A stretch of 64,000 bases of DNA, taken from positions 17,600-81,599 of IMG/VR virus record IMGVR_UViG_3300042400_001600, one strand, 5' to 3'. The DNA is from a virus. Shown here one piece after another: positions 1 to 64,000 of this stretch. The position numbers and the translations under genes are program-made. Each line of letters begins with the position of its first letter. Position 1 is the stretch's first letter. The notes under the pieces are model-generated. The model made no database searches. It saw only the letters and a program-made list of their open reading frames with translations, and was not told where the DNA came from.

Positions 1-637
1 GTTCTCCTCGCGGGAAGGATCCAGCGTGGAGATCAAAGGCTGCCGAGGATTCCCCATGCTCGTCACCGGCGCCTCACAGGGGCAGATGGAGAAATCAAAA
101 CAGGCACTTGTGTCCTTGAGCGATTACGGGCAGGCGGTGCATTGTGCGGTGGACGATGCGACGATGAGCCGGGTGATGCTCATGGTGCCGCGGATTATGC
201 AGCAATGTGTGCAATGGATTATGGGCACGCAGGGGTCGGCCCTGAAGGTATTCAGCAGCGTGAGCAATTCGGCGGCACTGGCGCGGGAGGGGGCCTCCAT
301 CATACGCAATGCCACCGGCCTCGAATGGCCCATGTCCCAGCCGCTGCATCAGACCGTTGAGCGCCTGCTCAATCAGATCCCCTTTGCCCGAGGCACCGAA
401 TTCTTCACGCAACACATCACCAACCAGACCATCTCCATCCGGCTGGGCACCATCAAGGACGTGGACCTGCAGGACCTGCTGCTGGAGATGACGCGTGAAT
501 GCCGCAGCGCCTCCATTGAGAACGGCATTTGCACGGCGGACGTGCACAGCATGATTGGGCTGCTGGAGAATTTCTACGGAGGCAAGACACCGCCGATGAA
601 CTACGAGGGGCTGCCGAAGATTGTGGAGATGAGCTAG
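1..637 (+). CDS. Hypothetical protein, 5' end outside the window
   Basis: This is the only gene on the + strand. The frame is open from base 2 at the window edge, so the true start probably lies upstream. The first possible starts inside the window are GTG at 26 and ATG at 56. About 200 residues are visible. They look like a soluble, partly helical protein (for example SQPLHQTVERLLNQIPF) without a membrane segment, and I recognise no family. Its TAG stop and the stop of the opposing gene share the bases CTAG at 634-637, so two transcription units converge here. A 188-codon frame on the other strand of the same DNA is rich in Arg, His and Gln and looks like a shadow. Function unknown. Confidence 0.65.
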   Translation, partial: FSSREGSSVEIKGCRGFPMLVTGASQGQMEKSKQALVSLSDYGQAVHCAVDDATMSRVMLMVPRIMQQCVQWIMGTQGSALKVFSSVSNSAALAREGASIIRNATGLEWPMSQPLHQTVERLLNQIPFARGTEFFTQHITNQTISIRLGTIKDVDLQDLLLEMTRECRSASIENGICTADVHSMIGLLENFYGGKTPPMNYEGLPKIVEMS

Positions 638-1023
638 CTCTCCGGCGGCACCCAAGGCCAAATAAATGCCGCCCGCTCCACATCCGTCGGCCCTGCCACC
701 ATTTCAATCTGATCTCCTGATTTCAAAGTGACGAACACCTTGCATGGCGTCGGTGGGAATGTGCCGGCGGGGAATTGCTGGATGTACTCGGCGAGGCCTC
801 CGGGTTGTGTGACCTCTAGCGTATGCGTGCCGGTATTGTCGCAATAGAGATGCACCCCCTTGGCATCGAACACGTCAATGATCGCCGGGCGTAGATTCTC
901 GCCCGCGGATATTCCCAGGGACATGCGTGCCGATCCATCCCGTAATACAGGAAGCTGGGCATCCTTGTGGGGCGTGGCAGGCGGCATCATGCCGGGGATT
1001 GCAAATACGAATGGGGTGCTCAC
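634..1023 (-). CDS. Hypothetical small beta-rich protein, last gene of the leftward module
   Basis: The protein has 129 residues. It starts with GTG, and the start overlaps the stop of the preceding gene as GTGA, which indicates translational coupling. The sequence alternates short hydrophobic stretches with Gly and Pro turns (FPAGTFPPTPCKVFVTLKSG) and ends in a Trp/Pro-rich tail. This looks like a small beta-sheet domain. There is no signal peptide, membrane segment or catalytic motif. It is the most distal gene of the leftward structural module and probably a minor virion or accessory protein, but that rests on position only. Confidence 0.6.
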   Translation of the reverse strand: MSTPFVFAIPGMMPPATPHKDAQLPVLRDGSARMSLGISAGENLRPAIIDVFDAKGVHLYCDNTGTHTLEVTQPGGLAEYIQQFPAGTFPPTPCKVFVTLKSGDQIEMVAGPTDVERAAFIWPWVPPES

Positions 1024-1457
1024 GGGATGGAAATGGTTTCGGTGGTCTGCAGGGACAGCAGGGAATTGTGCGCCTCGATCAAATCAGTCACGTCTGCCTG
1101 GATGATCGCCCACAGATCATCGGCCTCGGTCGGGGAGGTGCAATGGAACGTCAGCGAGCTGAGCCGGTAGAACGGAATGGCGTAGTCATTGCCGGGCGTG
1201 TAGGAAGGGGCGTCCTCGGGCAAATCAGCCATTTGGTGGATGGAAGCAATTGCCTCGAAGCGATCCCCGGCTGATGCAGCATCCCGCAACAGCGCATGGA
1301 ACACGAACACCTTGGGCGACAAGGTACCGCCGATGTCCTGTGTCACGTCCACCTTCAAGGGCCAGGAATGCTGGGACGCGGAGGCGTCGTCGGCGGTGAA
1401 ATCTACGAGGGCTTGGCGGGCGAGTGTGAGCATGTCGAATTGCACCAAGCATGACAT
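1020..1457 (-). CDS. Hypothetical protein, possible minor virion protein
   Basis: The protein has 145 residues and starts at an ATG with no clear Shine-Dalgarno sequence. The N-terminal part (LTLARQALVDFTADD) looks helical, the middle (PLKVDVTQDIGGTLSPKVF) beta-like, and the C-terminus (DLWAIIQADVTDLIEAHN) helical. The alpha-beta-alpha arrangement and length resemble tail-completion proteins, but no diagnostic motif is visible and this is only a suggestion. It is coupled to the downstream gene by a GTGA overlap. A terminator hairpin lies about 100 bases upstream, so it must be expressed by read-through or from its own promoter. Confidence 0.6.
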   Translation of the reverse strand: MSCLVQFDMLTLARQALVDFTADDASASQHSWPLKVDVTQDIGGTLSPKVFVFHALLRDAASAGDRFEAIASIHQMADLPEDAPSYTPGNDYAIPFYRLSSLTFHCTSPTEADDLWAIIQADVTDLIEAHNSLLSLQTTETISIP

Positions 1458-1550
1458 CGTAATGCTGCAAAGCCAAATGTGAATCTTGGGGCGTGGGAAC
1501 TACCAGCGAAAAAAAAAGGGGCGCAGGTCCGCGGTCTGACAGGGATGCCA

Positions 1551-1603
1551 CACCTAAAAGAAAGCGGGAACCGCCGGGGAATTACCCCCGGACAATTCCC
1601 GCT
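1551..1603 (-). terminator. Rho-independent terminator after the 87-residue gene
   Basis: The outer stem pairs AGCGGGAA (1563-1570) with TTCCCGCT (1596-1603). An inner stem pairs CCGGGG (1574-1579) with CCCCGG (1586-1591). On the leftward transcript the hairpin is followed by TTCTTTT. It begins 10 bases beyond the stop of the gene at 1613-1876. No T-run follows on the + strand, so it acts leftwards only. Confidence 0.7.
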
Positions 1604-1612
1604 GACGGACCG

Positions 1613-1876
1613 CTACTTCCACTCCCGCGGCGCACACGGGAAGAATGCGATCCACTGCCCCGCGACCACCTGCTTTGAGGTGGTAAAGACCCCCTGGGCC
1701 TTCAACCTCCCGATCATGTGCCCTCTTTTGCTAAAGGGCACTACGACCGGGCGGCCGGCGACGAGCTCTGCGATGTGATCATCGCAGGTTGCCGTTTCGG
1801 CGGGCAACTCCGCCACCAAGAACCGCCGTCCGTCGATTTCTTGGATTTCCGCCTTACCCACTGGTGGTTTTGTCAT
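1613..1876 (-). CDS. Small hypothetical protein (87 aa)
   Basis: The protein has 87 residues. The ATG is preceded by a good ribosome binding site (AGGGGA, 6-base gap), one of the clearer ones in the window. The sequence is beta-rich (IQEIDGRRFLVAELPAE, GRPVVVPFSKRGHMIGRL, GQWIAFFPCAPREW) and may form a small barrel. I do not recognise the family. It is followed by a terminator hairpin, so it closes a transcription unit. Its neighbours are the conserved NLTPHAI-type protein upstream and two small virion-like genes downstream. Confidence 0.7.
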   Translation of the reverse strand: MTKPPVGKAEIQEIDGRRFLVAELPAETATCDDHIAELVAGRPVVVPFSKRGHMIGRLKAQGVFTTSKQVVAGQWIAFFPCAPREWK

Positions 1877-2093
1877 TAACCATCCCCTTGCCGCCTTTCA
1901 CGACTTTACAACCGCCGGTTCGGGATTCCGGGGAGGGCGGTGAGGCACTTCTTTTGACCATCACCTGAGACTTGGCCCGACGTAATTGTCGGTTTCTAGC
2001 ACCGCCACGAAGAGGCGTCTGTATGGTGCCGGGCGATTCTGTTGACAGGCTCGCCAGAGCCCCGCTTGCCAAATGCAGCAGCACACGCCTCGG
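1877..2093. other. Intergenic stretch without a supported gene
   Basis: This interval lies between two leftward genes. It contains a 76-codon GTG-initiated frame (2084 to 1854, minus strand) that runs into the next gene. The frame is rich in Ser, Arg and Lys, has only a weak AGG upstream, and its C-terminal codons coincide with the ribosome binding site of the downstream gene. I do not accept it as a gene. I see no promoter, hairpin or repeat that I can support. Confidence 0.4.
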
Positions 2094-2408
2094 TCACGCG
2101 CGGACGAATCCGGGCACAGACTTGATCTGGCCCTTCTCGTCACGCTTCGTGTCCGGGTGCCCGGTGGCAGGCGACACTACGTCGCTCCGGTAACCGTCAA
2201 CCACTTGGCTGACCATTCCGGAGACGATGAGCATCGTTCCTTCCACCTTGTCGGGCAGGTTCTGGACTTCTCCGAACACAGCCTGACAGACACCGTCACC
2301 GTCGAACGGCGTGTAGGTCGAGCCGACCCTGGCCACCTGGCCAGAGGGTTCGAACACACGGCCGTCATTCAGGTGAATGGCGTGTGGTGTGAGATTGATG
2401 AATTTCAT
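2094..2408 (-). CDS. Conserved phage protein of the NLTPHAI / VSPATGH type
   Basis: The protein has 104 residues and starts with ATG behind GAGG at a 7-base gap. The N-terminus (MKFINLTPHAIHLNDGRVF) and C-terminus (DVVSPATGHPDTKRDEKGQ, then SVPGFVR) match a small protein that I recall as widespread in phage and prophage genomes, where it is annotated as hypothetical. It is probably a compact beta domain without membrane segments. No biochemical role is known to me. It stands alone between two intergenic stretches of more than 100 bases, so it may have its own promoter, although none is obvious. Confidence 0.8.
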   Translation of the reverse strand: MKFINLTPHAIHLNDGRVFEPSGQVARVGSTYTPFDGDGVCQAVFGEVQNLPDKVEGTMLIVSGMVSQVVDGYRSDVVSPATGHPDTKRDEKGQIKSVPGFVRA

Positions 2409-2533
2409 GAAAATTCCTCATCTACACAGTTTCCTTTTCACAGTGGAAACTCAACGATTCGACCGCAGCTCTTTTTATGACTGCATCGTTGTAAATTCTG
2501 CCGTTTCTTTATCGGCTCACGGGGCCATTACTA

Positions 2534-3106
2534 CTACCAGCTGCCTCCCTCGAAGTCCTGCCCGTGGGCAAAACCCGAAGTATCGGGACCGTCCGCCTCC
2601 GGGAACTCCGCCGCCACCGTCCAGCACTCAGCGCGTGCTGATACGACTACCCGCGACTCACGCGGAGCCGCCTCCAGCCGACGCTCCAGTGCGGCAATGA
2701 AGCCGTGCGCCTCGCTACCGGCGCCATTGGAGGTTCCCTCCTCCAGGTCCGAGGCGAGACACTCGACGATTGAATCGAGTGTGCGCCCGCCACGCGCCCA
2801 ATACGACGCCTGAGCCCACGCCAGCGCCGCCCTCTCCTCGGAGGTGCCATCGCTGAGAATGGCGGCCTCAGCGACCCCCACCGCGGGGAAATCGCGGCGC
2901 TGTTCGGGGATTGCGTCGAGGTGGTGAACCTGCGCGGTGATAGCACCGCGCGTCAGGGCTTGCGCCTTCTGCGCCTCCGCTTCGGCGCGAGTGCCCACAC
3001 ACCCGTAGGGCAGCGGCTCTGTCACGGGAGCACCCGAGGCGGATGGACCGCCCATATCCGGAGCGCACAACGCGCGCTGCGGGATGGAAGAGGAAGCCTT
3101 CTTCAC
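2534..3106 (-). CDS. Hypothetical protein (190 aa)
   Basis: The protein has 190 residues, starting at an ATG just left of the baseplate genes. The first 30 residues are low-complexity (Ser, Pro, Ala, Gly). The rest is largely helical and Ala/Glu-rich (GTRAEAEAQKAQALTRGAI, TSEERAALAWAQASYWARGG, ASDLEEGT, FIAALERRLEAA). The C-terminus is acidic and Gly-rich. It has no membrane segment or known motif. Codon use and CAATTG content resemble its neighbours. It could be an accessory virion or chaperone-like protein, but the function is unknown. Confidence 0.55.
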   Translation of the reverse strand: MKKASSSIPQRALCAPDMGGPSASGAPVTEPLPYGCVGTRAEAEAQKAQALTRGAITAQVHHLDAIPEQRRDFPAVGVAEAAILSDGTSEERAALAWAQASYWARGGRTLDSIVECLASDLEEGTSNGAGSEAHGFIAALERRLEAAPRESRVVVSARAECWTVAAEFPEADGPDTSGFAHGQDFEGGSW

Positions 3107-3159
3107 ATTTGTATATGACGCGCTGGGCGTCCATATTTCACCCCACCCACCCCCGGCTA

Positions 3160-4536
3160 TTACACGGCGGTATCGCGCACAATCACAATGGCACCCATTG
3201 GTTTCTCCCTCGACACAAAATTCTCAAATCGGGCGCGATTGCTGCCACTCCATTGCCCGACATTGCGGCGGGTGATGACGATGCCGCAGGCCCCGAGCAG
3301 GTATTCGAACATCAACCGCAGCGGGTTCACAAATTTGACGTCCGAGATGGAGGAGAGCCCGACAACCGAATTCAGGTAATTCCCGGTCAGCAATTCATTG
3401 CGCTTCACGGACGCCCAGAACAGATCCTGTTGATCTGTCGGACCATCCAAATCAATTCGCACATGCACGTCGTCATCCTCATCCACGGCATAGGCGCGGC
3501 GCGGTTCATTGGGGGCGGTCAGTCCAGGGAAGGCACACAGCCCGTCCAGCACCAGCCCATCGGACCAGTCCAAGGCTGCCCACCACGCCGAATTGCCGTT
3601 GGTGGCGCTGTGCATGGAGATCGGCTGTCCGATGATCTCGCCAGCGACTACGGAATCCCCGACATGCAATTCCTCGTGCGGGTAGTCGACCGCTACGAGT
3701 CCCCAGTCGAAGCCGTAAAAGAAACGACCGCCGCCGCGCATGACCTCGCGGACCATGCTCGCGGCCGGCGCCACTTGGAAATTGCAGGCACGGGCCAGCG
3801 CCCGCAGAAACGTGGAAGGAGTCTGCGCGCCGCGTTGGTAGGTGGCGATATCCTCGACGGAACCAAATACCGGATCCACCTGCAGGGTGTAATTGAACGG
3901 ATGGTCCTCGACCTTGAACGCACTCGCAACGTGCACGGTCTGCCCGGTGAAAATGGTATCGGGATGATGTAGGAATCCCAGCACGCCCACGCCGCAGACG
4001 TAATCCGCTCCGGCGAACAGCGCCCTTCCATCCGCTGCCCGTAATTTCAAGGGAGTCAAATTAAACGGAATCTTCAGCAGGTAGTTCACGGCCCAGTCCT
4101 CGGGCATGGGGATATTCAGCGTGCCACCTGGCATCAGCAGGATATCGTCCGTCTCCGTGGACAATAGGATGTCGTCCTCTCCTCCCGCTGGCGTGTGTCC
4201 TGTAAATGAGAACTCCCAAGAGCCCGCCGCTGGTCTGCGCCAGAAAGTGAACGCCGTGGTGCCGTCTGAAAAATTCACACGATTCCTGGTCTGCAGGTTG
4301 GCGCCGATCGGAATCACGTCCGTCTGCTTGTAATTCAAATCCAGGTTCTCCCGGATGGAGGTCGATTGCCCGGCGAGCAGTTGCATGCCGGAAATCAAAT
4401 GCGCCTGGCTGGCGGTGTGCCGGGCGAGGGCAGTCAGATGCCGGGCCTTTTGCTGCTCTGCGCCTTTGACCTTTTGCGACCACAGATCTCCCAGCCGTCC
4501 GTAGAGGTCGTAGCGCTGTGAAAGCAGGGGGTCCAC
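3160..4536 (-). CDS. Putative baseplate protein downstream of the wedge
   Basis: The protein has 458 residues. Its start overlaps the stop of the baseplate J-like gene by one base, so the two are probably translated together. The first 60 residues are helical (DLYGRLGDLWSQKVKGAEQQ). The rest is beta-rich with many Trp, Tyr and Asp residues and Gly turns (MPEDWAVNYLLKIPFNL, GRALFAGADYVCGVG). In contractile phages the gene after the J-like wedge is usually another wedge or tail-plug protein, and size and position fit that. I see no motif that proves it. Confidence 0.6.
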   Translation of the reverse strand: MDPLLSQRYDLYGRLGDLWSQKVKGAEQQKARHLTALARHTASQAHLISGMQLLAGQSTSIRENLDLNYKQTDVIPIGANLQTRNRVNFSDGTTAFTFWRRPAAGSWEFSFTGHTPAGGEDDILLSTETDDILLMPGGTLNIPMPEDWAVNYLLKIPFNLTPLKLRAADGRALFAGADYVCGVGVLGFLHHPDTIFTGQTVHVASAFKVEDHPFNYTLQVDPVFGSVEDIATYQRGAQTPSTFLRALARACNFQVAPAASMVREVMRGGGRFFYGFDWGLVAVDYPHEELHVGDSVVAGEIIGQPISMHSATNGNSAWWAALDWSDGLVLDGLCAFPGLTAPNEPRRAYAVDEDDDVHVRIDLDGPTDQQDLFWASVKRNELLTGNYLNSVVGLSSISDVKFVNPLRLMFEYLLGACGIVITRRNVGQWSGSNRARFENFVSREKPMGAIVIVRDTAV

Positions 4537-6317
4537 TATCTCAGCTCCTCCCGGAAGGTGATGGTCGAAGGCTGCAGCAACAGGGTGATATTCCTGGAGC
4601 CCGCCGTGGCAAATGTCTCACTGCCCGTGCCGAGCACCGGATCCACAAATGGCGCGGCCATCACCAGCCCTGCGGCGGAACCGGCAAAGACGGAGGGCGC
4701 GGCGCGGCGGTCAGCGATGGCCGCAGCCAAATCCTCCACTGGCGTGGATGCAGTCGCCGGTAGCACGTAGTTGGCAGCGCTCCATTGCAGGGATCCGGCA
4801 ATGGAAATTTCCCGCACATCCTGGGCTCCAGCATAAAGCATGGCGTCTCCGATCTTCGCATCCGAATACACGTCCGGGTAGGAGAGACCGCGCAGGTAAT
4901 TGTAAATCTCGGTCCTGGCGGCATCCAGGGTCATGGTCATGCCTGCGCGCTTGGTGTAGACGACCTCAAACCGCGAAAGCACGATCGGGATGAAAGGACG
5001 AACCAGGGCCGAAAAATTGACCGGCGCGACGTCCGGGTTGTCGAGATGCTGGGCGACCGGCTGCAGCAAAGGGTCGTGCACGTAGGTGATTTTGAAATTG
5101 GCATACTGGGAGCCGTCGGCCTCCGTGTTCAGCGGAACCAAAGCAACACCAGTCGTCGGATTGCGAGGCATCGGGAACACCGCCCACAACTGCTCAAGGG
5201 AGGTGCCGGCGCAGGTCAGCAGCGGGGCCTTTACGCTGTCCGAGGACTGCGAGTAGATGTCGCACTCAACACCTGGCGTGATAATCACCGAGGGCGCGTC
5301 CACGCTGACAATGCTGCGCACGAGCGTCGGATTGCCCGAGACCAACAACGGGGTGATGAACTGGTTGACCGAGACCACCCCCTGGGTTGTGACGAAGGGA
5401 ACGCGAATGACTTGCGTGTCGTGGAAATCCCACGCCCTGGACTTGGCGTAAATGTCGGCCGCTGGTGCCGCAATGCCCAGCGCATTCACAGAAGCCCGCA
5501 GCATTTCCGCATCTCCGGGGAGCGTGACGCTGACGCCCCGCAGTTCAGGAAACTCCCGCTTCAGGTAATTGACGGATGCATTGCGGGTGACCAGCGCGCT
5601 GGCGGAGAACCGCTCGCGTGCTTGTGTGGCCAGAGTCGGTAGGGATGTCTCGGGACTGCCGGCCTCAAAATCCACGACGGCCGCGGCGCTCACCAATCCG
5701 GCGATGGTCATGTCGAGCGTTGCTGAATCGCCCTGGGTCACCAGCGCCCCCATGGTGCCGGTGACGTGAATGTCCACTGCGTAAACTCCGCCTCCGATGT
5801 CCACCAGGTTGAGGCTGTTGGTCGCGGGTGTGATGGCATTGCCGACGGGGCGAATCAGCATCTGTCCAGGAAACGGCAGCCGCATCGAGAACGTACCCGT
5901 TCCGATGGCAAATCGCAGTCGACGATCCAGGGTGACTTCCGCATCCGCATTGAACAGCAGCCGGATGACGCCGGTGCTCTTCAGTGAATCCTGCTCATAC
6001 ACGGCGAAGTTTTTCAGGAAGGCAGTGACGAACTCACAATTGAAGATCGTGCCGCTGGCGACCTGCTCGAAATCCAAATCGGACATGAACCGACCCATGG
6101 ATGTTTCAAGTGCGACGACGAGATGCGCAAACGGACCCAATACCAAATCCCCAATGACCGAGCCGGGGCGCATGTCCACATCCGGCCACCCGACGAGCAG
6201 GTAGCTCTGAATGCGGGCACGCGCGGAGGCCAGCGCCACGGTGGACATCTCACCCAATGCAGGGAAGTAGGTGGAAATCAAATCGGGTTGCCAGACGGAA
6301 GTGGGTATTGTCGCCAT
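4536..6317 (-). CDS. Baseplate wedge protein, baseplate J-like (T4 gp6 type)
   Basis: The protein has 593 residues. The N-terminal region carries the signature VDMRPGSVIGDLVLGPFAHL (about residues 45-65), typical of baseplate J and gp6 proteins. A beta-rich domain follows. A central segment (FEAGSPETSLPTLATQARER, then NASVNYLKREFPELRGVSV, about 215-265) is another family hallmark. The C-terminal third fits the dimer-forming part of gp6-like wedges. In the virion the family links the hub to the outer baseplate. Its neighbours are a gp25-like protein upstream and a probable further wedge downstream, the usual order in contractile tails. I would assign this role with good confidence from motifs and context. 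Confidence 0.85.
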   Translation of the reverse strand: MATIPTSVWQPDLISTYFPALGEMSTVALASARARIQSYLLVGWPDVDMRPGSVIGDLVLGPFAHLVVALETSMGRFMSDLDFEQVASGTIFNCEFVTAFLKNFAVYEQDSLKSTGVIRLLFNADAEVTLDRRLRFAIGTGTFSMRLPFPGQMLIRPVGNAITPATNSLNLVDIGGGVYAVDIHVTGTMGALVTQGDSATLDMTIAGLVSAAAVVDFEAGSPETSLPTLATQARERFSASALVTRNASVNYLKREFPELRGVSVTLPGDAEMLRASVNALGIAAPAADIYAKSRAWDFHDTQVIRVPFVTTQGVVSVNQFITPLLVSGNPTLVRSIVSVDAPSVIITPGVECDIYSQSSDSVKAPLLTCAGTSLEQLWAVFPMPRNPTTGVALVPLNTEADGSQYANFKITYVHDPLLQPVAQHLDNPDVAPVNFSALVRPFIPIVLSRFEVVYTKRAGMTMTLDAARTEIYNYLRGLSYPDVYSDAKIGDAMLYAGAQDVREISIAGSLQWSAANYVLPATASTPVEDLAAAIADRRAAPSVFAGSAAGLVMAAPFVDPVLGTGSETFATAGSRNITLLLQPSTITFREELR

Positions 6318-6320
6318 TGC

Positions 6321-6713
6321 TTAAAGTGAGGTTTGCGTGGCCGAGGTCACGCCGTTGCTGAATACCATGCTGGCCTGAAATTGCAGGCGGCCAACCTCAA
6401 TGACGCGGAGGTTCAATTGCAATGTTTCCAGGGTGCTCTGGCTTTGCGATGCGTATTCGTGATCGCGCAAAAATGTGACGGTGTCGAGAGCGGCAAAATT
6501 GGCGGCGTGCTGTGCGCTCTGGATGTCGTAGATGACACCACCTACCGCGGCCTTGAAAAGGTCGGTGCCTTTATCCGGAAAGATGGCGTCGCTGCCCTTG
6601 GATGTGCCGATATTGACCAGCGCGTTCTGCTGGATGCACTCCAGATCCGTCACCGCATCGCCGTTCAAGCTGATGGGTCCTTCCTGTGAGAATGTGAGTC
6701 GGAGTCCCCTCAT
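6321..6713 (-). CDS. Baseplate wedge protein, gp25/W-like
   Basis: The protein has 130 residues. The segment ALVNIGTSKGSDAIFPDKG (about 31-49) followed by TDLFKAAVGG corresponds to the central motif of gp25/GpW-like lysozyme-related wedge proteins, in which a long helix is followed by a Gly/Asp turn. The C-terminal half alternates beta-strands (LQLNLRVIEVGRLQFQASMVF). Known family members form the core of the wedge that triggers sheath contraction. It is directly followed by the J-like gene, as in T4-like and P2-like phages. The match is by motif shape rather than identity, so confidence is moderate. Confidence 0.65.
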   Translation of the reverse strand: MRGLRLTFSQEGPISLNGDAVTDLECIQQNALVNIGTSKGSDAIFPDKGTDLFKAAVGGVIYDIQSAQHAANFAALDTVTFLRDHEYASQSQSTLETLQLNLRVIEVGRLQFQASMVFSNGVTSATQTSL

Positions 6714-7060
6714 TTGAAACCGAAGATGTTGGCGATTCGGGAAGGCCGGTAGGTGCGGAGCATGGCATCATGATACCCGAGCGCGTAGAGCTTGCGACGC
6801 CGCACATTGGCATAATCCAAATCGCGCTTCAGTGCTGCCACGTGAATCAGCTTCAATTGCTCGACCGCGGCTTGCAGCGTGTCGGCATTCTGCGCCGTTT
6901 CATTCTGCGCCTCCACTTCCGACTGCAACTCTTTCAGATCGAAATCCGCGAAGGCCTCGCTGGCCATCGGCAGGCTTTCCTTCTGCTTGAGCACGTCCAG
7001 AATCCCCTGCATGGCAGGGAATCGTGAATCGCGATTGATGCGGGTGGTGTCGGCGAACAT
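6710..7060 (-). CDS. Helical hypothetical protein of the baseplate cluster
   Basis: The protein has 116 residues. The central region (FADFDLKELQSEVEAQNETA through LQAAVEQLKLIHVAALKR, about 40-85) should form a long coiled coil. The C-terminus is basic and aromatic (ALGYHDAMLRTYRPSRIANI). It overlaps the start of the gp25-like gene by 4 bases and follows the sigma-like gene by a few bases, so it is part of the baseplate operon. It may be a small structural or assembly protein. No family is recognised. Confidence 0.6.
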   Translation of the reverse strand: MFADTTRINRDSRFPAMQGILDVLKQKESLPMASEAFADFDLKELQSEVEAQNETAQNADTLQAAVEQLKLIHVAALKRDLDYANVRRRKLYALGYHDAMLRTYRPSRIANIFGFK

Positions 7061-7064
7061 CGGG

Positions 7065-7823
7065 TTAATTGACGGTTTGCAGTGCGGTCCTCAATTCCTC
7101 CAGCTTGGTGGCCAGCTTGGCCGACCGCCGGCTCAATTGCACCGGGGACAGGTTTAGCTTTCTAGCAATCTCATGCGGAAGCATCGGCTCGTGGGCTCCG
7201 CCATACCCGGTTTTCATCTCCAGAATCTTCCGGTCAATCAGATCGGATTCATGGTGCACGTAGTGCAGCGCCTCATCGGAATGATCGGACTGGGTGTCCG
7301 AGGGCATTGCCGCATTCTCCCCGAAGGAAGATTGCGAGGCCATCCGCCGGAAAGATTTGCGGATGCCTGCAATTCGGTGCACGGGCAATTTGGAATGGTC
7401 CGCCAACTCTTCGACGTCCGGATCGCGACCAAGGGAATCGCGCAGCTCATTCTCGGACTGCATCAGATGAAAGGCGTCCAATTGGATCTTCTCAGGCACA
7501 TGGACCGGATGCGCCAGGTTCATCCGGCGAAACCTACGCAGGGGCTGCAATTGCTGGGACACCCACGTGGGCAGCGCGGCCCCGTAGGTTGGGTCGTAGG
7601 ATTTGACGGCGCGGGATGTGAGGATGCGCGCCTGCAGAGTCAGGGCTGGATCCTGGGCGGCATTCATGGAACGCAACACCCCCTGAATGGTAGGTTCCAA
7701 ATGCTTCACCGTCGCAGACAGATTGGTGGGCGAGGCGTCAGCCATCCACGCAGCATGCGCAGCCATGTGGGGAGGCGGCTCCTTTAATGGCTTGTCATCT
7801 TCGCTGGGATTTGGCGCAGTCAC
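7065..7823 (-). CDS. Sigma-70-family-like protein encoded in the baseplate operon
   Basis: The protein has 252 residues. Residues about 58-100 (DPALTLQARILTSRAVKSYD, then GAALPTWVSQQL) resemble the end of sigma region 2, where sigma factors have A-x-x-x-[FY]-D-P-x-x-G followed by a W-x-x-Q-like helix. Residues 108-155 (HVPEKIQ, then ELRDSLGRDPDVEELADHS and a helix) resemble region 3. Residues 215-247 (MLPHEIARKLNLSPVQLSRR) resemble the region 4 helix-turn-helix. Region 1 and most of region 2.1 are missing or diverged. It starts with GTG and sits between small baseplate genes. It could direct phage transcription or be a structural protein derived from a sigma factor. The likeness is by motif order, so homology is probable but the activity is not established. 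Confidence 0.6.
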   Translation of the reverse strand: MTAPNPSEDDKPLKEPPPHMAAHAAWMADASPTNLSATVKHLEPTIQGVLRSMNAAQDPALTLQARILTSRAVKSYDPTYGAALPTWVSQQLQPLRRFRRMNLAHPVHVPEKIQLDAFHLMQSENELRDSLGRDPDVEELADHSKLPVHRIAGIRKSFRRMASQSSFGENAAMPSDTQSDHSDEALHYVHHESDLIDRKILEMKTGYGGAHEPMLPHEIARKLNLSPVQLSRRSAKLATKLEELRTALQTVN

Positions 7824-7838
7824 CAGAGGACGATACCA

Positions 7839-8021
7839 CTACTTGGGCTTTGCGGCAATCGCCGCCAGCCGCTGATATTTGCGAACGACCGCAGACATCT
7901 CACCGCCGCAATCTCCGCAACCAGCCCGGCTGCGCAATTTAAGTTCATGCAGTTCGAACTCCATGCGCTGCCGCAAATTGGCAGGCATCTGCAATCCGGG
8001 AATGTCAATTGGTTGCGGCAT
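7839..8021 (-). CDS. Small CxxC protein (60 aa)
   Basis: From the ATG at 8021 the product is 60 residues (MPQPIDIPGLQ...). An in-frame ATG at 8039 and a longer GTG-type extension to 8156 also exist. I prefer 8021 because it overlaps the upstream gene by only 17 bases, but no ribosome binding site decides it. The C-terminal half reads GCGDCGGEMSAVVRKYQRLA: a Cys pair followed by a basic helix. The same arrangement (CEGCELAHVYRKYALLAL) ends the upstream membrane protein, so the two may share a small module derived from a common ancestor. With only two visible cysteines, metal binding would need a partner or a dimer. Confidence 0.55.
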   Translation of the reverse strand: MPQPIDIPGLQMPANLRQRMEFELHELKLRSRAGCGDCGGEMSAVVRKYQRLAAIAAKPK

Positions 8022-8796
8022 TGGATTCGCGGACCGCATGTAGCGCCAGCAATGCGTACTTCCGATACACATGTGCCAGCTCGCAGCCTTCGCATTTCGC
8101 ATCTCCCTTTTTTGTCTCCGCCGCATACCTGGCGCGCAATTCCTCGCAGCCTGCAAACCAGCAGGGTGTGTCGTCTGAGAAAAACAGAGTCATCTTTTTA
8201 TACTCATCGGTGATGGAAGTTGGGTCGATGGTCGTGCCGTTGCCGGTCTTGATCATCCGCAATCCATAAGCCTGCTGGTATTGGGCGAGCCGGGCAGACG
8301 GCTTTTCCTCGATGTGCAATTCAGGCGCGGGCGGCTCAATTTCCTTTTCCGCCATTTCCGCCATTTGCGGCGGAGCTGCCGCAGCAACTTGATTGGGGGT
8401 GGGGGATTCCGGTTGCGACGTTGCACGATACAACCAGAGCCCCAGCCCGAGGCTGAGGCATGCCGCGGGCAGCAGTGGCAGCAATGGAATCCCCATCACC
8501 GCAAAAATGACCGCAGTCGGCAGGTAGAGCAGTGCGGTCCACCACGGCGATTGGCAAATGTGGCATAGCGCCCATTCTGAAAACCAGGCCGGCGCGTAAG
8601 CCAGCAGCCAGAATTGCCAATCCTTTCGGGTCTGGGTGTGCCGCACACCATACATGTGCGAGTCGGTGATAGCAGCGGCGGCTTTGCACAGCCGCAGCGG
8701 CATGGTGGTGTGATTCCACACGGTCAGGATGTAAAAGAGCAGGCAACCGAGACTGGACGCCAGCACCGCAATCAGCAGGAAGGTTTCAATATGCAT
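8005..8796 (-). CDS. Membrane protein with C-terminal CxxC module
   Basis: The protein has 263 residues. Hydrophobic segments at about 5-27, 68-80 and 90-125 suggest three or four membrane passes. A Pro/Ala/Glu-rich linker follows (about 130-170), then a soluble C-terminal part with CWFAGC and CEGCELAHVYRKYALLAL. The last segment resembles the end of the next gene product. It lies between the repeat-rich virion genes and the sigma-like gene. A membrane protein inside a baseplate operon is unexpected. It could be packaged as a pilot-type protein or act in the host membrane. No family is recognised. Confidence 0.6.
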   Translation of the reverse strand: MHIETFLLIAVLASSLGCLLFYILTVWNHTTMPLRLCKAAAAITDSHMYGVRHTQTRKDWQFWLLAYAPAWFSEWALCHICQSPWWTALLYLPTAVIFAVMGIPLLPLLPAACLSLGLGLWLYRATSQPESPTPNQVAAAAPPQMAEMAEKEIEPPAPELHIEEKPSARLAQYQQAYGLRMIKTGNGTTIDPTSITDEYKKMTLFFSDDTPCWFAGCEELRARYAAETKKGDAKCEGCELAHVYRKYALLALHAVRESNAATN

Positions 8797-8873
8797 GGAA
8801 GTTTTTTACCGCACGGCGCGCAATTGGCAACTCCGGATTCTAAATTCCCAATCCTGATGGCAGGAGAACATGG

Positions 8874-8892
8874 CTCTCGTGTTACACGAGAG
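8874..8892. repeat. Perfect inverted repeat around a stop codon
   Basis: CTCTCGTG (8874-8881) pairs with CACGAGAG (8885-8892). The 3-base loop is the TAA stop codon of the gene ending at 8882. No T-run follows on either strand, so it is not a standard terminator. It may act as an RNA 3' end stabiliser or slow release, which is speculative. Confidence 0.45.
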
Positions 8893-9457
8893 TGAAGTTT
8901 CCATCAGAGTCAATCGTGATGGTGCCAACGTGGGTCACGATCATTGAAACAGGGCCGATAACGAAATCACCAAGCACTGTTATTGCACTAGGGTTGATTA
9001 TTAGTGTCCGAGTTACGCCGTTGTAAGCCGCCGTTATCGTCAGCGAGTCTCCAGCTAGTCCGTTAGGAGAGTAGGGCGGAAAATTCCCAGACCACCAATC
9101 CGCTTTGAGATCTATTGTTGCGGTTGCTGCCCCCCACGCTCCATCTTCGTATGATTTTTCTACATCGACGGTGCATTTCTCATACCCGCCTGAATACGCT
9201 GTCTCGTAGGGATTCCAAGTTAAGTAACCAGCACTGTTTCCGTAAGCATACCAACCCAAGGAAGTGCCCAAGAACGTGGTTTCTGTAAATAAATCCGCAC
9301 CGTGACCGGGACTGCCGGGACTGCCGGGACTGCCGGCGGAACCAGTCCATGTGTAGCGAATCTCCATCTTCGGGCAGTTCTTTAGCAGAGAGTTGCCTGA
9401 GCAATTCGTCAAAAGGGATGTCCCGGCACAATTCGTCAGTAGCTTTGCTAGGGGCAT
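8882..9457 (-). CDS. Hypothetical tail-associated protein with short N-terminal repeats
   Basis: The protein has 191 residues. The first 30 contain three copies of a 9-residue unit (LLTNCAGTS, LLTNCSGNS, LLKNCPKM). A short collagen-like run GSPGSPGSPG follows near residue 45, encoded by perfect 9-base DNA repeats. The remaining 140 residues are beta-rich with many Gly, Tyr and Trp residues (SLGWYAYGNSAGYLTWNPY) and resemble a small receptor-binding or decoration domain. It follows the 996-residue repeat protein with almost no gap, so both may belong to one appendage. No enzyme motif is seen. Function is inferred from composition and position only. Confidence 0.6.
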   Translation of the reverse strand: MPLAKLLTNCAGTSLLTNCSGNSLLKNCPKMEIRYTWTGSAGSPGSPGSPGHGADLFTETTFLGTSLGWYAYGNSAGYLTWNPYETAYSGGYEKCTVDVEKSYEDGAWGAATATIDLKADWWSGNFPPYSPNGLAGDSLTITAAYNGVTRTLIINPSAITVLGDFVIGPVSMIVTHVGTITIDSDGNFTLV

Positions 9458-9460
9458 GTC

Positions 9461-12451
9461 TTATGGGCATGTTGCGGGAGAGCTGGTCATCGTCGTGACC
9501 ATATCTCTCCATTCGGGCGAGGCAGCCACCGAAGCGGCCACAGTCACCGTTTTGTATTTCCCCTGCAGCTTTCCGCCCGACAACCGCAAATCCACGAGCA
9601 CATCCACGGTGACATCCGCTTCACAGCTGGTGTTGGCCAAGAGAAAATCCGAGGCCAGCGTGTCGGCCTCCGCTACAGTGTCGGCCTTGAAGGTGCCGGC
9701 GGGAATTTTGGTCAATCCGACACGGTGGCTATTTGAGAATACACCGTAGCCGAGGTAGATCGGGGTGCAGGCAGCGGGCGACTGCTCCGTATTGCCTGCG
9801 CTGGCGGCATTCGCTTCGCAGATGGTGTTGGCCTCGATGAAGTCGGTGGCCATTTTATCGGCGGCGGTTTTCGTAGAGGCCTTGAAGGTGTTCTTGGGGA
9901 CGTTCATCATCCCGACACTGTGACGACCTTCCCCGCAATCGCCGGCTACATATTCATCATTACCCACCAATCCCAAATCAAACTCATTCCCGAAATTAAA
10001 ACAATCCGGTATCCCATAGGCCACGGCGTAGGCTGTGGATGATGCGGCCTTGATTGATATATCGCTGATGAAAGCACCTGCGGGCACATGTCCGATGGCC
10101 GATATTCCCAGCCCGACGGAGATGGGAGCGCCCAGTGCATTGCCTGGCACCCACGGCATTTGCGCGGGGGCGCCGCAAGTCACGCGCACGTCCACGTTCG
10201 ACCAAAAACAATTCAAGGAATTCAGACCCAGCGTAAGCGCCGCCTGATCCGCGTCACGCTGGCTGTGCCAGTCCAGGATCGTATCCGCTTCCACCTGCAC
10301 AGGATTTCCCACAGCGCCCATAGACTGCGCATCCACGGCGACCTTTGGTGAGCTGCCGTCTTTCGGGGTCATGGACCCGGTGCCGTATGTGATTGCGATC
10401 CGATCACCTGTGTCGCTGTATCCCCCGCCACGGAATTCATCGGCGGGAGAGTCCCCACAGAGAACCGTCATCCGTCGGTTCATGTAAAAGCACAGCAATT
10501 GGGACATGCCGTAAGCCTGAGTCTCGGCGTCGACCTCGGCTTGGGAGTTCAGGGAGGTAAACTGCCCCGCTGGAATTACCAAGGGGGCGGAATCCAAACC
10601 AAGCGAGTTCGGATGCACGTGGGGCATCCCCTTGTCCTGCGAGCAGGTAAATGAGCGTGCTGCGTTCTGGAAGCTGCAAGCCAGGGTGGAAATACCGAAC
10701 GCCGCGGCCTGCGCATTCGCAAAGGCCTTTTCCCTATCCGTCTCCCCAGGTCGGAACGTGGGCGGCACATCCGCCACGGACACGACAAAAGTACCGACGG
10801 GAACGATGAACACGCCCGACAAATCCTCCGCCCCTGCGGCAACCATCCCGGATGGGCAGTGCAGGGTCTGTGCATCGTTGCCGTATTTGCAGTCGTTGGT
10901 GGGAATTGCAGCAGGCACCACCAGAGCGCTTCCGGCCGTCATCTCCACCACCGAGGCGTCCGTGTCGCAGTAGGTGTTGGCCGCCAGGCCCAGCGTGGCA
11001 TCTGAGGACCAGGCCGAGGTGACCATCGCCGCGGGGATGGGCAATGGGATGACACCCTCCCGCACCTGCTGGGCAATTCCCTCCGGCACGCAGGTCGGAG
11101 CGATGTCCTGGTTGCAGTACATGCAGTTCAATTGCGCCAGCGCAGCATCCATGGCCTGCTGGTCTGCGTCCACCTGGGACACCTCGGAGTAGTAAGATCC
11201 GGCCGCCATTTGAAACTGGATGCCTGGCGATTTGTCCGAGGGATCCAAAAGCACGGTGGCTCCTGGATTACGCGGATCCGGCACGGATTGAACGGGGCAC
11301 TGTACGACAATCTCGGAATTGGTCCATCGGCATTGGAGCAGGGACATGGCCAACGCATGGGCCAATGCATTTGCGTCCGCGGTGGAAGTCGTGGAGGTCA
11401 GGTATCCTTGCGGAACCTCAACGGAATTGCCGGGGATTCCCAAAGTCAAATCGCTGACAATGGTGTCGTCTGTGCCTGGCTTTCCGCTCGCGCTGCAGCT
11501 CACCTTGACGAACTCATTGATGGCGAAACAGGAAAGCTGCGAGAGACCCAGCGCGCGGGCTTGCTGATCAGCGTCTGCGGCGGAATCCGAGGACAGGACC
11601 CGACCAGCCGGCACGGTGATTATCCCAACTCGCATCTGGTCGAGTGCAGGCCACGGCGTAGCATCCACCGGAACTTCCTCCCCAAACCCAGCATCCAGAC
11701 ACGTGACGGTCTGCTCCGTGTTCGGATACACGCACACCATGGCAGAAAAAGCGGCAGCCAAGGCCTGCGCATTTGCCGTGTTCTGACTCTGCGTGGAGAA
11801 CGAGGAGCCTGCGGAAATGACGGAGGGATTGATGGCAACGTGGTCGGGATCTTCCGGCGTGCGATAGGCGCCCGCGGCACAATTGGTCTCCTGCCGTTCA
11901 TTGACCCATCCGCAAGTCAGGGTTGCGACCGCAATGGCGCGGGCCTGTGCATTGGCAGCGGCAAGGGCTGTCAGGGCTGCCGTCCGCGCAATGACCGCCT
12001 GCTCCAAGGCCAGGCGGAACGCGCCGGCGACGGCCTCCGCCGTGGATTGCGTGAGAATTGTGGTAACGTCCAGCGGATTGAGCGTGGCGATGAATGCCAG
12101 TTGCGACGCTGAGATTCCCGCAAATGAATGCCAGGAAATATCCCTGGCGATCTGCCCGGCATTTATCGTGACGGACTCACCCACCGGACCGGCCCCCTCC
12201 ACATCGGAGCAATTGACCGTGACGGCCGCGCTGGTGATATGAATCAGCGGGATGTCAGTGGAGATGTCTGTTGCGGTGACCGTGGCTCCGGGGGTGTCGA
12301 AAGCATCCGCGGCAATGGCAGGAGGTACGTCGCAATTCGATACGGGCCGCGTGGGTGGTGTGATGGCGGTCGCCGGAACTGCAGCCGGAACTGCGCACCC
12401 AGGATTCAGGTTGCGGCGCTTGGCCCTTTCGATGTCGCGTGGATCAGTCAT
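9461..12451 (-). CDS. Giant repeat protein with about 11 Cys-containing VPAG/ADADQA repeats
   Basis: The protein has 996 residues, nearly all tandem repeats of 70-95 residues. A unit has VPAGxF-xSxxSxADADxQA, then a helix, then SQLxCxxxNxxxxVxC. Clear copies include VPAGRVLSSDSAADADQQA, VPQGYLTSTTSTADANALA and AAGSYYSEVSQVDADQQA. The paired cysteines recur in most units. The VPAG-x-x-x-S-x-x-SQADADAQA core is reminiscent of DUF5977 repeats found in bacterial surface proteins. The repeat architecture and the place after the hub gene suggest an elongated tail appendage or adhesin. Regular Cys pairs suggest disulphides or metal sites once outside the cell. No peptidase or lysozyme motif is visible. 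Confidence 0.75.
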   Translation of the reverse strand: MTDPRDIERAKRRNLNPGCAVPAAVPATAITPPTRPVSNCDVPPAIAADAFDTPGATVTATDISTDIPLIHITSAAVTVNCSDVEGAGPVGESVTINAGQIARDISWHSFAGISASQLAFIATLNPLDVTTILTQSTAEAVAGAFRLALEQAVIARTAALTALAAANAQARAIAVATLTCGWVNERQETNCAAGAYRTPEDPDHVAINPSVISAGSSFSTQSQNTANAQALAAAFSAMVCVYPNTEQTVTCLDAGFGEEVPVDATPWPALDQMRVGIITVPAGRVLSSDSAADADQQARALGLSQLSCFAINEFVKVSCSASGKPGTDDTIVSDLTLGIPGNSVEVPQGYLTSTTSTADANALAHALAMSLLQCRWTNSEIVVQCPVQSVPDPRNPGATVLLDPSDKSPGIQFQMAAGSYYSEVSQVDADQQAMDAALAQLNCMYCNQDIAPTCVPEGIAQQVREGVIPLPIPAAMVTSAWSSDATLGLAANTYCDTDASVVEMTAGSALVVPAAIPTNDCKYGNDAQTLHCPSGMVAAGAEDLSGVFIVPVGTFVVSVADVPPTFRPGETDREKAFANAQAAAFGISTLACSFQNAARSFTCSQDKGMPHVHPNSLGLDSAPLVIPAGQFTSLNSQAEVDAETQAYGMSQLLCFYMNRRMTVLCGDSPADEFRGGGYSDTGDRIAITYGTGSMTPKDGSSPKVAVDAQSMGAVGNPVQVEADTILDWHSQRDADQAALTLGLNSLNCFWSNVDVRVTCGAPAQMPWVPGNALGAPISVGLGISAIGHVPAGAFISDISIKAASSTAYAVAYGIPDCFNFGNEFDLGLVGNDEYVAGDCGEGRHSVGMMNVPKNTFKASTKTAADKMATDFIEANTICEANAASAGNTEQSPAACTPIYLGYGVFSNSHRVGLTKIPAGTFKADTVAEADTLASDFLLANTSCEADVTVDVLVDLRLSGGKLQGKYKTVTVAASVAASPEWRDMVTTMTSSPATCP

Positions 12452-12453
12452 GG

Positions 12454-13971
12454 CTATTCTTTGGCGATCTCCGGTGGCTTCGGCAATGCATTAAATGGAG
12501 CGCCCTTGTTGGGCAGCACGAACCCCTCACATTCCACATGCGTGAACACGAGGCTGGTGGTGGCGTCGCCGGTTGCGGATTTCTCGCTGTCCTCACCCAC
12601 CACCACGGAATGCGCGATGTGTGCCAGGAAGCCAGTAAACATCTTCTTCTTGTTGCGGTCGGTCACAGCATATCGGTATCCGAGCTGCGCCCTAAAATCC
12701 AACGGAATGTCCAGGCTCAGCGTATCCCGTCCCAAGGCTATGTCCAAATACGCAAGCCGAGCCCACCACGCCAGGATGCTCCTCTGCGCCGTCTGCTGCT
12801 TATCCATGCTGTCTTTGCGCGGCTTGTGTTTTGTGCGCATGTATTCATTCGCATCCAACCCCATCGCGTTGGCCTCCTTGACCGCGTCATCCATATCCAA
12901 CGGACCGTAAATGGCAGGCAACCAGACGGGCAATGGGATTTGCTCGAATCGCCCGTTTGATTTTTCCGGCAGCGGATTCGGCCACGTAGCATACACCGGG
13001 GCCGTTGGCATTCCTTTATCCGACCCGGACTCCTTCACATTCTCCGTGCCCTGCCCGACGACCACCACGGCAGCCAGGGGCACCACATCGTAGGCCCCAA
13101 GCCTGGATGTGAAATGGGTCGCAGAAATAATACCGGGCGCAGTCTCTCCCATCACCGCGTCCTTTGAGATTAAACGCCCATAGGGTGCGTCTGTTCCCCC
13201 GACGTCGGGAATATAGAGCAGGTTAAACATTTCGCAGAGCGTCAGGATCTGCTGAAAGAAATCCCGTCCCTGCGTCAGAAACACCTGTCGGATGGTATCC
13301 TGAATCTTCTCATTTATGTCCTGCGTCATGTCCGGCATAAACGGCAGCTTGGTGGTTGCCGTGCTGTCGCTGAACAGACGCTGCCATTTGGTCTTGTGCT
13401 GCTCGTTGATTGCATGCATCTGATCCATAATCTTCGCGTCCAGCTTTGCCATTGTGACAGTCCGCGCGTTCGCCTTCTCAATCCATTTTTTGATCAGCCG
13501 GTCGAGCACCAGGCTGAACATCTCCGCCATGCTGGTCGCATGCAGCAGCTCATCGTCGTCCTTTGCCTCGTTGCCCTCCGTCCGGTAAATGTGGGTGCGC
13601 AGAGCCTGCAAATAGGCCGCATTCGTCGCCAGTGCCAGATGCACCTCAAATGAGCTTTTTGACGCTTCGTAAGCGGACGTCGTGAGCAGCCCGGCGGTAG
13701 TCAGATAATTCCGGGATCCAGAATCCTGATACACATTGACGGTGGTCAGGTCCGTGAACTTCTGGGTCTGATTCTGGGCGAGCCATTTGGTAATGTCGGG
13801 AGAACTCAGGTCCACCAGGTCGCCTGATCTGACTCCCTGCGGATGCACAGAAAGTGCCAACGACGGCATCTCATTGATCGTCATCGTCGTCTGCGCTCCG
13901 GATATGCGCAGCTTGATTCCGCCCACATCCCCGCTGACCTTTGGCTCCCTGAATGAGATATTACTGCTCAT
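12454..13971 (-). CDS. Putative baseplate hub / tail-plug protein
   Basis: The protein has 505 residues. The N-terminal third is beta-rich (GGIKLRISGAQTTMTINEMP). The middle is helical (LVLDRLIKKWIEKANARTVT). The last 100 residues read FRAQLGYRYAVTDRNKKKMF, then TGFLAHIAHSVVVG and ATTSLVFTHVECEGF. That ending, a strand with G-x-[LV]-x-x-I-x-H and then ATTxLxFTHxxCEG, is typical of hub proteins of the gp27/gpD class, which form the ring that holds the spike. Genomic order after the tape measure also fits. Sequence identity to any named family cannot be judged here. Confidence 0.6.
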   Translation of the reverse strand: MSSNISFREPKVSGDVGGIKLRISGAQTTMTINEMPSLALSVHPQGVRSGDLVDLSSPDITKWLAQNQTQKFTDLTTVNVYQDSGSRNYLTTAGLLTTSAYEASKSSFEVHLALATNAAYLQALRTHIYRTEGNEAKDDDELLHATSMAEMFSLVLDRLIKKWIEKANARTVTMAKLDAKIMDQMHAINEQHKTKWQRLFSDSTATTKLPFMPDMTQDINEKIQDTIRQVFLTQGRDFFQQILTLCEMFNLLYIPDVGGTDAPYGRLISKDAVMGETAPGIISATHFTSRLGAYDVVPLAAVVVVGQGTENVKESGSDKGMPTAPVYATWPNPLPEKSNGRFEQIPLPVWLPAIYGPLDMDDAVKEANAMGLDANEYMRTKHKPRKDSMDKQQTAQRSILAWWARLAYLDIALGRDTLSLDIPLDFRAQLGYRYAVTDRNKKKMFTGFLAHIAHSVVVGEDSEKSATGDATTSLVFTHVECEGFVLPNKGAPFNALPKPPEIAKE

Positions 13972-14698
13972 ATGGAATACGCATGCGGGTGTCCCGAATC
14001 AAAGCCAGCGCGACCAGGGCCATCCGCTCTGTCACATCCACACCGGCACCCATGTAATGCTGAAGCAGGTTCTGTTTCTCAAGAAGCGTCAGCCACGCGG
14101 TGGTCTTTTGCAGGGCCGCCAATGCCGCCCTCGTCGGATAATTGGCAGGGATGTTTTTGAACGCAATGACGTAGGAGGGAGTCCAGTGCTTAACGCCGTC
14201 CAGGAACCGCAATGCCCCTTTGAGTCCAACCCAGGAAGGCCATTCCACAAACAGGTCCTCATTGGTAAAGAACGCATGCACTTGCTCCGATCGGCCGCCG
14301 CAGGAAATACGCGCGGCCTTCGGCTCGACGCATAGCAATTGAAAATCTACAGACACAGGCCAGTCGGACACCTGCCTGTTTGCTTCCGGTGCGCCGTTCC
14401 TGTCGGGCATCAATGTGATGGTCTGCGGAAGCTGCAGTCGCGGATTGCGGTAGAGCTGCCACGCCATTGACGTAGCAGACTCAATTCCGAATTCATGCAG
14501 CAATGTCGGAGTGCCTACCAGACACCGCAGCACGCTCATTGCAAAATAGTCCGAGGTGGCGTCGGTGATCTTCAGGAGGTCCCGAACCGCCGTCGCCTCC
14601 TCGGAGGCAGTCACAGGGTCAAATGGGGTGACTGGCGTAAACCACGGACTCGCGGGAACATCACCATTGACCAGCAATTGAAGTAGTTCGCATCTCAT
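13961..14698 (-). CDS. Hypothetical tail protein (245 aa)
   Basis: The protein has 245 residues. It overlaps the hub gene by 11 bases, which implies joint translation. The sequence mixes helices (AVRDLLKITDATSDYFAMSV, ALAALQKTTAWLTLLEKQNLL) with beta segments (VSVDFQLLCVEPKAARIS). It has no membrane segment. Its place between the tape-measure/176-residue genes and the hub gene suggests a tail-tube initiator or baseplate component like those between tape measure and hub in other contractile phages. No specific family motif is seen. Confidence 0.6.
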   Translation of the reverse strand: MRCELLQLLVNGDVPASPWFTPVTPFDPVTASEEATAVRDLLKITDATSDYFAMSVLRCLVGTPTLLHEFGIESATSMAWQLYRNPRLQLPQTITLMPDRNGAPEANRQVSDWPVSVDFQLLCVEPKAARISCGGRSEQVHAFFTNEDLFVEWPSWVGLKGALRFLDGVKHWTPSYVIAFKNIPANYPTRAALAALQKTTAWLTLLEKQNLLQHYMGAGVDVTERMALVALALIRDTRMRIPYEQ

Positions 14699-14711
14699 GG
14701 TTTTTAAGAGT

Positions 14712-15242
14712 TTAGGACAAGGACGAGGTGGTCAGGCTTCCGGTGGTCAGGCCGGTGAAGCCATCCTTGCGTCCGGCTGCGGGGCCGGAAGAAGTCTCCG
14801 CGACAATACCACCCAAGACAAACTGTTGCGTGTGAAATTTGGGGTCAATCTGCCCGACTACGAGCCCCGAAATGTACACATTGTAGGCCACCTTGCCGGG
14901 AAGGGAGAGCTGCACTGGTTTCTTCAAATTTGATGCCCGGTTCTTCTGGAACCATTTCACCACCTCCGCAAAACTTTTGCCGCCGGACTTCTCATTTCCC
15001 AGCAGGGCAACGCCCATGATGTTCACCGAACCGAAGCCGGCACCGAAGCTGTAAAGCACATGGAAATTATCAAGGGTGTTCTTGGGGACCAGCACGTCCG
15101 GGTCCTGCAGGCTGGCCCCCATGATGAGCACCGGTGCTGCGTTGCTGCTGGTGATGGGAGGATTCAGGGCATAGAAGCCCACGGAATTGCCCTGCTGCTG
15201 GAATGCGTAGATGCATCCGCGGGATGGGAAAATGTTGGTCAT
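14712..15242 (-). CDS. Hypothetical tail protein (176 aa), possible tube-like/baseplate ring
   Basis: The protein has 176 residues. It overlaps the tape-measure stop by 4 bases (ATGA type). It is beta-rich (GCIYAFQQQGNSVGFYALNP, FHVLYSFGAGFGSVNIMGVA, VAYNVYISGLVVGQIDPKF) and ends in a Gly/Ser/Thr tail. Alternating strands with Gly turns, the length and the position after the tape measure resemble tube-like initiator proteins, which cap the tube at the baseplate. This is a structural guess. No signature can be named. Confidence 0.55.
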   Translation of the reverse strand: MTNIFPSRGCIYAFQQQGNSVGFYALNPPITSSNAAPVLIMGASLQDPDVLVPKNTLDNFHVLYSFGAGFGSVNIMGVALLGNEKSGGKSFAEVVKWFQKNRASNLKKPVQLSLPGKVAYNVYISGLVVGQIDPKFHTQQFVLGGIVAETSSGPAAGRKDGFTGLTTGSLTTSSLS

Positions 15243-17866
15243 GTTAAGTTTAAGCGGAGCAGATCCAGAATCTTCTTTGTATTGTCCGCGGTTTTTTGAT
15301 CGGGTGTGGCTTTTGCCTCTTTCATCTTGTCCTCAAGGGCGGCCAAATTCTTGCGGGCGGCTGCATGTGCTCCTTTGGTTTCTGCGCTGTCCCCTGTCTT
15401 GTCTGCGAGATCTTCCTTCGCCTTTTTCAAATCCTTTTCAAATCCTTTTGGATCTGCAAGCGACCGCTTCATCACCATGTCGAATGCCGTATTTCCATCG
15501 CCTTCCTTCAGTGCATTCGCCATCCAACCTCCGGTGCCTTCCAGCGCTCCGGTCCACAGCGCGCTGCTGGCATCCATCCGTTCTTTCATGATCTCCGCGC
15601 GGTTATTATCGTTAATTGCGCGTTCGTTGTAGGTTTTGTTCTTGGCATCCGCCTCCTTCTTATTTGCCAGCGCTTCTATTTCCGCAGCGCCAGCCGCCCC
15701 ACCCACACCTTTCAGTGACAATTCTTGTGCTGCTTCAGAAAGAAACTGGTCGTGGTCCAAAATGCTCTTTTTTTTCCCCGCATTGACTGCGGTCCCGGTC
15801 TTTTTTGCAATATCCACAGAAAAAGCCACTCCCTTGTTCTCCAAGTAGCGCCGCATGATGTCATTTTTTTCTACAACGCTTTTTCCTCTTATCGCATCTG
15901 AAAATTCCGTCCCTGGCTTGCCGTCTTTTCCTGGCGCTCCGTAGGTATTCAGCAAAGCCTCCAAATTCGGTGCAATTACCGGCATTTTGGTTTCCGGGTC
16001 AATTGCGAATGTCTCGACATCGGCGCCTGCCTGCATCAGGACAGTTTGATTGTCCGTCTTCACGCCATTCACCAGCCCCTGGTAGAACTGCTCCCCCATG
16101 TCCGGCTTGCTGCGGTCGTCCGCATCGCCCACCACGTTTTCTGCGTAAAATCTCATCGCTGCGGCTTCTTTGGCCTCCCTGACTAATCTCGGATGTACAA
16201 TCCCCTGCAGGCGCGGATCCCCGGCGAGGATGCTGCGACCTTTGTTCAGAAATGCACCCGAATCCGCCCCGCCGGCCAGAATCTTACCGAGCCCCGATAT
16301 GGCTTCCTTCGAAATACCACCCACTTGCAAATCCTTGGACGCAGCAGTCAGCGCCTCCTGCGCTCCGACAGTGTTGCCGGCATGCAGCTTGTCTATAATA
16401 TCCTGCTGCTCGTCGGGAGCCAGGCTCATGAAAGCATGCATCGAACCCCCCATCTGCTTAGCGCCCAGCCCGCCAACTGCCCCCGACCCGAAATTGTTAT
16501 TCTCGGCCATCTGCTTTGCGATGACGTTCTTGTTCATCGACTGGTCCATGCCGCTCAGTGCATTGTGCAGGTTTTCTTGCTGTTCAGGGCCGATGGTATT
16601 GAGCATACGCTGCGTGCTGTATTGCCTGCTGTAAGTGCCTGTGGTGACGCCCGATGTCTGTTCAAATACTTTGCGCAGATTGGCGCTGGCAGCAATGCGC
16701 TCCTCGCGGCTGGACACCTTGGAGAAAGCACCAATCGCGGCATTCAGCTTACTCTTGTTGTCGTCGGTCATGTTCTGGGCCGCAAATGATGCTTCGAGCA
16801 ATTGCGGATTCTCGCTCATCATCTGAAGCTGGCTTTGCATGCCCTGCGCTGCTATTTCGCCCGTCGAAAAATTGGCGATGTGTTCGCCTCGGGCAGCCGC
16901 CGCTCCAACCATTTGAGTCCGCCCCATGCTGGCAATGCCGGAGGTCTCACCAGCGCGCAGGGCCATCACAGAGGCCATTGGACGTCCCACCAATGGGGCT
17001 ACCATCCCCATGAGCTGCTCGTGCGCCCCCATATAGGACTCCACATCCAGATTCAGCATTGATGCATTGTTGCGCACACGATTGAGACGCTCGCCCAGCT
17101 TCGCCGGATTGGCATTGCGCAGAGACAGACCGGTCAGACTCTCCGCGGCGCGAGCCAGTTCAGTGACGTGCCGATCTCCCACCAAGTCCCGGACGTTTGC
17201 CAGCATCTTGCTCACGCCTTCGAATTGCTGCAGCACGCGGTTCATGGATCCCTTGTCCTCAAGAAACGACAGCTTACCATTCGCCATTTCAAATCCCCCC
17301 ATCTTCATCCCGCTCATCATTCCCCGTTGGCCCATCAATTTGAATATGTCCCCCATCTGGTCCTTGTTGAATCCGTTCGTGACGTTCAGGTTGGCAGCCC
17401 CCGTAGAGGTAAATGCATGATTCTGAAACGCAGAATACATCTGCTTGGTAATCATGTCCGCCATCATGCCGCCGCCGGCTAACGCGGACATCCCACCACC
17501 GGGCCCGCCCACCCGGAATTGATTCATCCCATTTGCGGAGGCCATGCCTGCTATGAGCGCCACTGGATTGCCACCACCTAGCGCGCCATGCGAGGCCGCA
17601 AGGCCGATCAAGTCACGGCTGACTCGTCCGGTGTCTGATCTCGCCCACGCCTCAGTAGTCTGACTACCCCCTTTGAATGCCCCCGCCATCGTCGAATTGA
17701 CCATGTTGACGCGGCGGTCCGTGGCGAGCGCGTAGCGCTGCAAGTCGTAATACCGCTCCGTCGCCTTGAAACGACGCATCGCCTCGCCAGGGCTGGGGCT
17801 ATTGCCGCCACTCTGGTAAGGTGCGATGTCTTCGGGAGTGATGTATCCGCCGTCAGTGAAGGCCAT
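15239..17866 (-). CDS. Putative tape-measure protein
   Basis: The protein has 875 residues. It directly follows two overlapping genes with a frameshift site, the typical arrangement of tail-assembly chaperones before a tape measure. The sequence is largely helical, with many Gly, Ala and Met residues in the first 350 (GGGMSALAGGGMMADMI, LMGQRGMMSGMKMGG), repeated helices up to about 700 and a Lys/Glu/Asp-rich coiled-coil end (EKDLKKAKEDLADKTGD). Using the usual 1.5 angstrom per residue, the tail would be roughly 130 nm long. The absence of a strong hydrophobic block is somewhat unusual. Assignment rests on context and composition. Confidence 0.7.
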   Translation of the reverse strand: MAFTDGGYITPEDIAPYQSGGNSPSPGEAMRRFKATERYYDLQRYALATDRRVNMVNSTMAGAFKGGSQTTEAWARSDTGRVSRDLIGLAASHGALGGGNPVALIAGMASANGMNQFRVGGPGGGMSALAGGGMMADMITKQMYSAFQNHAFTSTGAANLNVTNGFNKDQMGDIFKLMGQRGMMSGMKMGGFEMANGKLSFLEDKGSMNRVLQQFEGVSKMLANVRDLVGDRHVTELARAAESLTGLSLRNANPAKLGERLNRVRNNASMLNLDVESYMGAHEQLMGMVAPLVGRPMASVMALRAGETSGIASMGRTQMVGAAAARGEHIANFSTGEIAAQGMQSQLQMMSENPQLLEASFAAQNMTDDNKSKLNAAIGAFSKVSSREERIAASANLRKVFEQTSGVTTGTYSRQYSTQRMLNTIGPEQQENLHNALSGMDQSMNKNVIAKQMAENNNFGSGAVGGLGAKQMGGSMHAFMSLAPDEQQDIIDKLHAGNTVGAQEALTAASKDLQVGGISKEAISGLGKILAGGADSGAFLNKGRSILAGDPRLQGIVHPRLVREAKEAAAMRFYAENVVGDADDRSKPDMGEQFYQGLVNGVKTDNQTVLMQAGADVETFAIDPETKMPVIAPNLEALLNTYGAPGKDGKPGTEFSDAIRGKSVVEKNDIMRRYLENKGVAFSVDIAKKTGTAVNAGKKKSILDHDQFLSEAAQELSLKGVGGAAGAAEIEALANKKEADAKNKTYNERAINDNNRAEIMKERMDASSALWTGALEGTGGWMANALKEGDGNTAFDMVMKRSLADPKGFEKDLKKAKEDLADKTGDSAETKGAHAAARKNLAALEDKMKEAKATPDQKTADNTKKILDLLRLNLT

Positions 17867-17872
17867 ATCGAA

Positions 17873-18274
17873 TTACCCTCCAGTGTCGCCGGAATCAGCC
17901 TCCGAGTCGATGGCGTCTTGCAATACCCCGCCTTTTTCCAGTGCCTCGTAAAGTTTGATCAGGCTCTCGGCGCCGATGTTGTCGGGCGCCTTGGCATAGA
18001 GATCAAATGCCTTCAATTGGGCAAGCCAGCGCCCACGGGCCATTTTCCGACGCATGACGTCGGCGGCCTTTTGCGGGTCGAGCAATGAGGCGAATTGTGT
18101 CTCAATTAACAGCAGCTCGATTTGCGTCGCGGCGGCCGCGGATTTACCCACCGCCTCCAGCAAAAGCGATTCACGGATGACACTCCGCATCGCGTGCGGG
18201 TAATCGGGCCTGACGATTTCTGGACGCCCCCCAAGGTATGCAGTCAGCATTAAACGGAACCTTGGGGACGCCAA
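17873..18274 (-). CDS. Tail-assembly chaperone, second frame (GT-type extension)
   Basis: The open frame lies in the -1 phase relative to the preceding gene and overlaps its end. In this frame a TGA lies 36 bases before the TTG at 18274, with no ATG between. The first ATG (18250) overlaps the TAA stop of the previous gene as TAATG. Two routes are therefore possible: a -1 frameshift at GGGTTTT (18280-18274) giving a fusion of about 381 residues, or coupled re-initiation at 18250 giving 125 residues. The product is helical (SLLLEAVGKSAAAATQIELL, KAADVMRRKMARGRWLAQL). Its position before the tape measure matches the lambda G/GT arrangement. Such proteins coat the tape measure during tail assembly. 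Confidence 0.75.
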   Translation of the reverse strand: MASPRFRLMLTAYLGGRPEIVRPDYPHAMRSVIRESLLLEAVGKSAAAATQIELLLIETQFASLLDPQKAADVMRRKMARGRWLAQLKAFDLYAKAPDNIGAESLIKLYEALEKGGVLQDAIDSEADSGDTGG

Positions 18275-19017
18275 AAACCCTGGTTGTCCTCCCGATTCAC
18301 GATGTTCTCATTGCACAGCTTTTGTTTGATTTCGAAAATGCAGACGGCCTTGATGAGCATGTTCAGCCGGGCGGCGCTCATGCTTCCGATGTGGGTCTGG
18401 ACTGATGCGCGGATGGCGTCCCGCAGCGCCTCCACCGATTGCGGGGGCGTGGTGACTTCAACACGCGGGGCGAACAGAGCGTTGCCGACGGACTGCACCT
18501 GCAGCACCAGGCAATACTGCTGCATCGCGGACCACATGGACGCGGTGCCCTGGACCAGCTTCTCCTCCTCATCCTTGGCGATGGCTGCGGAAATGGCCCG
18601 CTCCATCAGGATGGTCAGGTTGTTCACGCGAACCTTCGGCTTCAGGCTGCCCACCTGGAATTCAATATCGAAGCAAAGGTTTGAGTCATGAAGGAATGCC
18701 TTCTCGTAAATGGCCTTCTCCTGCGCGGTGACCTCAATCTTCCCGACGGACTCCTGCTTGAAGGCCCAATCAAGCATCGTGCTCGTGGTGTCCACATCGG
18801 ACTGCCATTGATCCGGGATGGGCAAATGCGTCTTTGGTGTGGGCTCTTTCTTTTCCGCATTGAGGGCCGCCCGGACTTCTGCGGTGGTGTCGTCATCCAG
18901 CTCAATGGCCTTTGGGGTTGTATCCTCGGCAGCCAGCAATTCCTGTATGGCGGCCTGGTCGATGGCGTCGTCGGGCTTTGGTTCGTGCGCGGGATCGGGT
19001 GTGTTGATGTCGGTCAT
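18250..19017 (-). CDS. Tail-assembly chaperone, first frame (G-type)
   Basis: The protein has 255 residues. The first 90 are acidic, Asp/Glu/Pro-rich and probably flexible (ELDDDTTAEVRAALNAEKKE). The remainder is a folded alpha/beta domain (IEVTAQEKAIYEKAFLHDSN, CFDIEFQVGSLKPKVRVNNL) with helices at the end (ARLNMLIKAVCIFEIKQKL). Gene order is spike, this gene, overlapping second-frame gene, tape measure. Residues 1-248 would be shared with the frameshift fusion. Known G-type chaperones are abundant, and the fusion is made at a few percent. Its start overlaps the stop of the spike gene by 4 bases. Confidence 0.75.
   Translation of the reverse strand: MTDINTPDPAHEPKPDDAIDQAAIQELLAAEDTTPKAIELDDDTTAEVRAALNAEKKEPTPKTHLPIPDQWQSDVDTTSTMLDWAFKQESVGKIEVTAQEKAIYEKAFLHDSNLCFDIEFQVGSLKPKVRVNNLTILMERAISAAIAKDEEEKLVQGTASMWSAMQQYCLVLQVQSVGNALFAPRVEVTTPPQSVEALRDAIRASVQTHIGSMSAARLNMLIKAVCIFEIKQKLCNENIVNREDNQGFWRPQGSV
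18274..18280 (-). promoter_or_regulatory. Predicted -1 ribosomal frameshift slippery heptamer GGGTTTT
   Basis: On the leftward mRNA the bases read CAG GGT TTT TGG in the upstream frame. G GGT TTT is an exact X XXY YYZ heptamer in the correct phase. Slippage by -1 places the ribosome on TTG GCG TCC, the frame of the gene at 17873-18274. The 0-frame stop TAA lies 24 bases downstream. I could not identify a convincing downstream stem-loop by eye. Confidence 0.7.
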
Positions 19018-21395
19018 GGTGTGAGGTATTTGGCTCCGGTTTTGAGAAATGTAAATGTGAATGGCACCGTAACCAGGTCGGTGGTCTTGTTCAAGTCCGC
19101 TCCGGATTTGGCAGACGGCTTGTGCAGGCTCTCGCCACCATTGTGCTGGCGGAATTGCGCGCCTGATCCAGGAAACGCGGAAGTGCTGCTGTCCACATTG
19201 TCGGCCGGCTTGAGTCTCTCAGATTGGTTTTCGATTTCCGTATAGGAACCCGCCCAATTCAATGCCGTCTTCCCCGGCATATCCAACCGCAGAAATTGCT
19301 GGGCCGGGCTTTCCATGAAGGTATATGGATCGGGGATGTATTCTTCCTTTTTCGAGAATGCGAATTTCAATTTGCCCTCGGCGGTGCTCTCCCAATCAAC
19401 CGGCTCGGATTCCAATTCCAATGGCTCCGGTCTCCAATCGGGCTCGTCGCCCATCAGCTTGAGGATGTGGTTGTGATGCGGCTTTCCCCCTGGGCTCGGA
19501 CCAGGAATCTTTGGGCCCTTGATGGCTCCGTGCGAGATCACCTGCGCGGTGTTCACCTGTGAGACCTTTAGGCCGGTGACGCCAAGCTCCGCGTATTTGC
19601 CCACTTGGAACTTCTGCCCGGCGAGCAGCATGTTGGGGCCTTTGAACAGGAAGCCCTTTCCGCGTGCGGTCGCATGGAACAGTTTCTGTGTGGTGAATTG
19701 GATGTCCTTCTTTGCATCCACGATGAATCCTCCGCTCTCCGTCTTTACCGAGAAGGAGGGATCCGGCTCCTCGGGACATTTGCCGATATCCACAAAGACG
19801 GTGCCTTTGCTGGCAACCTTCACTCCGCCTTTTGTGGTCTCAAATACAATGGCCGCCGGCCCCACAATCGGCGCCGGATCTTCCTCGGTGTTCTCGGCCT
19901 TCTCCGGCTTGGCGGTATTGGCGTCGCTCTTGAACCACATGGTCCCCCATTCACACAAGGCCTGCCATGCTGCCCTGGCTTTCAGTTTCATCCAGCCGGT
20001 CGTTGCGGAAATCTCCACGTTCTTCCGGGCCTTCATGTAGAGGCTGCCCCCTGCAATGATTCTCACGTCCCCGGCGGCTTCCAGCGTCAGGTGTCGGGTG
20101 GCCGCCACATGCACGTCTCCGTGCGACATCACCACGCAACTACCCGTGCCGTCCCAATGAATGATGGACCCGTCACGCATGATACGCATGCAGGCGTAGG
20201 TGTCGTAAGATGTCGAATTATCATAGCCATTGGCTTCCTCAGTGTCGGTCTGTTTGCCCCGCCAGTCCGGTGCCGGGGTCTCCTCTTCGGAAGGGACGTG
20301 ATACTCCCCCTTGGTCGCCATTTGGTGGAATCTGGACAGCCCCTGGAATTGATCCAGGAATCGCGAGTATTCCCGCAGTTGGTAGGTCGTCTCAAATATC
20401 TTCCGCGGATCCTTGGGATATTTCCACAGCTTCAGGAACTCCTTGTTCAATTGGGCGTAGCCATCGACCAACACCCCGGTGGGATCCTCCGGGTGCTTCA
20501 GTTGAATTGGGACTACGATGCGCACCTTGCGTTCGAGCACAATGTCCCCAACCGATCCAATCAGTAACGATCCATCCATATCCACATGGGCGCTGAACTT
20601 GCCAGATCGCAAAGCTGTCTTGCTCATCTCCCCGAGCACGGAAGTCGGGTCTGTCACGAATACGTGGATGAAATTGCCGAGGAAACCGATGTACTGCGAG
20701 AACCTGTTTCGGCTGGCGCTGGTCAGGTCATCCGTCAGGCTGTCGAAGTCCACACCATTGTTGTCGGCCGGGAACTTCTTGTCGGTGGGATTTACCAGAC
20801 CAGCAGCCTCATGTGGGTAGCTGGTGCCATTCCAAATCACATTCAACCGTCCGTCATTGGTGATTTGGAAATCCCCAAAGGATGAATGATGGCGGTAGCA
20901 GTCGCTCACGATGCGCACCATGTCATTGAGGACATGGCATTCCACCTTGGCCAGCTCACCGGCGGAGAGCTTTGCGAAATGAGTCATGATCTGGATGCCC
21001 ACGCTGAACGCATTCTGCATCACAAGCTCGCCCGGTAATTGATCGCTCAGTGGATCGCATTCATCGTAGATTTGCCGTCCGGTGGCATTCTGAGAAGACA
21101 GGCCGGTGAGTGTGGTATTAAGCCCGAAGGCACCCGTGGCAGCCTGGCGGTCCCTGGTTGCGGGATCTCCGTATGGGCCTGGGACAACACCAAGAATCAA
21201 ACCTGGGGAGCTACCCATCACGACCACGCGCGCCGCCACGGGAAGGGTGTATTTGAGATGCACTCCGCTCATTGCGGCCAATGCGCCACCCACCCAGATA
21301 CAGTCCTGCAGGAGCGTGCGGTCGTCCAGCGCTACGGCGTAAGTGCCGGTGTGGCGGTATTCGACGATACGCCCGAATGAGTAGGCATCACTCAT
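19014..21395 (-). CDS. Baseplate spike / cell-puncturing protein, gp5-VgrG-like
   Basis: The protein has 793 residues. The N-terminal 75 (FGRIVEYRHTGTYAVALDD through GLILGVVPGP) have the strand pattern of an OB-fold, as in gp5, gpV and VgrG. Around 400-480, short Gly/Asp-punctuated strands (GSCVVMSHGDVHVAATRHLT, LEAAGDVRIIAGGSLYMKA, KNVEISATTGWMKLKA) are typical of the triple-stranded beta-helix needle. A GGKPHHNHI motif lies near 640, where tips of such spikes sometimes bind metal. The long middle part has no lysozyme motif that I can see. It lies after the tube genes and before the chaperones. In the virion it should form the membrane-piercing tip. Confidence 0.75.
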   Translation of the reverse strand: MSDAYSFGRIVEYRHTGTYAVALDDRTLLQDCIWVGGALAAMSGVHLKYTLPVAARVVVMGSSPGLILGVVPGPYGDPATRDRQAATGAFGLNTTLTGLSSQNATGRQIYDECDPLSDQLPGELVMQNAFSVGIQIMTHFAKLSAGELAKVECHVLNDMVRIVSDCYRHHSSFGDFQITNDGRLNVIWNGTSYPHEAAGLVNPTDKKFPADNNGVDFDSLTDDLTSASRNRFSQYIGFLGNFIHVFVTDPTSVLGEMSKTALRSGKFSAHVDMDGSLLIGSVGDIVLERKVRIVVPIQLKHPEDPTGVLVDGYAQLNKEFLKLWKYPKDPRKIFETTYQLREYSRFLDQFQGLSRFHQMATKGEYHVPSEEETPAPDWRGKQTDTEEANGYDNSTSYDTYACMRIMRDGSIIHWDGTGSCVVMSHGDVHVAATRHLTLEAAGDVRIIAGGSLYMKARKNVEISATTGWMKLKARAAWQALCEWGTMWFKSDANTAKPEKAENTEEDPAPIVGPAAIVFETTKGGVKVASKGTVFVDIGKCPEEPDPSFSVKTESGGFIVDAKKDIQFTTQKLFHATARGKGFLFKGPNMLLAGQKFQVGKYAELGVTGLKVSQVNTAQVISHGAIKGPKIPGPSPGGKPHHNHILKLMGDEPDWRPEPLELESEPVDWESTAEGKLKFAFSKKEEYIPDPYTFMESPAQQFLRLDMPGKTALNWAGSYTEIENQSERLKPADNVDSSTSAFPGSGAQFRQHNGGESLHKPSAKSGADLNKTTDLVTVPFTFTFLKTGAKYLTP

Positions 21396-21579
21396 TTCCG
21401 GAATGCCACGACAAATGCTGACGCTGATGTTCGACCCATCGGGCTGAATTCAATTCCTTCCGCAACTTCCGATACACGGCGTAGGCGGCGTCTTGTTCCT
21501 CGGGAATGCTCTGCGTCCAACGCTCGCGTGCAAGTCGCATTTCTTCGGCCATTTGTTCGAGGTCAGGTGCGGCGGGCAT
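21388..21579 (-). CDS. Small acidic helical protein (63 aa)
   Basis: The protein has 63 residues and overlaps the spike gene start by 8 bases. It is almost entirely helical and charged (LEQMAEEMRLARERWTQS, YAVYRKLRKELNSARWVEHQ). It may be a small assembly or spike-loading factor, but nothing recognisable supports this. It is the first gene after the terminator that follows the tube gene, so it may begin a new transcript or depend on read-through. Confidence 0.6.
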   Translation of the reverse strand: MPAAPDLEQMAEEMRLARERWTQSIPEEQDAAYAVYRKLRKELNSARWVEHQRQHLSWHSGNE

Positions 21580-21625
21580 ATTTGGTATGAGAAATTCCAG
21601 CTATTGTGGCGATAGTCAGACCCTT

Positions 21626-21667
21626 GGAAAGAAGAAAGCGTGGGTCGGTATGCACTCCGACCCACGC
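21626..21667 (-). terminator. Strong rho-independent terminator after the tube gene
   Basis: A perfect 11-bp stem pairs GCGTGGGTCGG (21638-21648) with CCGACCCACGC (21657-21667) around an 8-base loop. On the leftward transcript it is followed by TTTCTTCTTTCC. It lies about 45 bases beyond the stop of the tube gene. It would limit transcription into the spike and chaperone genes. Confidence 0.8.
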
Positions 21668-21710
21668 CTCTAGGAACCCCGCGCCAACAAACGCGGTAAC
21701 CAAACGAAAA

Positions 21711-22160
21711 TCAGCGGATATTCATCGAGCCGACGCGGATCTGCGCACCCTCGGTGACTGCCATCGGGCCGGCCTGGTAGGCGATATTGAATCCCTCAGC
21801 CAGCCCACCCGAGAAGGTGATGCCGCCGCTTCCACCCACGGCGCATTTGCTTCCGGAAAGAATGTCGATGGACAGCTTGTTGATGGCGCCGCACGACTGC
21901 GCAATGTCGCGGAAGTTTTTGAAAAAGCCGCTCTTGCCGACCGCACCGTTGATCGTTATCTGCCCCTCGCTGTTGCCGTTGAGGTAATAGAGGGTGCTGG
22001 ATCCCGCCTCGAACATCGAGATGATCTGACGGTTGTAGGAGGCATTGACCGACTGCACGAGAGCCATTGCGCCATTGGCGCTGATGCTCGCGAAATTGCC
22101 GGTGATGATTTGTCCGTCGGTTTTGACGGTCTTGTCGAAGCCAAAGAAGTCGGTCGCCAT
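21711..22160 (-). CDS. Putative tail tube protein
   Basis: The protein has 149 residues. The pattern MALVQSVNASYNRQIISMFE, then GSSTLYYLNGNSEGQITING (about 30-72) is like tube proteins, where strands build the inner barrel. The C-terminal strands (GGITFSGGLAEGFNIAYQAG) complete it. Gene order sheath, tube, terminator fits other contractile phages, in which tube is made in large amounts. The leader (ACCCACACTAAC before ATG) is A/C-rich without a Shine-Dalgarno sequence. Confidence 0.7.
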   Translation of the reverse strand: MATDFFGFDKTVKTDGQIITGNFASISANGAMALVQSVNASYNRQIISMFEAGSSTLYYLNGNSEGQITINGAVGKSGFFKNFRDIAQSCGAINKLSIDILSGSKCAVGGSGGITFSGGLAEGFNIAYQAGPMAVTEGAQIRVGSMNIR

Positions 22161-22190
22161 GTTAGTGTGGGTAGTTGAGTTGGGTTAGAA

Positions 22191-25055
22191 TTAGGCGACG
22201 ATGACCGTGGTGAGTGTGCGGTCCTGGTCAAAGTTGATGATGGTCTCCGCAATGTTGAACGGCAGAGCGACAACCGCGGTGAAGGTGATTTTGACGCGAT
22301 CCTTGATGATGGGATTCGGGGTAATCTTCAGACTGTTGAAGCTGACCAGCAGCGGGCCGGCCTGCACCCCGTAATCGGACTGCGTATTGGCGTTCAACTC
22401 ATCTTGCAGCGCATTGCGCAGATCCACGAGTGTGGCGTTGGTGACGTTACGTTTGCCGATGTAGGCGTCGACGATGGCGTCAATTCGGAAGGACAGATAA
22501 TCCGCGACCACGCCAATGGAATCCTCGTAAGCCAGCGCCCCGTTGGCGCTGTCTGTGGTGAGCTGATGACGGATGTAAATCGCGCCGCTCTCCGCATCCT
22601 GCGTGATGATCATGGTGCCATCGGCTGCCACGGCATCCAGCGTGTCGTCGTCGTAGCGCAGGCTCATGGCCGGGGCCGCGTCGAAGGTGCTGACTTCCGT
22701 GCGGGTCAGGCCCTGCTGCGGAAGCATGGCGCAGCGTAGGCCGGCGATGTGGGCCGCCGCGTAGCGATTGGGGATGATGACGCCATTTGCGGTGCCATTC
22801 TCCGTCCAGACATTTACGGCCCGGCGATTGCCAATGAGCTTCGAGTGGTTGCGGACGTAAAGGGCCTGACTGGCTGGCGTGTCAGCATACCAGATCTCAA
22901 TGACGACCGCGGCACCCACCGGGCTTCCGGGACCGGATTGAAGGACGAGTTCGGTGGCGCTGATGACGGAATCCACCAGGTAGGACGTACCGGCGACGAT
23001 GAGTTTGACGATATCCCCGCTGGCGAGTCCGAGCAGCGTAAAATCCACGCCGGCAGTGGCGGTGGTCACCAGCAAGTTGCCGCCACCATTGTAAGCACTG
23101 ACCGTCGCCGTGACATTGCCGGAGGTTCCGGTCCTGAGCGCGACGTAAGAGCCGGGGCTGTCCGTGCCGACGTAGCAGCGACGGAAGCGTTTCTTGGTCG
23201 GGCCGGATGTGGTGGTGCAATGAGTGGCGACGGCCTGCTGGATGGTCACATCCGTGGTCATCGGCGCAATGGCGTAAACCAGCTTGGTCGTCTGAATCTT
23301 TGCAAGCGCCGTATTGTAATCGGCGAGCGTGGTGCCGCCGGTGCGCAGGACGTAGCCCGAGACAGCGCCAAGAGTGCCGTTGAGCATTTCATTCGCACCC
23401 ATGGCCAAATCGTTATCCACGTCCACAGTGCCAAGCAGCGTCGTGATGTCGTCGGTGCTCGCAATTGCAATACGACCTTCGCCGTATGCGGGCGGCTGGA
23501 GGGAACGCTGCCAGACCGACAGGGTGCCGACGTCGTCCACAAACGGAACCCACTCATAACCCGTGGATCGGGTGCTGAGGTAATGGGACAACCCGGAGTC
23601 AATGGTCACCCCATCTTCGAGGTCCGCAACCCATGCGACATCATCGGCCGCCGCGGTGGAAAGAATCTCACCGGTGACGGGGAGGCGGAATTCCACCTCC
23701 ACGTGCGTCGCGTAATTGGTGAACACCGTGGCGTCCACAGCCGGACCATCGAGCACCACCTTGTCGAAGACTGTGGTCGAGGGCGCCTCCGCGACGCAAT
23801 TGACGTAATAGACATCACCCACGCGCATGCCGCCCTGCGGGCACACGCCGAGCGAGAGATCGAATTTCATCTGCAGACCGGAGGTGCCGAGATCGAACAG
23901 CGTGTTGTCCGTCAATGTGACCGAAGCCGGGGCATCAAGGCCCGCGGTGTCGCTGATGCGGACCACCGCACCGGTGGCGACGGGAGCGCCGGAATTGTAG
24001 GTGCCGGTCGTGACTTCGATGAGGTAGGTGGTGTCCGCCGTGCCGGTGTAGGTTCCGGTCACGGGAGCCGTGGCAGTACTGACGCGGGTGTATTGGCTGG
24101 TGACGGTGAAGGTGTAAACCCAACCCAAAGTAAGGGAGCTAGTCGTCTCGGTGTGATCCAGCTTCACGGTGAGCCCGGCCATGATGTTGCTGGACCCGCT
24201 GTTGGTGAATGTATGGAAACCCGCGTTTGCGCTGGTGGATGTGAGGGTGCCGCCGTAGCGTCCGCTGGCTGATGTCACCGTCACGACTGCGGTCGTGTTG
24301 TTGCCGCCGGTGGTGACCGTCAGCGTGAATGTCTCGCCGTAGGCTCCATTGAGAAGCGCGCCCTGGAGGGTGCCTTGGAAATCATCCGGGTTGGTGACGA
24401 TCAGCGCCACGCCGTTGTCCTCAGTGCCAACATCCTGACTGCCGGGAGCAGTGAGGCAGGTGTAGTGCGAGGCTGCGGCCGTCGCCGGATTGTAGGTGCT
24501 GCCGCTCATGTAACCATTATCGTTGTCCGGCGTATTGACGCCGAAGGTGGCGGCGGTCGTCTTGCCAAGCAAGCCGGTGACTGTGCGCTTGATCGTACCG
24601 TAGGCGGAGGTGACGTAGGCGATGTCGCCGACGGCCACGGGGCGGTCTTTCAGCTTGGCGCACAGAGTGCCGCCGCTGACATCCGCTGCCGTCATCTTCA
24701 GTGTCTGGGTATTGGAGGCATCGAGAACCTGGAAATACTCGGAGTCGCCGGTGAGGATCGTCGCGAGCGAAGCTTCGAGGCCGTTGCCGAAAAGCCGGGT
24801 GTAGGCCAAATCAGGAATCTCCGTGCCGGGTAGATTGGTGGTGACGCCCGCCGCATTGCTGTATTGCCACGGAATGACCTGGGCGCCGGAGGCCGCCGCG
24901 TACGTGTATGCGGGCACCGTCTCCTTGCCAAATCGGCTGAGGCGGTATTGCGGGCCAATGACCAGCGGATTGAGAATGGCGGTCGCCGGCGAACTGACAT
25001 TGGTCAGGAACTGCTTCAGCGTGGATTGTGGGTGGACGTAGTTGGCGATCGACAT
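22191..25055 (-). CDS. Tail sheath protein, unusually large (954 aa)
   Basis: The protein has 954 residues, longer than common sheath proteins (about 400-700). The C-terminal 220 residues carry sheath features: RYAAAHIAGLRCAMLPQQGL, AGAIYIRHQLTTD-like strands, a helix SFRIDAIVDAYIGKRNVTNA and a final beta segment (ITFTAVVALPFNIAETI). The N-terminal part (LTNVSSPATAILNPLVIGPQ) fits the linker arm. Between about 180 and 450 lie Thr/Gly-rich strand repeats (YGETFTLTVTTGGNNTTAV, GTYTGTADTTYLIEVTTGTY) that look like one or two inserted Ig-like domains exposed on the tail surface. Sheath subunits form the contractile tube around the tail tube. A 3' neighbour of tube size supports the call. Confidence 0.85.
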   Translation of the reverse strand: MSIANYVHPQSTLKQFLTNVSSPATAILNPLVIGPQYRLSRFGKETVPAYTYAAASGAQVIPWQYSNAAGVTTNLPGTEIPDLAYTRLFGNGLEASLATILTGDSEYFQVLDASNTQTLKMTAADVSGGTLCAKLKDRPVAVGDIAYVTSAYGTIKRTVTGLLGKTTAATFGVNTPDNDNGYMSGSTYNPATAAASHYTCLTAPGSQDVGTEDNGVALIVTNPDDFQGTLQGALLNGAYGETFTLTVTTGGNNTTAVVTVTSASGRYGGTLTSTSANAGFHTFTNSGSSNIMAGLTVKLDHTETTSSLTLGWVYTFTVTSQYTRVSTATAPVTGTYTGTADTTYLIEVTTGTYNSGAPVATGAVVRISDTAGLDAPASVTLTDNTLFDLGTSGLQMKFDLSLGVCPQGGMRVGDVYYVNCVAEAPSTTVFDKVVLDGPAVDATVFTNYATHVEVEFRLPVTGEILSTAAADDVAWVADLEDGVTIDSGLSHYLSTRSTGYEWVPFVDDVGTLSVWQRSLQPPAYGEGRIAIASTDDITTLLGTVDVDNDLAMGANEMLNGTLGAVSGYVLRTGGTTLADYNTALAKIQTTKLVYAIAPMTTDVTIQQAVATHCTTTSGPTKKRFRRCYVGTDSPGSYVALRTGTSGNVTATVSAYNGGGNLLVTTATAGVDFTLLGLASGDIVKLIVAGTSYLVDSVISATELVLQSGPGSPVGAAVVIEIWYADTPASQALYVRNHSKLIGNRRAVNVWTENGTANGVIIPNRYAAAHIAGLRCAMLPQQGLTRTEVSTFDAAPAMSLRYDDDTLDAVAADGTMIITQDAESGAIYIRHQLTTDSANGALAYEDSIGVVADYLSFRIDAIVDAYIGKRNVTNATLVDLRNALQDELNANTQSDYGVQAGPLLVSFNSLKITPNPIIKDRVKITFTAVVALPFNIAETIINFDQDRTLTTVIVA

Positions 25056-25073
25056 TGGAGTGGAGTGATAATG

Positions 25074-25733
25074 CTAGGTTGCGGACGAAAGGTCAATACC
25101 GTCGGCTTCGATGGTGGCAGATTGATCCACCTTCTTGAGTCGGTGGCTGTGGGTGAGAACGGTCATCGCATGACTGTAAATGATCGTCCCCTTCAAGTCC
25201 ACGCGATAGAACATTTGTCCGCCTTCCACTTTTTCCAAATGGGGCTCGGCCAAATCCGCGATGTGGAAGAATTGCAATTGCAGACGGTGCATCAGCATAG
25301 AGCGGATGCCGGTGAAAAATGAAAGCGTGGTCTCGGCGAGATTGGCGGCCAAATCCGCGGTACGTGCGCAATGGGCCCAAATCAAAGGGGCACTGGCGGT
25401 GCAAATGGAATTCTCGCCCGAGTAGTCCTCGTTGAAGCCGGCATGGTCGTTCACCACCGTCTGCTGAAAATCCGTGCTGCCCAGTCCGTAGTGGATTGCC
25501 GGCAATTTACCGGCGACATCCTTCGGGTCGTAATTAAAATGCAGACCGATATGCAGTTTGCGATCATCGGCCTTGGGAGCCCAAAGGCAGTCCTTCAAAT
25601 CCTCTTCCAGCAATCCGAAGTTGGCCGGGTGGGAATAATGCAGCTGCGTGAGGAGCAGGAACATGCGCCTCAGATTTACCGCGGTCAACGGCTGTCCGGC
25701 GAGCACTTCCCATTCTTCGAGTTCGGTAAGCAT
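25074..25733 (-). CDS. Putative neck / tail-terminator protein
   Basis: The protein has 219 residues. Mixed alpha/beta: an N-terminal helical part (PLTAVNLRRMFLLLTQLHYS), a middle with many His and Asp residues and a C-terminal strand segment (GGQMFYRVDLKGTIIYSHAM). It has no membrane segment. It sits between the neck gene at 25737 and the sheath gene, where contractile phages keep the tail terminator (gp15 class). The call is positional, and no family signature is visible. Confidence 0.6.
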   Translation of the reverse strand: MLTELEEWEVLAGQPLTAVNLRRMFLLLTQLHYSHPANFGLLEEDLKDCLWAPKADDRKLHIGLHFNYDPKDVAGKLPAIHYGLGSTDFQQTVVNDHAGFNEDYSGENSICTASAPLIWAHCARTADLAANLAETTLSFFTGIRSMLMHRLQLQFFHIADLAEPHLEKVEGGQMFYRVDLKGTIIYSHAMTVLTHSHRLKKVDQSATIEADGIDLSSAT

Positions 25734-25736
25734 AGG

Positions 25737-26564
25737 TCAGAGCGGTTGATACATCCTCGGCGGCATCTCGGGCAGCGGGACCAGGTAGCGATCATCGTTT
25801 TTCTGGATGGGGTTCAATGTGACCTCGTAGCCAATTGGGAGGATGCTGCGAAACAGGAATGGTTGAATGACTTCACCAATTACAAAACGCTCATCCATCC
25901 GCGGGAATACGACCATGTAGTTTGGCATCGGTCGCGGAAAGGCGAGCATCCTGCCGTTTACCTGCTGCGTGTCCGAGGTGCCGCCGCCGTCCGGATCTTT
26001 GACGAAACCCGTGACCATGCTGCCCATGCGCATCACCCAGGTGACGGCCGGTGCGCCGAAGCCGCCCACAAAGGCCTCTCCGTAGCTTTCCTTTCCTGGC
26101 ACCTGCATGCCGGTGCTGCGCATCTGGTAGGTCTCGAAATCAAATCCAGGGGCAGGCAGGCCATGCGTCAGCGGAGCAAAGATGAATACTGGTTCGCCGT
26201 TACCTCCGCGCATATTTCGCAATTCCGCCATCATGATGTCGCGGACAATGATTTGCTCCTTTGGGGTGATGGTTATATTTAGGCTGATGATGGGTGAATC
26301 AAATTGCTGACCATCCGCCAATTCCAGCAGCAGCCGGTAATGAATGGCTCCCAGATTCGTATTGAGGATGAACTCCCCGCGATCCACATAATATCCCACG
26401 GAAGCCGGCGTTCCCGCGTCACGAATCAATTGCCACGGAGGCAGGCCCGAGATGGACCGGTAGATGTACACCTGCCCGCGCTGAGCCGCCGCCGGGACAT
26501 TCCAGGTGATGGCGCAGGTGTGGCGTCCGTAACCGGGTTGGATGCTGACGGCATTGAACTGCAT
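25737..26564 (-). CDS. Putative neck protein with N-terminal FnIII-like domain
   Basis: The protein has 275 residues. Residues 10-65 (TCAITWNVPAAAQRGQVYIY, then SISGLPPWQLIRDAG and YYVDRG) show the strand order of an FnIII-like domain: W in strand B, YIYRS in C, VDRG in E. The rest has Gly/Pro-rich strands with several Met and Phe residues (FPRPMPNYMVVFPRMDERFV). It lies between the connector-like gene and the tail-terminator candidate, which fits a neck protein (gp13/gp14 class). It overlaps no gene and has short 3-6 base spacers on both sides. Confidence 0.6.
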   Translation of the reverse strand: MQFNAVSIQPGYGRHTCAITWNVPAAAQRGQVYIYRSISGLPPWQLIRDAGTPASVGYYVDRGEFILNTNLGAIHYRLLLELADGQQFDSPIISLNITITPKEQIIVRDIMMAELRNMRGGNGEPVFIFAPLTHGLPAPGFDFETYQMRSTGMQVPGKESYGEAFVGGFGAPAVTWVMRMGSMVTGFVKDPDGGGTSDTQQVNGRMLAFPRPMPNYMVVFPRMDERFVIGEVIQPFLFRSILPIGYEVTLNPIQKNDDRYLVPLPEMPPRMYQPL

Positions 26565-26570
26565 GGTGAA

Positions 26571-27299
26571 TTACCCAACCCGCCCGGACATCAGTGTGTA
26601 ATTGGCAAGGCGCTTGTGCTGTTTTGCGACACCGAAAAAGCGCTCGTTGAACATTTTGATGGCTCCCTCGTAATGCGCAATCCGCCGGGCTGCGATATCC
26701 ACTTCAACGCTGCCGGCCTTGTAAGGCACATCATGCCGCTTTTCGTGCTGCAGCGCGCGCAGGTAGAGGAAATAGGCAATGCCGTCGAAGAACAGGTTGG
26801 AATTCTTTGGCAGCGCAGTGGGGCGCACATTGCTGATCCGCGGAGGGAGTCCGTTGTATTCGCGGGCGCATGCCTGCATGGCGGAGAGGATGGCCTTGGG
26901 TGCGAAGTCGTAGTCCACCTTCCCGAGCATGCCCTGCTCGGTGTCGTAATCCTCCACGTATTCGCGCACCTCCTGCTCGGTGATGTAGCAGGAGGAGCAG
27001 GAGACCGCCTCTGGCGTGCTGGTCGTTACCGATGGCGTCGCCGGTAGATCGACTGGTCCTTCGGCCTCATACGCCAGCTTGTAATTGGCAGTGTCGGGAG
27101 GCGCGCTGAGTTGATACGTGAACCCGCTCAGTGTGATCCCTGTGATGAGGCAGAACAGGATCAGCTTCGGATTATCAGCCGATGTGTTTTGTATGCTGGG
27201 CGAATCAATTACCGGCAGCGCCACAAACGACAGCGGGAAAGTCACGGACCCGGTGGTCTCCGCGATGGCAAGGCTGACGGTGCCGGTTTGCGAGGCCAT
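26571..27299 (-). CDS. Putative head-tail connector with N-terminal surface domain
   Basis: The protein has 242 residues in two parts. Residues 1-75 are a beta domain with SADNPKLILFCLITG and LSAPPDTANYKLAYEAEG. The same domain occurs in the fibre gene at the right window end (LSAPTNTANYKLVYQAG). Residues 95-242 are helical (EQEVREYVEDYDTEQGML, AILSAMQACAREYNGLPP, YFLYLRALQHEKRHDVPYK), typical of head-completion adaptors. A Cys pair (CSSC) separates the parts. Sharing a domain between neck and fibre suggests a surface decoration. Function as connector is inferred from position and helical content. Confidence 0.6.
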   Translation of the reverse strand: MASQTGTVSLAIAETTGSVTFPLSFVALPVIDSPSIQNTSADNPKLILFCLITGITLSGFTYQLSAPPDTANYKLAYEAEGPVDLPATPSVTTSTPEAVSCSSCYITEQEVREYVEDYDTEQGMLGKVDYDFAPKAILSAMQACAREYNGLPPRISNVRPTALPKNSNLFFDGIAYFLYLRALQHEKRHDVPYKAGSVEVDIAARRIAHYEGAIKMFNERFFGVAKQHKRLANYTLMSGRVG

Positions 27300-27304
27300 G
27301 TGAC

Positions 27305-27631
27305 TTAGGCAGCGGACGGAAACTGCAATTGCGCCAACATGGAAGCGGCGGAATCAATCTCCCTTCGGTTGTTGGATTCCGTGTGGGAAAACAGACGGTC
27401 CATAAATTTGACCGCGGAAGTCTTCGTTGTCGTCGGCACCTTGAAACTGACACCACCGTTCATCGCCGATTTGAATCCATCCCGATAAGCAGGAGATTCC
27501 GCAAACAGCTCCTCCCGCTGCCTGGTTTGCAGCAGTGTCGCGGAGGCGTCGGCGTCGAGATTCAAATCAGCGCAGGTTTTGATGAAGCCTTCCATGTAGG
27601 CATTTGAGCAGGTCACTGGGAATTGATTCAT
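27305..27631 (-). CDS. Hypothetical protein (108 aa) near the capsid gene
   Basis: The protein has 108 residues and is helical (AYMEGFIKTCADLNLDADAS, QREELFAESPAYRDGFKSAM). It contains KTSAVKFMDRLF, a K-T-S-A element that resembles the Lys-x-Ala motifs of the internal head proteins. It is the first gene after the capsid terminator and begins the neck/tail series. It may be a head-completion or scaffold-associated factor. There is no recognised family. Confidence 0.55.
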   Translation of the reverse strand: MNQFPVTCSNAYMEGFIKTCADLNLDADASATLLQTRQREELFAESPAYRDGFKSAMNGGVSFKVPTTTKTSAVKFMDRLFSHTESNNRREIDSAASMLAQLQFPSAA

Positions 27632-27671
27632 GGGGTGAGTGTAATTGGTTCGGGAGAAAAGACAATGCTGG

Positions 27672-27714
27672 GCAAAAACAAAACCGCCGGCTCCCTTTCG
27701 AGAACCGGCGGTTT
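27672..27714 (-). terminator. Strong rho-independent terminator after the capsid gene
   Basis: The stem AAACCGCCGG (27681-27690) pairs with CCGGCGGTTT (27705-27714) around a 14-base loop. On the leftward transcript it runs into TTTGTTTTT. It starts about 24 bases beyond the stop of the capsid gene. It should uncouple capsid expression from the neck and tail genes. Confidence 0.85.
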
Positions 27715-27737
27715 GTGAATTATTTTCTGCGCTTCTG

Positions 27738-28688
27738 CTACAGAACGTGAGTGGACTTGCTCACGCCCTTCACGTTTGCGATCGTAAGGCCGATGACCTC
27801 CATCGCTTGCATCGTGAGGATGTGCTTCTCCTTCTTCACGTAGGTCGTGATATCCTGCAGACGATATGCACGGCCCAGGTAGCCCGGCTCGGCGAACTTG
27901 TACACCACGTAGTCGGGAACGATCGTGCTCTTGATCGTCGCGATGTGCGGGATGTTCCAAATGCTGTACTCTTCGAGCGCTTCGAGGCCCTTGAGGACAA
28001 ACTTCTCCGAGAGGTCACCACCGGCTTCGTCACGACGCCATTTCAGGAATTGTCTGGACGAAAATCTATTGGTGACCCAACAGCCATTATTGAGCGACAT
28101 ATTCTCCAATTCGGAGATGTTGTCCACGTAGAGTTCGCGGCTGATACGGCCGAGACGCTCGAAGTTCTGCTGGAGACCCGACGCGCCGACGCCCGAGGGG
28201 CTGCCGACGATCTGGTCCACAGTGCCGAAGAACTTGCTGTCTTCCTTCGTGTGGATCTCCTTCAGCGCATTGGCCGTGGTGATCTCACGAATGTCAGTCT
28301 TGTAGTTCATCAGCTCGAACGTGTTCTTTTGGAACTCGTTGGTCTGGACGACGTAGAAGATGACAGCGAATTTTTCCCCGCGGAAGAATTCAGTATCACC
28401 GGTGTCGTCGAAGTTCACCGCGGACGAGCCGAGGATGTCACCTTCCATCTCTTCGATGATCCAGGGCTTGCTGTCCGCGTAGAGGCTGTCGCTCAGATTG
28501 CTCTGATTGACGTCCTCGAACGGAAGCACGCGGCGCTGGATTCCGTTTTCACGGAGCTTGCGGCGGATGAGGCGCGAAGAAAGGTCGGACGCCGTCTTGA
28601 GCTGCCCTTCGGGCGCGCGGACGATGGCATCGACGAGTTCCTCGTTGAGAACTTCGGGTTCCTGAATCTGGTCTTGATTGATATTCAT
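27738..28688 (-). CDS. Probable major capsid protein
   Basis: The protein has 316 residues. Evidence is indirect but converging. It follows protease, scaffold, coiled-coil and decoration candidates and precedes a strong terminator. Its start has the best Shine-Dalgarno site of the region (AAGGAAAA before ATG). Its codons are visibly optimised (C-ending codons, no CAATTG hexamer although its neighbours are full of it). The sequence has an N-terminal helix (EELVDAIVRAPEGQLKTASD), an E-loop-like strand region (FFRGEKFAVIFYVVQTNEFQ), an alpha-helical spine (RRDEAGGDLSEKFVLKGLEA) and a C-terminal strand region, consistent with an HK97 fold. The N-terminal 30 residues could be removed by the protease. 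Confidence 0.7.
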   Translation of the reverse strand: MNINQDQIQEPEVLNEELVDAIVRAPEGQLKTASDLSSRLIRRKLRENGIQRRVLPFEDVNQSNLSDSLYADSKPWIIEEMEGDILGSSAVNFDDTGDTEFFRGEKFAVIFYVVQTNEFQKNTFELMNYKTDIREITTANALKEIHTKEDSKFFGTVDQIVGSPSGVGASGLQQNFERLGRISRELYVDNISELENMSLNNGCWVTNRFSSRQFLKWRRDEAGGDLSEKFVLKGLEALEEYSIWNIPHIATIKSTIVPDYVVYKFAEPGYLGRAYRLQDITTYVKKEKHILTMQAMEVIGLTIANVKGVSKSTHVL

Positions 28689-28712
28689 TGTGATATGTTT
28701 TCCTTAAAAAGA

Positions 28713-29267
28713 CTAGGCGGAGGCCCCGTTGGTTTCGAAGTTGGTGGCGATGGTCAGCACGAGGACCTGGCCGCTTCCATCCGGCGTGACGCCAGGATTG
28801 GAGGCTGCGATGTCCACAGGGCCGGTGCCGCGGGAAAGATACCCGAGGGTGGCGCGATCCGTGGTGAGGGCCGTGGTGACGTCTCCCGTGGTGCCGTCGG
28901 CCTTGAGGCGCACTCCGTGGGAGTAGGCGACCGTGTCGGGGCTGGCTTTGAAGAACGCGGTCTGCAGTTCGTTCTGATCGAGCGTGGAGACGCCGGTCAG
29001 ACCACCAGATGCGACGACATCGAAATCGTCAGAATCCTGATAGGCGAAGAAGGGGATCTGGGTCGAGGACGAGACCCCGATCTGCCAGACTTCTGCGCTG
29101 CTCACGATATTGACGCTGATCACCTGACCAGACGCGATGGTTAGCCCATTGGTGGGAAGCGATTTGTTGCGGTTGAGGCCCGGATTGAGCGGGTTCCAAC
29201 CACGCAGCATCTTCATGTGCGGTTTCGCGCTCTGAACGATGCCATAGGCGGGTACTGTTTGGCCCAT
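28713..29267 (-). CDS. Putative capsid decoration or head-stabilising protein
   Basis: The protein has 184 residues with beta-rich, Thr/Gly/Ser-rich sequence (NGLTIASGQVISVNIVSSAE, VSTLDQNELQTAFFKASPDT). Like the capsid gene it lacks CAATTG hexamers and uses C-ending codons, suggesting strong expression. It lies immediately before the capsid gene in transcription order, which fits decoration (cement) proteins. Its N-terminus (PAYGIVQSAKPHMKMLRGW) is basic. The leader contains AAGAAG before ATG. No family name can be proven. Confidence 0.6.
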   Translation of the reverse strand: MGQTVPAYGIVQSAKPHMKMLRGWNPLNPGLNRNKSLPTNGLTIASGQVISVNIVSSAEVWQIGVSSSTQIPFFAYQDSDDFDVVASGGLTGVSTLDQNELQTAFFKASPDTVAYSHGVRLKADGTTGDVTTALTTDRATLGYLSRGTGPVDIAASNPGVTPDGSGQVLVLTIATNFETNGASA

Positions 29268-29307
29268 AATGTTTTGTGCTTCTTGTTTTAGGTTTTGTGT
29301 TTACTGC

Positions 29308-29829
29308 TCACGCACCTTTGCGGACCATCTCAGACCAGTCCTCTTTGTCGGAGGCCTGGGCATTGACGGGCAGCGCGGATGCGCGTTTCACCGAACGTCC
29401 CGCTGTCGGGGCATTCGTCGAAAGATTTGCCGAGAGGTGCTGGAGCACATCGAGGGCGTAAGAGGGATCGGAACGGAGGCTGCCTGCCATCTTCACGGCG
29501 AAGTCGGGCGAGCAGAGATTGGCGGATTGCAATGCCGCCACGGTTTCGATGATGGCATTCTCCGAGAAGACATTCCGCGGCGCATTGTTTGCGCTGGCGA
29601 TCTTCTCCAGCCGCACCTTCTCCAATTCAATGACGCGACCATTGGCTTCCGCCAGCTTGGCGCGGACGCCGGACAATTCATTGCGCACGCCAGTCAATTC
29701 CTGGTCCTGTGCGGCAATGCGGGCCTCGGCGGCTTTCACCATACCAAGCACCTCGGCAACCTGCCCGAGGGATTCATCCACGATGTTGCGGACTTCCTCG
29801 TCTGGTAGTTGGGTATTCGGGTCGGACAT
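29308..29829 (-). CDS. Coiled-coil protein, possible scaffold component
   Basis: The protein has 173 residues. Residues 15-80 (IVDESLGQVAEVLGMVKAAE, ARIAAQDQELTGVRNELSGV, RAKLAEANGRVIELEKVRLE) form a long coiled coil. The C-terminus is Asn/Ala/Ser-rich and basic (GRSVKRASALPV). It sits between the scaffold candidate and the decoration candidate, where internal scaffold or head-core proteins are common. The leader (CACAATCACC before ATG) lacks a Shine-Dalgarno site. Function is inferred from shape and place. Confidence 0.6.
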   Translation of the reverse strand: MSDPNTQLPDEEVRNIVDESLGQVAEVLGMVKAAEARIAAQDQELTGVRNELSGVRAKLAEANGRVIELEKVRLEKIASANNAPRNVFSENAIIETVAALQSANLCSPDFAVKMAGSLRSDPSYALDVLQHLSANLSTNAPTAGRSVKRASALPVNAQASDKEDWSEMVRKGA

Positions 29830-29850
29830 GGTGATTGTGAATGGAAAGGA

Positions 29851-31038
29851 TTAGCGTTTGATTCCGAGGAGGGCTGCGGCCTTTTTGGCGATCTCTTCGC
29901 CTTCGGGTTCCATGGCCTCTTCAGCGTCGCCTTCGGTCGGAGGAGGACCACCAGCGCCTGCGCCGGCATCCAGCGGAGGCGTGCCGCCTTCACCGCCACC
30001 AGCACCGCCCATGAGGGCCTCGACGACCTGCTGCGCCTCTTCCAGCGGAATCTTGCCTTCCTGGACGAGCTGTTCGAGGACGGCGATGATCTCCTCAGGA
30101 GATGCCTGCGCCTCGGGCTCCGCTGCGCCGGGGAATTCCTCGGTCGGGATTGCCTCGGGGCCTGCCGCTTCCGGCGGCATACCAGCTTCCGGCGGCATAC
30201 CGGCGGCCGATTTGGTCGTGCGGCTGAGAATGAAATCCGCATCGAGGATGCCCTGGTTGTAGGCGTCGTTCAATTCGGGATTGAGACCATTGCGCGCCGC
30301 CTCATGGGCATTGGCGAATTTGATGGCCTGCTTCTGGTCGGCGGGCGAGAGCTGGTCAAATGCCTGCTTGATCATTGCATTCTCGTAAGCGGCCTGCTTT
30401 TCCCACTGGTCCTGCTGACCGGCAGCTTCGATGAATTGCGCATGGGCGACGTAGGCGTTCTTGATAGCGCCGAGGGCCTCATCCGCGCCGAGCTTGCGCT
30501 CCATGGCTTCCTGCACACCGGCGAGCACTTCCTCATTCTCCAGCACGAAGCTGGCGAGCTTGAAATGGAATTGCGGGTCGCGGGGATTGATGAGGTTGTC
30601 CACGGAACTGCCGGCGACCTTGGCGGCCGGAGCGGCGGCTGCGGAGGCCGCTGCGGTTTTGTTCATGAGGGCCGCTGCACGCTTTGCGAGTTCCGCGGCT
30701 TTGCCGGCGAGCTTCTTCGTATTGAAATCGGGGTTCGGGTCAATTGCGGGCTGTGTGGTTGTCGAAGGCACGTTCTCGCCAACCGACGAAGGCTTGGTGT
30801 CTTTGGTCGCAATGTCCGTCGGCGCTTTGCCCTGCTCGCCATCCCTCGGGAGCATCAGCTTCTTTTTGTCATCGCCGTCCTGCTTGGGGGCCGATGCGCT
30901 GCCTTCCGAGAAAATGGCATCAGTCGGACCCGAGTCCGGATTGGTGCCACCACCCATTGGGGAGCTGGCGGATTTGGGCTGCAAAAGCGCAGAAGCGTTT
31001 TTGACGAGGTCGGCGTAGGATTTAATGGCGGTGCTCAT
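29851..31038 (-). CDS. Probable scaffolding protein
   Basis: From the ATG at 31038 the product has 395 residues. A longer frame to 31146 exists, but it would overlap the upstream gene and its extra residues look non-coding. Residues 1-120 are disordered (Pro, Ser, Gly, Asp-rich) after the helix IKSYADLVKNASALL. The middle is helical and Ala-rich (NAMIKQAFDQLSPADQKQAI). The C-terminal 120 residues are acidic, with PEAGMPPEAAGPEA repeats and a final helix IAKKAAALLGIKR. Acidic, low-complexity and helical composition next to protease and capsid fits a scaffold. The VKNASALL element resembles a motif in neighbouring head proteins. Confidence 0.6.
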   Translation of the reverse strand: MSTAIKSYADLVKNASALLQPKSASSPMGGGTNPDSGPTDAIFSEGSASAPKQDGDDKKKLMLPRDGEQGKAPTDIATKDTKPSSVGENVPSTTTQPAIDPNPDFNTKKLAGKAAELAKRAAALMNKTAAASAAAAPAAKVAGSSVDNLINPRDPQFHFKLASFVLENEEVLAGVQEAMERKLGADEALGAIKNAYVAHAQFIEAAGQQDQWEKQAAYENAMIKQAFDQLSPADQKQAIKFANAHEAARNGLNPELNDAYNQGILDADFILSRTTKSAAGMPPEAGMPPEAAGPEAIPTEEFPGAAEPEAQASPEEIIAVLEQLVQEGKIPLEEAQQVVEALMGGAGGGEGGTPPLDAGAGAGGPPPTEGDAEEAMEPEGEEIAKKAAALLGIKR

Positions 31039-31090
31039 TGGATTGATTGGATTGGATGTTGAGTGATTTGGGATTTGATTGCAAGAAGGA

Positions 31091-32593
31091 TTACTGTGCG
31101 CAGAAATTATTGTGGGCGGCAACTGCCAATTCCTGCTTCGCATCAATTCCCTTGGGGTGGTTGGTGCGGATGGCGGAGAGGGCGGCGAGCTTGTAGAGAC
31201 CGTAGAGACCTGCCATGCGTTCAGCGGCGGACTTCAATTCAGTTGGCACCGCGGCGAGCAATTGCAGCTGAGGCAATTCGCTGGCGGATTTGATGATCGT
31301 GATTTTCAGGATGCGCCGGCGGGCCGGGGCTTCCTCAATTGAAAATTTCTTTTCGGCGGAATCCAGCAGGCCTTCCACCGGGTCGGTCACTCCACCATCC
31401 ACCCCGGTCACTCCGGGCGTGCTGCCCTCAAATAGATCAGGGCTGATTCCACCGCAGCCGCAGCCATCGCTGAGCAGGCGGTTGAACACATCTGGCAGCA
31501 ATGAGCAGGCGGATTTGACGACGGGGTCATTGCTGACCTCGACAATTGAACGGTTGGTGGTGTAGGCCAGGAAACTGCGGAAGGGAAGGATGGACGCGCG
31601 CTTCGCCAATTCACCGAAGAACGTGCCGGGGCGCAGGGTGCGGACGGTGGTCAGCTCGGCATCGCTCAATTCACCATCGAGCAGTTTGGATCCCATCTCG
31701 TAGGCGTAGGCCAGCTTGGGATTGCCGGAGAGGGTACGCAGGTCTGTGTGTTTGAAGGCATCATTGAGCCAGGTCTCGTGCTCTGCCATGCGCTGCAATT
31801 GCGCCTGCTTCTCAAATCCCAATTGCAGGCCGCCAGTGTTTTCATTGAGTCCATAGAACGCAGCCCAATCCGTGCCGGTGATGATTTGGGGCTTTGCGCT
31901 GGCGGCTTTCTTCATGCCCTCGTCGCCGTGGAACATGTATTGCAGGTAATGCGCTGTGCGGTCCGCCGGGTATTTGACGTCGCTGATGTCGAAGAAGGTC
32001 GGGTGGTCGTTCCAGACGAAGGCGTACTTGTTGAACTCAGGCATCCACTGGTTCATGTGATTCTTGGCGTGATCGCAATACTCAGTCGGACTGGGGGCGA
32101 GATTACCACAGCAGTTGCAGCGATCATTGGGAACGCGCGCAGACATTGAATCGCTGCGGGCACTGCCCTTCTTTATGCTCTCGTAGATATCCTCGCATTT
32201 GGAAATCTCCCCATGAACGATCAACTCGATGCGGGACATCGTCGGATTGTAGCGGGCGCATTTGACGGAGCCGATGGCCAGCCGGCGATTGGCGTGGTTG
32301 TGCTCCCGGAAATAGGCGCCATGCGAAACGAACGTCGGATGGTATTTGGTGTTGGCGTCCTTGGACCAACCGTCAGCATTGCGGTTCTGCCCGTAGATCT
32401 CGGTGTCACCCATTGCCACCAAATGCTGTGCGAAGAATCCCTTCGGCGGTCGGTATTGTTCCAGCAGGCTGCGCGGCATCACCTCCGAGGCGGCGGACTT
32501 CACCCTGGCGTCGAAATCCAGAAAGCGGGACATCACGCCTCCGCAGGCTTTGAAGAGGGCGTCCTGATCGTCTTGGTGGTGGGTCTTGATCAT
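31091..32593 (-). CDS. Putative prohead protease with Cys/His knuckle
   Basis: The protein has 500 residues. Residues 55-130 (MGDTEIYGQNRNADGWSKDA, then TFVSHGAYFREHNHANRRLA) have the layout of phage capsid-maturation proteases: G-N-x-N-x-D-G-[FW], a HxNHAN stretch (His98/His100), then a strand with ARYNPTMSRIELIVHGE. A Ser-rich SARSDSMSARVP (147-155) may hold the nucleophile. It is followed by a Cys/His cluster (C159, C161, C162, C173, H175) that could bind zinc. The C-terminal half is helical and includes IIKSASELPQ and ELKSAAERMAGLYG, possible self-cleavage-like elements. Gene order protease, scaffold, capsid supports the call. The catalytic residues are inferred, not proven. Confidence 0.65.
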   Translation of the reverse strand: MIKTHHQDDQDALFKACGGVMSRFLDFDARVKSAASEVMPRSLLEQYRPPKGFFAQHLVAMGDTEIYGQNRNADGWSKDANTKYHPTFVSHGAYFREHNHANRRLAIGSVKCARYNPTMSRIELIVHGEISKCEDIYESIKKGSARSDSMSARVPNDRCNCCGNLAPSPTEYCDHAKNHMNQWMPEFNKYAFVWNDHPTFFDISDVKYPADRTAHYLQYMFHGDEGMKKAASAKPQIITGTDWAAFYGLNENTGGLQLGFEKQAQLQRMAEHETWLNDAFKHTDLRTLSGNPKLAYAYEMGSKLLDGELSDAELTTVRTLRPGTFFGELAKRASILPFRSFLAYTTNRSIVEVSNDPVVKSACSLLPDVFNRLLSDGCGCGGISPDLFEGSTPGVTGVDGGVTDPVEGLLDSAEKKFSIEEAPARRRILKITIIKSASELPQLQLLAAVPTELKSAAERMAGLYGLYKLAALSAIRTNHPKGIDAKQELAVAAHNNFCAQ

Positions 32594-32599
32594 TTGAAA

Positions 32600-33751
32600 T
32601 TACGGGGCGACGTGCGTGGGAAGACCACCGAAGGTTTTGTCCAATATGTCCGGAAGATAATAGCCCACGCCAGCGGCTGCCAGGCCTTTGGTCAGGCGGC
32701 CTTTGGCCAGGCGTTCAAATCCGCCGCGCGCTCCAACGCGGGCGCGTTCGGTGGCTGCGCTGAGTGCATCACGTAGTGATGGGGCAGATGCACCGATGAC
32801 CCCAGCACCCCCACTAGCTCCGCTCATTCCGGAGATGTCAGGCATGCGCCCGAACAAAGATTTGCTCCAGTCTTTCAATGGGCCGAAGTCCGTCTTTCCG
32901 TAATTGATTCCAGCACCACGCAGTTTGCCGAGCAGCCCGCGGGTTTCATCATGCCCCAATGCCCCACCTGCGAGATTCTGCATTTCGCTTTTCGCGAATA
33001 CACGACCCTTGCCGGTTAATTTGTCTTTCAAATTGTCCAAGATGCTTTGCTTGGCTTCCACGAAGACTTGCGGGTTAGCTGTTGCACCTCCCTGAGTCAG
33101 CCCATTGGCACCAGGGCGAATGCCGGGGAGCTTTTCCGAGATGTGCACGATATCCCTTAATGGGTCTTTCATGAATGGGGTCTTGCGTGTCGTCCACCCA
33201 TAGCCTCCGAGTCCGAACAATGCTCTAATTTGCGGACTATGAAAGAGTGTCGATCCTGGGGATTTGTCATTCTTGGGCAGCGCATTCATGATTTTGTCTA
33301 CCCCGTGGCTCAGCGCTGCGGCAGAGCCTCCGCCAAGCAATCCTGCGAGCAGCGCATTGCGTCCGACACGCATCGTCTTGCCTCCAAATCCCTCACCAGG
33401 GCGGCGATCGGTCATCATGGTGCCGATGCCGCCGGCAGCCGCAGAGCCCAGCCCGGCGAGCACTGCGGGGTCTTCGTAGGTCTTCGAGTCCATGACCTTG
33501 TTTCCCACCTGCGTGGCTTTATCCTTCACCCAACCTGCACCATCGGAGAGATTCTTTTTGAGGGAGTCCATCCACCCAGCATGTTTGACGCCGACGGAAA
33601 TGAGGCGGTGCCGTTCGGCAATTGAATCCGCAAAGGGAAGCTCACGCGCTTCACCGACTTTTACGCCGTGCTCCGCAGCCGCTGCAGTGCAATGGGCAAG
33701 GACGGCGCTGGCGGCTTTGATGAACAGGGAATTGATTTCAGTTGGTGCCAT
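32600..33751 (-). CDS. Putative internal virion protein with Gly/Ala hydrophobic segments
   Basis: The protein has 383 residues. The N-terminus MAPTEINSLFIKAASAVLAH carries a FIKAAS element like other head proteins here. Between 95 and 155, two Gly/Ala-rich hydrophobic stretches (DPAVLAGLGSAAAGGIGTMM, NALLAGLLGGGSAAALSHG) could insert into a membrane. The rest is basic with Gly-rich linkers (LSAATERARVGARGGFERLA). Such Gly-zipper segments are common in phage pilot proteins that follow DNA into the cell. It is located upstream of the protease gene. Confidence 0.6.
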   Translation of the reverse strand: MAPTEINSLFIKAASAVLAHCTAAAAEHGVKVGEARELPFADSIAERHRLISVGVKHAGWMDSLKKNLSDGAGWVKDKATQVGNKVMDSKTYEDPAVLAGLGSAAAGGIGTMMTDRRPGEGFGGKTMRVGRNALLAGLLGGGSAAALSHGVDKIMNALPKNDKSPGSTLFHSPQIRALFGLGGYGWTTRKTPFMKDPLRDIVHISEKLPGIRPGANGLTQGGATANPQVFVEAKQSILDNLKDKLTGKGRVFAKSEMQNLAGGALGHDETRGLLGKLRGAGINYGKTDFGPLKDWSKSLFGRMPDISGMSGASGGAGVIGASAPSLRDALSAATERARVGARGGFERLAKGRLTKGLAAAGVGYYLPDILDKTFGGLPTHVAP

Positions 33752-33761
33752 TGGAAAAATG

Positions 33762-34133
33762 TTAATCGGTGGCGATGGTGGTGGAATTACGGCCGGTAGT
33801 GCCAGCAGAAAGACCGCGCTTGCCTGCCACTCCGGCGGTAATGCGCGTGGTCAGTGTGGAATTGAACAGCAACGCATAGTCATTGGCCTGCTCATCGTCG
33901 GCAATTGAAAACGTGTGCTTCACCGGGAATTGAGAGGGGAAGCGAAGGTCATTGGCCGCAAGCGTAAAAGTGGTGCCACCCGAACCGAACACTCCCCCAC
34001 ATGCGATGGTGGGCTCTCCGAATTGTTCGAGGGCTTCCTTTTCGGCGGTGCTCAATGCGTCGTCCGCGGGATTGAGTCCGATCTGCGCGTGGTAGGTCCC
34101 TTTTTCCAGCGTTACTTTGGTGTCGAGGATCAT
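33762..34133 (-). CDS. Hypothetical small head protein (123 aa)
   Basis: The protein has 123 residues and is beta-rich (DTKVTLEKGTYHAQIGLNPA, GTTFTLAANDLRFPSQFPVK) with a flexible Ala/Thr/Gly-rich end. Its place between two internal-protein candidates suggests a minor head component. No membrane segment, motif or family can be named. Spacing to both neighbours is under 11 bases. Confidence 0.6.
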   Translation of the reverse strand: MILDTKVTLEKGTYHAQIGLNPADDALSTAEKEALEQFGEPTIACGGVFGSGGTTFTLAANDLRFPSQFPVKHTFSIADDEQANDYALLFNSTLTTRITAGVAGKRGLSAGTTGRNSTTIATD

Positions 34134-34139
34134 GGTGAA

Positions 34140-35645
34140 TTAGGCGTAGCGAGCGTCTTCAGTTCTGGCTCGGGTCTCTTCGGCCTGCGAATGGGATTTG
34201 TCGATATCGGCGAGCGTCTTATGTGTCTGGATGGGCACACCGCCGTATTGCAGCGCCTCACGCAGGGCGAAGCGTAGCTGATTGGGATTGTGCGCAATGC
34301 GCGGGTCGCCCTTCTGCAAATCATTGGCGAGGTCCACGAGATGCTGCGGATCGGCCTCCCCGAGAATCGGGTCGGTCATGATCAGGCGCTGCAGGTTGGA
34401 CACGAAGCTCACATCCCGGACGGCATGGTCAATTCCCTTCTGGCGAAACTTGGGTGCATATTTGCTGTCGCCGGTGGCCTTCATCTTGTCGAGGATGCCG
34501 GGCATTGCACCGACCGTCTTGCCAACGCTCCCCTTGGGGATGAAGTCATTGATGGCGTCGATGATTTGGCTGGCCGTGTCCTTCTTCGCCGACCCTCTAG
34601 GGGTGGGCGCATCGCGCTCGGGCTGTCGGCTGTTTCTAGGGGTGGGCGCATCGCGCTCGGGCTGTCGGGTGTTCTGCTGTCGGGTGCGCTGGGCTTGCTG
34701 CTGCATGGTTTCCACGCGACCACCTATCGAAGCAGCAGGACTCTGTTCCGTCTGGGTCCAGTCCGCGGCAGGTGCTGCATCGTCCCGCTCTCCCGTATCA
34801 TCCACATCTGGGACCTGCGGCTCTCTGGTAAATGCCAGCTTCTCAAACTCCTCCGTCTCCTGCTTGGCGAGCAGCGCATAGGCATTGTGCAATTGTAGGG
34901 CATCGGCGGCCGTCTTGATGAGCGGCAGGACATTGGTGCGATCGTGGAGCAGGCTGCGCTTGGTAGCCACCTTCGTCCAGGGCGTCAATTGCACCGAGAC
35001 ATGCGCTGTGGCCTGCTTGACTGCCGCTTTGAAAATCATCTGCCCCTCGGCGTCTGCCAATTGCGAGACGTCCTCTTCCATTTGGGCGAAGAAGGGCTTG
35101 TTGGCGCCGATGTATTTGGCGAGCTTGGTCACCGCAGTGCGATACAGTGCGCTCTGGTCCTCCTGCAAATCACCCAGCCGGGCGACATTGATTTCCGTGA
35201 CGCGGCGGGCAGCAATGAGGGCGGCGGCCTTTTCGCCGGGAGTCGGGGGCTTTGCTGCGGGCTCCGCAAATGCCATCTTCTCAACCGGATTGTTTAGGGG
35301 CTTCTTGCCGGTCGCGCCGGACATGAAACGGGGAATTGGTTTGTGCTCCGCCGGCTTGGTGTCGGGCTTCTTGTCCTTGGCCGCCGCCGGAGCCTTGTAG
35401 GTGCCGTAGTCCGAGGCCAGCTTCACGGTATCGATGAGGGGAATTGAAGCGCCGCGCTGATCGGGGTTGTTGTCCATCCAGGCCACGGAGCGCGCCGTAT
35501 TCAAAGTCATCGCCATCTTCGTGAGCTGCTCAGGGGCGAGATTGTTCTCCCGTGCGTAATTGATGAGGATGTCCTCGGCGCTGGCAGATTTCTGAATCTG
35601 AGGCAGGAGGCTTTCAATGACTTCGAGCACGCGACTTGGTGACAT
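34140..35645 (-). CDS. Large head-associated protein with duplicated linker
   Basis: The protein has 501 residues. The N-terminus (RVLEVIESLLPQIQKSASAE) is helical with a QKSAS element. Residues 60-130 are Pro/Lys-rich and disordered. Residues 130-270 are helical (KAAALIAARRVTEINVARLG). Residues 310-355 form a charged linker with two near-identical 13-residue copies (RQPERDAPTPRNS, RQPERDAPTPRGS), encoded by 34-base identical DNA. The last 140 residues are helical with Leu/Asp-rich turns. It is one of several large, partly disordered, positively and negatively patterned proteins upstream of the protease and is probably internal to the head. Confidence 0.6.
   Translation of the reverse strand: MSPSRVLEVIESLLPQIQKSASAEDILINYARENNLAPEQLTKMAMTLNTARSVAWMDNNPDQRGASIPLIDTVKLASDYGTYKAPAAAKDKKPDTKPAEHKPIPRFMSGATGKKPLNNPVEKMAFAEPAAKPPTPGEKAAALIAARRVTEINVARLGDLQEDQSALYRTAVTKLAKYIGANKPFFAQMEEDVSQLADAEGQMIFKAAVKQATAHVSVQLTPWTKVATKRSLLHDRTNVLPLIKTAADALQLHNAYALLAKQETEEFEKLAFTREPQVPDVDDTGERDDAAPAADWTQTEQSPAASIGGRVETMQQQAQRTRQQNTRQPERDAPTPRNSRQPERDAPTPRGSAKKDTASQIIDAINDFIPKGSVGKTVGAMPGILDKMKATGDSKYAPKFRQKGIDHAVRDVSFVSNLQRLIMTDPILGEADPQHLVDLANDLQKGDPRIAHNPNQLRFALREALQYGGVPIQTHKTLADIDKSHSQAEETRARTEDARYA
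34596..34668. repeat. Direct repeat of 34 bases (period 39)
   Basis: Identical 34-base copies lie at 34596-34629 and 34635-34668 and encode the 13-residue duplication RQPERDAPTPR-x-S in the gene at 34140-35645. The identity at DNA level suggests a recent duplication by slippage or recombination. Confidence 0.85.
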
Positions 35646-35695
35646 ATGGGAATGCTGAACGATTTGTGCGGCGGTCGCAAGCCTGCGTTGCGAAA

Positions 35696-36949
35696 TCAGC
35701 GCTTTGCCAACCGACGGGCCAGTTCCCGCAATGAGGCAGTCTTGTTGATCTCCTGTCCGTTCTGCACAATGCCCGGAACCACAGTGCGCTGCCAGTTACG
35801 GATGTTGTCGTAGATTTCCGGGCTGCGCTGATTTGTTTTGCGCATCTGCCGGAACATGCGCTGGGCATCCAGTGGGTATTGCTGAATCCCCTTCTCGAAT
35901 TGCGACTCATCGGGTTGCGTGGGATTTACTCCCTGTAAAAACTTGTCGTAATCCTGCGGGCTTTCAAATCGCTTCCCGGTGTTCTGGTATTGATGCTCCT
36001 GCAATTGCGACATGTAATCCCGCATCTCGGCAGAGTGCACATCATGATGCAGGTTGCCATACACAGGCAATTTGTTCTGTTGCTTCAGCGTCTCGCGGAA
36101 ATGCACCGGACGTTCTCCAGAAGGACGCCTCGACCAATGCAGCCCACTTCCCATGCGCGGCTGATCAGGATATGGGGTCGCATACGTGGGGACATATTTG
36201 TCTGGATGCTCCAGGCGTAAAGCTGCAGTGTCGTAAGCATCCACCCCGGTACCCGGCGGACTTGCAAGCGCTCCGTGATACGCCTCATGCTTCAGCGAAT
36301 CCTCATCATCCATTAACGATTTAGCCGCCTGCCTGGCTGTCATGTTCGAATCTCGTAGACCCTCTGGATCCTTGAGGACGCTGTCTGTAAACTTCCGTCT
36401 CTCGTCCGAACCCCACATGTGGACGCTGTCAGCGAGCGGGTCGTAATGTGGCCCGAAAACTGCGGCATCCGCATCATTGCGCAACACCGGCACCGGCTGC
36501 GTCCATTTATTTTGATCTCCTGGCAAACCGGATGCTGTATTGTAGGCATGCGCCTTTTCCATTTCGCTTTGCAGGTTATTTCCGTAATACGGTTGCTTGT
36601 AATATGCTGGGGTCACGGAGGACAGCGTAGGCCCGGCAAATGCGGAGGGAATTGGCTTCACAGCGGGGGCGCCTGTTGCTTGCGGCGCGACGCCTGCCCT
36701 AAAACCACCGCCTACCACCTGACTTGTTGGCGGTGGTGGGGTGGGTGTGGGAGGCTGTGGTAATTGACTTGGTCCCGTAAGGAATGAGGGTGGTGGAGTC
36801 TTACCTGTCACGCGGTCCCATACGTCACCGATTGATTTTGGCCATTTGAATGCGGACCGTCCTGCTGGTGGTGAAGAGACAGAAGGCAGAGCCGGAGCAG
36901 CCAGCTTCACCATGCTCATCCGTGCTCCCAATATGCCGGGCGTCATCAT
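35696..36949 (-). CDS. Head-associated protein with HExxH motif
   Basis: The protein has 417 residues. The N-terminus MMTPGILGARMSMVKLAAPA loosely resembles the RLFGAYLSTVKSA peptide of neighbouring genes. Residues 50-80 are a Pro-rich linker. Around 221-225, SLKHEAYHGAL is an HExxH sequence in a helix, the zinc-binding motif of many metallopeptidases, preceded by an acidic segment (LMDDEDS). Further downstream, several His and Glu residues (VYGNLHHDVHSAEMRDYMSQ) could supply a third ligand. The C-terminus ends with KTASLRELARRLAKR. The motif alone can occur by chance, so a peptidase role is only suggested. Confidence 0.6.
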   Translation of the reverse strand: MMTPGILGARMSMVKLAAPALPSVSSPPAGRSAFKWPKSIGDVWDRVTGKTPPPSFLTGPSQLPQPPTPTPPPPTSQVVGGGFRAGVAPQATGAPAVKPIPSAFAGPTLSSVTPAYYKQPYYGNNLQSEMEKAHAYNTASGLPGDQNKWTQPVPVLRNDADAAVFGPHYDPLADSVHMWGSDERRKFTDSVLKDPEGLRDSNMTARQAAKSLMDDEDSLKHEAYHGALASPPGTGVDAYDTAALRLEHPDKYVPTYATPYPDQPRMGSGLHWSRRPSGERPVHFRETLKQQNKLPVYGNLHHDVHSAEMRDYMSQLQEHQYQNTGKRFESPQDYDKFLQGVNPTQPDESQFEKGIQQYPLDAQRMFRQMRKTNQRSPEIYDNIRNWQRTVVPGIVQNGQEINKTASLRELARRLAKR

Positions 36950-36964
36950 TGCTGGTATTTCAAA

Positions 36965-37477
36965 TCAGAGCTGCGCGATCAATGCGCCGAAGATGCGGGG
37001 GTTGATGGATGCCACTTTCTTGAGCTTCGCGCGCCGCGCCTTTTCCTCATCCTGTTTAATTGCATGCCCGGAGGAAATACCTTGATGAGCCGATTTGACA
37101 GTGGAAAGGTAGGCGCCGAAAAGACGCGGGCTGATGGACGCCTTCTTTTTACTTTCCTGCTCTTCGCGTAAATCCTGCATCACCTGCTTTGGGAGGATCA
37201 AACCATGCAAACCCGACAGTCCCGCACCTGTCACGGAACCAATCCCTGCCCCGGCGACCGGCAGCGCCAGAAGATGCAACAGGATTTCTTTTGTATCCAT
37301 ATTTGCGTAACCCTTGCGCGCAATACGGTTGAGGCCCACACCCAGACCCACAGCAGCGCCGCCCAAGGCATTTCCTCCCGCATGTCGCGCGATATTGGAC
37401 CCGGCGGCTTCGAGTCTCGAAGACATATCAGCTGATTTGACTGTGGAGAGATACGCACCAAAAAGACGAGGATTCAT
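36965..37477 (-). CDS. Head-associated protein with three copies of the RLFGAYLSTVKSA peptide
   Basis: The protein has 170 residues. NPRLFGAYLSTVKSA stands at residues 2-16, SPRLFGAYLSTVKSA at 116-130 and a shorter NPRIFGALIAQL at 159-170. A Gly/Ala-rich hydrophobic domain (GGNALGGAAVGLGVGLNRIA, LLALPVAGAGIGSVTGAGL) lies between the first two and may be membrane-active. The copies are also similar at DNA level. The same peptide starts the gene at 42283-44013. It could be a packaging or protease-recognition signal, which is inference. Confidence 0.7.
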   Translation of the reverse strand: MNPRLFGAYLSTVKSADMSSRLEAAGSNIARHAGGNALGGAAVGLGVGLNRIARKGYANMDTKEILLHLLALPVAGAGIGSVTGAGLSGLHGLILPKQVMQDLREEQESKKKASISPRLFGAYLSTVKSAHQGISSGHAIKQDEEKARRAKLKKVASINPRIFGALIAQL

Positions 37478-37521
37478 ACTCCCGTCAGTCTAAACGAGAG
37501 AGAGAGCAAGTCGATTCCAAA

Positions 37522-38463
37522 TCAGTTCACCCCAGCCCCAGACACTTCCATCGTCGGCTTCCCGCGGTAGAACTCCGTGGTGCGCTTGGCGTGGGCTGCG
37601 GCTTTGACCCGCTGCATTTCCGCCATGAGCACCTGACCGCCCGAGTTCTGGAACGGAGAGGCCTTCTCATCCTGCCCGCCTGCCTTGGCGGCCGAGATAA
37701 GCCGCAGGGCTGAATTGACCCCATGCCCGGCCTCGGGCCCCTGGTTGAGCCAGCCGTTCATCGCGAGGATGAGCCCGTTGGCCATGACGAAAGATTCCAA
37801 CCGCTGCACGGTATCGGCACTGAGGTATTTGGTCACGAGCTGGGAGGAGAAGCCGGCCAGATGCAATACATGCGCCGCGCCATTGTTGAAGCCAGCCCGG
37901 AGCAATTGCACGTCGAGCCCCTCGTTGGTGGTGTAGCCATTGAAGAATTCCACCGCGCGACCGTTCGGGTAAATGATCGAACTGAGGAATAATTCGTCCG
38001 CCTTCCGATCCCAGATGTTGAAGAAGAGGATCTCGTAAGCGGAAATTACCTCCTGCTTTTTGTTCAGCACTTTGGCGATCTTGTCCAAATCCATATCGCC
38101 CGAGACCAGCAGCGCATTTGCGACGGACCGCTCCTTGGCGTAATCGGCACCCATCCATGTGATGGCTTCGGCCAATGCCTTGTCCTTGTATTTGATCGGA
38201 TTGATGGCGTAGAGGTAGGCCCGCCACACCCATTCATCCCGTCCGTTCAATGGCACCTGCATGGGTCGTCGGTTGAACGCCATGGTCCTGGCGAAGTTCC
38301 AGCCGAAAGACAGATCCTTGTAGGCAGTGGCGAACCGACCAATCTCCGGGTCCGTAATGCCCACCTGCGTATCCGCGGCACGGATGCGGAAGTTGTCGCG
38401 AACGATGTCCTCTTCCGGTGCGGGCAATATCCGGCACATTTGATTGATGCGGTCGGCTTTCAT
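37522..38463 (-). CDS. Hypothetical HTH-like protein (313 aa)
   Basis: The start is the ATG at 38463, which overlaps the stop of the preceding small gene (ATGA). A longer frame to 38871 also exists, but its extra 136 residues are Arg-rich and overlap real genes. The product has 313 residues. Residues 125-150 (LDKIAKVLNKKQEVISAYEI) resemble a helix-turn-helix and are followed by LFFNIWDRKADELFL, a pattern I associate with phage proteins having HTH-like linkers. The C-terminus is flexible. It has no membrane segment. Possible role in packaging or regulation, unproven. Confidence 0.6.
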   Translation of the reverse strand: MKADRINQMCRILPAPEEDIVRDNFRIRAADTQVGITDPEIGRFATAYKDLSFGWNFARTMAFNRRPMQVPLNGRDEWVWRAYLYAINPIKYKDKALAEAITWMGADYAKERSVANALLVSGDMDLDKIAKVLNKKQEVISAYEILFFNIWDRKADELFLSSIIYPNGRAVEFFNGYTTNEGLDVQLLRAGFNNGAAHVLHLAGFSSQLVTKYLSADTVQRLESFVMANGLILAMNGWLNQGPEAGHGVNSALRLISAAKAGGQDEKASPFQNSGGQVLMAEMQRVKAAAHAKRTTEFYRGKPTMEVSGAGVN

Positions 38464-38732
38464 AAAAGATTCGAGGCCTCTGATTTGAATTCCGACAGGG
38501 CATCCTGCATATGGGCCGCATTGATGGCGCCTCTGCCAGCGCCGGACAATTGCTCGCTCACGCAGCCACCCACCTCGACAATGATTTCCCGCAGGGATTC
38601 CGGATGCTTCTGTGCGAACAGGAATGCCGCCCAACGCCAGAGCTGATCGCGCAGGCATTGCGTATGCATCTCGTCCATTACGCTTTCCATTTCGGTGAGG
38701 GCGTCTTCGATTGTGGGTGTGGGGGACTTCAT
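38460..38732 (-). CDS. Small helical protein (90 aa)
   Basis: From the ATG at 38732, which overlaps the stop of the tiny membrane gene as ATGA, the product has 90 residues. A GTG at 38762 is an alternative start. The sequence is helical, with Glu-rich stretches (IEDALTEMESVMDEMHTQCL, PESLREIIVEVGGCVSEQLS). It is coupled to the HTH-like gene downstream. No family is recognised. Confidence 0.55.
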   Translation of the reverse strand: MKSPTPTIEDALTEMESVMDEMHTQCLRDQLWRWAAFLFAQKHPESLREIIVEVGGCVSEQLSGAGRGAINAAHMQDALSEFKSEASNLL

Positions 38733-38857
38733 TGGGCGATAGCCAATTCGACGATATACCACCCCAGCCGAAGGAAACAGCCGAAGAAAATGGCAGTGAC
38801 TGCGACGACAACAGCGTCACCGACATTTCCCTTTGTGCGTTCAGGTCTGGGTTCCAT
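38729..38857 (-). CDS. Tiny single-pass membrane protein (42 aa)
   Basis: The ATG at 38857 opens 42 codons. A charged N-terminus (MEPRPERTKG) is followed by one hydrophobic span (DAVVVAVTAIFFGCFLRLGW) and a short tail. Its TGA overlaps the ATG of the next gene (ATGA), which supports it as a real gene. No Shine-Dalgarno sequence is seen. It could act as a small membrane regulator. Function unknown. Confidence 0.6.
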   Translation of the reverse strand: MEPRPERTKGNVGDAVVVAVTAIFFGCFLRLGWYIVELAIAQ

Positions 38858-38904
38858 ATGAGAACCAGCATTCAACACCCCACACCGCGCGTCCAGCGCA
38901 AATG

Positions 38905-41900
38905 TTACGCCATCGGGGCCGAGCCCTGATCCGCGTTCGGCGATTTGCGCATCAGATTGAGCACCATGTCGCCAAAGGATTTGAAGTTGGAAATCAATTC
39001 CTGCTCGATATCAGGCGTATCGTCCTGGCCGTATGCCTTTTCAAAGTCAGCCGGCTTCCAGAAGAACAGGAACAGCGAACGCCCGATAGCATCGAGGCCC
39101 TCCTCCATCTTGGGAATGTAGCGCTCCATGCTGGCCGCGGCGTCGAACGTCTTGATGAGCGAGCCGATGAGCTTGTGCTCAAATACATTGGGCAGGTTCT
39201 GAGACTTCTGGATGTCCGCCAATTGCATTGGGTCCTTGGTCAGCATGTCTTCCATGCCGACATGATCTTTGATTTCGTGGCGATCGGAATTCATGGAGCC
39301 GCCCATGGACGGGTCGTGCACCTCGTTGATACTGATGCTGCGAATTGGTGGCGCGTCCGTGCGGGTGCCTAGCTCGAAGCTCTGTGGCTCCTGCTCGCGC
39401 GCCATCACCTGGCTATCGTAGCCTTCCGTGAAGCGTGGACGATCAATCAGGCGCGTGACGGCCATTGCATGCTTCTCCTGCGGCTGCATGATGAACGAGA
39501 CCGACTTGCCCGATGCGACATTACCGACCAGCTCCATCGCGGCATCCGCGGCGATATGGCAGCCACCGGCGAGGAAGGCAACGGCTGCAGCCTTGGTGTG
39601 CGTGGTGGCGTATTTCCGGCCGCCGAAATTGAGGGAGATCTTTCCGCTCTCATCGAGCATGGAGATTTGCCCCTTGAAGAGTTTCCCATACAGCAGCGAA
39701 TCCCACACCACTTTTTGCGGCATGAGGGAAGGCGCGGCGACGAGGCGCTTGCAGGGGATCTCCACAGTGCCCAGCGAGGAACCTCCGCCGGCTGCCGCGC
39801 GATGATTGGCGTTCTCGGGGAGCTCCTCCAAATCCATTTCGATGAAGCGGACCTCTCTATTGAGGATGCCATGCTGCCAGTCGCATTTGGGGGCATCGGG
39901 ATTCAGGAGCAATTCCATCTCGCCGTAGCCGGAGATGTTGTAGGTATCGACGCTGTTGCAAATCAGCGTCTTGGTGCCCGACGGATTCTTGATGACTCCC
40001 GAGATGAACACTGCCGTGTCCGCGCAATTGCCGGACTTGGGATTGTAAATGACGTAGGCCTTGCCGGCGGTCGGGCTCTCCACGCCCACGCTGCTGACGC
40101 CGGCCTGTTCTTCCGGAATCACCTTGCCCACATATGCGCCGACCTCGACCCGCTTCATCGTATTCACCGGGGAGGTGAAGATGAAGGCGAGGCTTTGCGT
40201 CGACGAGCCAGGGTGGCAATTGAAGATCGAAGACCGCGTATTACCAACGCCGCACAATTCCACAGGCGTGGCCGCAATGACCTTGCCGTTCTTGCCGTCC
40301 ATTGAGGGCATCTCGTAAACGCCATTGCCCGTCACCGACTCCATGGAGTGGTGGGCGTCTTCATATACAGCCGTCAATTCATCGGAGGGGCGCACATCGG
40401 TCATGGAGAAGCCATGCTTCACCGTCTGGGCGTAAAGCGCAGGGGTGACGCTGGCATTCTTCACGCCACCGAAATGCATGACGAGCTGCGGGACGTAGGC
40501 GGCTTTTTTTACCTGCGTGATCTCCAGGGCCTCCGCGGGGAGGAATTGCTCCATGTCGCCATTGGTGGCGGTCATCAGCGCTTCAGCAAAGGCGGCCGAT
40601 TTGGTCAGCGCGCCATGAATGGCGAGACACGCAGGACGCTTGCCGTCGGTGACGAGGTATTCCCTCAGGGCACCGGCGGATTTGAAAGGGTTGGTGGTGT
40701 CCACCGGAAGCATCTCGCCCACGTAGGAGGTCCACCAGTCGGAGGCTTCCTTTTCCATGCGCGGGATGAAGCCGGCGGACAATTTGGTGACCGGTAGGCG
40801 TGATGTTTTACCATAGGCGCGCGGACTGCGCGGACCACCGCCACCGCCACTACCGACCATAGGCCTTTGAGCCATCGGCGCTTTGGACACCGTATTCGGT
40901 GTCTTCTTGAGGCTAGCCCGGTATTGTGCCGGGGTGTAGGTGTTCATGCTATCCAGCCGGGAATGCCCCGGACCGGATCCTGCCAGCATCTTTTGCATGC
41001 TGGCCACGTCGCCGGGAGAACGGGCGTTGAATGTGGATTTGGTGGCTGCGTAAAAGCGCGCCTTGTCTGCGTCCGACACCTGGTTCGGATTGAATGGAAG
41101 CGATGGTGCATGTTCTCCGGGCTGGGGCGGCCTTGCCGAAACAGGCGACTGCTGTAGGTAGCTGGGCGTGGGTTCTTGGGGAGGGGCGGGAGCCGGATCT
41201 GCTGAGGCTTCATTCTCCACCTCAGCGTTGACCGCTGGTTCCACCGGAAGAGAGAAGGCCCGTGCATTCGCGGCTGCAGAGTCGAGGGGTGCGAAGTCAG
41301 AGGCGGGCTGGTTATTCCCGCGCTCTTGCGTGGGGTGCCCGAACCGTCCATTGCCACCCCCGTAGAACTGAGTCGGCTCCGCCATATAATTCACCTTAGC
41401 GTCGAGGGGTGCGAAGCCAGAGGAGGACGGGGTGCTGGGTGCTGCTGGCGTGATGGGAGGCGGAGGCAACGTCGAAGCACCGGGTGCGGGTGTCGCAGGG
41501 GACTGGGGCAAATTCGCGCTGCTGGTTGCTTGCGAGGCGGGAGTCGGAGGCAACGTCGAATCGCCAACTGCGGGAATAGGCGAGGGATCAGCGGTAACTT
41601 CCGGCACGGTGGGCGACTTGCCCAGCTGCGTTGTAAGGTCGCCAAACTTAGCTCGCTTCTCCCGCATATCCTCAAATGCCAGAGCCCGCGTAAATGCATC
41701 CTCCACGAATTGTCCGGCATCTTCGCCATGCTCTTCGCGCGCCATCTTGATGAATTCGGAATTGCCCATGCTGGAGGCAATCTTGTTGCGCATCGGCATG
41801 ATGAGCGGTTTCAAATCCGTGCCGGTATTGAGGCGGTCGAGTCGGGTGCGGGCGATGCCCGTGCCGGGCTCGGAGATGGCCTTCTCCATCAAATAGGAAA

Positions 41901-42240
41901 TCCATTCCTCCGTGCACGGCTTCATCTTCTTCTGCTTCACCTGGTAGAGCAGCTCCTGGCCTTTGACCTGTCCATTGAGGAAGAAGCTCGGAATGTAAAT
42001 GAGATCCTTGTTGATGCGGAAGGCGAAGATGCCCACAAGGCGCGTCTTGTCCTCATTGGCGTAGATCATCTCGAAGCCGAGGAAATACGGCGGCTGCATC
42101 AGCTTTTGGGCGCGCTGGGCGCAGCGGCTGTACGCCTGATCGCCGAACGCTCTTTCGATCTCTGGAGTGGAGAGAACTGCGCTGGCATGCTTCTCCCAGT
42201 CGTATTGAACGGACGGGTCCTGCAAAGTGGGTGTCTTCAT
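38905..42240 (-). CDS. Very large head/virion protein (1111 aa)
   Basis: The ATG at 42240 is preferred over a TTG at 42282, giving 1111 residues. Residues 1-200 are folded (PPYFLGFEMIYANEDKTRLV, LIYIPSFFLNGQVKGQELLY). A 280-residue Pro/Ser/Thr-rich disordered region follows. From about 500 on it is folded, with helices and strands (KAYVIYNPKSGNCADTAVFI, ISMLDESGKISLNFGGRKYA) to an acidic C-terminus. It contains many Lys-x-Ala elements (WEKHASAVL, MEKEASDWW, LTKSAAFAEA, VKNASVTPA). It could be a portal-like or internal structural protein, but I see no portal signature. Size and context support a virion role only. Confidence 0.6.
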   Translation of the reverse strand: MKTPTLQDPSVQYDWEKHASAVLSTPEIERAFGDQAYSRCAQRAQKLMQPPYFLGFEMIYANEDKTRLVGIFAFRINKDLIYIPSFFLNGQVKGQELLYQVKQKKMKPCTEEWISYLMEKAISEPGTGIARTRLDRLNTGTDLKPLIMPMRNKIASSMGNSEFIKMAREEHGEDAGQFVEDAFTRALAFEDMREKRAKFGDLTTQLGKSPTVPEVTADPSPIPAVGDSTLPPTPASQATSSANLPQSPATPAPGASTLPPPPITPAAPSTPSSSGFAPLDAKVNYMAEPTQFYGGGNGRFGHPTQERGNNQPASDFAPLDSAAANARAFSLPVEPAVNAEVENEASADPAPAPPQEPTPSYLQQSPVSARPPQPGEHAPSLPFNPNQVSDADKARFYAATKSTFNARSPGDVASMQKMLAGSGPGHSRLDSMNTYTPAQYRASLKKTPNTVSKAPMAQRPMVGSGGGGGPRSPRAYGKTSRLPVTKLSAGFIPRMEKEASDWWTSYVGEMLPVDTTNPFKSAGALREYLVTDGKRPACLAIHGALTKSAAFAEALMTATNGDMEQFLPAEALEITQVKKAAYVPQLVMHFGGVKNASVTPALYAQTVKHGFSMTDVRPSDELTAVYEDAHHSMESVTGNGVYEMPSMDGKNGKVIAATPVELCGVGNTRSSIFNCHPGSSTQSLAFIFTSPVNTMKRVEVGAYVGKVIPEEQAGVSSVGVESPTAGKAYVIYNPKSGNCADTAVFISGVIKNPSGTKTLICNSVDTYNISGYGEMELLLNPDAPKCDWQHGILNREVRFIEMDLEELPENANHRAAAGGGSSLGTVEIPCKRLVAAPSLMPQKVVWDSLLYGKLFKGQISMLDESGKISLNFGGRKYATTHTKAAAVAFLAGGCHIAADAAMELVGNVASGKSVSFIMQPQEKHAMAVTRLIDRPRFTEGYDSQVMAREQEPQSFELGTRTDAPPIRSISINEVHDPSMGGSMNSDRHEIKDHVGMEDMLTKDPMQLADIQKSQNLPNVFEHKLIGSLIKTFDAAASMERYIPKMEEGLDAIGRSLFLFFWKPADFEKAYGQDDTPDIEQELISNFKSFGDMVLNLMRKSPNADQGSAPMA

Positions 42241-42282
42241 TTGGTATTCGTTGACTCTATTGGAATTGTGTGTCGTTGGCAA

Positions 42283-44013
42283 TCAGCGACCCATCATTTT
42301 GCTCACGAATTTCGGATCGCGCATTTCCTTTGCCGTATTGCGCAGGAACTCCGGGTCGGACATTTTGTAGGCCATGCCGATGCGGTCGATGATGGAACCA
42401 TCAGCCTTTCCGGCGAGATCGTCGAGCATGTTTGAGGCATAGCCGGCGGCACCCTGCACGCCGAGCTGCGCACCGTCATACATCCCTATGCCATGACCAG
42501 CCTTCCCCGCACCCCAGAGTGAGGTACCTGCACCTAGCATTCCGCCCAACCCTTTGCCGGTACCCGCCCCGCCCGCAAGCACATTCCCACCAAAACGCCC
42601 GACGCTACCCAGCGCTCCCAGCGTCTTCTGCCCCCATTGCGGAAGCTGGTTGAAGGCGCGCATCATTGGTGCCACGCGATTGGTCTGGAATGCAGAATTG
42701 GCTGCGTTGGTGGCGTTGGTTGCAGTGCCGCGAATTTTACGGCCCCAGTCGAACAAGCGGTTTCTCCATGTGCCTGCAGCGGCAGGAGCAGCAGCCCCCA
42801 GGCCGGCAACTTGTGGATTTTCTTTTCCGAGGAACTTCGCCGCGCTGCCAAGCATTTTAGGGATCGCGCGCACTTTATTAGCAATGGCCTTGCCGCCCCA
42901 GCTCAGTGCCGCCGGGAACGCTTTTGCCAGCAAACTGAGGGCATCCTTCTCCATCGCCGCCGACTTCTGCATATTCAAATGCCAGCCGCTATTGCCGGAA
43001 TCATCCGAGTAGGCCGTCGGGTCCAGTTGATTCCAATTCTTCAAACCGCTGATGTCGACTTTGGGGGCCTTCAGGGTTTCGAATTGGGAATTGGAGGCAG
43101 TTTTCTTTTTGTCCGTTTTGGTGCGCGTCTTGTCTGCTGGATAAATCGAGTTTTCAAATATGTCCTCATTACCAAGAGGACTGTCGCCCTCTTGTTTATA
43201 TCGGTCCGGATGCATGGCTGGTAGCATAAGGGAGGCCACAACTCCACGCCCCATTGGCGAAGAACCAAGTTCTCGATCTTCGGGATCCATATTACCAAGT
43301 TCATCTTTCATCCATGCCTGCAGACGATCATAATCCTTTCTCGGAGACGAGAATAACCGAGTCAGAAGTCTGGGCTCCATTGTGCGCTCGGCGTCTAATC
43401 GCACGGAGGATGCACCATCGGAGGGACCCCAGAGAGACTTAATTCCAACGGGGGTCTTCAGCTTTTTCCAGAATAGATTTGCGTTCTTCTCCTGCGCCTT
43501 TTCCTTGTCCGTTTTGGTGAGCGCCTTGCCGGCGCGGTAGCCCGCATAGGCACCGCCTCCGTAGCCGAGAATCGGCAGCAGGGAGCGCAATGCCGGGCTC
43601 TGTATGCCCGCGTGTTCCAGGGCCTCGGAGGCTTCTGCTCCCAGCATGTGGCCGAGATTGCCGCCCACCCCCGCCGTCATGCCGCGTAACGTGCCGGGCA
43701 CCATTCCGGAATTGCCGGGCAGTGCACCCCCGAGACCACCAAGGGCTGCCGGACCAAACAGCCCCACCATGGAGTTCAGTCCGGCTGCACCCACAGGCAT
43801 CGGTGTTTCAGGCATTTTCTGTTTACTCACGCTGTCCATGACTTTGTCGGCCTCTGATTTACCTGGGGATCCGGACGGCTGTGACATGAAAGCTTTGGCC
43901 TTCTCCTCCAACATAGCCGTATCAGCGGCATCCTCCGCGGCGGTTGGTTTTGTAGTCCTAGTGACCGCAGATTTGATCGTGGAAAGGTAGGCACCAAAAA
44001 GACGAGGATTCAT
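42283..44013 (-). CDS. Internal virion protein candidate beginning with the RLFGAYLSTIKSA peptide
   Basis: The protein has 576 residues. It starts with NPRLFGAYLSTIKSA, nearly identical to the peptide at 36965-37477. Residues 70-160 are Gly/Ala/Leu-rich and hydrophobic (GLFGPAALGGLGGALPGNSG, SLLPILGYGGGAYAGYRAG). A central acidic/charged stretch follows (residues 250-340). After an internal MQKSAAMEKDAL element, a second Gly/Ala-rich region follows (NVLAGGAGTGKGLGGMLGAG). The two hydrophobic regions suggest a membrane-penetrating or pore-forming internal protein. No catalytic motif is seen. Confidence 0.6.
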   Translation of the reverse strand: MNPRLFGAYLSTIKSAVTRTTKPTAAEDAADTAMLEEKAKAFMSQPSGSPGKSEADKVMDSVSKQKMPETPMPVGAAGLNSMVGLFGPAALGGLGGALPGNSGMVPGTLRGMTAGVGGNLGHMLGAEASEALEHAGIQSPALRSLLPILGYGGGAYAGYRAGKALTKTDKEKAQEKNANLFWKKLKTPVGIKSLWGPSDGASSVRLDAERTMEPRLLTRLFSSPRKDYDRLQAWMKDELGNMDPEDRELGSSPMGRGVVASLMLPAMHPDRYKQEGDSPLGNEDIFENSIYPADKTRTKTDKKKTASNSQFETLKAPKVDISGLKNWNQLDPTAYSDDSGNSGWHLNMQKSAAMEKDALSLLAKAFPAALSWGGKAIANKVRAIPKMLGSAAKFLGKENPQVAGLGAAAPAAAGTWRNRLFDWGRKIRGTATNATNAANSAFQTNRVAPMMRAFNQLPQWGQKTLGALGSVGRFGGNVLAGGAGTGKGLGGMLGAGTSLWGAGKAGHGIGMYDGAQLGVQGAAGYASNMLDDLAGKADGSIIDRIGMAYKMSDPEFLRNTAKEMRDPKFVSKMMGR

Positions 44014-44038
44014 GAGTGTGTGGAATGATGGCTGAGAT

Positions 44039-44200
44039 TCAAATGAATTGCAATTGCCGAAAACGACGGTTGCGTTTTACCTGTCGGATTGGCTTGGACT
44101 TCCTGCGTCGATGGACCGGCTCATCCCGCACGCTACCAGACCCAAGCAGCCAGGACTCCCCATATTCCTCATCGTCAATAACGGGAAAAAAGCGGCGCAT
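44039..44200 (-). CDS. Small basic protein (53 aa)
   Basis: An ATG at 44200 opens 53 codons. An acidic N-terminal stretch (VIDDEEYGE) is followed by a very basic C-terminal half (HRRRKSKPIRQVKRNRRFR). It lies in a 200-base gap between larger genes, downstream of the 82-residue gene. The composition suggests nucleic-acid or head-DNA binding. It has no recognised family and no strong ribosome binding site, so confidence is moderate. Confidence 0.5.
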   Translation of the reverse strand: MRRFFPVIDDEEYGESWLLGSGSVRDEPVHRRRKSKPIRQVKRNRRFRQLQFI

Positions 44201-44212
44201 GCTGATCGCCTT

Positions 44213-44461
44213 TCATGCCTTTTTTTTCTTCCAGTCATCGCCGTCATCAGATTCTTCCTCCTCATCGCCCGCCTCCAGCTCCCCGTTGCAGAACATGCCC
44301 CCGTAGTCGCACAGCGAAGCGGCGGCCAGACAGGATCCACTGTAGCGCACCTCGGCATCTGGCTTCTGCGGGTCCGGCTGGACCACGATGACGGCGTTGT
44401 CGAAGAACTCCCCGATGAGTTCAATTGCCCTGTCCAGTGCCGTGGTCTGCTCGGGAGTCAT
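44213..44461 (-). CDS. Small acidic protein (82 aa)
   Basis: The ATG at 44461 is preferred to a longer frame to 44557 because the extra residues are Arg-rich. The product of 82 residues is a helix (TPEQTTALDRAIELIGEFFD), a strand (NAVIVVQPDPQ), a Cys-containing motif (SGSCLAAASLCDYGGMFC) and an acidic tail ending in KKKK. Three Cys residues lie within 13 positions. The function is unknown. Confidence 0.6.
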   Translation of the reverse strand: MTPEQTTALDRAIELIGEFFDNAVIVVQPDPQKPDAEVRYSGSCLAAASLCDYGGMFCNGELEAGDEEEESDDGDDWKKKKA

Positions 44462-44525
44462 GCGAGGATGATCCACTACGCCACGCACCCCCGTCAATCT
44501 GACAAAAGAAACAATCGATCTGCGG

Positions 44526-44903
44526 TCAGAGCGCCTTCTGTGCCCGGCGCTGCGCAATCATCTCGGCATTCCTGGCGTAGCCACAGACGTCCACCAAGTT
44601 GTCCCGCTTGGGGGCGTGGGCTTCCCGGCTGAGCTTCTGCATCATGTTGAAAGTGCAGATGTCCTCGGCCGTCAATTGCGGCACCGCAGCCCCGTATTTG
44701 CGACGCAGCCATACGGTGAGCAGGTCCGCGGTGCATTGATGGTTGTCGAGGGGATGTCCGTAGGCGGCATTGCGATCGGCGGATGTGATTCGCTGCGCCT
44801 CCTCCGTGACGGTCTCCGGGTAGAGTTCGGTGGGCTTGGCAAAATCAGACACGTCCAGCGGCTGCACTGTGAAAGGGAGGGGGTGTAGTGTGCGGGGCTT
44901 CAT
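44526..44903 (-). CDS. DUF6378-like phage protein (125 aa)
   Basis: The ATG at 44903 overlaps the stop of the preceding tiny gene (ATGA). The central block AQRITSADRNAAYGHPLDNH, then LTAEDICTFNMMQKLSRE and KRDNLVDVCGYARNAEM matches a helical family common in phages that I remember as DUF6378, related by shape to MazG-type nucleotide pyrophosphohydrolases. The catalytic role of the family is not established. The N-terminal 40 residues are a Pro-rich extension. Confidence 0.75.
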   Translation of the reverse strand: MKPRTLHPLPFTVQPLDVSDFAKPTELYPETVTEEAQRITSADRNAAYGHPLDNHQCTADLLTVWLRRKYGAAVPQLTAEDICTFNMMQKLSREAHAPKRDNLVDVCGYARNAEMIAQRRAQKAL

Positions 44904-44998
44904 GGGGTCGGCTTGTTGCGGTTGAGCAGGGCGAGCAAAGGCAGGATGATGCAGGCGCATATGGCGAGCACGATACGCAGGACAAGGGGGCGGTGCAT
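44900..44998 (-). CDS. Tiny membrane peptide (32 aa)
   Basis: An ATG at 44998 encodes a 32-residue peptide with one hydrophobic helix (LVLRIVLAICACIILPLLAL) and a basic tail (NRNKP). Its TGA overlaps the ATG of the next gene, and its start is 3 bases after the stop of the 57-residue membrane gene. This suggests a coupled chain of tiny genes. The function is unknown. Confidence 0.55.
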   Translation of the reverse strand: MHRPLVLRIVLAICACIILPLLALLNRNKPTP

Positions 44999-45000
44999 GG

Positions 45001-45174
45001 TCAGCGCTTGTATCCGAAAGTCACAGTCGCAGTGATCGCCAGTGCGGAGAGCCAGTAGCAGGCATCCGCCCATTTTCGGTGAAGGGCCCACCAGATGGCG
45101 GCCATGCAATACAGCGCCATGATGATGAAATTGAAAAGGCGCGGCTCGCCGAAAATGGCCTGGATGATTTTCAC
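45001..45174 (-). CDS. Small two-pass membrane protein (57 aa)
   Basis: A GTG at 45174 overlaps the TGA stop of the metallophosphoesterase gene (GTGA). The 57-residue product has two hydrophobic spans (FNFIIMALYCMAAIWWAL, ACYWLSALAITATVTFGY) joined by a basic turn. It resembles small holin-type or membrane-anchor proteins but lies far from the lysis cassette. A holin role is therefore only one option. Confidence 0.6.
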   Translation of the reverse strand: MKIIQAIFGEPRLFNFIIMALYCMAAIWWALHRKWADACYWLSALAITATVTFGYKR

Positions 45175-46217
45175 GCGCAGAAGACCGGCATGCGCTGCGC
45201 CACCATCCGCCTGGATGCGTCGAGCAGGAGGAATGTCTGCAGCGGCTCCTGGTAAGGGAAGCCGAAGCTCGCGGCGTACTCATCCCATCCTTTGAGCGAT
45301 CCGTTCATCGTCGTCCGGGTGTTTGGCTCCGAGTACTGATGGAAGTGCCCCATGATGTTGTGATGGGCCTTCCGGGTCTGGTCTTGCTTGGCCTCCCATT
45401 TGTTGAGCGAGATCGAGACACCACCCACGCCATCGTTGTATTTGACCTGATGCCCGTGGAAGCAGCGCAACCGCCAGTCCTTCAGCAAATCCACGTAATG
45501 CACATCTGCCTTGGGGATCTCCCATTGAATGTGATCCGCCTTGATGGAGCCGGCGAGTGCGGCATACACCATGGTCTCGTGTGAGGTTTCGAAATCGTTT
45601 TTGAATTGCATCTTTTTCGTCGTCCTTCCGTGATTGCCCCGCTGGCAGACGATGTGCAATTTCTTGATGCTCTTCTCCTGGGCCAGCATCCCGATGCATT
45701 GCGTGAGCAGTTCCACAGCGAACAACGATTCCTCCACCGGGCCCATGAAGTTCGTCTGCTCCAATTCAGGATGCAAATACCCAGTGACGAAATCCCCACC
45801 CAGCCACAGCACCATCGTGGAGGCGTCGTAGCTCTTCACGGTATGACGCTGCAGGCGGATAATGCTCTCCATGCAATGCACTGCGCGTTTGCGGCAAATG
45901 GCCGGCGAGTAGCTGTTGAGGCCGCGCACCTTGGCCTTGTCGATTTTCTCTGCCACATGCCAGTCGCTCAGGCCGACGAGGGACACACCGCGGCGCTCCT
46001 CCTGCTGGGACGAGGACGCTAGCAGTGGCTGGATGTTCTGAGGTTCCATGATGGCCAGCGCCTCATCGTATTTCTCCTGCCACAAATCCGCCTCGGTGCG
46101 TGCCCGCGCCACGCTTTTGCGCAAATCCGCAATTTGCACCTTGTTCCCCCGGAGCTGCTGCTCCAACCGGATTATTTCTTCTTCGTGCGGGGTTGGGGTG
46201 TGGATGCGTCTGGACAT
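45171..46217 (-). CDS. Calcineurin-like metallophosphoesterase
   Basis: The protein has 348 residues. An N-terminal coiled coil (EEEIIRLEQQLRGNKVQIAD, 12-55) precedes the phosphoesterase fold with GLSDWHVAE (D85, H87), WLGGDFVTG (D142), QRGNHGR (N195, H196), FHGH (H254, H256) and MGHFHQ (H291, H293). These are the metal-binding motifs of the calcineurin superfamily in the correct order. Phage members often lie near structural or replication genes, and their substrate is unknown. The upstream HTH gene overlaps its 5' end by 46 bases. Confidence 0.9.
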   Translation of the reverse strand: MSRRIHTPTPHEEEIIRLEQQLRGNKVQIADLRKSVARARTEADLWQEKYDEALAIMEPQNIQPLLASSSQQEERRGVSLVGLSDWHVAEKIDKAKVRGLNSYSPAICRKRAVHCMESIIRLQRHTVKSYDASTMVLWLGGDFVTGYLHPELEQTNFMGPVEESLFAVELLTQCIGMLAQEKSIKKLHIVCQRGNHGRTTKKMQFKNDFETSHETMVYAALAGSIKADHIQWEIPKADVHYVDLLKDWRLRCFHGHQVKYNDGVGGVSISLNKWEAKQDQTRKAHHNIMGHFHQYSEPNTRTTMNGSLKGWDEYAASFGFPYQEPLQTFLLLDASRRMVAQRMPVFCA

Positions 46218-46474
46218 GTGATTAGAATGACGGGTTTATGATATCCGGCGACACGCGCGATGCGCCTGTTCTCCTTCGGCGTGATCCGCTTCATCGTGTC
46301 ATGCGAGATGCCGAGTTCCTCAGCCAGCTCCAGCAGGACGTATGACTGCCCCGGTTTGAGTTTCGCGATGAGGGCCATGAGCTTCGGCTTGGGATCCTGC
46401 AAGATTTCGTCGGCTTGATAGATGCGAGGCATGGGGACAGGCTGACCAATGTTCCACGGGGTGGCAAGGATCAT
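46172..46474 (-). CDS. Small helix-turn-helix protein (100 aa)
   Basis: The protein has 100 residues (ATG 46474; an internal ATG at 46432 is possible). Residues 38-66 (KPGQSYVLLELAEELGISHD, then TMKRITPKENRRIA) form a helix-turn-helix. The tail is basic (PQPRTKKK). It overlaps the metallophosphoesterase gene. The GIY-YIG endonuclease gene separates it from the polymerase gene. It may be a DNA-binding regulator or a small terminase-like protein. Confidence 0.65.
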   Translation of the reverse strand: MILATPWNIGQPVPMPRIYQADEILQDPKPKLMALIAKLKPGQSYVLLELAEELGISHDTMKRITPKENRRIARVAGYHKPVILITCPDASTPQPRTKKK

Positions 46475-46481
46475 TTGCAGA

Positions 46482-47636
46482 TCAAAAACGACCGGTCAGC
46501 TGTGCTTTTGCTTCGGAATTGATCTCGGGGGCAAGACGCCAGCCTTTGTACTGTTTTGAGTACCCCACACAAAGTTGCCACACCGATTGAATGTGTAATT
46601 GATGTGCTTTCGCAAACTTAGTGACACCACACACCACATGTTCGCTTCCGGTAGGGTCGATGAGAATGTATGTCGGCACCGGATTCTCCGGAAGGGTCCA
46701 CCCTTTATGGACGTTGCTGTTGCCGAGCACCACCTCATTTAATCGTCCGGGCTGCAATCCGTGATTACGTGCAAAAGCGCACACATTTGTTCCTTCATAA
46801 ATGTTCCCTTCAAATAGAAGCCTGAATGGTGAATTGGGTTTTCGTCGTTGCGTCACTTTGGGACGCAGACCTCGCCCGTGTTTTTTAGGGCGTAGCGGAT
46901 GTGTGACCCTGTAATCGTCCAATTCCTGTCGTTCCTTCTTGAATCGCTCCCACTCGGGAGCTTCGCCAACGCGATGCCAGCCTTTGCATGAATGCCATTG
47001 CCCGTTAAGCACACGCCCAAGCCCCGCACGATCGAGTCCGTGCTCGCGACAAAACTGCGTTACGTTTTTACCACTGTAAACAACGCCATCTTTTTCCAAG
47101 GCAAAATCTTTTGAGTACAATTCCTTGTATCTCAGCTTTGCAGATTCCGTGCATGGTGGTTTCGATGCCTTGATGCGCGCTTTCACATCCGATGGTAGGG
47201 CGCGTAAGACCGCGGATATCTTCGATCTGGTAGCCTCCGAGTGCACAGCCCCAAGACGAGACTGCGCTTTCGGATTAGTGTTAAATCCCACCGCACGATC
47301 GTAGGATTTGAATTTATCCAAATACATTTGCTCCCTGGCTACTGTCTCATCCTTGCAGGTCAGCTCGATTACGTGAAAAGAAAATGCCTGAATCCCGTGT
47401 TTTACAAACGCTGCCTGCAAATAAGGGGTGTGGTGTTTCCCGAGAATCAGAGCGCTACGATGCTTACGGAAGCGATCACGCAATCCGCGCTTACCCGCTG
47501 CGCTCCCTAGATATAGCTTACCATTCGGTTTACAGAAAATTGCGTAAATGCCGCAGGATTCAGGCAGTGCGAGCTGCGACACCGCCGCGAGATCCATTGA
47601 GATTAACGCAGAGTCTATGAGTTCTTGTGTGTTCAA
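46482..47636 (-). CDS. GIY-YIG homing endonuclease, free-standing
   Basis: The protein has 384 residues. Residues 27-110 hold the GIY-YIG nuclease fold: CGIYAIFCKPNGKLYLGSA, then RDRFRKHRSAL with the catalytic Arg, and REQMYLDKF with the Glu. Three similar DNA-binding modules follow (REHGLDRAGLGRVLNGQWHS, ARNHGLQPGRLNEVVLGNSN, AKAHQLHIQSVWQLCVGYSK), each ending in KGW, as in NUMOD/IENR repeats. It overlaps the 3' end of the polymerase gene by 4 bases (ATGA). The base composition looks more AT-rich than around it, suggesting later arrival. Confidence 0.9.
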   Translation of the reverse strand: MNTQELIDSALISMDLAAVSQLALPESCGIYAIFCKPNGKLYLGSAAGKRGLRDRFRKHRSALILGKHHTPYLQAAFVKHGIQAFSFHVIELTCKDETVAREQMYLDKFKSYDRAVGFNTNPKAQSRLGAVHSEATRSKISAVLRALPSDVKARIKASKPPCTESAKLRYKELYSKDFALEKDGVVYSGKNVTQFCREHGLDRAGLGRVLNGQWHSCKGWHRVGEAPEWERFKKERQELDDYRVTHPLRPKKHGRGLRPKVTQRRKPNSPFRLLFEGNIYEGTNVCAFARNHGLQPGRLNEVVLGNSNVHKGWTLPENPVPTYILIDPTGSEHVVCGVTKFAKAHQLHIQSVWQLCVGYSKQYKGWRLAPEINSEAKAQLTGRF

Positions 47637-50600
47637 AATTTGCCAGTCTTCTCTACATCATTGGCAAAGTTTTTTCCTATTGCGAGTCTCGGGTATGGTG
47701 AAATATTCGAACTAAAATCGCTGTCCTCCCCTCGCATTGCCGACTCCGCCATGTTTTTTGCGACGTAGCTGCTGGTCAGTTTCGAGGCCCAGTCCGTTGA
47801 CGCACTTCCCGCCGTCCGCAGACGATCCATGTCCGGCTCAAATCCCGGCGCATCATTTGCCACCGCGACTTTGTCATACCCGCGGGAAGCCAGATGCTCC
47901 GCCATCCTCGGGGTCAATTTGGTTCCGATGGTGTAATGGAGGGCCGGGGCCTGCAAATACCGACCGACGCCCTGGCCTGGATGCACACGCTCCGAATCGG
48001 CCGGCGGCACGTAGGAGGCCGCCAGCTTGTTGTAGGAGACGGTGTCATCGGGCAGGTAGTCGCCCAGGCCTTCCGCATCCGTAATGCGCACATGGTCCAA
48101 TGCTCCGCGCGCCACCATCTCGGTGTGCTTCAAATCCGTCTTGATGCCGCTGTCATCGAGCAATTGCTTGAGACGGGTGGCGTAATAGCGGCGGCCCTCG
48201 CCCAATCCCCGCAGCCGGACAATGTCCCTGGGATCGACAATGCCCTCGCTCAAGGCGTCACCGGCCTCCAGCTTGTCGCCTGGCTTTACCAGCAGACCCA
48301 GGCCCTCGGGAATGTAGTGCTCATGGTCGCCCACGTAAGCGAACTTGCCTCCCTGCGGGGCATCCTTGATGGAATGCACGGTGCCTTCCAATTCGGACAC
48401 GGGGGCTTTGTCGGGGAAGGCTTCGGGGCTTTGGACGAATGCATTGATGGCGTTCATTCCCGAGAACTCCCTCTTTTTACCGGCGACTCCTGCGGTGTTT
48501 TTCACAATCAATCCGTTCTCCAAAACGAACAGCTCGTCCGGATGATCCACTGTGATGTCCCAGCAATGGTGGTTGCCGATCTCAGTAATTGATTCGCGCT
48601 TGGCGCGGTAAAATAGCTCGGGATTCCGCAATTCGTAATTTGCATTCTCCAGTAGGTCTTTTGTCCTTGGGCCTTTGCACCCCGGAATTGGAGGCAGCAT
48701 GCCTACCAGCTTCTGAATCTGATCTTGTCGTGTAATTGCAAATGCCCACGCATCATGTTTGTAGCTGCGAGTTCCCGCTTTTGCCGTGTTGGTGATTTCC
48801 GAAGTGTACACACAAAGACGAAGCTCCAACAGACGTCGCAAATCCTCTAACATCCCGCGACTCGTGGAGGCGAAGCTGATGAAAACATGGCCGGCTTTGT
48901 TTTTTCCAATGCTACCGTCCGTGGCAATAAATCCTGCGAGCAAAGCAGACACAGAGGCTTTATCCCAATACAAGGCCTGCACGGGCACCCGCTTCTCGTG
49001 GGCATACTTGTTCGCAATTCCCCACTCCAGCATCTTCACCTTCATTGGGTGCCGGGTAGCGGTCTTCACCATCTGCCCAGTCGTTGCGCTGCGGTCTCCC
49101 CACCCTTGAGTCGATGTGTGGACTATTGCGTAATCATGGCTGCGCTTTCTTTTCTTCAGTGCGAGTCCGGCAGTTGCCAGCGGGGTTTGCAAATCCGCAA
49201 TGAGCATTGGATCCGCACACGAAAAGCGAATGGACGCATCCGCATGATTTTCAGAATCCCAGCGAATACCGTCGCCGAGCAGTGCTCCACACAGGACAGC
49301 CAATGGTTCGTGCGTTTCCAGTGCCGCATCAATCTTACATTCTACAGGCAGCACTGCCGCAATGTTTTTATGGGGATAACCCGCAGGAAGTTTGCAGGCT
49401 AAATAATTTTCCGGACATCCGAAGCCGTATTTTCCTGCATATTTTTTGCGCAGATACTCACCCGTCGTTTTCTTATTGCTCAGCACGATGTGCGTGTCCG
49501 TGCACTCCAAGGTCAGCCGGCGTTTTGTCTGCCCTTGCTTGTAGATATAGCGCTGAACCGGCTGAATGCCTTGATCCCATACGTATTTCACTTTCACTGG
49601 GAAAGTGGCGCCTGTGATATCAGAACCCAGGACCCATTCGCCGGCTTTGATCTCCTGAATCGGCTTCACGGACAAATCGGCCATTCGCACCATGGTGCCT
49701 TCCTTGAGGCAATGTTTCACGTTCAGCGCAGATTGGGTAATCGGCTCGCCAATTGAGTTTGCGGCGGTGATGCCTGCCGTACGTCCAATACCATACAGGT
49801 GCCCACCATCCATTCCGCCCACGCTTTCCGATGCGATACCCTCCGGAGAGTCATCAGTGATTGGGCTGTGGGCAATGACGTAGGGCACCTTCTTGCGGCG
49901 CAACTCCGCCAGCACCGGCGTTGTGATCATGGTGCCGGCGCTGAAGCCTCCTGCGGGCTTGGCGAGCACTCGGTATTTGAGGCTGGGATCTTCAATGTCC
50001 AGATCCACGCCATTGTCCGAGCCGGTGCTTTTCCTGGTGGTATTGAGCGTGGAAAGCAGGGACGACAGTTGCTTGGAGAAGTCACCGCCGACGGCCGTGG
50101 CTTTTTTCGTCGAAATAACGGCACTACGCGCCCCGTAGGTGCTGGCCAGGAATTCCGCCGGACGCAATCCCTCCGCATGCGAGTGCGTCGCGTACATCTC
50201 AATTGGCGTACCATTCCCATCCTGGAATATCCCTGGTGCCGAAATCATCGAGTTCAATTGCGGCGCCTTGCCTCGGGCTCCGCTCAATACCGAGTAGGCA
50301 ATGTTGTTGCCGCGGCGCAGGCCCTCCCGCTGCGTCTCCCTGGTGACATGCTCATTGGTGTCCTGCCAGATCTTCATCCGCTTCGTGCGGAACTCGGCGT
50401 CGGTATTCGCGCCTTTCTTTGCTTGGGCAATTCGCGCCTCCATCCCTTTGAAGATGGAGTCCTTGTCGATGACAGGCTTGAGATCTTCCAGCGTCAGGGA
50501 TTCGCCCTGGTCGTAGCTGGCATTGCGCCCTACGTCCGCAATCTTCCCGATGATGCTGGAATACTCCTCGGGATGCTCACGCGCAGCACGGGCCAGCAAT

Positions 50601-50689
50601 TGGTTGAAGCCCTTGGCGTCGTAATTGCGGCCGTAGTCCCGCAGGCCGTGCGGGAGCTGGTGTTCGAGAAGGAGTCGAATGCCCTTCAA
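47633..50689 (-). CDS. RNA polymerase beta-prime C-terminal half with an in-frame LAGLIDADG intein
   Basis: The protein has 1018 residues, 613 of which are extein. The extein corresponds to the part of beta-prime after the DFDGD catalytic motif: VLSGARGKAPQLNSMIS (135-150), HAEGLRPAEFLASTYGARSA (171-190, matching EGL...ST.GAR of bacterial beta-prime), then AANSIGEPITQSALNVKH (309-326), the bridge-helix end and trigger loop. After the intein follow TAGVAGKKREFSG, KHTEMVARGALDHVRITDAE and LGDYLP, matching the C-terminal part. The Cys residues of the usual beta-prime zinc site are missing. The N-terminal half with DFDGD is not in this window. Beta-prime split in two genes is known from jumbo phages. 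The gene lies among virion genes. Confidence 0.9.
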   Translation of the reverse strand: MKGIRLLLEHQLPHGLRDYGRNYDAKGFNQLLARAAREHPEEYSSIIGKIADVGRNASYDQGESLTLEDLKPVIDKDSIFKGMEARIAQAKKGANTDAEFRTKRMKIWQDTNEHVTRETQREGLRRGNNIAYSVLSGARGKAPQLNSMISAPGIFQDGNGTPIEMYATHSHAEGLRPAEFLASTYGARSAVISTKKATAVGGDFSKQLSSLLSTLNTTRKSTGSDNGVDLDIEDPSLKYRVLAKPAGGFSAGTMITTPVLAELRRKKVPYVIAHSPITDDSPEGIASESVGGMDGGHLYGIGRTAGITAANSIGEPITQSALNVKHCLKEGTMVRMADLSVKPIQEIKAGEWVLGSDITGATFPVKVKYVWDQGIQPVQRYIYKQGQTKRRLTLECTDTHIVLSNKKTTGEYLRKKYAGKYGFGCPENYLACKLPAGYPHKNIAAVLPVECKIDAALETHEPLAVLCGALLGDGIRWDSENHADASIRFSCADPMLIADLQTPLATAGLALKKRKRSHDYAIVHTSTQGWGDRSATTGQMVKTATRHPMKVKMLEWGIANKYAHEKRVPVQALYWDKASVSALLAGFIATDGSIGKNKAGHVFISFASTSRGMLEDLRRLLELRLCVYTSEITNTAKAGTRSYKHDAWAFAITRQDQIQKLVGMLPPIPGCKGPRTKDLLENANYELRNPELFYRAKRESITEIGNHHCWDITVDHPDELFVLENGLIVKNTAGVAGKKREFSGMNAINAFVQSPEAFPDKAPVSELEGTVHSIKDAPQGGKFAYVGDHEHYIPEGLGLLVKPGDKLEAGDALSEGIVDPRDIVRLRGLGEGRRYYATRLKQLLDDSGIKTDLKHTEMVARGALDHVRITDAEGLGDYLPDDTVSYNKLAASYVPPADSERVHPGQGVGRYLQAPALHYTIGTKLTPRMAEHLASRGYDKVAVANDAPGFEPDMDRLRTAGSASTDWASKLTSSYVAKNMAESAMRGEDSDFSSNISPYPRLAIGKNFANDVEKTGKF
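48497..49711 (-). mobile_element. Intein with LAGLIDADG homing endonuclease inside the polymerase gene
   Basis: It spans residues C327 to N731 (405 residues). Block A begins CLKEGTMVRMADLSVKPIQE with the splice Cys. Block B is LECTDTHIVLS. The LAGLIDADG parts are LAVLCGALLGDG (463-474) and SALLAGFIATDGSIG (581-595). Blocks F and G are HHCWDITVDHPDELFVLENG and LIVKN, with Lys instead of His before the final Asn. The +1 residue is Thr732. Joining H326 to T732 restores NVKH-TAG, the trigger-loop sequence. Confidence 0.9.
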
Positions 50690-50699
50690 TTGGTCCTCC

Positions 50700-51047
50700 T
50701 TACCGGTTCACACCCCACCCGCTCTGAATTGCCACCGTGACCGTGCCACCGGTGGCATTATCCCGCTCGACGCGCACGTATGGGTAAAGGCCCGGGTCCA
50801 GGACGACGATGGCGCTGGTGGTGATGTCGGCTCCGATCTGTTGCCAGTTCTCGCTGGCAGAATCCAAATCCTGCAGGACGCTGACATACAGCTTCACGGT
50901 GGCTCCGGCGGTATTGATCACCTGGAACGTATTGAGGCCGAATTGATCCCGGCGAATCACGGAGCTGTACGGGGAGGCGGCCGCTGCTGCGGTGAGCAGC
51001 ATGACGATTGGGGAATTGTCGCTTTTGGGATCGAAGGTGAGTGTCAT
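50700..51047 (-). CDS. Small beta-rich virion protein (115 aa)
   Basis: The protein has 115 residues of alternating strands (SPYSSVIRRDQFGLNTFQVI, GATVKLYVSVLQDLDSASEN, GLYPYVRVERDNATGGTVTV). The final YVRV...GTVTVAIQSGW pattern is common in small phage surface domains. It is located directly before the polymerase gene. There is no membrane segment. The role is unknown and it may decorate the particle. Confidence 0.6.
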   Translation of the reverse strand: MTLTFDPKSDNSPIVMLLTAAAAASPYSSVIRRDQFGLNTFQVINTAGATVKLYVSVLQDLDSASENWQQIGADITTSAIVVLDPGLYPYVRVERDNATGGTVTVAIQSGWGVNR

Positions 51048-51057
51048 GGGTCAGTGA

Positions 51058-51234
51058 TTAAAGAATGCTCAAATGGTAATTAGTGGTTGCTGGTGTGTCC
51101 ATTTTGAATTGCCAGTCGCGGAGAACGTGGTCGAGGTCGGGACTTGTGATGCGTTTGGCCTGCGTGATTAGCAGGATAAACGCGCCGATTAGGGCTAGTG
51201 CTTCGGCAAGCCAGCTTGGGATTTCGTGCTTCAT
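51058..51234 (-). CDS. Small membrane protein (58 aa)
   Basis: The ATG at 51234 overlaps the TGA of the upstream coiled-coil gene (ATGA). The 58-residue product has one hydrophobic span (WLAEALALIGAFILLITQA) near the N-terminus and a charged cytoplasmic or periplasmic tail (KRITSPDLDHVLRDWQFKM). It is a candidate for the lysis or superinfection set together with the neighbouring coiled-coil protein. The exact role is not visible. Confidence 0.6.
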   Translation of the reverse strand: MKHEIPSWLAEALALIGAFILLITQAKRITSPDLDHVLRDWQFKMDTPATTNYHLSIL

Positions 51235-51518
51235 TTCAGCGCGTCGAGCTTTGCTTTGGCCGCGTCCGCTGCCGCCTGTGCCGCTTCAAACTCAGCCTGC
51301 GCCGCGTCGCGCTCCTTCTCATCGGCAGACTTGGCAGCATCCGAGAGCATCTTGGCCTTGCCCGCGTCATCGGCTGCGAGGAAGTCCGCGATGGTCTGCG
51401 CGTGCGCGTCGCGCTCGGCGGTGATGGCGGCGATGGTCGCGTCCTTGGCGGCGAAATAAGCGGAGATGTCGAGCCAAAGCTGGCCTGATTCGGTTTGGAT
51501 TTCAAACAGTGATTTCAT
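51231..51518 (-). CDS. Coiled-coil protein (95 aa)
   Basis: The protein has 95 residues. From residue 25 to the end it is one long Ala/Glu/Lys-rich coiled coil (ATIAAITAERDAHAQTIADF, ERDAAQAEFEAAQAAADAA). The N-terminal part (LFEIQTESGQLWLDISAYFA) is short and folded. It is preceded by the fibre gene and followed by a membrane gene. It may be a fibre-associated trimerisation factor or a chaperone. No family is recognised. Confidence 0.6.
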   Translation of the reverse strand: MKSLFEIQTESGQLWLDISAYFAAKDATIAAITAERDAHAQTIADFLAADDAGKAKMLSDAAKSADEKERDAAQAEFEAAQAAADAAKAKLDALK

Positions 51519-51536
51519 GGGTTTGTGGGTTGTGGG

Positions 51537-52742
51537 TTAGGCTAAGAGTCCGGCGTTTCGCAGCGCTCTGACTACTTGTGCAATCGTGTAGCCGTCAAAC
51601 GTGTCGTCCGTTTTGATATTTGCCCCCCCCCCGCCCGTGTGAGCAAAGGTCGCACTGGCAACTGACGTTGTCGGTTGAACGATTGGCGTCGAATTCCAGA
51701 AGCTGAGTTTCTGCGTTGTTGCCGTGCCTATCTTCGTTCCGGTCGTCGTGCTGAAAGCGATGTTCTGCGCATTTCCTAGCGTGATGCCGCCGTTAGCAGT
51801 GAGAAGCCCCGTCAGCGTGCTCGCGCCGGTCACGGCTAGGGTAGCGGCAAGCGTCACCGCCTGCGTCGAGTCAATCGTGATTGCGGTCACGGCGGCATTC
51901 GCGGAAGAACCAGAGCCTCCTGCTGGCGTCGTGCGAATCAAAATTGACCCGCCTGCCGCGCTGCCCGTCGAAGCGCCGCCCTGAATGTGCAGCGCGCCAC
52001 CCGCGATGTTTGTCCCTGACCCGCCGCCGCCTCTGAATGTGCCCGTGTTGGGGGTTGATGTTTTGTCTTCTGCGGCTTGAAAGACGGTTGTTGAAACAAC
52101 CGTTCCGGAGAATGTAGTGTTGCCACCCACCGGAGTAATCAGCAGGCCATTGCCAAACGACCCGTAACCGCTAAAACTTAACCCGCGAACTGAATTAGTC
52201 AGCAATGTGAGCGAGTTTGATCCAAGAAGAAATCCTGCTTGGTTTGTCGAATTTGCCGAAACCGCGCTACGGCCAATTGAGGGCGATACTGAAGTGTTAT
52301 AGGCGTATGAGCCGTCCGGCACCAATACATGTCCTGCTGTTGCGTTCAGTGCGACATTGGCGGTGCCTCCGCTCGCCGTGAGCGTGAGTGCCTGATTGAG
52401 CGTGCCCGTTCCGGTCTTGGCGATCCGCACGACTTCGCCCGCCGTGCTGCTCGCGCTGGTGCTTGAGAAGTCCGCGCCCGTTCCTGTCGTGAGGCTGTTC
52501 GCCGCAACCGCGATGCCGCTGGTCGTGGTCGTGCCGGTCGTCGTGGGCAGCGTGAAGGTGTTCGTCGTGCCGGTGTAGGTGTTGCTGCCCTCCAGCGTCA
52601 CCAGTGTGTTGAAAAAATCCGGATCATTGTTAATCGCGGCAGCCAGCTCCTGCAAAGTATCCAGCGTGTCGGGTGCGCTGCCGGTCAGGGCCGCAATTAT
52701 CGCGTTGAGCTTGCTTGTGGATGGTTCAGTCGTGACAGACAT
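51537..52742 (-). CDS. Tail fibre protein (401 aa)
   Basis: The protein has 401 residues. The N-terminal segment SKLNAIIAALTGSAPDTLDT, then LQELAAAINNDPDFFNTL is typical of phage tail fibres. The middle is a Thr/Gly/Ser/Ala-rich repeat shaft (NTYTGTTNTFTLPTTTGTTT, LTLTASGGTANVALNATAGH). The C-terminal end (QNIAFSTTTGTKIGTATTQK, then ASATFAHTGGGG) resembles fibre tips. It is one of several fibres upstream of the polymerase gene, so the phage may use multiple receptor-binding proteins. Confidence 0.8.
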   Translation of the reverse strand: MSVTTEPSTSKLNAIIAALTGSAPDTLDTLQELAAAINNDPDFFNTLVTLEGSNTYTGTTNTFTLPTTTGTTTTSGIAVAANSLTTGTGADFSSTSASSTAGEVVRIAKTGTGTLNQALTLTASGGTANVALNATAGHVLVPDGSYAYNTSVSPSIGRSAVSANSTNQAGFLLGSNSLTLLTNSVRGLSFSGYGSFGNGLLITPVGGNTTFSGTVVSTTVFQAAEDKTSTPNTGTFRGGGGSGTNIAGGALHIQGGASTGSAAGGSILIRTTPAGGSGSSANAAVTAITIDSTQAVTLAATLAVTGASTLTGLLTANGGITLGNAQNIAFSTTTGTKIGTATTQKLSFWNSTPIVQPTTSVASATFAHTGGGGANIKTDDTFDGYTIAQVVRALRNAGLLA

Positions 52743-52788
52743 GTGAGTAGATTATCTGCAATTCGCGCCAATGGCAAACACAGCCTGC

Positions 52789-53139
52789 CTATTTGGGAGT
52801 CGGGGTGGCGGGCGCATGCGTAGCCGGCAACGTCATGGCATCCCGCCATTTCTTCAGCGCCTCCATGTCCAGCCAGAGCTTCCCGTAATCCGCGTCGAGC
52901 CGCACCAGCGCTGTCCGACTCTCCTTCATCAGGTTGACCATGCCGGGCTCCTTGTCAGCGCCGAGCAGCATCTCCTTGAACTGCCGGTGCTCATTCTGCC
53001 AGTCGCGCTTCGCCACGGCATTGTCGATGGTCCAATTCCACGCCTTGTATCCGATGACCACGACGGCCGCAATGGTCGAGACCACCTTGAAGGTCTTGTC
53101 CGTGACGGTGAAGCGGAATTGCGACGTCTCCTCGGGCAT
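52789..53139 (-). CDS. Membrane-anchored coiled-coil protein (116 aa)
   Basis: The protein has 116 residues. A hydrophobic span (VVSTIAAVVVIGYKAWNW) at 19-36 is followed by a charged helical region (DWQNEHRQFKEMLLGADKEP, LMKESRTALVRLDADYGKLW) and a Pro-rich tail. The order, anchor then coiled coil, is like inner-membrane spanins. It sits next to the amidase gene, which fits a lysis role. Proof is lacking. Confidence 0.6.
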   Translation of the reverse strand: MPEETSQFRFTVTDKTFKVVSTIAAVVVIGYKAWNWTIDNAVAKRDWQNEHRQFKEMLLGADKEPGMVNLMKESRTALVRLDADYGKLWLDMEALKKWRDAMTLPATHAPATPTPK

Positions 53140-53145
53140 TTGGAT

Positions 53146-54078
53146 TTACAACGGTGAGCGGTGGACGGCGGGCATGCCGACAAATCCACACGCCTCACGG
53201 ATGGCGAGCAGATGCTCCTCAAATGCCGGACCAGGGTCGTTCTTGCGCTGCGTGATTCGGTCGTGGCCGGTCACGTCATGCAGTTCGTAGCGGGCGACCA
53301 GCAGCTTGCTGAGCGCCAGCACCGAGGCGATCTGTGCCGGGTAGAAAATCTCCCACTCATCTCCCCCGTTTTGTTTTCCCGACCAGTGCGGTGCGAGCAT
53401 GGTGGCGAAGCCGGGGACGTTTTTGCGTCCCCATCCGAACGCGCCTTTCGAGTCGCCCAAGTTCGCAATCTCAATTCCGATGGCTTCATCATTGCCGCCT
53501 TTACCATTGGCGGAACTGTAAAGTATGCCGGTTGTGGGATCGACCCACTGGCTCCGGCCTGCGTGAAATGCTTTCTGATTGCAGGGAACGTGCTGCACGA
53601 TTGTTCCGTCCCGATCGATCGTGAAATGCGCCGAGACGCCTCGCGCCTTCATAACGTCCACGGCACCGTCAACGTCCTTGATGCAGTCGCCGTTCAGATC
53701 CCCGTCCCCATCCGCACCTCCGGTGAAGTGCTCGACAAGGTAGCGCGGCTTCAGAGGGCCTCCACTGGAAAGCGGCTGCCGCCACACACCAACGAGCCAG
53801 TGATCCGATCCCATATTCAGCCCACCGGGAATCAGGACGTCGATCTTGGGGGCTTCCTTCCCTGCGATTGCAGCCTGAAGGCGACCCTCGGACTTCACGC
53901 CCCAGCGTCCGTCCACATCGTCACCCTCGAATCCGAGGACGGCCTGCACGAGCTTGATCGTCGCCCTGTCCGCCTGGGTGAGGGCCGTGCGTGACTTCCG
54001 TCCGAAGTCGTTGTCGATTTCGAATGCGTAAAAACCCGCGTCCTTCAGGGTCTGTTGGATGCGTTCGATCTTGGTCAT
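53146..54078 (-). CDS. Endolysin, N-acetylmuramoyl-L-alanine amidase (amidase_2)
   Basis: The protein has 310 residues. Residues 1-75 resemble a peptidoglycan-binding helical domain (RIQQTLKDAGFYAFEIDNDF, LVQAVLGFEGDDVDGRWG). The amidase domain follows with VEHFTGG (H117), VSAHFTIDRDGTIVQHVP, FHAGRS (H172), IGIEIANL and GHDRITQRKNDPGPAF (H272, D281). These are the zinc ligands and signature of the family. Between H117 and the VSAHF strand lies a DGDGDLNGDCIKD segment that resembles an EF-hand/dockerin calcium loop, an unusual insertion. It cuts the bond between muramic acid and L-Ala at lysis. Confidence 0.9.
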   Translation of the reverse strand: MTKIERIQQTLKDAGFYAFEIDNDFGRKSRTALTQADRATIKLVQAVLGFEGDDVDGRWGVKSEGRLQAAIAGKEAPKIDVLIPGGLNMGSDHWLVGVWRQPLSSGGPLKPRYLVEHFTGGADGDGDLNGDCIKDVDGAVDVMKARGVSAHFTIDRDGTIVQHVPCNQKAFHAGRSQWVDPTTGILYSSANGKGGNDEAIGIEIANLGDSKGAFGWGRKNVPGFATMLAPHWSGKQNGGDEWEIFYPAQIASVLALSKLLVARYELHDVTGHDRITQRKNDPGPAFEEHLLAIREACGFVGMPAVHRSPL

Positions 54079-54290
54079 GATTTTTTTTCGGTGACTTTTT
54101 GTGCGACCTTTCCGCCGAGCATCAGGCCGGAGAAGGTGAGCAGGCTGTTTGGAATCTCAGGCAGGCCCGGCTGCGCGAGGCAGACGATCAACCAGGCAAA
54201 GATCAGTGCGGCGAACCACAGGACCATGCAGAAGCGCATGGCTGAGACGGCGCCGTCCTCGGACAGCATTGAGAGGATGAATTTTTTCAT
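54075..54290 (-). CDS. Holin-like membrane protein (71 aa)
   Basis: The ATG at 54290 is the natural start. A longer frame to 54485 is Arg/His-rich and overlaps another gene. The 71-residue product (MKKFILSMLSEDGAVSAMRF, then CMVLWFAALIFAWLIVCLAQ) has a strong hydrophobic span and a second weaker one (SLLTFSGLMLGGKVAQKV). The LSEDGAxSxMR start and GK-x-AQK end resemble small phage proteins found next to endolysins. It overlaps the amidase start (ATGA), so a holin role is plausible. Confidence 0.65.
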   Translation of the reverse strand: MKKFILSMLSEDGAVSAMRFCMVLWFAALIFAWLIVCLAQPGLPEIPNSLLTFSGLMLGGKVAQKVTEKKS

Positions 54291-54292
54291 AA

Positions 54293-54817
54293 TTAGATGA
54301 GTCGGGTGATGATATAAAAAAGTCCGCTCGATGCCGCCACGCCGGCGGCCAGGCAGATTGCAATGCGCACCGCCCACAGCATCCACGATGGCTTGTCCTT
54401 GGTGATGTTCTTGGTGGTGAGGAAGGCGCCGAGGAATGCCAACCCAAACAGGACGGTGAGGACTGTGTTGCCGAAGACCTTCCAATTGCGCAATTGCTTC
54501 TCCAGCTTCTCATTCAAATCCTGCATTACCTTGAAATTCTCCGCGGCAATCACGGCAGCGTCGCCGGCCGCCTTCAATTGCGCAGCGAGGAGACCTGACT
54601 TCCCTTGCAGGCTCAGGATCGTCCCGGCCTGGTCGATGATCGTCGCATTCAATGCCTCCCGGCCCGCGCTGATTGCCTCCGTCACCTGCTGGAGCTGCTC
54701 GAACTGCTCGATGGGTACCATGATGAACCGCGGCTTGGGCGGCTCGTCCTGGCAGTAGGCAGCCTGCAGGAGCCCCCATGCGAGGATGGGCCAGAGGAAT
54801 GCGCGAACGGAGTTCAT
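54293..54817 (-). CDS. Membrane protein with signal peptide and coiled coil (174 aa)
   Basis: The protein has 174 residues. An N-terminal signal-like segment (FLWPILAWGLLQAAYC, 7-22) is followed by a long helical part (EQFEQLQQVTEAISAGREAL, 37-110) and two membrane spans at about 114-134 and 146-170. The organisation is compatible with a lysis-associated membrane protein (holin partner or inner-membrane spanin). It is coupled to the next gene by an ATGA overlap. Confidence 0.6.
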   Translation of the reverse strand: MNSVRAFLWPILAWGLLQAAYCQDEPPKPRFIMVPIEQFEQLQQVTEAISAGREALNATIIDQAGTILSLQGKSGLLAAQLKAAGDAAVIAAENFKVMQDLNEKLEKQLRNWKVFGNTVLTVLFGLAFLGAFLTTKNITKDKPSWMLWAVRIAICLAAGVAASSGLFYIITRLI

Positions 54818-55071
54818 TTGGATTTGGGGCGCAGGCTGTTCAGGATGGACTGCAGGATATTGATGTCGTCGCCCAGCTTGTCGGAGCTGGCTTTGAGTTT
54901 CGCATTGCTGCGCTCAAGAGTGCCGCCGATTCTCAGGATCTCCTTGCCGCTGCCTCGGGCCTCGCCGATGTGCTGGCCTGTCGCGGTGATGGCGCGGTTG
55001 GAGACCACGGGCGCCGTGGCGCAGCCGGCAAACACCAGGCCGGTCAACATGGAGAGAAGGCGCAGTTGCAT
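54814..55071 (-). CDS. Small lipoprotein, outer-membrane spanin candidate (85 aa)
   Basis: The protein has 85 residues. The signal peptide MQLRLLSMLTGLVFAGC ends in the lipobox FAGC with Cys17 as the acylated residue. The mature 68-residue chain is helical (SGKEILRIGGTLERSNAKLK, SSDKLGDDINILQSILNS). A small lipoprotein near an amidase fits the Rz1-type outer spanin. An unusual point is that its partner gene is not nested within it. An outer-membrane lipoprotein would imply a diderm host. Confidence 0.7.
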   Translation of the reverse strand: MQLRLLSMLTGLVFAGCATAPVVSNRAITATGQHIGEARGSGKEILRIGGTLERSNAKLKASSDKLGDDINILQSILNSLRPKSK

Positions 55072-55137
55072 TGGGTGACGCTGCCGTATTATCGGAGGAC
55101 TGTCCAGCCTGGAATTGCCTTGCCGCCGCTCAGGGCT

Positions 55138-55461
55138 TCACCGCTTCACCGCACGTTGCAGCTCCTTCAGATCCTCCTGCTGCGCCTGGGTCAACGTGCG
55201 CAATGCCGAGATGGCCTTATCGTTTTCACGGTCGACTTTCTCAATCCGGGCGTGCAGTTCGGTTTGCATCCTTTTCGCTTCGATAAAGTCATGCTGCAGT
55301 CGGGAGACCCGTTCTCCCGTGACCGCATGCCCGGCCCAGAACGACAGGAACCCGGAGAGGATGCCGACGGCGATGCTGAGATACGCAACGGTTTCTTTTT
55401 TGCCGTTGGCGTTCGTCCGCATCTCCCGCAGGAGCTGGAGGATTTCTTCATTTCCGGGCAT
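55138..55461 (-). CDS. Membrane-anchored coiled-coil protein (107 aa), inner spanin candidate
   Basis: The protein has 107 residues. A hydrophobic segment (VAYLSIAVGILSGFLSFWAG, 25-45) is followed by a long coiled coil (VSRLQHDFIEAKRMQTELHA, KVDRENDKAISALRTLTQ). The arrangement is that of an inner-membrane spanin, and the lipoprotein gene lies directly downstream. It overlaps the PAS-like gene by 14 bases. Other membrane-anchored coiled coils in this cluster could play the same role. Confidence 0.6.
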   Translation of the reverse strand: MPGNEEILQLLREMRTNANGKKETVAYLSIAVGILSGFLSFWAGHAVTGERVSRLQHDFIEAKRMQTELHARIEKVDRENDKAISALRTLTQAQQEDLKELQRAVKR

Positions 55462-55978
55462 ATTGTCTAGGTAAGCAGGCTTTCAGCATGACGATGCACT
55501 CCGTTCGATCACCCTCGACGAACTTGCGTTCCATGCTCTGCGAGAATCGGATCACGTTTTCCTTTGTGCGGGAGTAAGGCATTCGCTCGTTCCAGCCGAG
55601 CATCGCGACGGGTTCTCCGTCACGGTAGAGCCACCATCCCTTTGCTTTGATCAAAATCATCGCGCCGGTCGTCTGATCCTTCGCGCAGAACGTGTCGTGG
55701 AACACGGCGCGCAACTCCTTCGATTTGTCCATTGATCTACGCACCGTCACACGGTCATCGTCCGCCCACAGCATCGCTTCAAAGCCCTCGTAGGTCGTGG
55801 GGTATTTTCCAGGCGGCAGCCCATACACCCGGCAGATCGCCGTGTTTCCGTAGAGTTCGCCGGTCTCCAGATCCCACCACCAGTAGCCGCGCCCGATGGC
55901 GTAGCCCCATGCGATTTTCAGGCGCATGAGCCATCTACGCCACCAGGGCCACGGCAGGAGTTTGGCGGGTGTGAACAT
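55448..55978 (-). CDS. PAS-fold protein without an output domain (176 aa)
   Basis: The protein has 176 residues. Residues 31-130 follow the PAS_3 pattern: GYWWWDLETGELYGN, VYGLPPGKYPTTYEGFEAML, WADDDRVTVRRSMDKS, FHDTFCAKDQTTGAMI and KGWWLYRDGEPVAMLGW. These correspond to the W.D..tG, T.yE.f....hPDDr, and .G...yRDGeP....G elements of sensory PAS domains. An N-terminal basic and Trp-rich stretch (LLPWPWWRRWLMRLKIAWG) may bind membrane. No kinase, DNA-binding or cyclase part is present. A PAS domain in a phage lysis cluster is unusual. Confidence 0.7.
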   Translation of the reverse strand: MFTPAKLLPWPWWRRWLMRLKIAWGYAIGRGYWWWDLETGELYGNTAICRVYGLPPGKYPTTYEGFEAMLWADDDRVTVRRSMDKSKELRAVFHDTFCAKDQTTGAMILIKAKGWWLYRDGEPVAMLGWNERMPYSRTKENVIRFSQSMERKFVEGDRTECIVMLKACLPRQYARK

Positions 55979-55984
55979 CGGCGA

Positions 55985-56305
55985 TTACGGCTTCCCCGTT
56001 GCGGGGAACAGTGCTTCGAGGCCAGCCTTGATGTCTGTGCCGAGCAGTTCGAGCACGCGGGCTTCCACGTTGGTCTGCGTGTAGTCGCCTGCTGCGTCGT
56101 AGGCTGCACCTTCCCAAAGCGTGAGCTGCTTGGGGAACGGATGGATACGGGCGGTGGCGAGTTTCCGTTTTTCGTTGTCCACGGTAGTCACGTCGAGTTC
56201 CGTGAGCACGATTGGCTTCTGAACTCGCTCCTGCGCGGGTTGGTTGTCGCGGGCGGGGCGATAGATTGTGGGCGGCTGGACTGTGACTGGTGTCTGTAGT
56301 TTCAT
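55985..56305 (-). CDS. Hypothetical protein after the repeat fibre gene (106 aa)
   Basis: The protein has 106 residues. A Pro/Gln-rich N-terminus (TPVTVQPPTIYRPARDNQPA) precedes a folded half (IVLTELDVTTVDNEKRKLAT, FPKQLTLWEGAAYDAAGDYT). The region ARVLELLGTDIKAGLEALF forms a final helix. It resembles small proteins found after fibre genes, possibly fibre chaperones, but no family can be named. Confidence 0.55.
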   Translation of the reverse strand: MKLQTPVTVQPPTIYRPARDNQPAQERVQKPIVLTELDVTTVDNEKRKLATARIHPFPKQLTLWEGAAYDAAGDYTQTNVEARVLELLGTDIKAGLEALFPATGKP

Positions 56306-56332
56306 GGTGTTTGTGGATTGAGGTTGCTGAAA

Positions 56333-59300
56333 TTATAGCAGGCCGGTGCCGAGGATGTCCATCTCGGGGAATTGTAAGGTGAGCGTGCCGGTGATGTAGG
56401 CGGACGTGGCGTAGTCCCGCCATGCGACGAATGCAGCGGCGTGCTGGCGGATGATGCCGTTGCCGGTGATGATGACACCGCTGGAGTTGTAGCTGGAATC
56501 GTAGAATGTCACGTTTCCTGTGATGCCGCTGGCTCCGCTGTAGGAAGATTCACGGAATGAGACATTACCAGTGATGGTGCCATTACCGTGGTATTTGGAG
56601 CCGTTGAAGGTGCAGTTGCCGACGATGACGGAACCGGATACTGTGCCGTAGCTGTAACCATTAAAGGTGCAATCTCCGGTGATGCGCTCGGCGTTGTAGC
56701 TGGTGTCGTTGAACTCCCATGCGAGTGTGCCAGTCCATATGGAGGCGTCCGTAGCCCATACTTCTCCGCTTGCCAGCGTGAAGGTGGCTCCATTCGGGAA
56801 ATCCACGGTGCCTGAAACGGTGCCTTGCTGTGGGTTGTAGAATCCAGTGGTTGCCGTGGAGAAGGCGGTGTTGGTGAAGGTGGCGTTGCCGGTGATGATT
56901 CCGTTGTCATCGACGTAGCTAGTATCGTTGAACGTGCAGTTGCCTGTGATGGTGCCGGTGGTGTAGCTGTAATCGTTGAATGTTGGATTGCCGGTGATGC
57001 CGCCTCCGCTAGCATTGTAGCTGTTGTCGTTGAAGGTTGGATTGCCGGTGATGGTGCTGTAGCCGTTGTAGCTGTTATCGTTGAATGTTGGGTCGCCGAT
57101 GATGGTGACGCCGCTGCCACCGTTGTAGCTGGAATCGTTGAACGTGACGGTGCCAGTGATGGTGCTACCCCAGCTGTTGGCACTGGTGTCGTTGAACACC
57201 CATGCGAGTGTGCCTGTCCATGCAAAGGCGTCCGTAGTCCATACCTCAGAGCCTGCCAGAGTGAATGTAGCTCCATTCGGGAAGTCCACGGTGCCGCCTG
57301 TGACGGTGCCTTGCTGTGGGTTGAAAAATCCTGTGGTAGCTGTGGAGAATGCAGTGTCGGTGAACGATGCGTTGCCGGTGATGGTGCCGCTGTTGTAGCC
57401 ACCAGAGAACGTGACGTTGCCGGTGATGGTTCCGGTGTTGTAGCCACTATAGAACGTGACGTCGCCAGTGATGGTGCCCTGAGCGGAGTTACCATAAAAT
57501 TCGCAGTCTCCAGTGATGTTGCTAGTACTAGTGCTCCAACTGTAGCCGTTGAACGTGCAGTTTCCGTTGACGGTACCGTCGACCTTAGCGTTGTTGAACA
57601 CACAATCGCCGTTGACGACACCAGAGGTTCCGATGGCGTTGTAGACATTGAACACACAGTTGCCATTGACCGTTCCTTGGATTTGGTAGGGGATTGAATA
57701 ACTGTCACCGCCGTTGAACACACAATCGCCGGTGATGGTGCCGAGGACGTAGCTCTCGCCGTTGAACTCCCAATTCTGACCAGCGGTATCAAACACCCAT
57801 CCGGTTGTGTCCGAATACCACACATTTCCCGCCATCGTGAACTTGACTGGCGTGAGGCTGGTAAAGGTGACGGTACCTGAGACGGTGCCCCGCTGTGGGT
57901 CGCTGCCGTAATAATAATTTCCCCCCAGTGCCGAGTATTCAGCTGCGGTGAACGTGGCGTTGCCGGTGATGTAGCCGTTGTATTCGTTGAAGCTGAAGTC
58001 GTTAAATGTGCAGTCTCCGGTGATGTAACCGCCTGCGACGTTGTCGAGACCGTTGAAGCTGTAATCGTTGAAGGTGACAGAGGTGGCGACTAGCGGATTA
58101 CCGCTGTCACTGCGGTTGTAGCTGTAATCATTGAAGGTGACAGAGGTCGCAGAGATGTAGCCTTGGTTGTAGCTGGAGTCATTGAAGGTTGGATTGCCGG
58201 TGATGGTGGCTCCGCTGGCGTTGTAGCTGGTGTCGTTAAAGGTGGGGTTTCCTGTGACGGTGGCTCCGCTGGCGTTGTAGCTGGTGTCGTTAAACTCCCA
58301 TGCAAGTGTGCCTGTCCATGCGGAAGCGTCCACAATCCATGATTCTGAGTTTGCCAGCGTGAAGGTGGCCCCGTTTGGAAAATCTACCGTACCGCTCACG
58401 TATCCGCCGTATACGCTGTTCAGAGGGTCACTCACGAACGTCGTCATTGTGAACGAAACATTGCCCGTTGTGTCACCCGAGTAATAGGCATTATCGTTTA
58501 AGGTAACATTTCCGGTAATGTCGCCACTACACGTCGTGTAGTCATTAAAAGTTGGATCACCAAAGATTGTGCCTGAGCTGCCCCATGCGTAAGCACTGGA
58601 ATCGTTGAAGGTTGGATTACCATATATGTAGCCCCCTGTTTTTTGGGTGCTGTTGTTGAAGGTGACTGTTCCGGTAATGGTGCCACTGCCTTGCAGTGCG
58701 GTAGAGTCGTTGAAGGTAACATCTCCGTTGATGGTTCCGCCATACATACCGCCATAGCTACTACCAGAGAACGTGACGTTGCCGGTAATAACCGCACTGC
58801 TGCCAAAGGAGTAACCTCCATTAAGGAAGTCACAGTCGCCGTTGATGACGCATCCGTTGATGGCAACCGTCCCGCCGGAGGCTACCGTGCAGTTTCCGTT
58901 GATAACGCCAGGGTACTCATTTAAGACCGCGCCGCCTACGCAGTCACCGTTGATGATTCCGTAGTTGTAATTGGAACTACCCCACGTAAAGTCCCCGTTG
59001 ATGATGCCGTTTACCACAGGAGAATTGTTGCCGTTACGACTGTTGCCGTTGAAGGCGACCTCACCGGTGATGGTGCCGTCGTTGTAGCTGCTGTCGTTGA
59101 AGGTACAGTCTCCGGTGATGGAGGCGGAAGAAGAACCGTTGTAGCTGGAGCCATTGAAGGTGCAGTCTCCGGCGATGTAGCCCCAATTGTTGAAGCTGGA
59201 ATCATTGAAGGTGCAGTTTCCGGTGACATCGAGGGTGGTGCTACTAGTATCGTTGAAGGTACAGTCTCCGGTGATGGAGCCGTAGCTGAAGCTGGAATCA

Positions 59301-59863
59301 TTGAAGGTGCAGTTTCCGGCGATATTGCCCTCGTAGTTGGCACTAGAGTCGTTGAAGGTGCAGTTTCCGGCGATGTAGCCTGAATTGTAACTGGTGTCAT
59401 TGAACTCGAAGCTAGCGGCTGATAGCCCCACAGACGGCCACATACCTACATCCAGCACGCTGTCCCCATTCACCGTCACCAACCCGAGCACGTCCGCCGA
59501 AGGGAGGGCAACCACCGTGCCGTTGCCAGTCGCGATGACGACATCATCGGCGGTCACGGGAATCCCATGCAATTCACAAGTGAGGTTGCTACTGCCGTTG
59601 GCGATGGCTGGCAGGCTCAGTTCAAACGTCGTGCCATCCGTGATGCTCGCGACCGTAGTGCCTGTGTCTATGCCGGTGCCGGTGATAGGGCGCCCCACCA
59701 CAAGACCCGCCGTGCTGTCGCAGGTCACTTCCGTGTCCGTGTCCGTGACATTCACGCCGGTCAGGGTGCCGGAAAAGCCCTCAGTGCAGGCGGCGTCTGC
59801 CCACCAGTTCCCGGGGACGTCCCAGTTTTGGTCAACCGAGTTTTTGAAGTAGCGTGTCGGCAT
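56333..59863 (-). CDS. Giant repetitive tail fibre / beta-solenoid protein (1176 aa)
   Basis: The protein has 1176 residues. After about 150 N-terminal residues, the sequence consists of about 50 units of 14-20 residues with the core [ND]-x-TFND-[ST]-SYN-x-G-x-ITG, for example NCTFNDSSFNNWGYIAG and NPTFNDNSYNASGGGITG. Three longer modules contain TVDFPNGATFTLAxxExW followed by TGTLAW-x-FNDTS and divide the array. The residue pattern suggests a beta-solenoid with Asn/Ser/Thr ladders and few charges. Its place among fibre genes supports a host-binding role. No enzymatic motif is visible. Confidence 0.8.
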   Translation of the reverse strand: MPTRYFKNSVDQNWDVPGNWWADAACTEGFSGTLTGVNVTDTDTEVTCDSTAGLVVGRPITGTGIDTGTTVASITDGTTFELSLPAIANGSSNLTCELHGIPVTADDVVIATGNGTVVALPSADVLGLVTVNGDSVLDVGMWPSVGLSAASFEFNDTSYNSGYIAGNCTFNDSSANYEGNIAGNCTFNDSSFSYGSITGDCTFNDTSSTTLDVTGNCTFNDSSFNNWGYIAGDCTFNGSSYNGSSSASITGDCTFNDSSYNDGTITGEVAFNGNSRNGNNSPVVNGIINGDFTWGSSNYNYGIINGDCVGGAVLNEYPGVINGNCTVASGGTVAINGCVINGDCDFLNGGYSFGSSAVITGNVTFSGSSYGGMYGGTINGDVTFNDSTALQGSGTITGTVTFNNSTQKTGGYIYGNPTFNDSSAYAWGSSGTIFGDPTFNDYTTCSGDITGNVTLNDNAYYSGDTTGNVSFTMTTFVSDPLNSVYGGYVSGTVDFPNGATFTLANSESWIVDASAWTGTLAWEFNDTSYNASGATVTGNPTFNDTSYNASGATITGNPTFNDSSYNQGYISATSVTFNDYSYNRSDSGNPLVATSVTFNDYSFNGLDNVAGGYITGDCTFNDFSFNEYNGYITGNATFTAAEYSALGGNYYYGSDPQRGTVSGTVTFTSLTPVKFTMAGNVWYSDTTGWVFDTAGQNWEFNGESYVLGTITGDCVFNGGDSYSIPYQIQGTVNGNCVFNVYNAIGTSGVVNGDCVFNNAKVDGTVNGNCTFNGYSWSTSTSNITGDCEFYGNSAQGTITGDVTFYSGYNTGTITGNVTFSGGYNSGTITGNASFTDTAFSTATTGFFNPQQGTVTGGTVDFPNGATFTLAGSEVWTTDAFAWTGTLAWVFNDTSANSWGSTITGTVTFNDSSYNGGSGVTIIGDPTFNDNSYNGYSTITGNPTFNDNSYNASGGGITGNPTFNDYSYTTGTITGNCTFNDTSYVDDNGIITGNATFTNTAFSTATTGFYNPQQGTVSGTVDFPNGATFTLASGEVWATDASIWTGTLAWEFNDTSYNAERITGDCTFNGYSYGTVSGSVIVGNCTFNGSKYHGNGTITGNVSFRESSYSGASGITGNVTFYDSSYNSSGVIITGNGIIRQHAAAFVAWRDYATSAYITGTLTLQFPEMDILGTGLL

Positions 59864-59866
59864 AAA

Positions 59867-61096
59867 TTAATCCACGGACTCCGTGAATCCTCCAGTAAGG
59901 GAAACGAGGCACCATTCCCCGCCCATGTATTTGAGTTTGAAAATATAGGACTTCCAAGCCGTGAGTGTCTTGGGGAAGGTTGCCGCGCTGTCGCTGGCCC
60001 GTTGGATGTCCGCATGGAAGTCCAATGTGTGCGCTCCGTCTGCCCACCTTACGATCACCGTGATTTCAGAGACGCATTCCTCCGGGGTTCCGGTCGGCAC
60101 CTGAAACGTGGTGTTCCCGCTCATGTTGCCGTATTGCGTCCCGCCGTTGGCGAGGCTCAGGGTGACATTTCCGGTGAGCTCACCAATCGAATACGCTCCG
60201 ACCGGCTTCTGCCCCCGAGACCACACCGCAGCGCCGGTGGAAGCATCCAAGCAGTAATATGGAGTGCCGTCCGCCATTTCCCACGTCGTGTCCGTGGTGT
60301 AGCCGAGCGTTTCGTCGTCGGTGACGGTAGGGGCAACGGGTGCGTAGAGGACTTTGCGAACCGTCGAACTGCCATCCGAGAGGACGAACAGGTAGCCATT
60401 TGCAAACTTATACTCGTAGCCCACCGAGCAGATGATTGAGAATCCTGCGGTGCCAGCGATGCCTTTGTTCGGCATGGACTGCTTGAATTGGGAGCCGTTG
60501 AACAGATTGACGATGGCGTTCTCGTCCATCGTGCCGCCTGACAGCGAGAGCAGAAACGCATCCAGCAACCCGGCCTGCCCCTCCTCATCCGCAGCCTGCA
60601 TCATCGCCAGCCCGGCAGTCGTGATCCCGGCGATATTGGCCTGCCCGACGATCCAGCTCGTGCCCACGCTCGCCTGCGTGCCGCCCGCATTGTCCGCAAC
60701 GCACATGATGAGATCCGCGACCTCCACGACGACGCCGGATGCGCCGCCGACCTTGCCCGCGACCGAACAGCGGTAATAATCTCCGTTCAGTGCGGCCGGG
60801 TAATTCGGGTCTGTGCTGCAATCCAGTGGCCCTTTGTTTTTCGAGACGCCGGCCAGGACGCTCGCGACGTAGGTGCGGGTGGCTTTTTGACTGGCGACCC
60901 TGGTATCGCTGTCCGCTGCCATCGTGCCATCGGTGTCGAGGGCGCTGGCATCGAGCTTGTCGTCGAGCGTGGCGGTGATGGCAACCCCATCAAGCAACGT
61001 CGTCCCGGTCAAATTGGCGTCGGCAATCTCCTGACCATTTGCGTCCAGGGCATTGATCAACTTCCCGTCTTGGATTGGAAATATGAAGTCAGGCAT
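59867..61096 (-). CDS. Tail fibre protein (409 aa)
   Basis: The protein has 409 residues. The N-terminus FIFPIQDGKLINALDANGQE, then KLDASALDTDGTMAADSDTR, VASQKATRTYVASVLAGV is a typical attachment motif of fibres. The middle has a repeat-poor beta-rich region, and the C-terminal third (TWEMADGTPYYCLDASTGAA) resembles receptor-binding tips. The N-terminal 20 residues resemble the next fibre gene (APITNGRLESDLDANDKIIA), suggesting they share a docking site on the baseplate. Confidence 0.75.
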   Translation of the reverse strand: MPDFIFPIQDGKLINALDANGQEIADANLTGTTLLDGVAITATLDDKLDASALDTDGTMAADSDTRVASQKATRTYVASVLAGVSKNKGPLDCSTDPNYPAALNGDYYRCSVAGKVGGASGVVVEVADLIMCVADNAGGTQASVGTSWIVGQANIAGITTAGLAMMQAADEEGQAGLLDAFLLSLSGGTMDENAIVNLFNGSQFKQSMPNKGIAGTAGFSIICSVGYEYKFANGYLFVLSDGSSTVRKVLYAPVAPTVTDDETLGYTTDTTWEMADGTPYYCLDASTGAAVWSRGQKPVGAYSIGELTGNVTLSLANGGTQYGNMSGNTTFQVPTGTPEECVSEITVIVRWADGAHTLDFHADIQRASDSAATFPKTLTAWKSYIFKLKYMGGEWCLVSLTGGFTESVD

Positions 61097-61124
61097 CAGG
61101 GAGAAAAGAATGACAGGTCGGACA

Positions 61125-61172
61125 AATCAGAGGAAGCGCAAATCAGAGGAAGCGCAAATCAGAGGAAGCGCA
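61125..61172. repeat. Three perfect tandem copies of a 16-base unit between fibre genes
   Basis: AATCAGAGGAAGCGCA is repeated three times without gaps or mismatches at 61125-61140, 61141-61156 and 61157-61172. It lies in the 87-base gap between the two fibre genes, upstream of the start of the gene at 61096. Perfect identity implies recent duplication or a selected site. A regulatory or recombination function is not shown. Confidence 0.85.
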
Positions 61173-61183
61173 AACCGCAGGGG

Positions 61184-63223
61184 TCACCACGTGGCATGGG
61201 CGATTCTGCGCCAAGTATTTGTTGCAGTGCAAATGTACAAATACGAGGTATCCCACACGATCGTTCCCTTCACCCCCGTGGCGGAGGCAGAGGCTGGTGT
61301 CGCCTCCGGAATTAACAAGGTGGCTCCCGTGGAAAATGTCATCGTGGCCCCCGAGGCTACCGTCACCGCTCCACCGGAAGCTACAGCCACTGTACCACCC
61401 GAAGACACAGTCGCCGCACCGGCCAGAGTCACTGTGGCGCCAGACGCTACCGTCACAGCACCACCCGAGGATACAGTCGCCGCACCAGCCAAGGTCATTG
61501 TGGCGCCAGATGCCACGGTCACAGCACCACCCGATGCCACTGTCACCGTGCCGCCAGAGGACACAGTAGCCGCTCCAGCCAATGTCATCGTGCCGCCAGA
61601 AGCGACCGTCACCGCGCCCCCGGAGGACACAGTCACTGTACCGCCCGAGGACACCGTTGCAGCCCCCGCTAATGTCAGTGTGCCTCCCGAGGCCACCGCA
61701 ATGGTTTTGCCCGTGGGGACGGTCATGACGTTGGTGACGTAAGCAAGCACTGTGGAATCCACTGCCAGAGTCGGGGCGGCCGCATTGCCAGTGCCGGCAC
61801 CCGCTGTAAATGTCAGCCCGGAACCCAACGTCAACGTGGCAATGTAATTGCCGGCTACCGTGGCGGCCGTAATTGCGGTCGGTGTGATCGCCACGACCTG
61901 TCCTTGCGCGTTCACCTGGATGATGGGAACATTGCTGGCGTCCCCGTAGGTGCCCGCCGTGATGACAGACCCCAGGGCCGCACTGGTCACCGCACCGGCG
62001 GCAAGCTTGGCCGCGGTAATTGCCCCATCGGCAATGTCCCCGGTGGCAATGGTGCCGTCTGCGATCTTGGCCGATGTAATTGCCCCATCCGCGATCTTGG
62101 CGGTGGCAATTCCACCCGTGTCCAGATTGGCCCCCACGAAACCAACAGCCGTGCGGAAAGTCGCCAGGTCCGCACTGCCCAGGGTGGCTCGCACCGCCGC
62201 GGACAATGAAGCCACACTCCACGTATTGGCCGCACTGGCATACAGCATGACGTCCTGTGCAAATGTCCCGACGCCGGTGCCCCCGCTTGCGGAGGCCAAT
62301 GGAGTTCCCGTCAGGGTGAGCCCTGCGGCAATAAATGCCCCGTCCGTCTTGAGGGTATCGGAGGCTGAACGGTAAAGGGTGGCGTCTCCGCCGAACAATA
62401 GCCCGGTGCCTGAACCGGTGGCATTTGGAAATGACACAAGCCCGGTGGCCGTCAATGCCTCCACGCTGACCGCGCTGCCAAAGGTCAGCACTCCGCTGGA
62501 ATTGTAAATGGTCAGCCCGCCAATTGAAACCGCGTAGGTCAGTGAGGTTGCATTCGGGAAGGCCGCCTTGCCATTGAGCGTCACCGTGTCCGTAGCGGCA
62601 TTGCCAAAGATGACATCCCCTGTGGTGGTCAATTCGGCGAACGTGACATTGTCCGAAGAACCCAACCCAATGGCCGTGCGGGCGCTGCTGCCAGAGACGG
62701 AAGTCCAAGTGGACCCGTTGGCCACCATGATGCTGCCCGATGTGACTGCCAGGTCGGCAATGGTGTCCAGCTGTGCGCTCCATTCCTGCACGTCGCTGCC
62801 AATGTCCACACCGAGGTGGATGCGTGTTGCGGTGGCCGCCGGGCCGCTGAAAGTGATACCGGCGGTGCCGTTGTTGACGTAGAGCGCACCGGTGGCTGTG
62901 ACGGTGCCGGAAAATGAATTGGGTCCGGTCCAGGCGTTGGTGCTGGTCAGTGTGATGACAGCATTGCCCGCCGACACCGTCCCCGAGACCACCAAATTGC
63001 CGACGATGTTCAATTGCCCGGTGGCTCCGCGGTACAGCTTCACATCATCCCCGATCCAAATGCCGTCCTCATCGTCGGTGGGTGTTTCTCCGGGAAGGAT
63101 ATGCAGGCGTGCGGTGCCTGTGGTGTCATTGCCGATGGAGATTTTTTCCGGTCCGGCAATGATCTTGTCGTTGGCGTCCAGGTCGGATTCCAGCCTGCCG
63201 TTGGTAATTGGAGCGATGATCAT
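61184..63223 (-). CDS. Tail fibre protein with glycine-rich hexapeptide-like shaft (679 aa)
   Basis: The protein has 679 residues. The N-terminus IIAPITNGRLESDLDANDKI is a docking-like element shared with the neighbouring fibre. Residues 60-450 are typical fibre shaft and knob modules (DVKLYRGATGQLNIVGNLVV, SGSSARTAIGLGSSDNVTFA). Residues 500-630 are about 20 short repeats such as VASGGTVTVSSGG and TLAGAATVSSGG. The end (GVKGTIVWDTSYLYICTATN) is a typical fibre tail. A 546-codon frame on the same strand is a shadow. Confidence 0.8.
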   Translation of the reverse strand: MIIAPITNGRLESDLDANDKIIAGPEKISIGNDTTGTARLHILPGETPTDDEDGIWIGDDVKLYRGATGQLNIVGNLVVSGTVSAGNAVITLTSTNAWTGPNSFSGTVTATGALYVNNGTAGITFSGPAATATRIHLGVDIGSDVQEWSAQLDTIADLAVTSGSIMVANGSTWTSVSGSSARTAIGLGSSDNVTFAELTTTGDVIFGNAATDTVTLNGKAAFPNATSLTYAVSIGGLTIYNSSGVLTFGSAVSVEALTATGLVSFPNATGSGTGLLFGGDATLYRSASDTLKTDGAFIAAGLTLTGTPLASASGGTGVGTFAQDVMLYASAANTWSVASLSAAVRATLGSADLATFRTAVGFVGANLDTGGIATAKIADGAITSAKIADGTIATGDIADGAITAAKLAAGAVTSAALGSVITAGTYGDASNVPIIQVNAQGQVVAITPTAITAATVAGNYIATLTLGSGLTFTAGAGTGNAAAPTLAVDSTVLAYVTNVMTVPTGKTIAVASGGTLTLAGAATVSSGGTVTVSSGGAVTVASGGTMTLAGAATVSSGGTVTVASGGAVTVASGATMTLAGAATVSSGGAVTVASGATVTLAGAATVSSGGTVAVASGGAVTVASGATMTFSTGATLLIPEATPASASATGVKGTIVWDTSYLYICTATNTWRRIAHATW

Positions 63224-63235
63224 ATGAAATTACGG

Positions 63236-64000
63236 CTAAGCGGATTCCACCTGAGCGGATTCCGCCTTCCAATCAATGTAGTAGTCCGTGCCGTTTGTGG
63301 GCACTGCATTGAGGGTGATGGTGGCTGCGGTAGTGGAGCGTGCCGTGATATTGCCGGTGAGCAGCAGCTTGTCTCCGGCGACGGTATTGCGAATTGTGAA
63401 TTGAACGTGCGGAATGACCGGGAACGTGGCAGCGAACGTGATGGTCTGGGTGATTGCCGCGGTGCAGAGATGGGATCCGCGATCGATTTTCAATGCCAGG
63501 TCGGGCAGGGACCATTGCGTGCGCGAAAGGCCAATGCGCCCAACTCCCGATGGAGTCCTGGCATATAGGTAATTGTCGTCGGTCAGGAATGAATGAACCT
63601 GCCCGGTGGTCGATGCCGGCGTGTTAGGGACTGCGGCCAGATTGGAAGGGAAGGCCGCCTGCAATGCCGAAATGGGCATGGCAAATGACTGTGGGATGGG
63701 GGCCATCTGCACCATGGGGATCAAATCACCCGAGGCCAGCGTTCCACTGAATACCGTCTCGTCCGTCAGCCTCCGCCCCTGAGTCGCCACATATAATGCA
63801 TCCGGCAGGCCGGCCTGGTAGACCAGCTTGTAATTGGCGGTGTTGGTCGGGGCGGACAGGAGGAAATCAAATCCATTTGCATCGCAGTCCGTCACCGTCA
63901 CCCACAATTGCAGGATGACCGGATCGGCCGAGAAGTTCTGCACCACTGGAAGGATCAGCGGCGGGACAGGCGTGAAGGCAAATGGCGTCGGGAAGGTGAC
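63236..64000 (-). CDS. Fibre-like protein, cut by the right window edge
   Basis: At least 254 residues are visible. The frame is open through position 64000 (extra residues read VTFPTPFAFTPVPPLILPV), so a GTG at 63946 is probably internal. The first visible domain, with SADPVILQLWVTVTD and LSAPTNTANYKLVYQAG, is closely similar to the N-terminus of the putative connector (26571-27299). The C-terminal part has fibre features (SFLTDDNYLYARTPSGVGRI, TDYYIDWKAESAQ). It is the first gene of the visible leftward series. Confidence 0.7.
   Translation of the reverse strand, partial: VTFPTPFAFTPVPPLILPVVQNFSADPVILQLWVTVTDCDANGFDFLLSAPTNTANYKLVYQAGLPDALYVATQGRRLTDETVFSGTLASGDLIPMVQMAPIPQSFAMPISALQAAFPSNLAAVPNTPASTTGQVHSFLTDDNYLYARTPSGVGRIGLSRTQWSLPDLALKIDRGSHLCTAAITQTITFAATFPVIPHVQFTIRNTVAGDKLLLTGNITARSTTAATITLNAVPTNGTDYYIDWKAESAQVESA

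Follow-up and report, generated by a model that had tools for sequence, protein, structure and literature searches.

An intein directly after the predicted trigger-loop histidine of a phage RNA polymerase and related inteins at neighbouring insertion points

What lengthens an RNA polymerase gene of a phage to 1018 codons, and why does the extra stretch lie in the trigger loop of the enzyme? The gene is found on the minus strand (47633..50689) of the window, the 64,000-nucleotide stretch analysed here, whose source record is a viral contig of 81,599 bases (IMG/VR record IMGVR_UViG_3300042400_001600). It has 1018 codons and a stop and starts with TTG. A likely ribosome-binding site, AAGGAGG (50695..50701, minus strand; read directly from the DNA), is separated from the TTG by five bases. 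In profile searches the ends of the protein matched RNA_pol_Rpb1_5 (5e-13) and the middle matched LAGLIDADG_3 (6e-12), while residues 5-889 matched the rpoC model TIGR02386 at 9e-43, which is below that model's cut-off. The homology spans the bridge helix and the trigger loop including the trigger-loop His, which identifies the product as the C-terminal part of a split beta' subunit (beta'-C).

The end of the polymerase gene overlaps by four bases with the TTG start of a GIY-YIG homing endonuclease gene (window 46482-47636, minus strand). The endonuclease gene adjoins another (45171-46217, minus strand) that matches a PHROG labelled exonuclease (1.5e-39). Elsewhere in the window, a Sigma-70 region 3 match (6.5e-6) at 7065-7823 (minus strand) indicates a possible phage sigma factor.

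According to alignments with homologues and PDB chains, the precursor consists of an N-extein (residues 1-326; 49712..50689, minus strand) with the bridge helix and the N-terminal helix of the trigger loop, a 405-residue intein (C327-N731; 48497..49711, minus strand), and a C-extein (residues 732-1018; 47636..48496, minus strand) that begins with a Thr, the +1 nucleophile. We take the bridge helix to be approximately residues 177-212 of the precursor, with limits set by the E. coli numbers. A preliminary description of this DNA had placed an intein at 48497-49711, and the coordinates and motifs it named are exact: the minus strand gives 405 residues, CLKEGT...GLIVKN, with splicing blocks A, B, F, and G. 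It had also claimed that the insertion directly follows the trigger-loop His and that removing it restores a normal trigger loop. Both claims hold. The insert is preceded by ...ITQSALNVKH and followed by TAGVAGKK..., and the 613 residues that are left after its removal align without a gap across the junction to two uninterrupted phage homologues, Salmonella phage Arash gp216 (606 aa) and Vibrio phage D181_0271 (609 aa). With a slash at the junction, the window reads LNVKH/TAGVAG, Arash gp216 LGTKH/DAKAG, and D181_0271 LSTKH/DAKAG. The +1 residue is Asp, which is no nucleophile, in both homologues and Thr in the window. No paper on Salmonella phage Arash was found in the open-licence literature.

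A profile of three beta'-C sequences matched 110 distinct PDB sequences at E<=1e-5. His326 (codon 49712..49714, minus strand) falls on H1242 of chain 5tjg_D, hand-counted on the printed alignment; the chain is presumably from T. aquaticus. His326 therefore corresponds to the trigger-loop His in beta' chains of solved structure, as the preliminary description had proposed. We take this residue to be H936 of E. coli, and the E. coli numbers used below are assumed offsets from this His or from the bridge-helix Ala. Across 110 rows of matches (L019-L054 and L206-L279, from overlapping scans in which some contigs were counted twice), the His is kept in all 106 whose single match runs over the position. 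In the remaining four (L038, L257, L260, L269) the match is split by inteins, and KH is present there too. Ser or Thr occupies the +1 position in 56 of the 106 rows. The pattern E-P-x-T-Q-[FLIMV]-T-[FLIMV]-x-T-F-H-C, which represents only the motif with a Cys start, had 0 matches among the cellular polymerases of genome_contigs.

The insert has the splicing residues of a class 1 intein: Cys at position 1, T-x-x-H in block B, a C-terminal Asn, and Thr at +1. It is an in-frame insertion without a counterpart in homologues of the host protein (the 606 and 609 aa proteins and 68 of 79 rows). Both LAGLIDADG places hold an acidic residue (D147 and D265 in intein numbering), and the second motif lies within the LAGLIDADG_3 match at residues 580-643 (48761..48952, minus strand). 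The Hint domain, whose detection had been suggested as a check, was recovered at the level of fold and narrowly missed by profile (8e-7; 29.4 bits, slightly below the Pfam cut-off of 29.7). The intein alone had no match at E<=0.01 among PDB sequences. An AlphaFold2 model built on five aligned inteins (mean pLDDT 69.3, pTM 0.57) was matched by Foldseek to PI-SceI (1vde, E 5.7e-17, TM-scores 0.46 and 0.44), and also to TliVMA (7qsu, 1.7e-12) and I-DmoI (7.6e-5). The predicted overall fold, Hint plus a two-motif LAGLIDADG part, resembles that of PI-SceI, the VMA1 intein. PI-SceI differs in its host protein, and over the structural match the identity is 14-17% with TM-scores of about 0.4-0.5. The splicing residues, the two LAGLIDADG motifs, and the PI-SceI-like fold together bear out the claim of an intein.

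The 1018-residue protein is complete in four further IMG/VR contigs and covered from residue 68 to 1018 in a fifth, all at 100% identity. One of these, the sister contig G001, has 185,656 bases. The search turned up no contig of the window's own species that lacks the intein, which all five near-identical contigs carry. Chance or an assembly error was ruled out as the source of the insert: five contigs agree, and 12 other phages have 18 related inteins in this gene.

With the window included, the family comprises 19 related inteins in the beta'-C of 13 phages (distinct contigs), all open and stop-free. Extein searches covered 41 loci and then 79 (from the best 80 of 147 relatives), the intein search covered 23, nine of which were read, and all searches together gave the 12 further carriers. 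Among the 79 loci from the best 80 of 147 relatives, 11 are split, five of which belong to the window's species, and 68 are uninterrupted. The inteins occupy nine insertion points, all within the bridge helix or the trigger loop, and a single protein carries up to three (L097 and L098 have three each). In the bridge helix they follow E. coli positions 783 (L270), 784 (L045, L097), 788 (L046, L028, L098, L257), and 796 (L098, L277). In the trigger loop they follow positions 923 (L046, L097), 927 (L100), 932 (L097, L098), 933 (L260, L269), and 936 (window, L038, L257). No insertions elsewhere in the beta'-C gene were seen in the match tables of both extein scans. The beta'-C frames L097:4395-11138 and L277:2099-6811 extend several hundred residues past the polymerase part, in what by eye is low-complexity sequence.

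Each of the 13 other full-length members aligns with the window intein from end to end (28-45% identity). Five of the 19 are mini-inteins (138-151 residues), four of which match the window intein by their ends at E<=1e-5; the mini-intein of L098 at 788 does not. Cys1, the block B Thr and His, the block F Asp, and the final Asn are kept in all 19, and the +1 residue is always Thr or Ser. The penultimate residue, the block G His of other inteins, is His in none of the 19. In 16 it is Ser, paired with a His in block F. The window intein, L257 at 936, and L260 have Lys instead, and their block F place is Glu, Gln, and Glu, respectively. The preliminary description had noted the Lys of the window intein and suspected slow C-terminal cleavage. 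The residue is as described, but Lys alone does not predict slow cleavage, since about 5% of functional inteins have a residue other than His at this place (excerpt of PMC4031507). The paired exchange of Ser/His for Lys/Glu-Gln could alter C-terminal cleavage, though it does not speak for timing. Because of the Lys/Glu exchange and the Hint score slightly under the Pfam cut-off, splicing may be slow or partial.

The rest of the polymerase is partly visible on the sister contig. A 637-residue frame contains the C-terminal part of beta (E 1.8e-55), and weaker beta matches were found at 107,323 (E 8e-8) and 103,220 (E 0.0015); none of them is above the rpoB cut-off. The N-terminal part of beta' lies in a 1131-residue frame that is interrupted by a 507-residue intein. 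This second polymerase intein (L014:6546-8066 on G001) stands in the Mg-binding loop between NLDFDGN and TMNAHV. The only two LAGLIDADG_3 matches on the 185,656 bases at E<=0.1 are the two polymerase inteins. The last residue of the second intein is Asp, and inteins ending in Asp are known (excerpt of PMC4031507). The preceding extein residue is Asn (codon AAT), so the spliced beta'-N product of G001 would read DFDGN. All 30 other loci read, L065 included, have DGD at the Mg-binding loop, and G001 alone has DGN. The second intein is known from one contig because the beta'-N query matched the sister contig only. No beta'-N partner with DxDxD was found on the window's 81,599-base record, which may be a fragment.

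In G023, the phage of L038, a DFDGD-point intein is seemingly split over overlapping frames of L085 (minus strand, 4508-6610 and 6582-13868). By eye, its N part starts with Gln after DFDGD, and its C part has LAGLIDADG-like motifs and ends with SN before TVNIHV. It may be a naturally split intein, or the product of a frameshift or of faulty assembly. Inserts that look intein-like by eye also occur in beta-subunit genes of related phages (L085:8076-9323, minus strand; L090:51-4319; L091:6694-11079) and in a gene that resembles a cysteine protease (L091:2150-4165). Introns have been reported in a phage beta' N-terminal gene (excerpt of PMC12350094).

The window insert is very probably a class 1 intein with its own LAGLIDADG homing endonuclease, a selfish element that, judging by its residues, splices itself out to give a 613-residue beta'-C. 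The 1018-residue precursor would be made whole, Cys327 would begin an N-S acyl shift, Thr732 would take over the N-extein, and Asn731 would cyclise, leaving the exteins joined in a 613-residue subunit with an intact trigger loop. In mixed infections, related phages whose highly conserved trigger-loop DNA is empty would be cut there by the endonuclease, and the intein would then be copied into the cut site. A break at one or both ends without ligation, with beta' working as a further split protein, is very unlikely. Split beta' genes are known in jumbo phages (excerpt of PMC7598289) and were seen in the present contigs, and the C-terminal residues of the window intein are atypical. Mere cleavage, however, would not need the +1 Thr, which is retained along with the other splicing residues, and a break within the trigger loop would part its two helices.

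Whether the element serves the phage was judged from its distribution. In a quick extein tree of 13 carriers and 15 intein-free rows chosen by hand, carriers are scattered among three clades: the tree needs 10 changes, whereas shuffled labels need 9.6 on average, and 379 of 500 shuffles gave a count as low. On this tree the carrier L038 and L020, which has no insert, are each other's nearest neighbours. The L038 DNA minus its insert is 78% identical to L020 over 1774 alignment columns and ungapped at the junction. This occupied/empty pair speaks for homing and loss, and together with the scatter of carriers it means that the element is dispensable to such phages. For the window intein, dispensability is argued from relatives, because every contig of its own species is occupied. 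The first endonuclease motif of the L038 intein has Asn in place of Asp, so this copy may no longer cut.

The same pair bears on the idea that the insert is a domain that stays in the trigger loop without splicing. The E. coli trigger loop holds SI3, an insertion a few residues further on, and so tolerates an insertion close to this place. A retained domain is nevertheless extremely improbable here: all 19 inteins keep the splicing residues, and the insert of L038 is absent from its near relative.

It is plausible that polymerase activity would need splicing, and the preliminary description went on to suggest that splicing could time transcription. A polymerase that stays inactive until a cue or a delay, with splicing setting the timing of phage transcription, would fit an insertion that adjoins the trigger-loop His, the Lys/Glu near the C-terminal cleavage with a similar pair in two relatives, and the second intein in the DFDGD loop of the sister contig. 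Stress responses have been reported for other inteins (excerpt of PMC6195587). Such regulation is unlikely all the same, and the suggested timing was not borne out: carriers are no less scattered on the extein tree than with shuffled labels, the carrier L038 has a close intein-free relative, and most loci among the best 80 of 147 relatives are uninterrupted. The intein is most likely a selfish element and not a regulator. It would survive because it sits at a conserved site from which an imprecise loss would be fatal to the polymerase.

Two terminase-like inteins (L102 and L104, labelled by eye), which were chosen by similarity and share 23-26% identity with the window intein, served as the outgroup in phylogenies of the inteins. 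In the 21-row tree the 19 beta'-C inteins are separated from this outgroup with a support of 100/100. The window intein clusters with L257 (936), L269 (933), and L260 (933) (99/94), and L038 (936) clusters with the 932 inteins (89/83). The canonical pattern of allelic inteins, in which the same point means one clade, is therefore absent for the three 936 inteins. The AU test rejected a single clade of the three (p 1.6e-5 with 21 rows, 4e-4 with 16 rows without the mini-inteins). The test did not reject a union of the window with L257 alone (p 0.14 and 0.24) or, in the first tree with its 15 rows and only two 936 inteins, a union of the window with L038 (p 0.17). The rejection of a single 936 clade thus arrived with the third 936 row. 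By identity the window intein is closer to L269, three residues away (45%), than to L257 (41%) or L038 (31.5%) at the same point.

Other points show both patterns. The L046 intein at 788 pairs with that of L097 at 784 (95/97 with 21 rows, 100/99 with 16). On the other side, the 932 pair clusters by point (100/100), and the 923 inteins form one group that also takes in L100 at 927 (100/100). Seven point groups require 10 changes on the tree against a shuffled mean of 11.9, a count as low in 7 of 200 shuffles, so the insertion point does carry a tree signal. The pattern suggests local changes of site within lineages. Such a change could come about through a short duplication and deletion next to the insert.

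A trigger-loop intein as such is not unheard of, a notion that the archaeal A'' site rules out. Split A'' matches were found in 12 of the 33 Methanococci genomes with a match (36 searched), in G065 over two frames. In the four genomes read, the site is GTQM/S...THN/TMRTFH, equivalent to E. coli 930/931. The A' subunit has a split match in one frame in 3 of 33 genomes, and in the two read the intein ends six residues before DFDGD. The Methanococci A'' inteins are presumably the Mja rPol A'' allele; Mja A', Mja A'', and Nph A'' are the earlier largest-subunit inteins (excerpt of PMC1635734). Like the window intein, the archaeal A'' intein interrupts the N-terminal helix of the trigger loop in a homologous subunit. 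It differs in its position six residues upstream (930/931 against 936/937), its Ser start, its His-Asn end, and its cellular host, and the two insertion points are not the same.

Comparable settings exist in other proteins. Prp8 inteins (seven sites) likewise interrupt an essential RNA-handling protein at many points near the active centre, and they are reported to group by site and to look independently acquired (excerpt of PMC6805012). The three phage 936 inteins, in contrast, do not form one clade, and some tree neighbours in beta'-C stand at points three or four residues apart, while the 932 pair groups by point. In mycobacteriophage TerL, another protein, inteins occupy several points of the catalytic domain, and two of these points are separated by a single residue (excerpt of PMC5050341). 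In crAss-like zeta phages RNA polymerase genes are broken too, also at DxDxD, and introns and inteins are common; these polymerase breaks are described as stops and frameshifts, whereas the window phage has clean in-frame inteins (excerpt of PMC7886860 for the crAss-like phages). Among the open-licence papers listed, no title or abstract start described trigger-loop or bridge-helix inteins of a phage polymerase. The literature that combines intein and trigger loop (including an excerpt of PMC2776397) held no title about a trigger-loop intein. A term search of PMC7598289, a review of jumbo-phage polymerases, found neither intein nor trigger loop, and excerpts of PMC12363816, PMC2814812, PMC4071816, PMC5784728, and PMC10643990 held nothing on this insertion point. 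What is new is the insertion point and the clustered intein family; the kind of setting is known.

The usual classification of inteins names the extein and a single fixed point. In this polymerase one family occupies nine points in two short catalytic elements, and some tree neighbours are inserted three or four residues from each other, so that natural pairs allow a direct test of how inteins change site. The set also amounts to a naturally occurring series of insertions along the bridge helix and the trigger loop, and its five mini-inteins and the Ser/His to Lys/Glu-Gln exchange are material for the study of splicing chemistry. For phage annotation, the family accounts for the excessive apparent length of some split polymerase genes in this clade. 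It is quite possible, if somewhat short of probable, that these inteins are specialised for the polymerase, shifting by a few codons among bridge-helix and trigger-loop points, and that the polymerase of the window phage needs two splicing reactions, one at the trigger-loop His and one in the DFDGD loop seen on the sister contig. If the reading with two splicing reactions is true, the enzyme would work only after both of its catalytic loops have been spliced.
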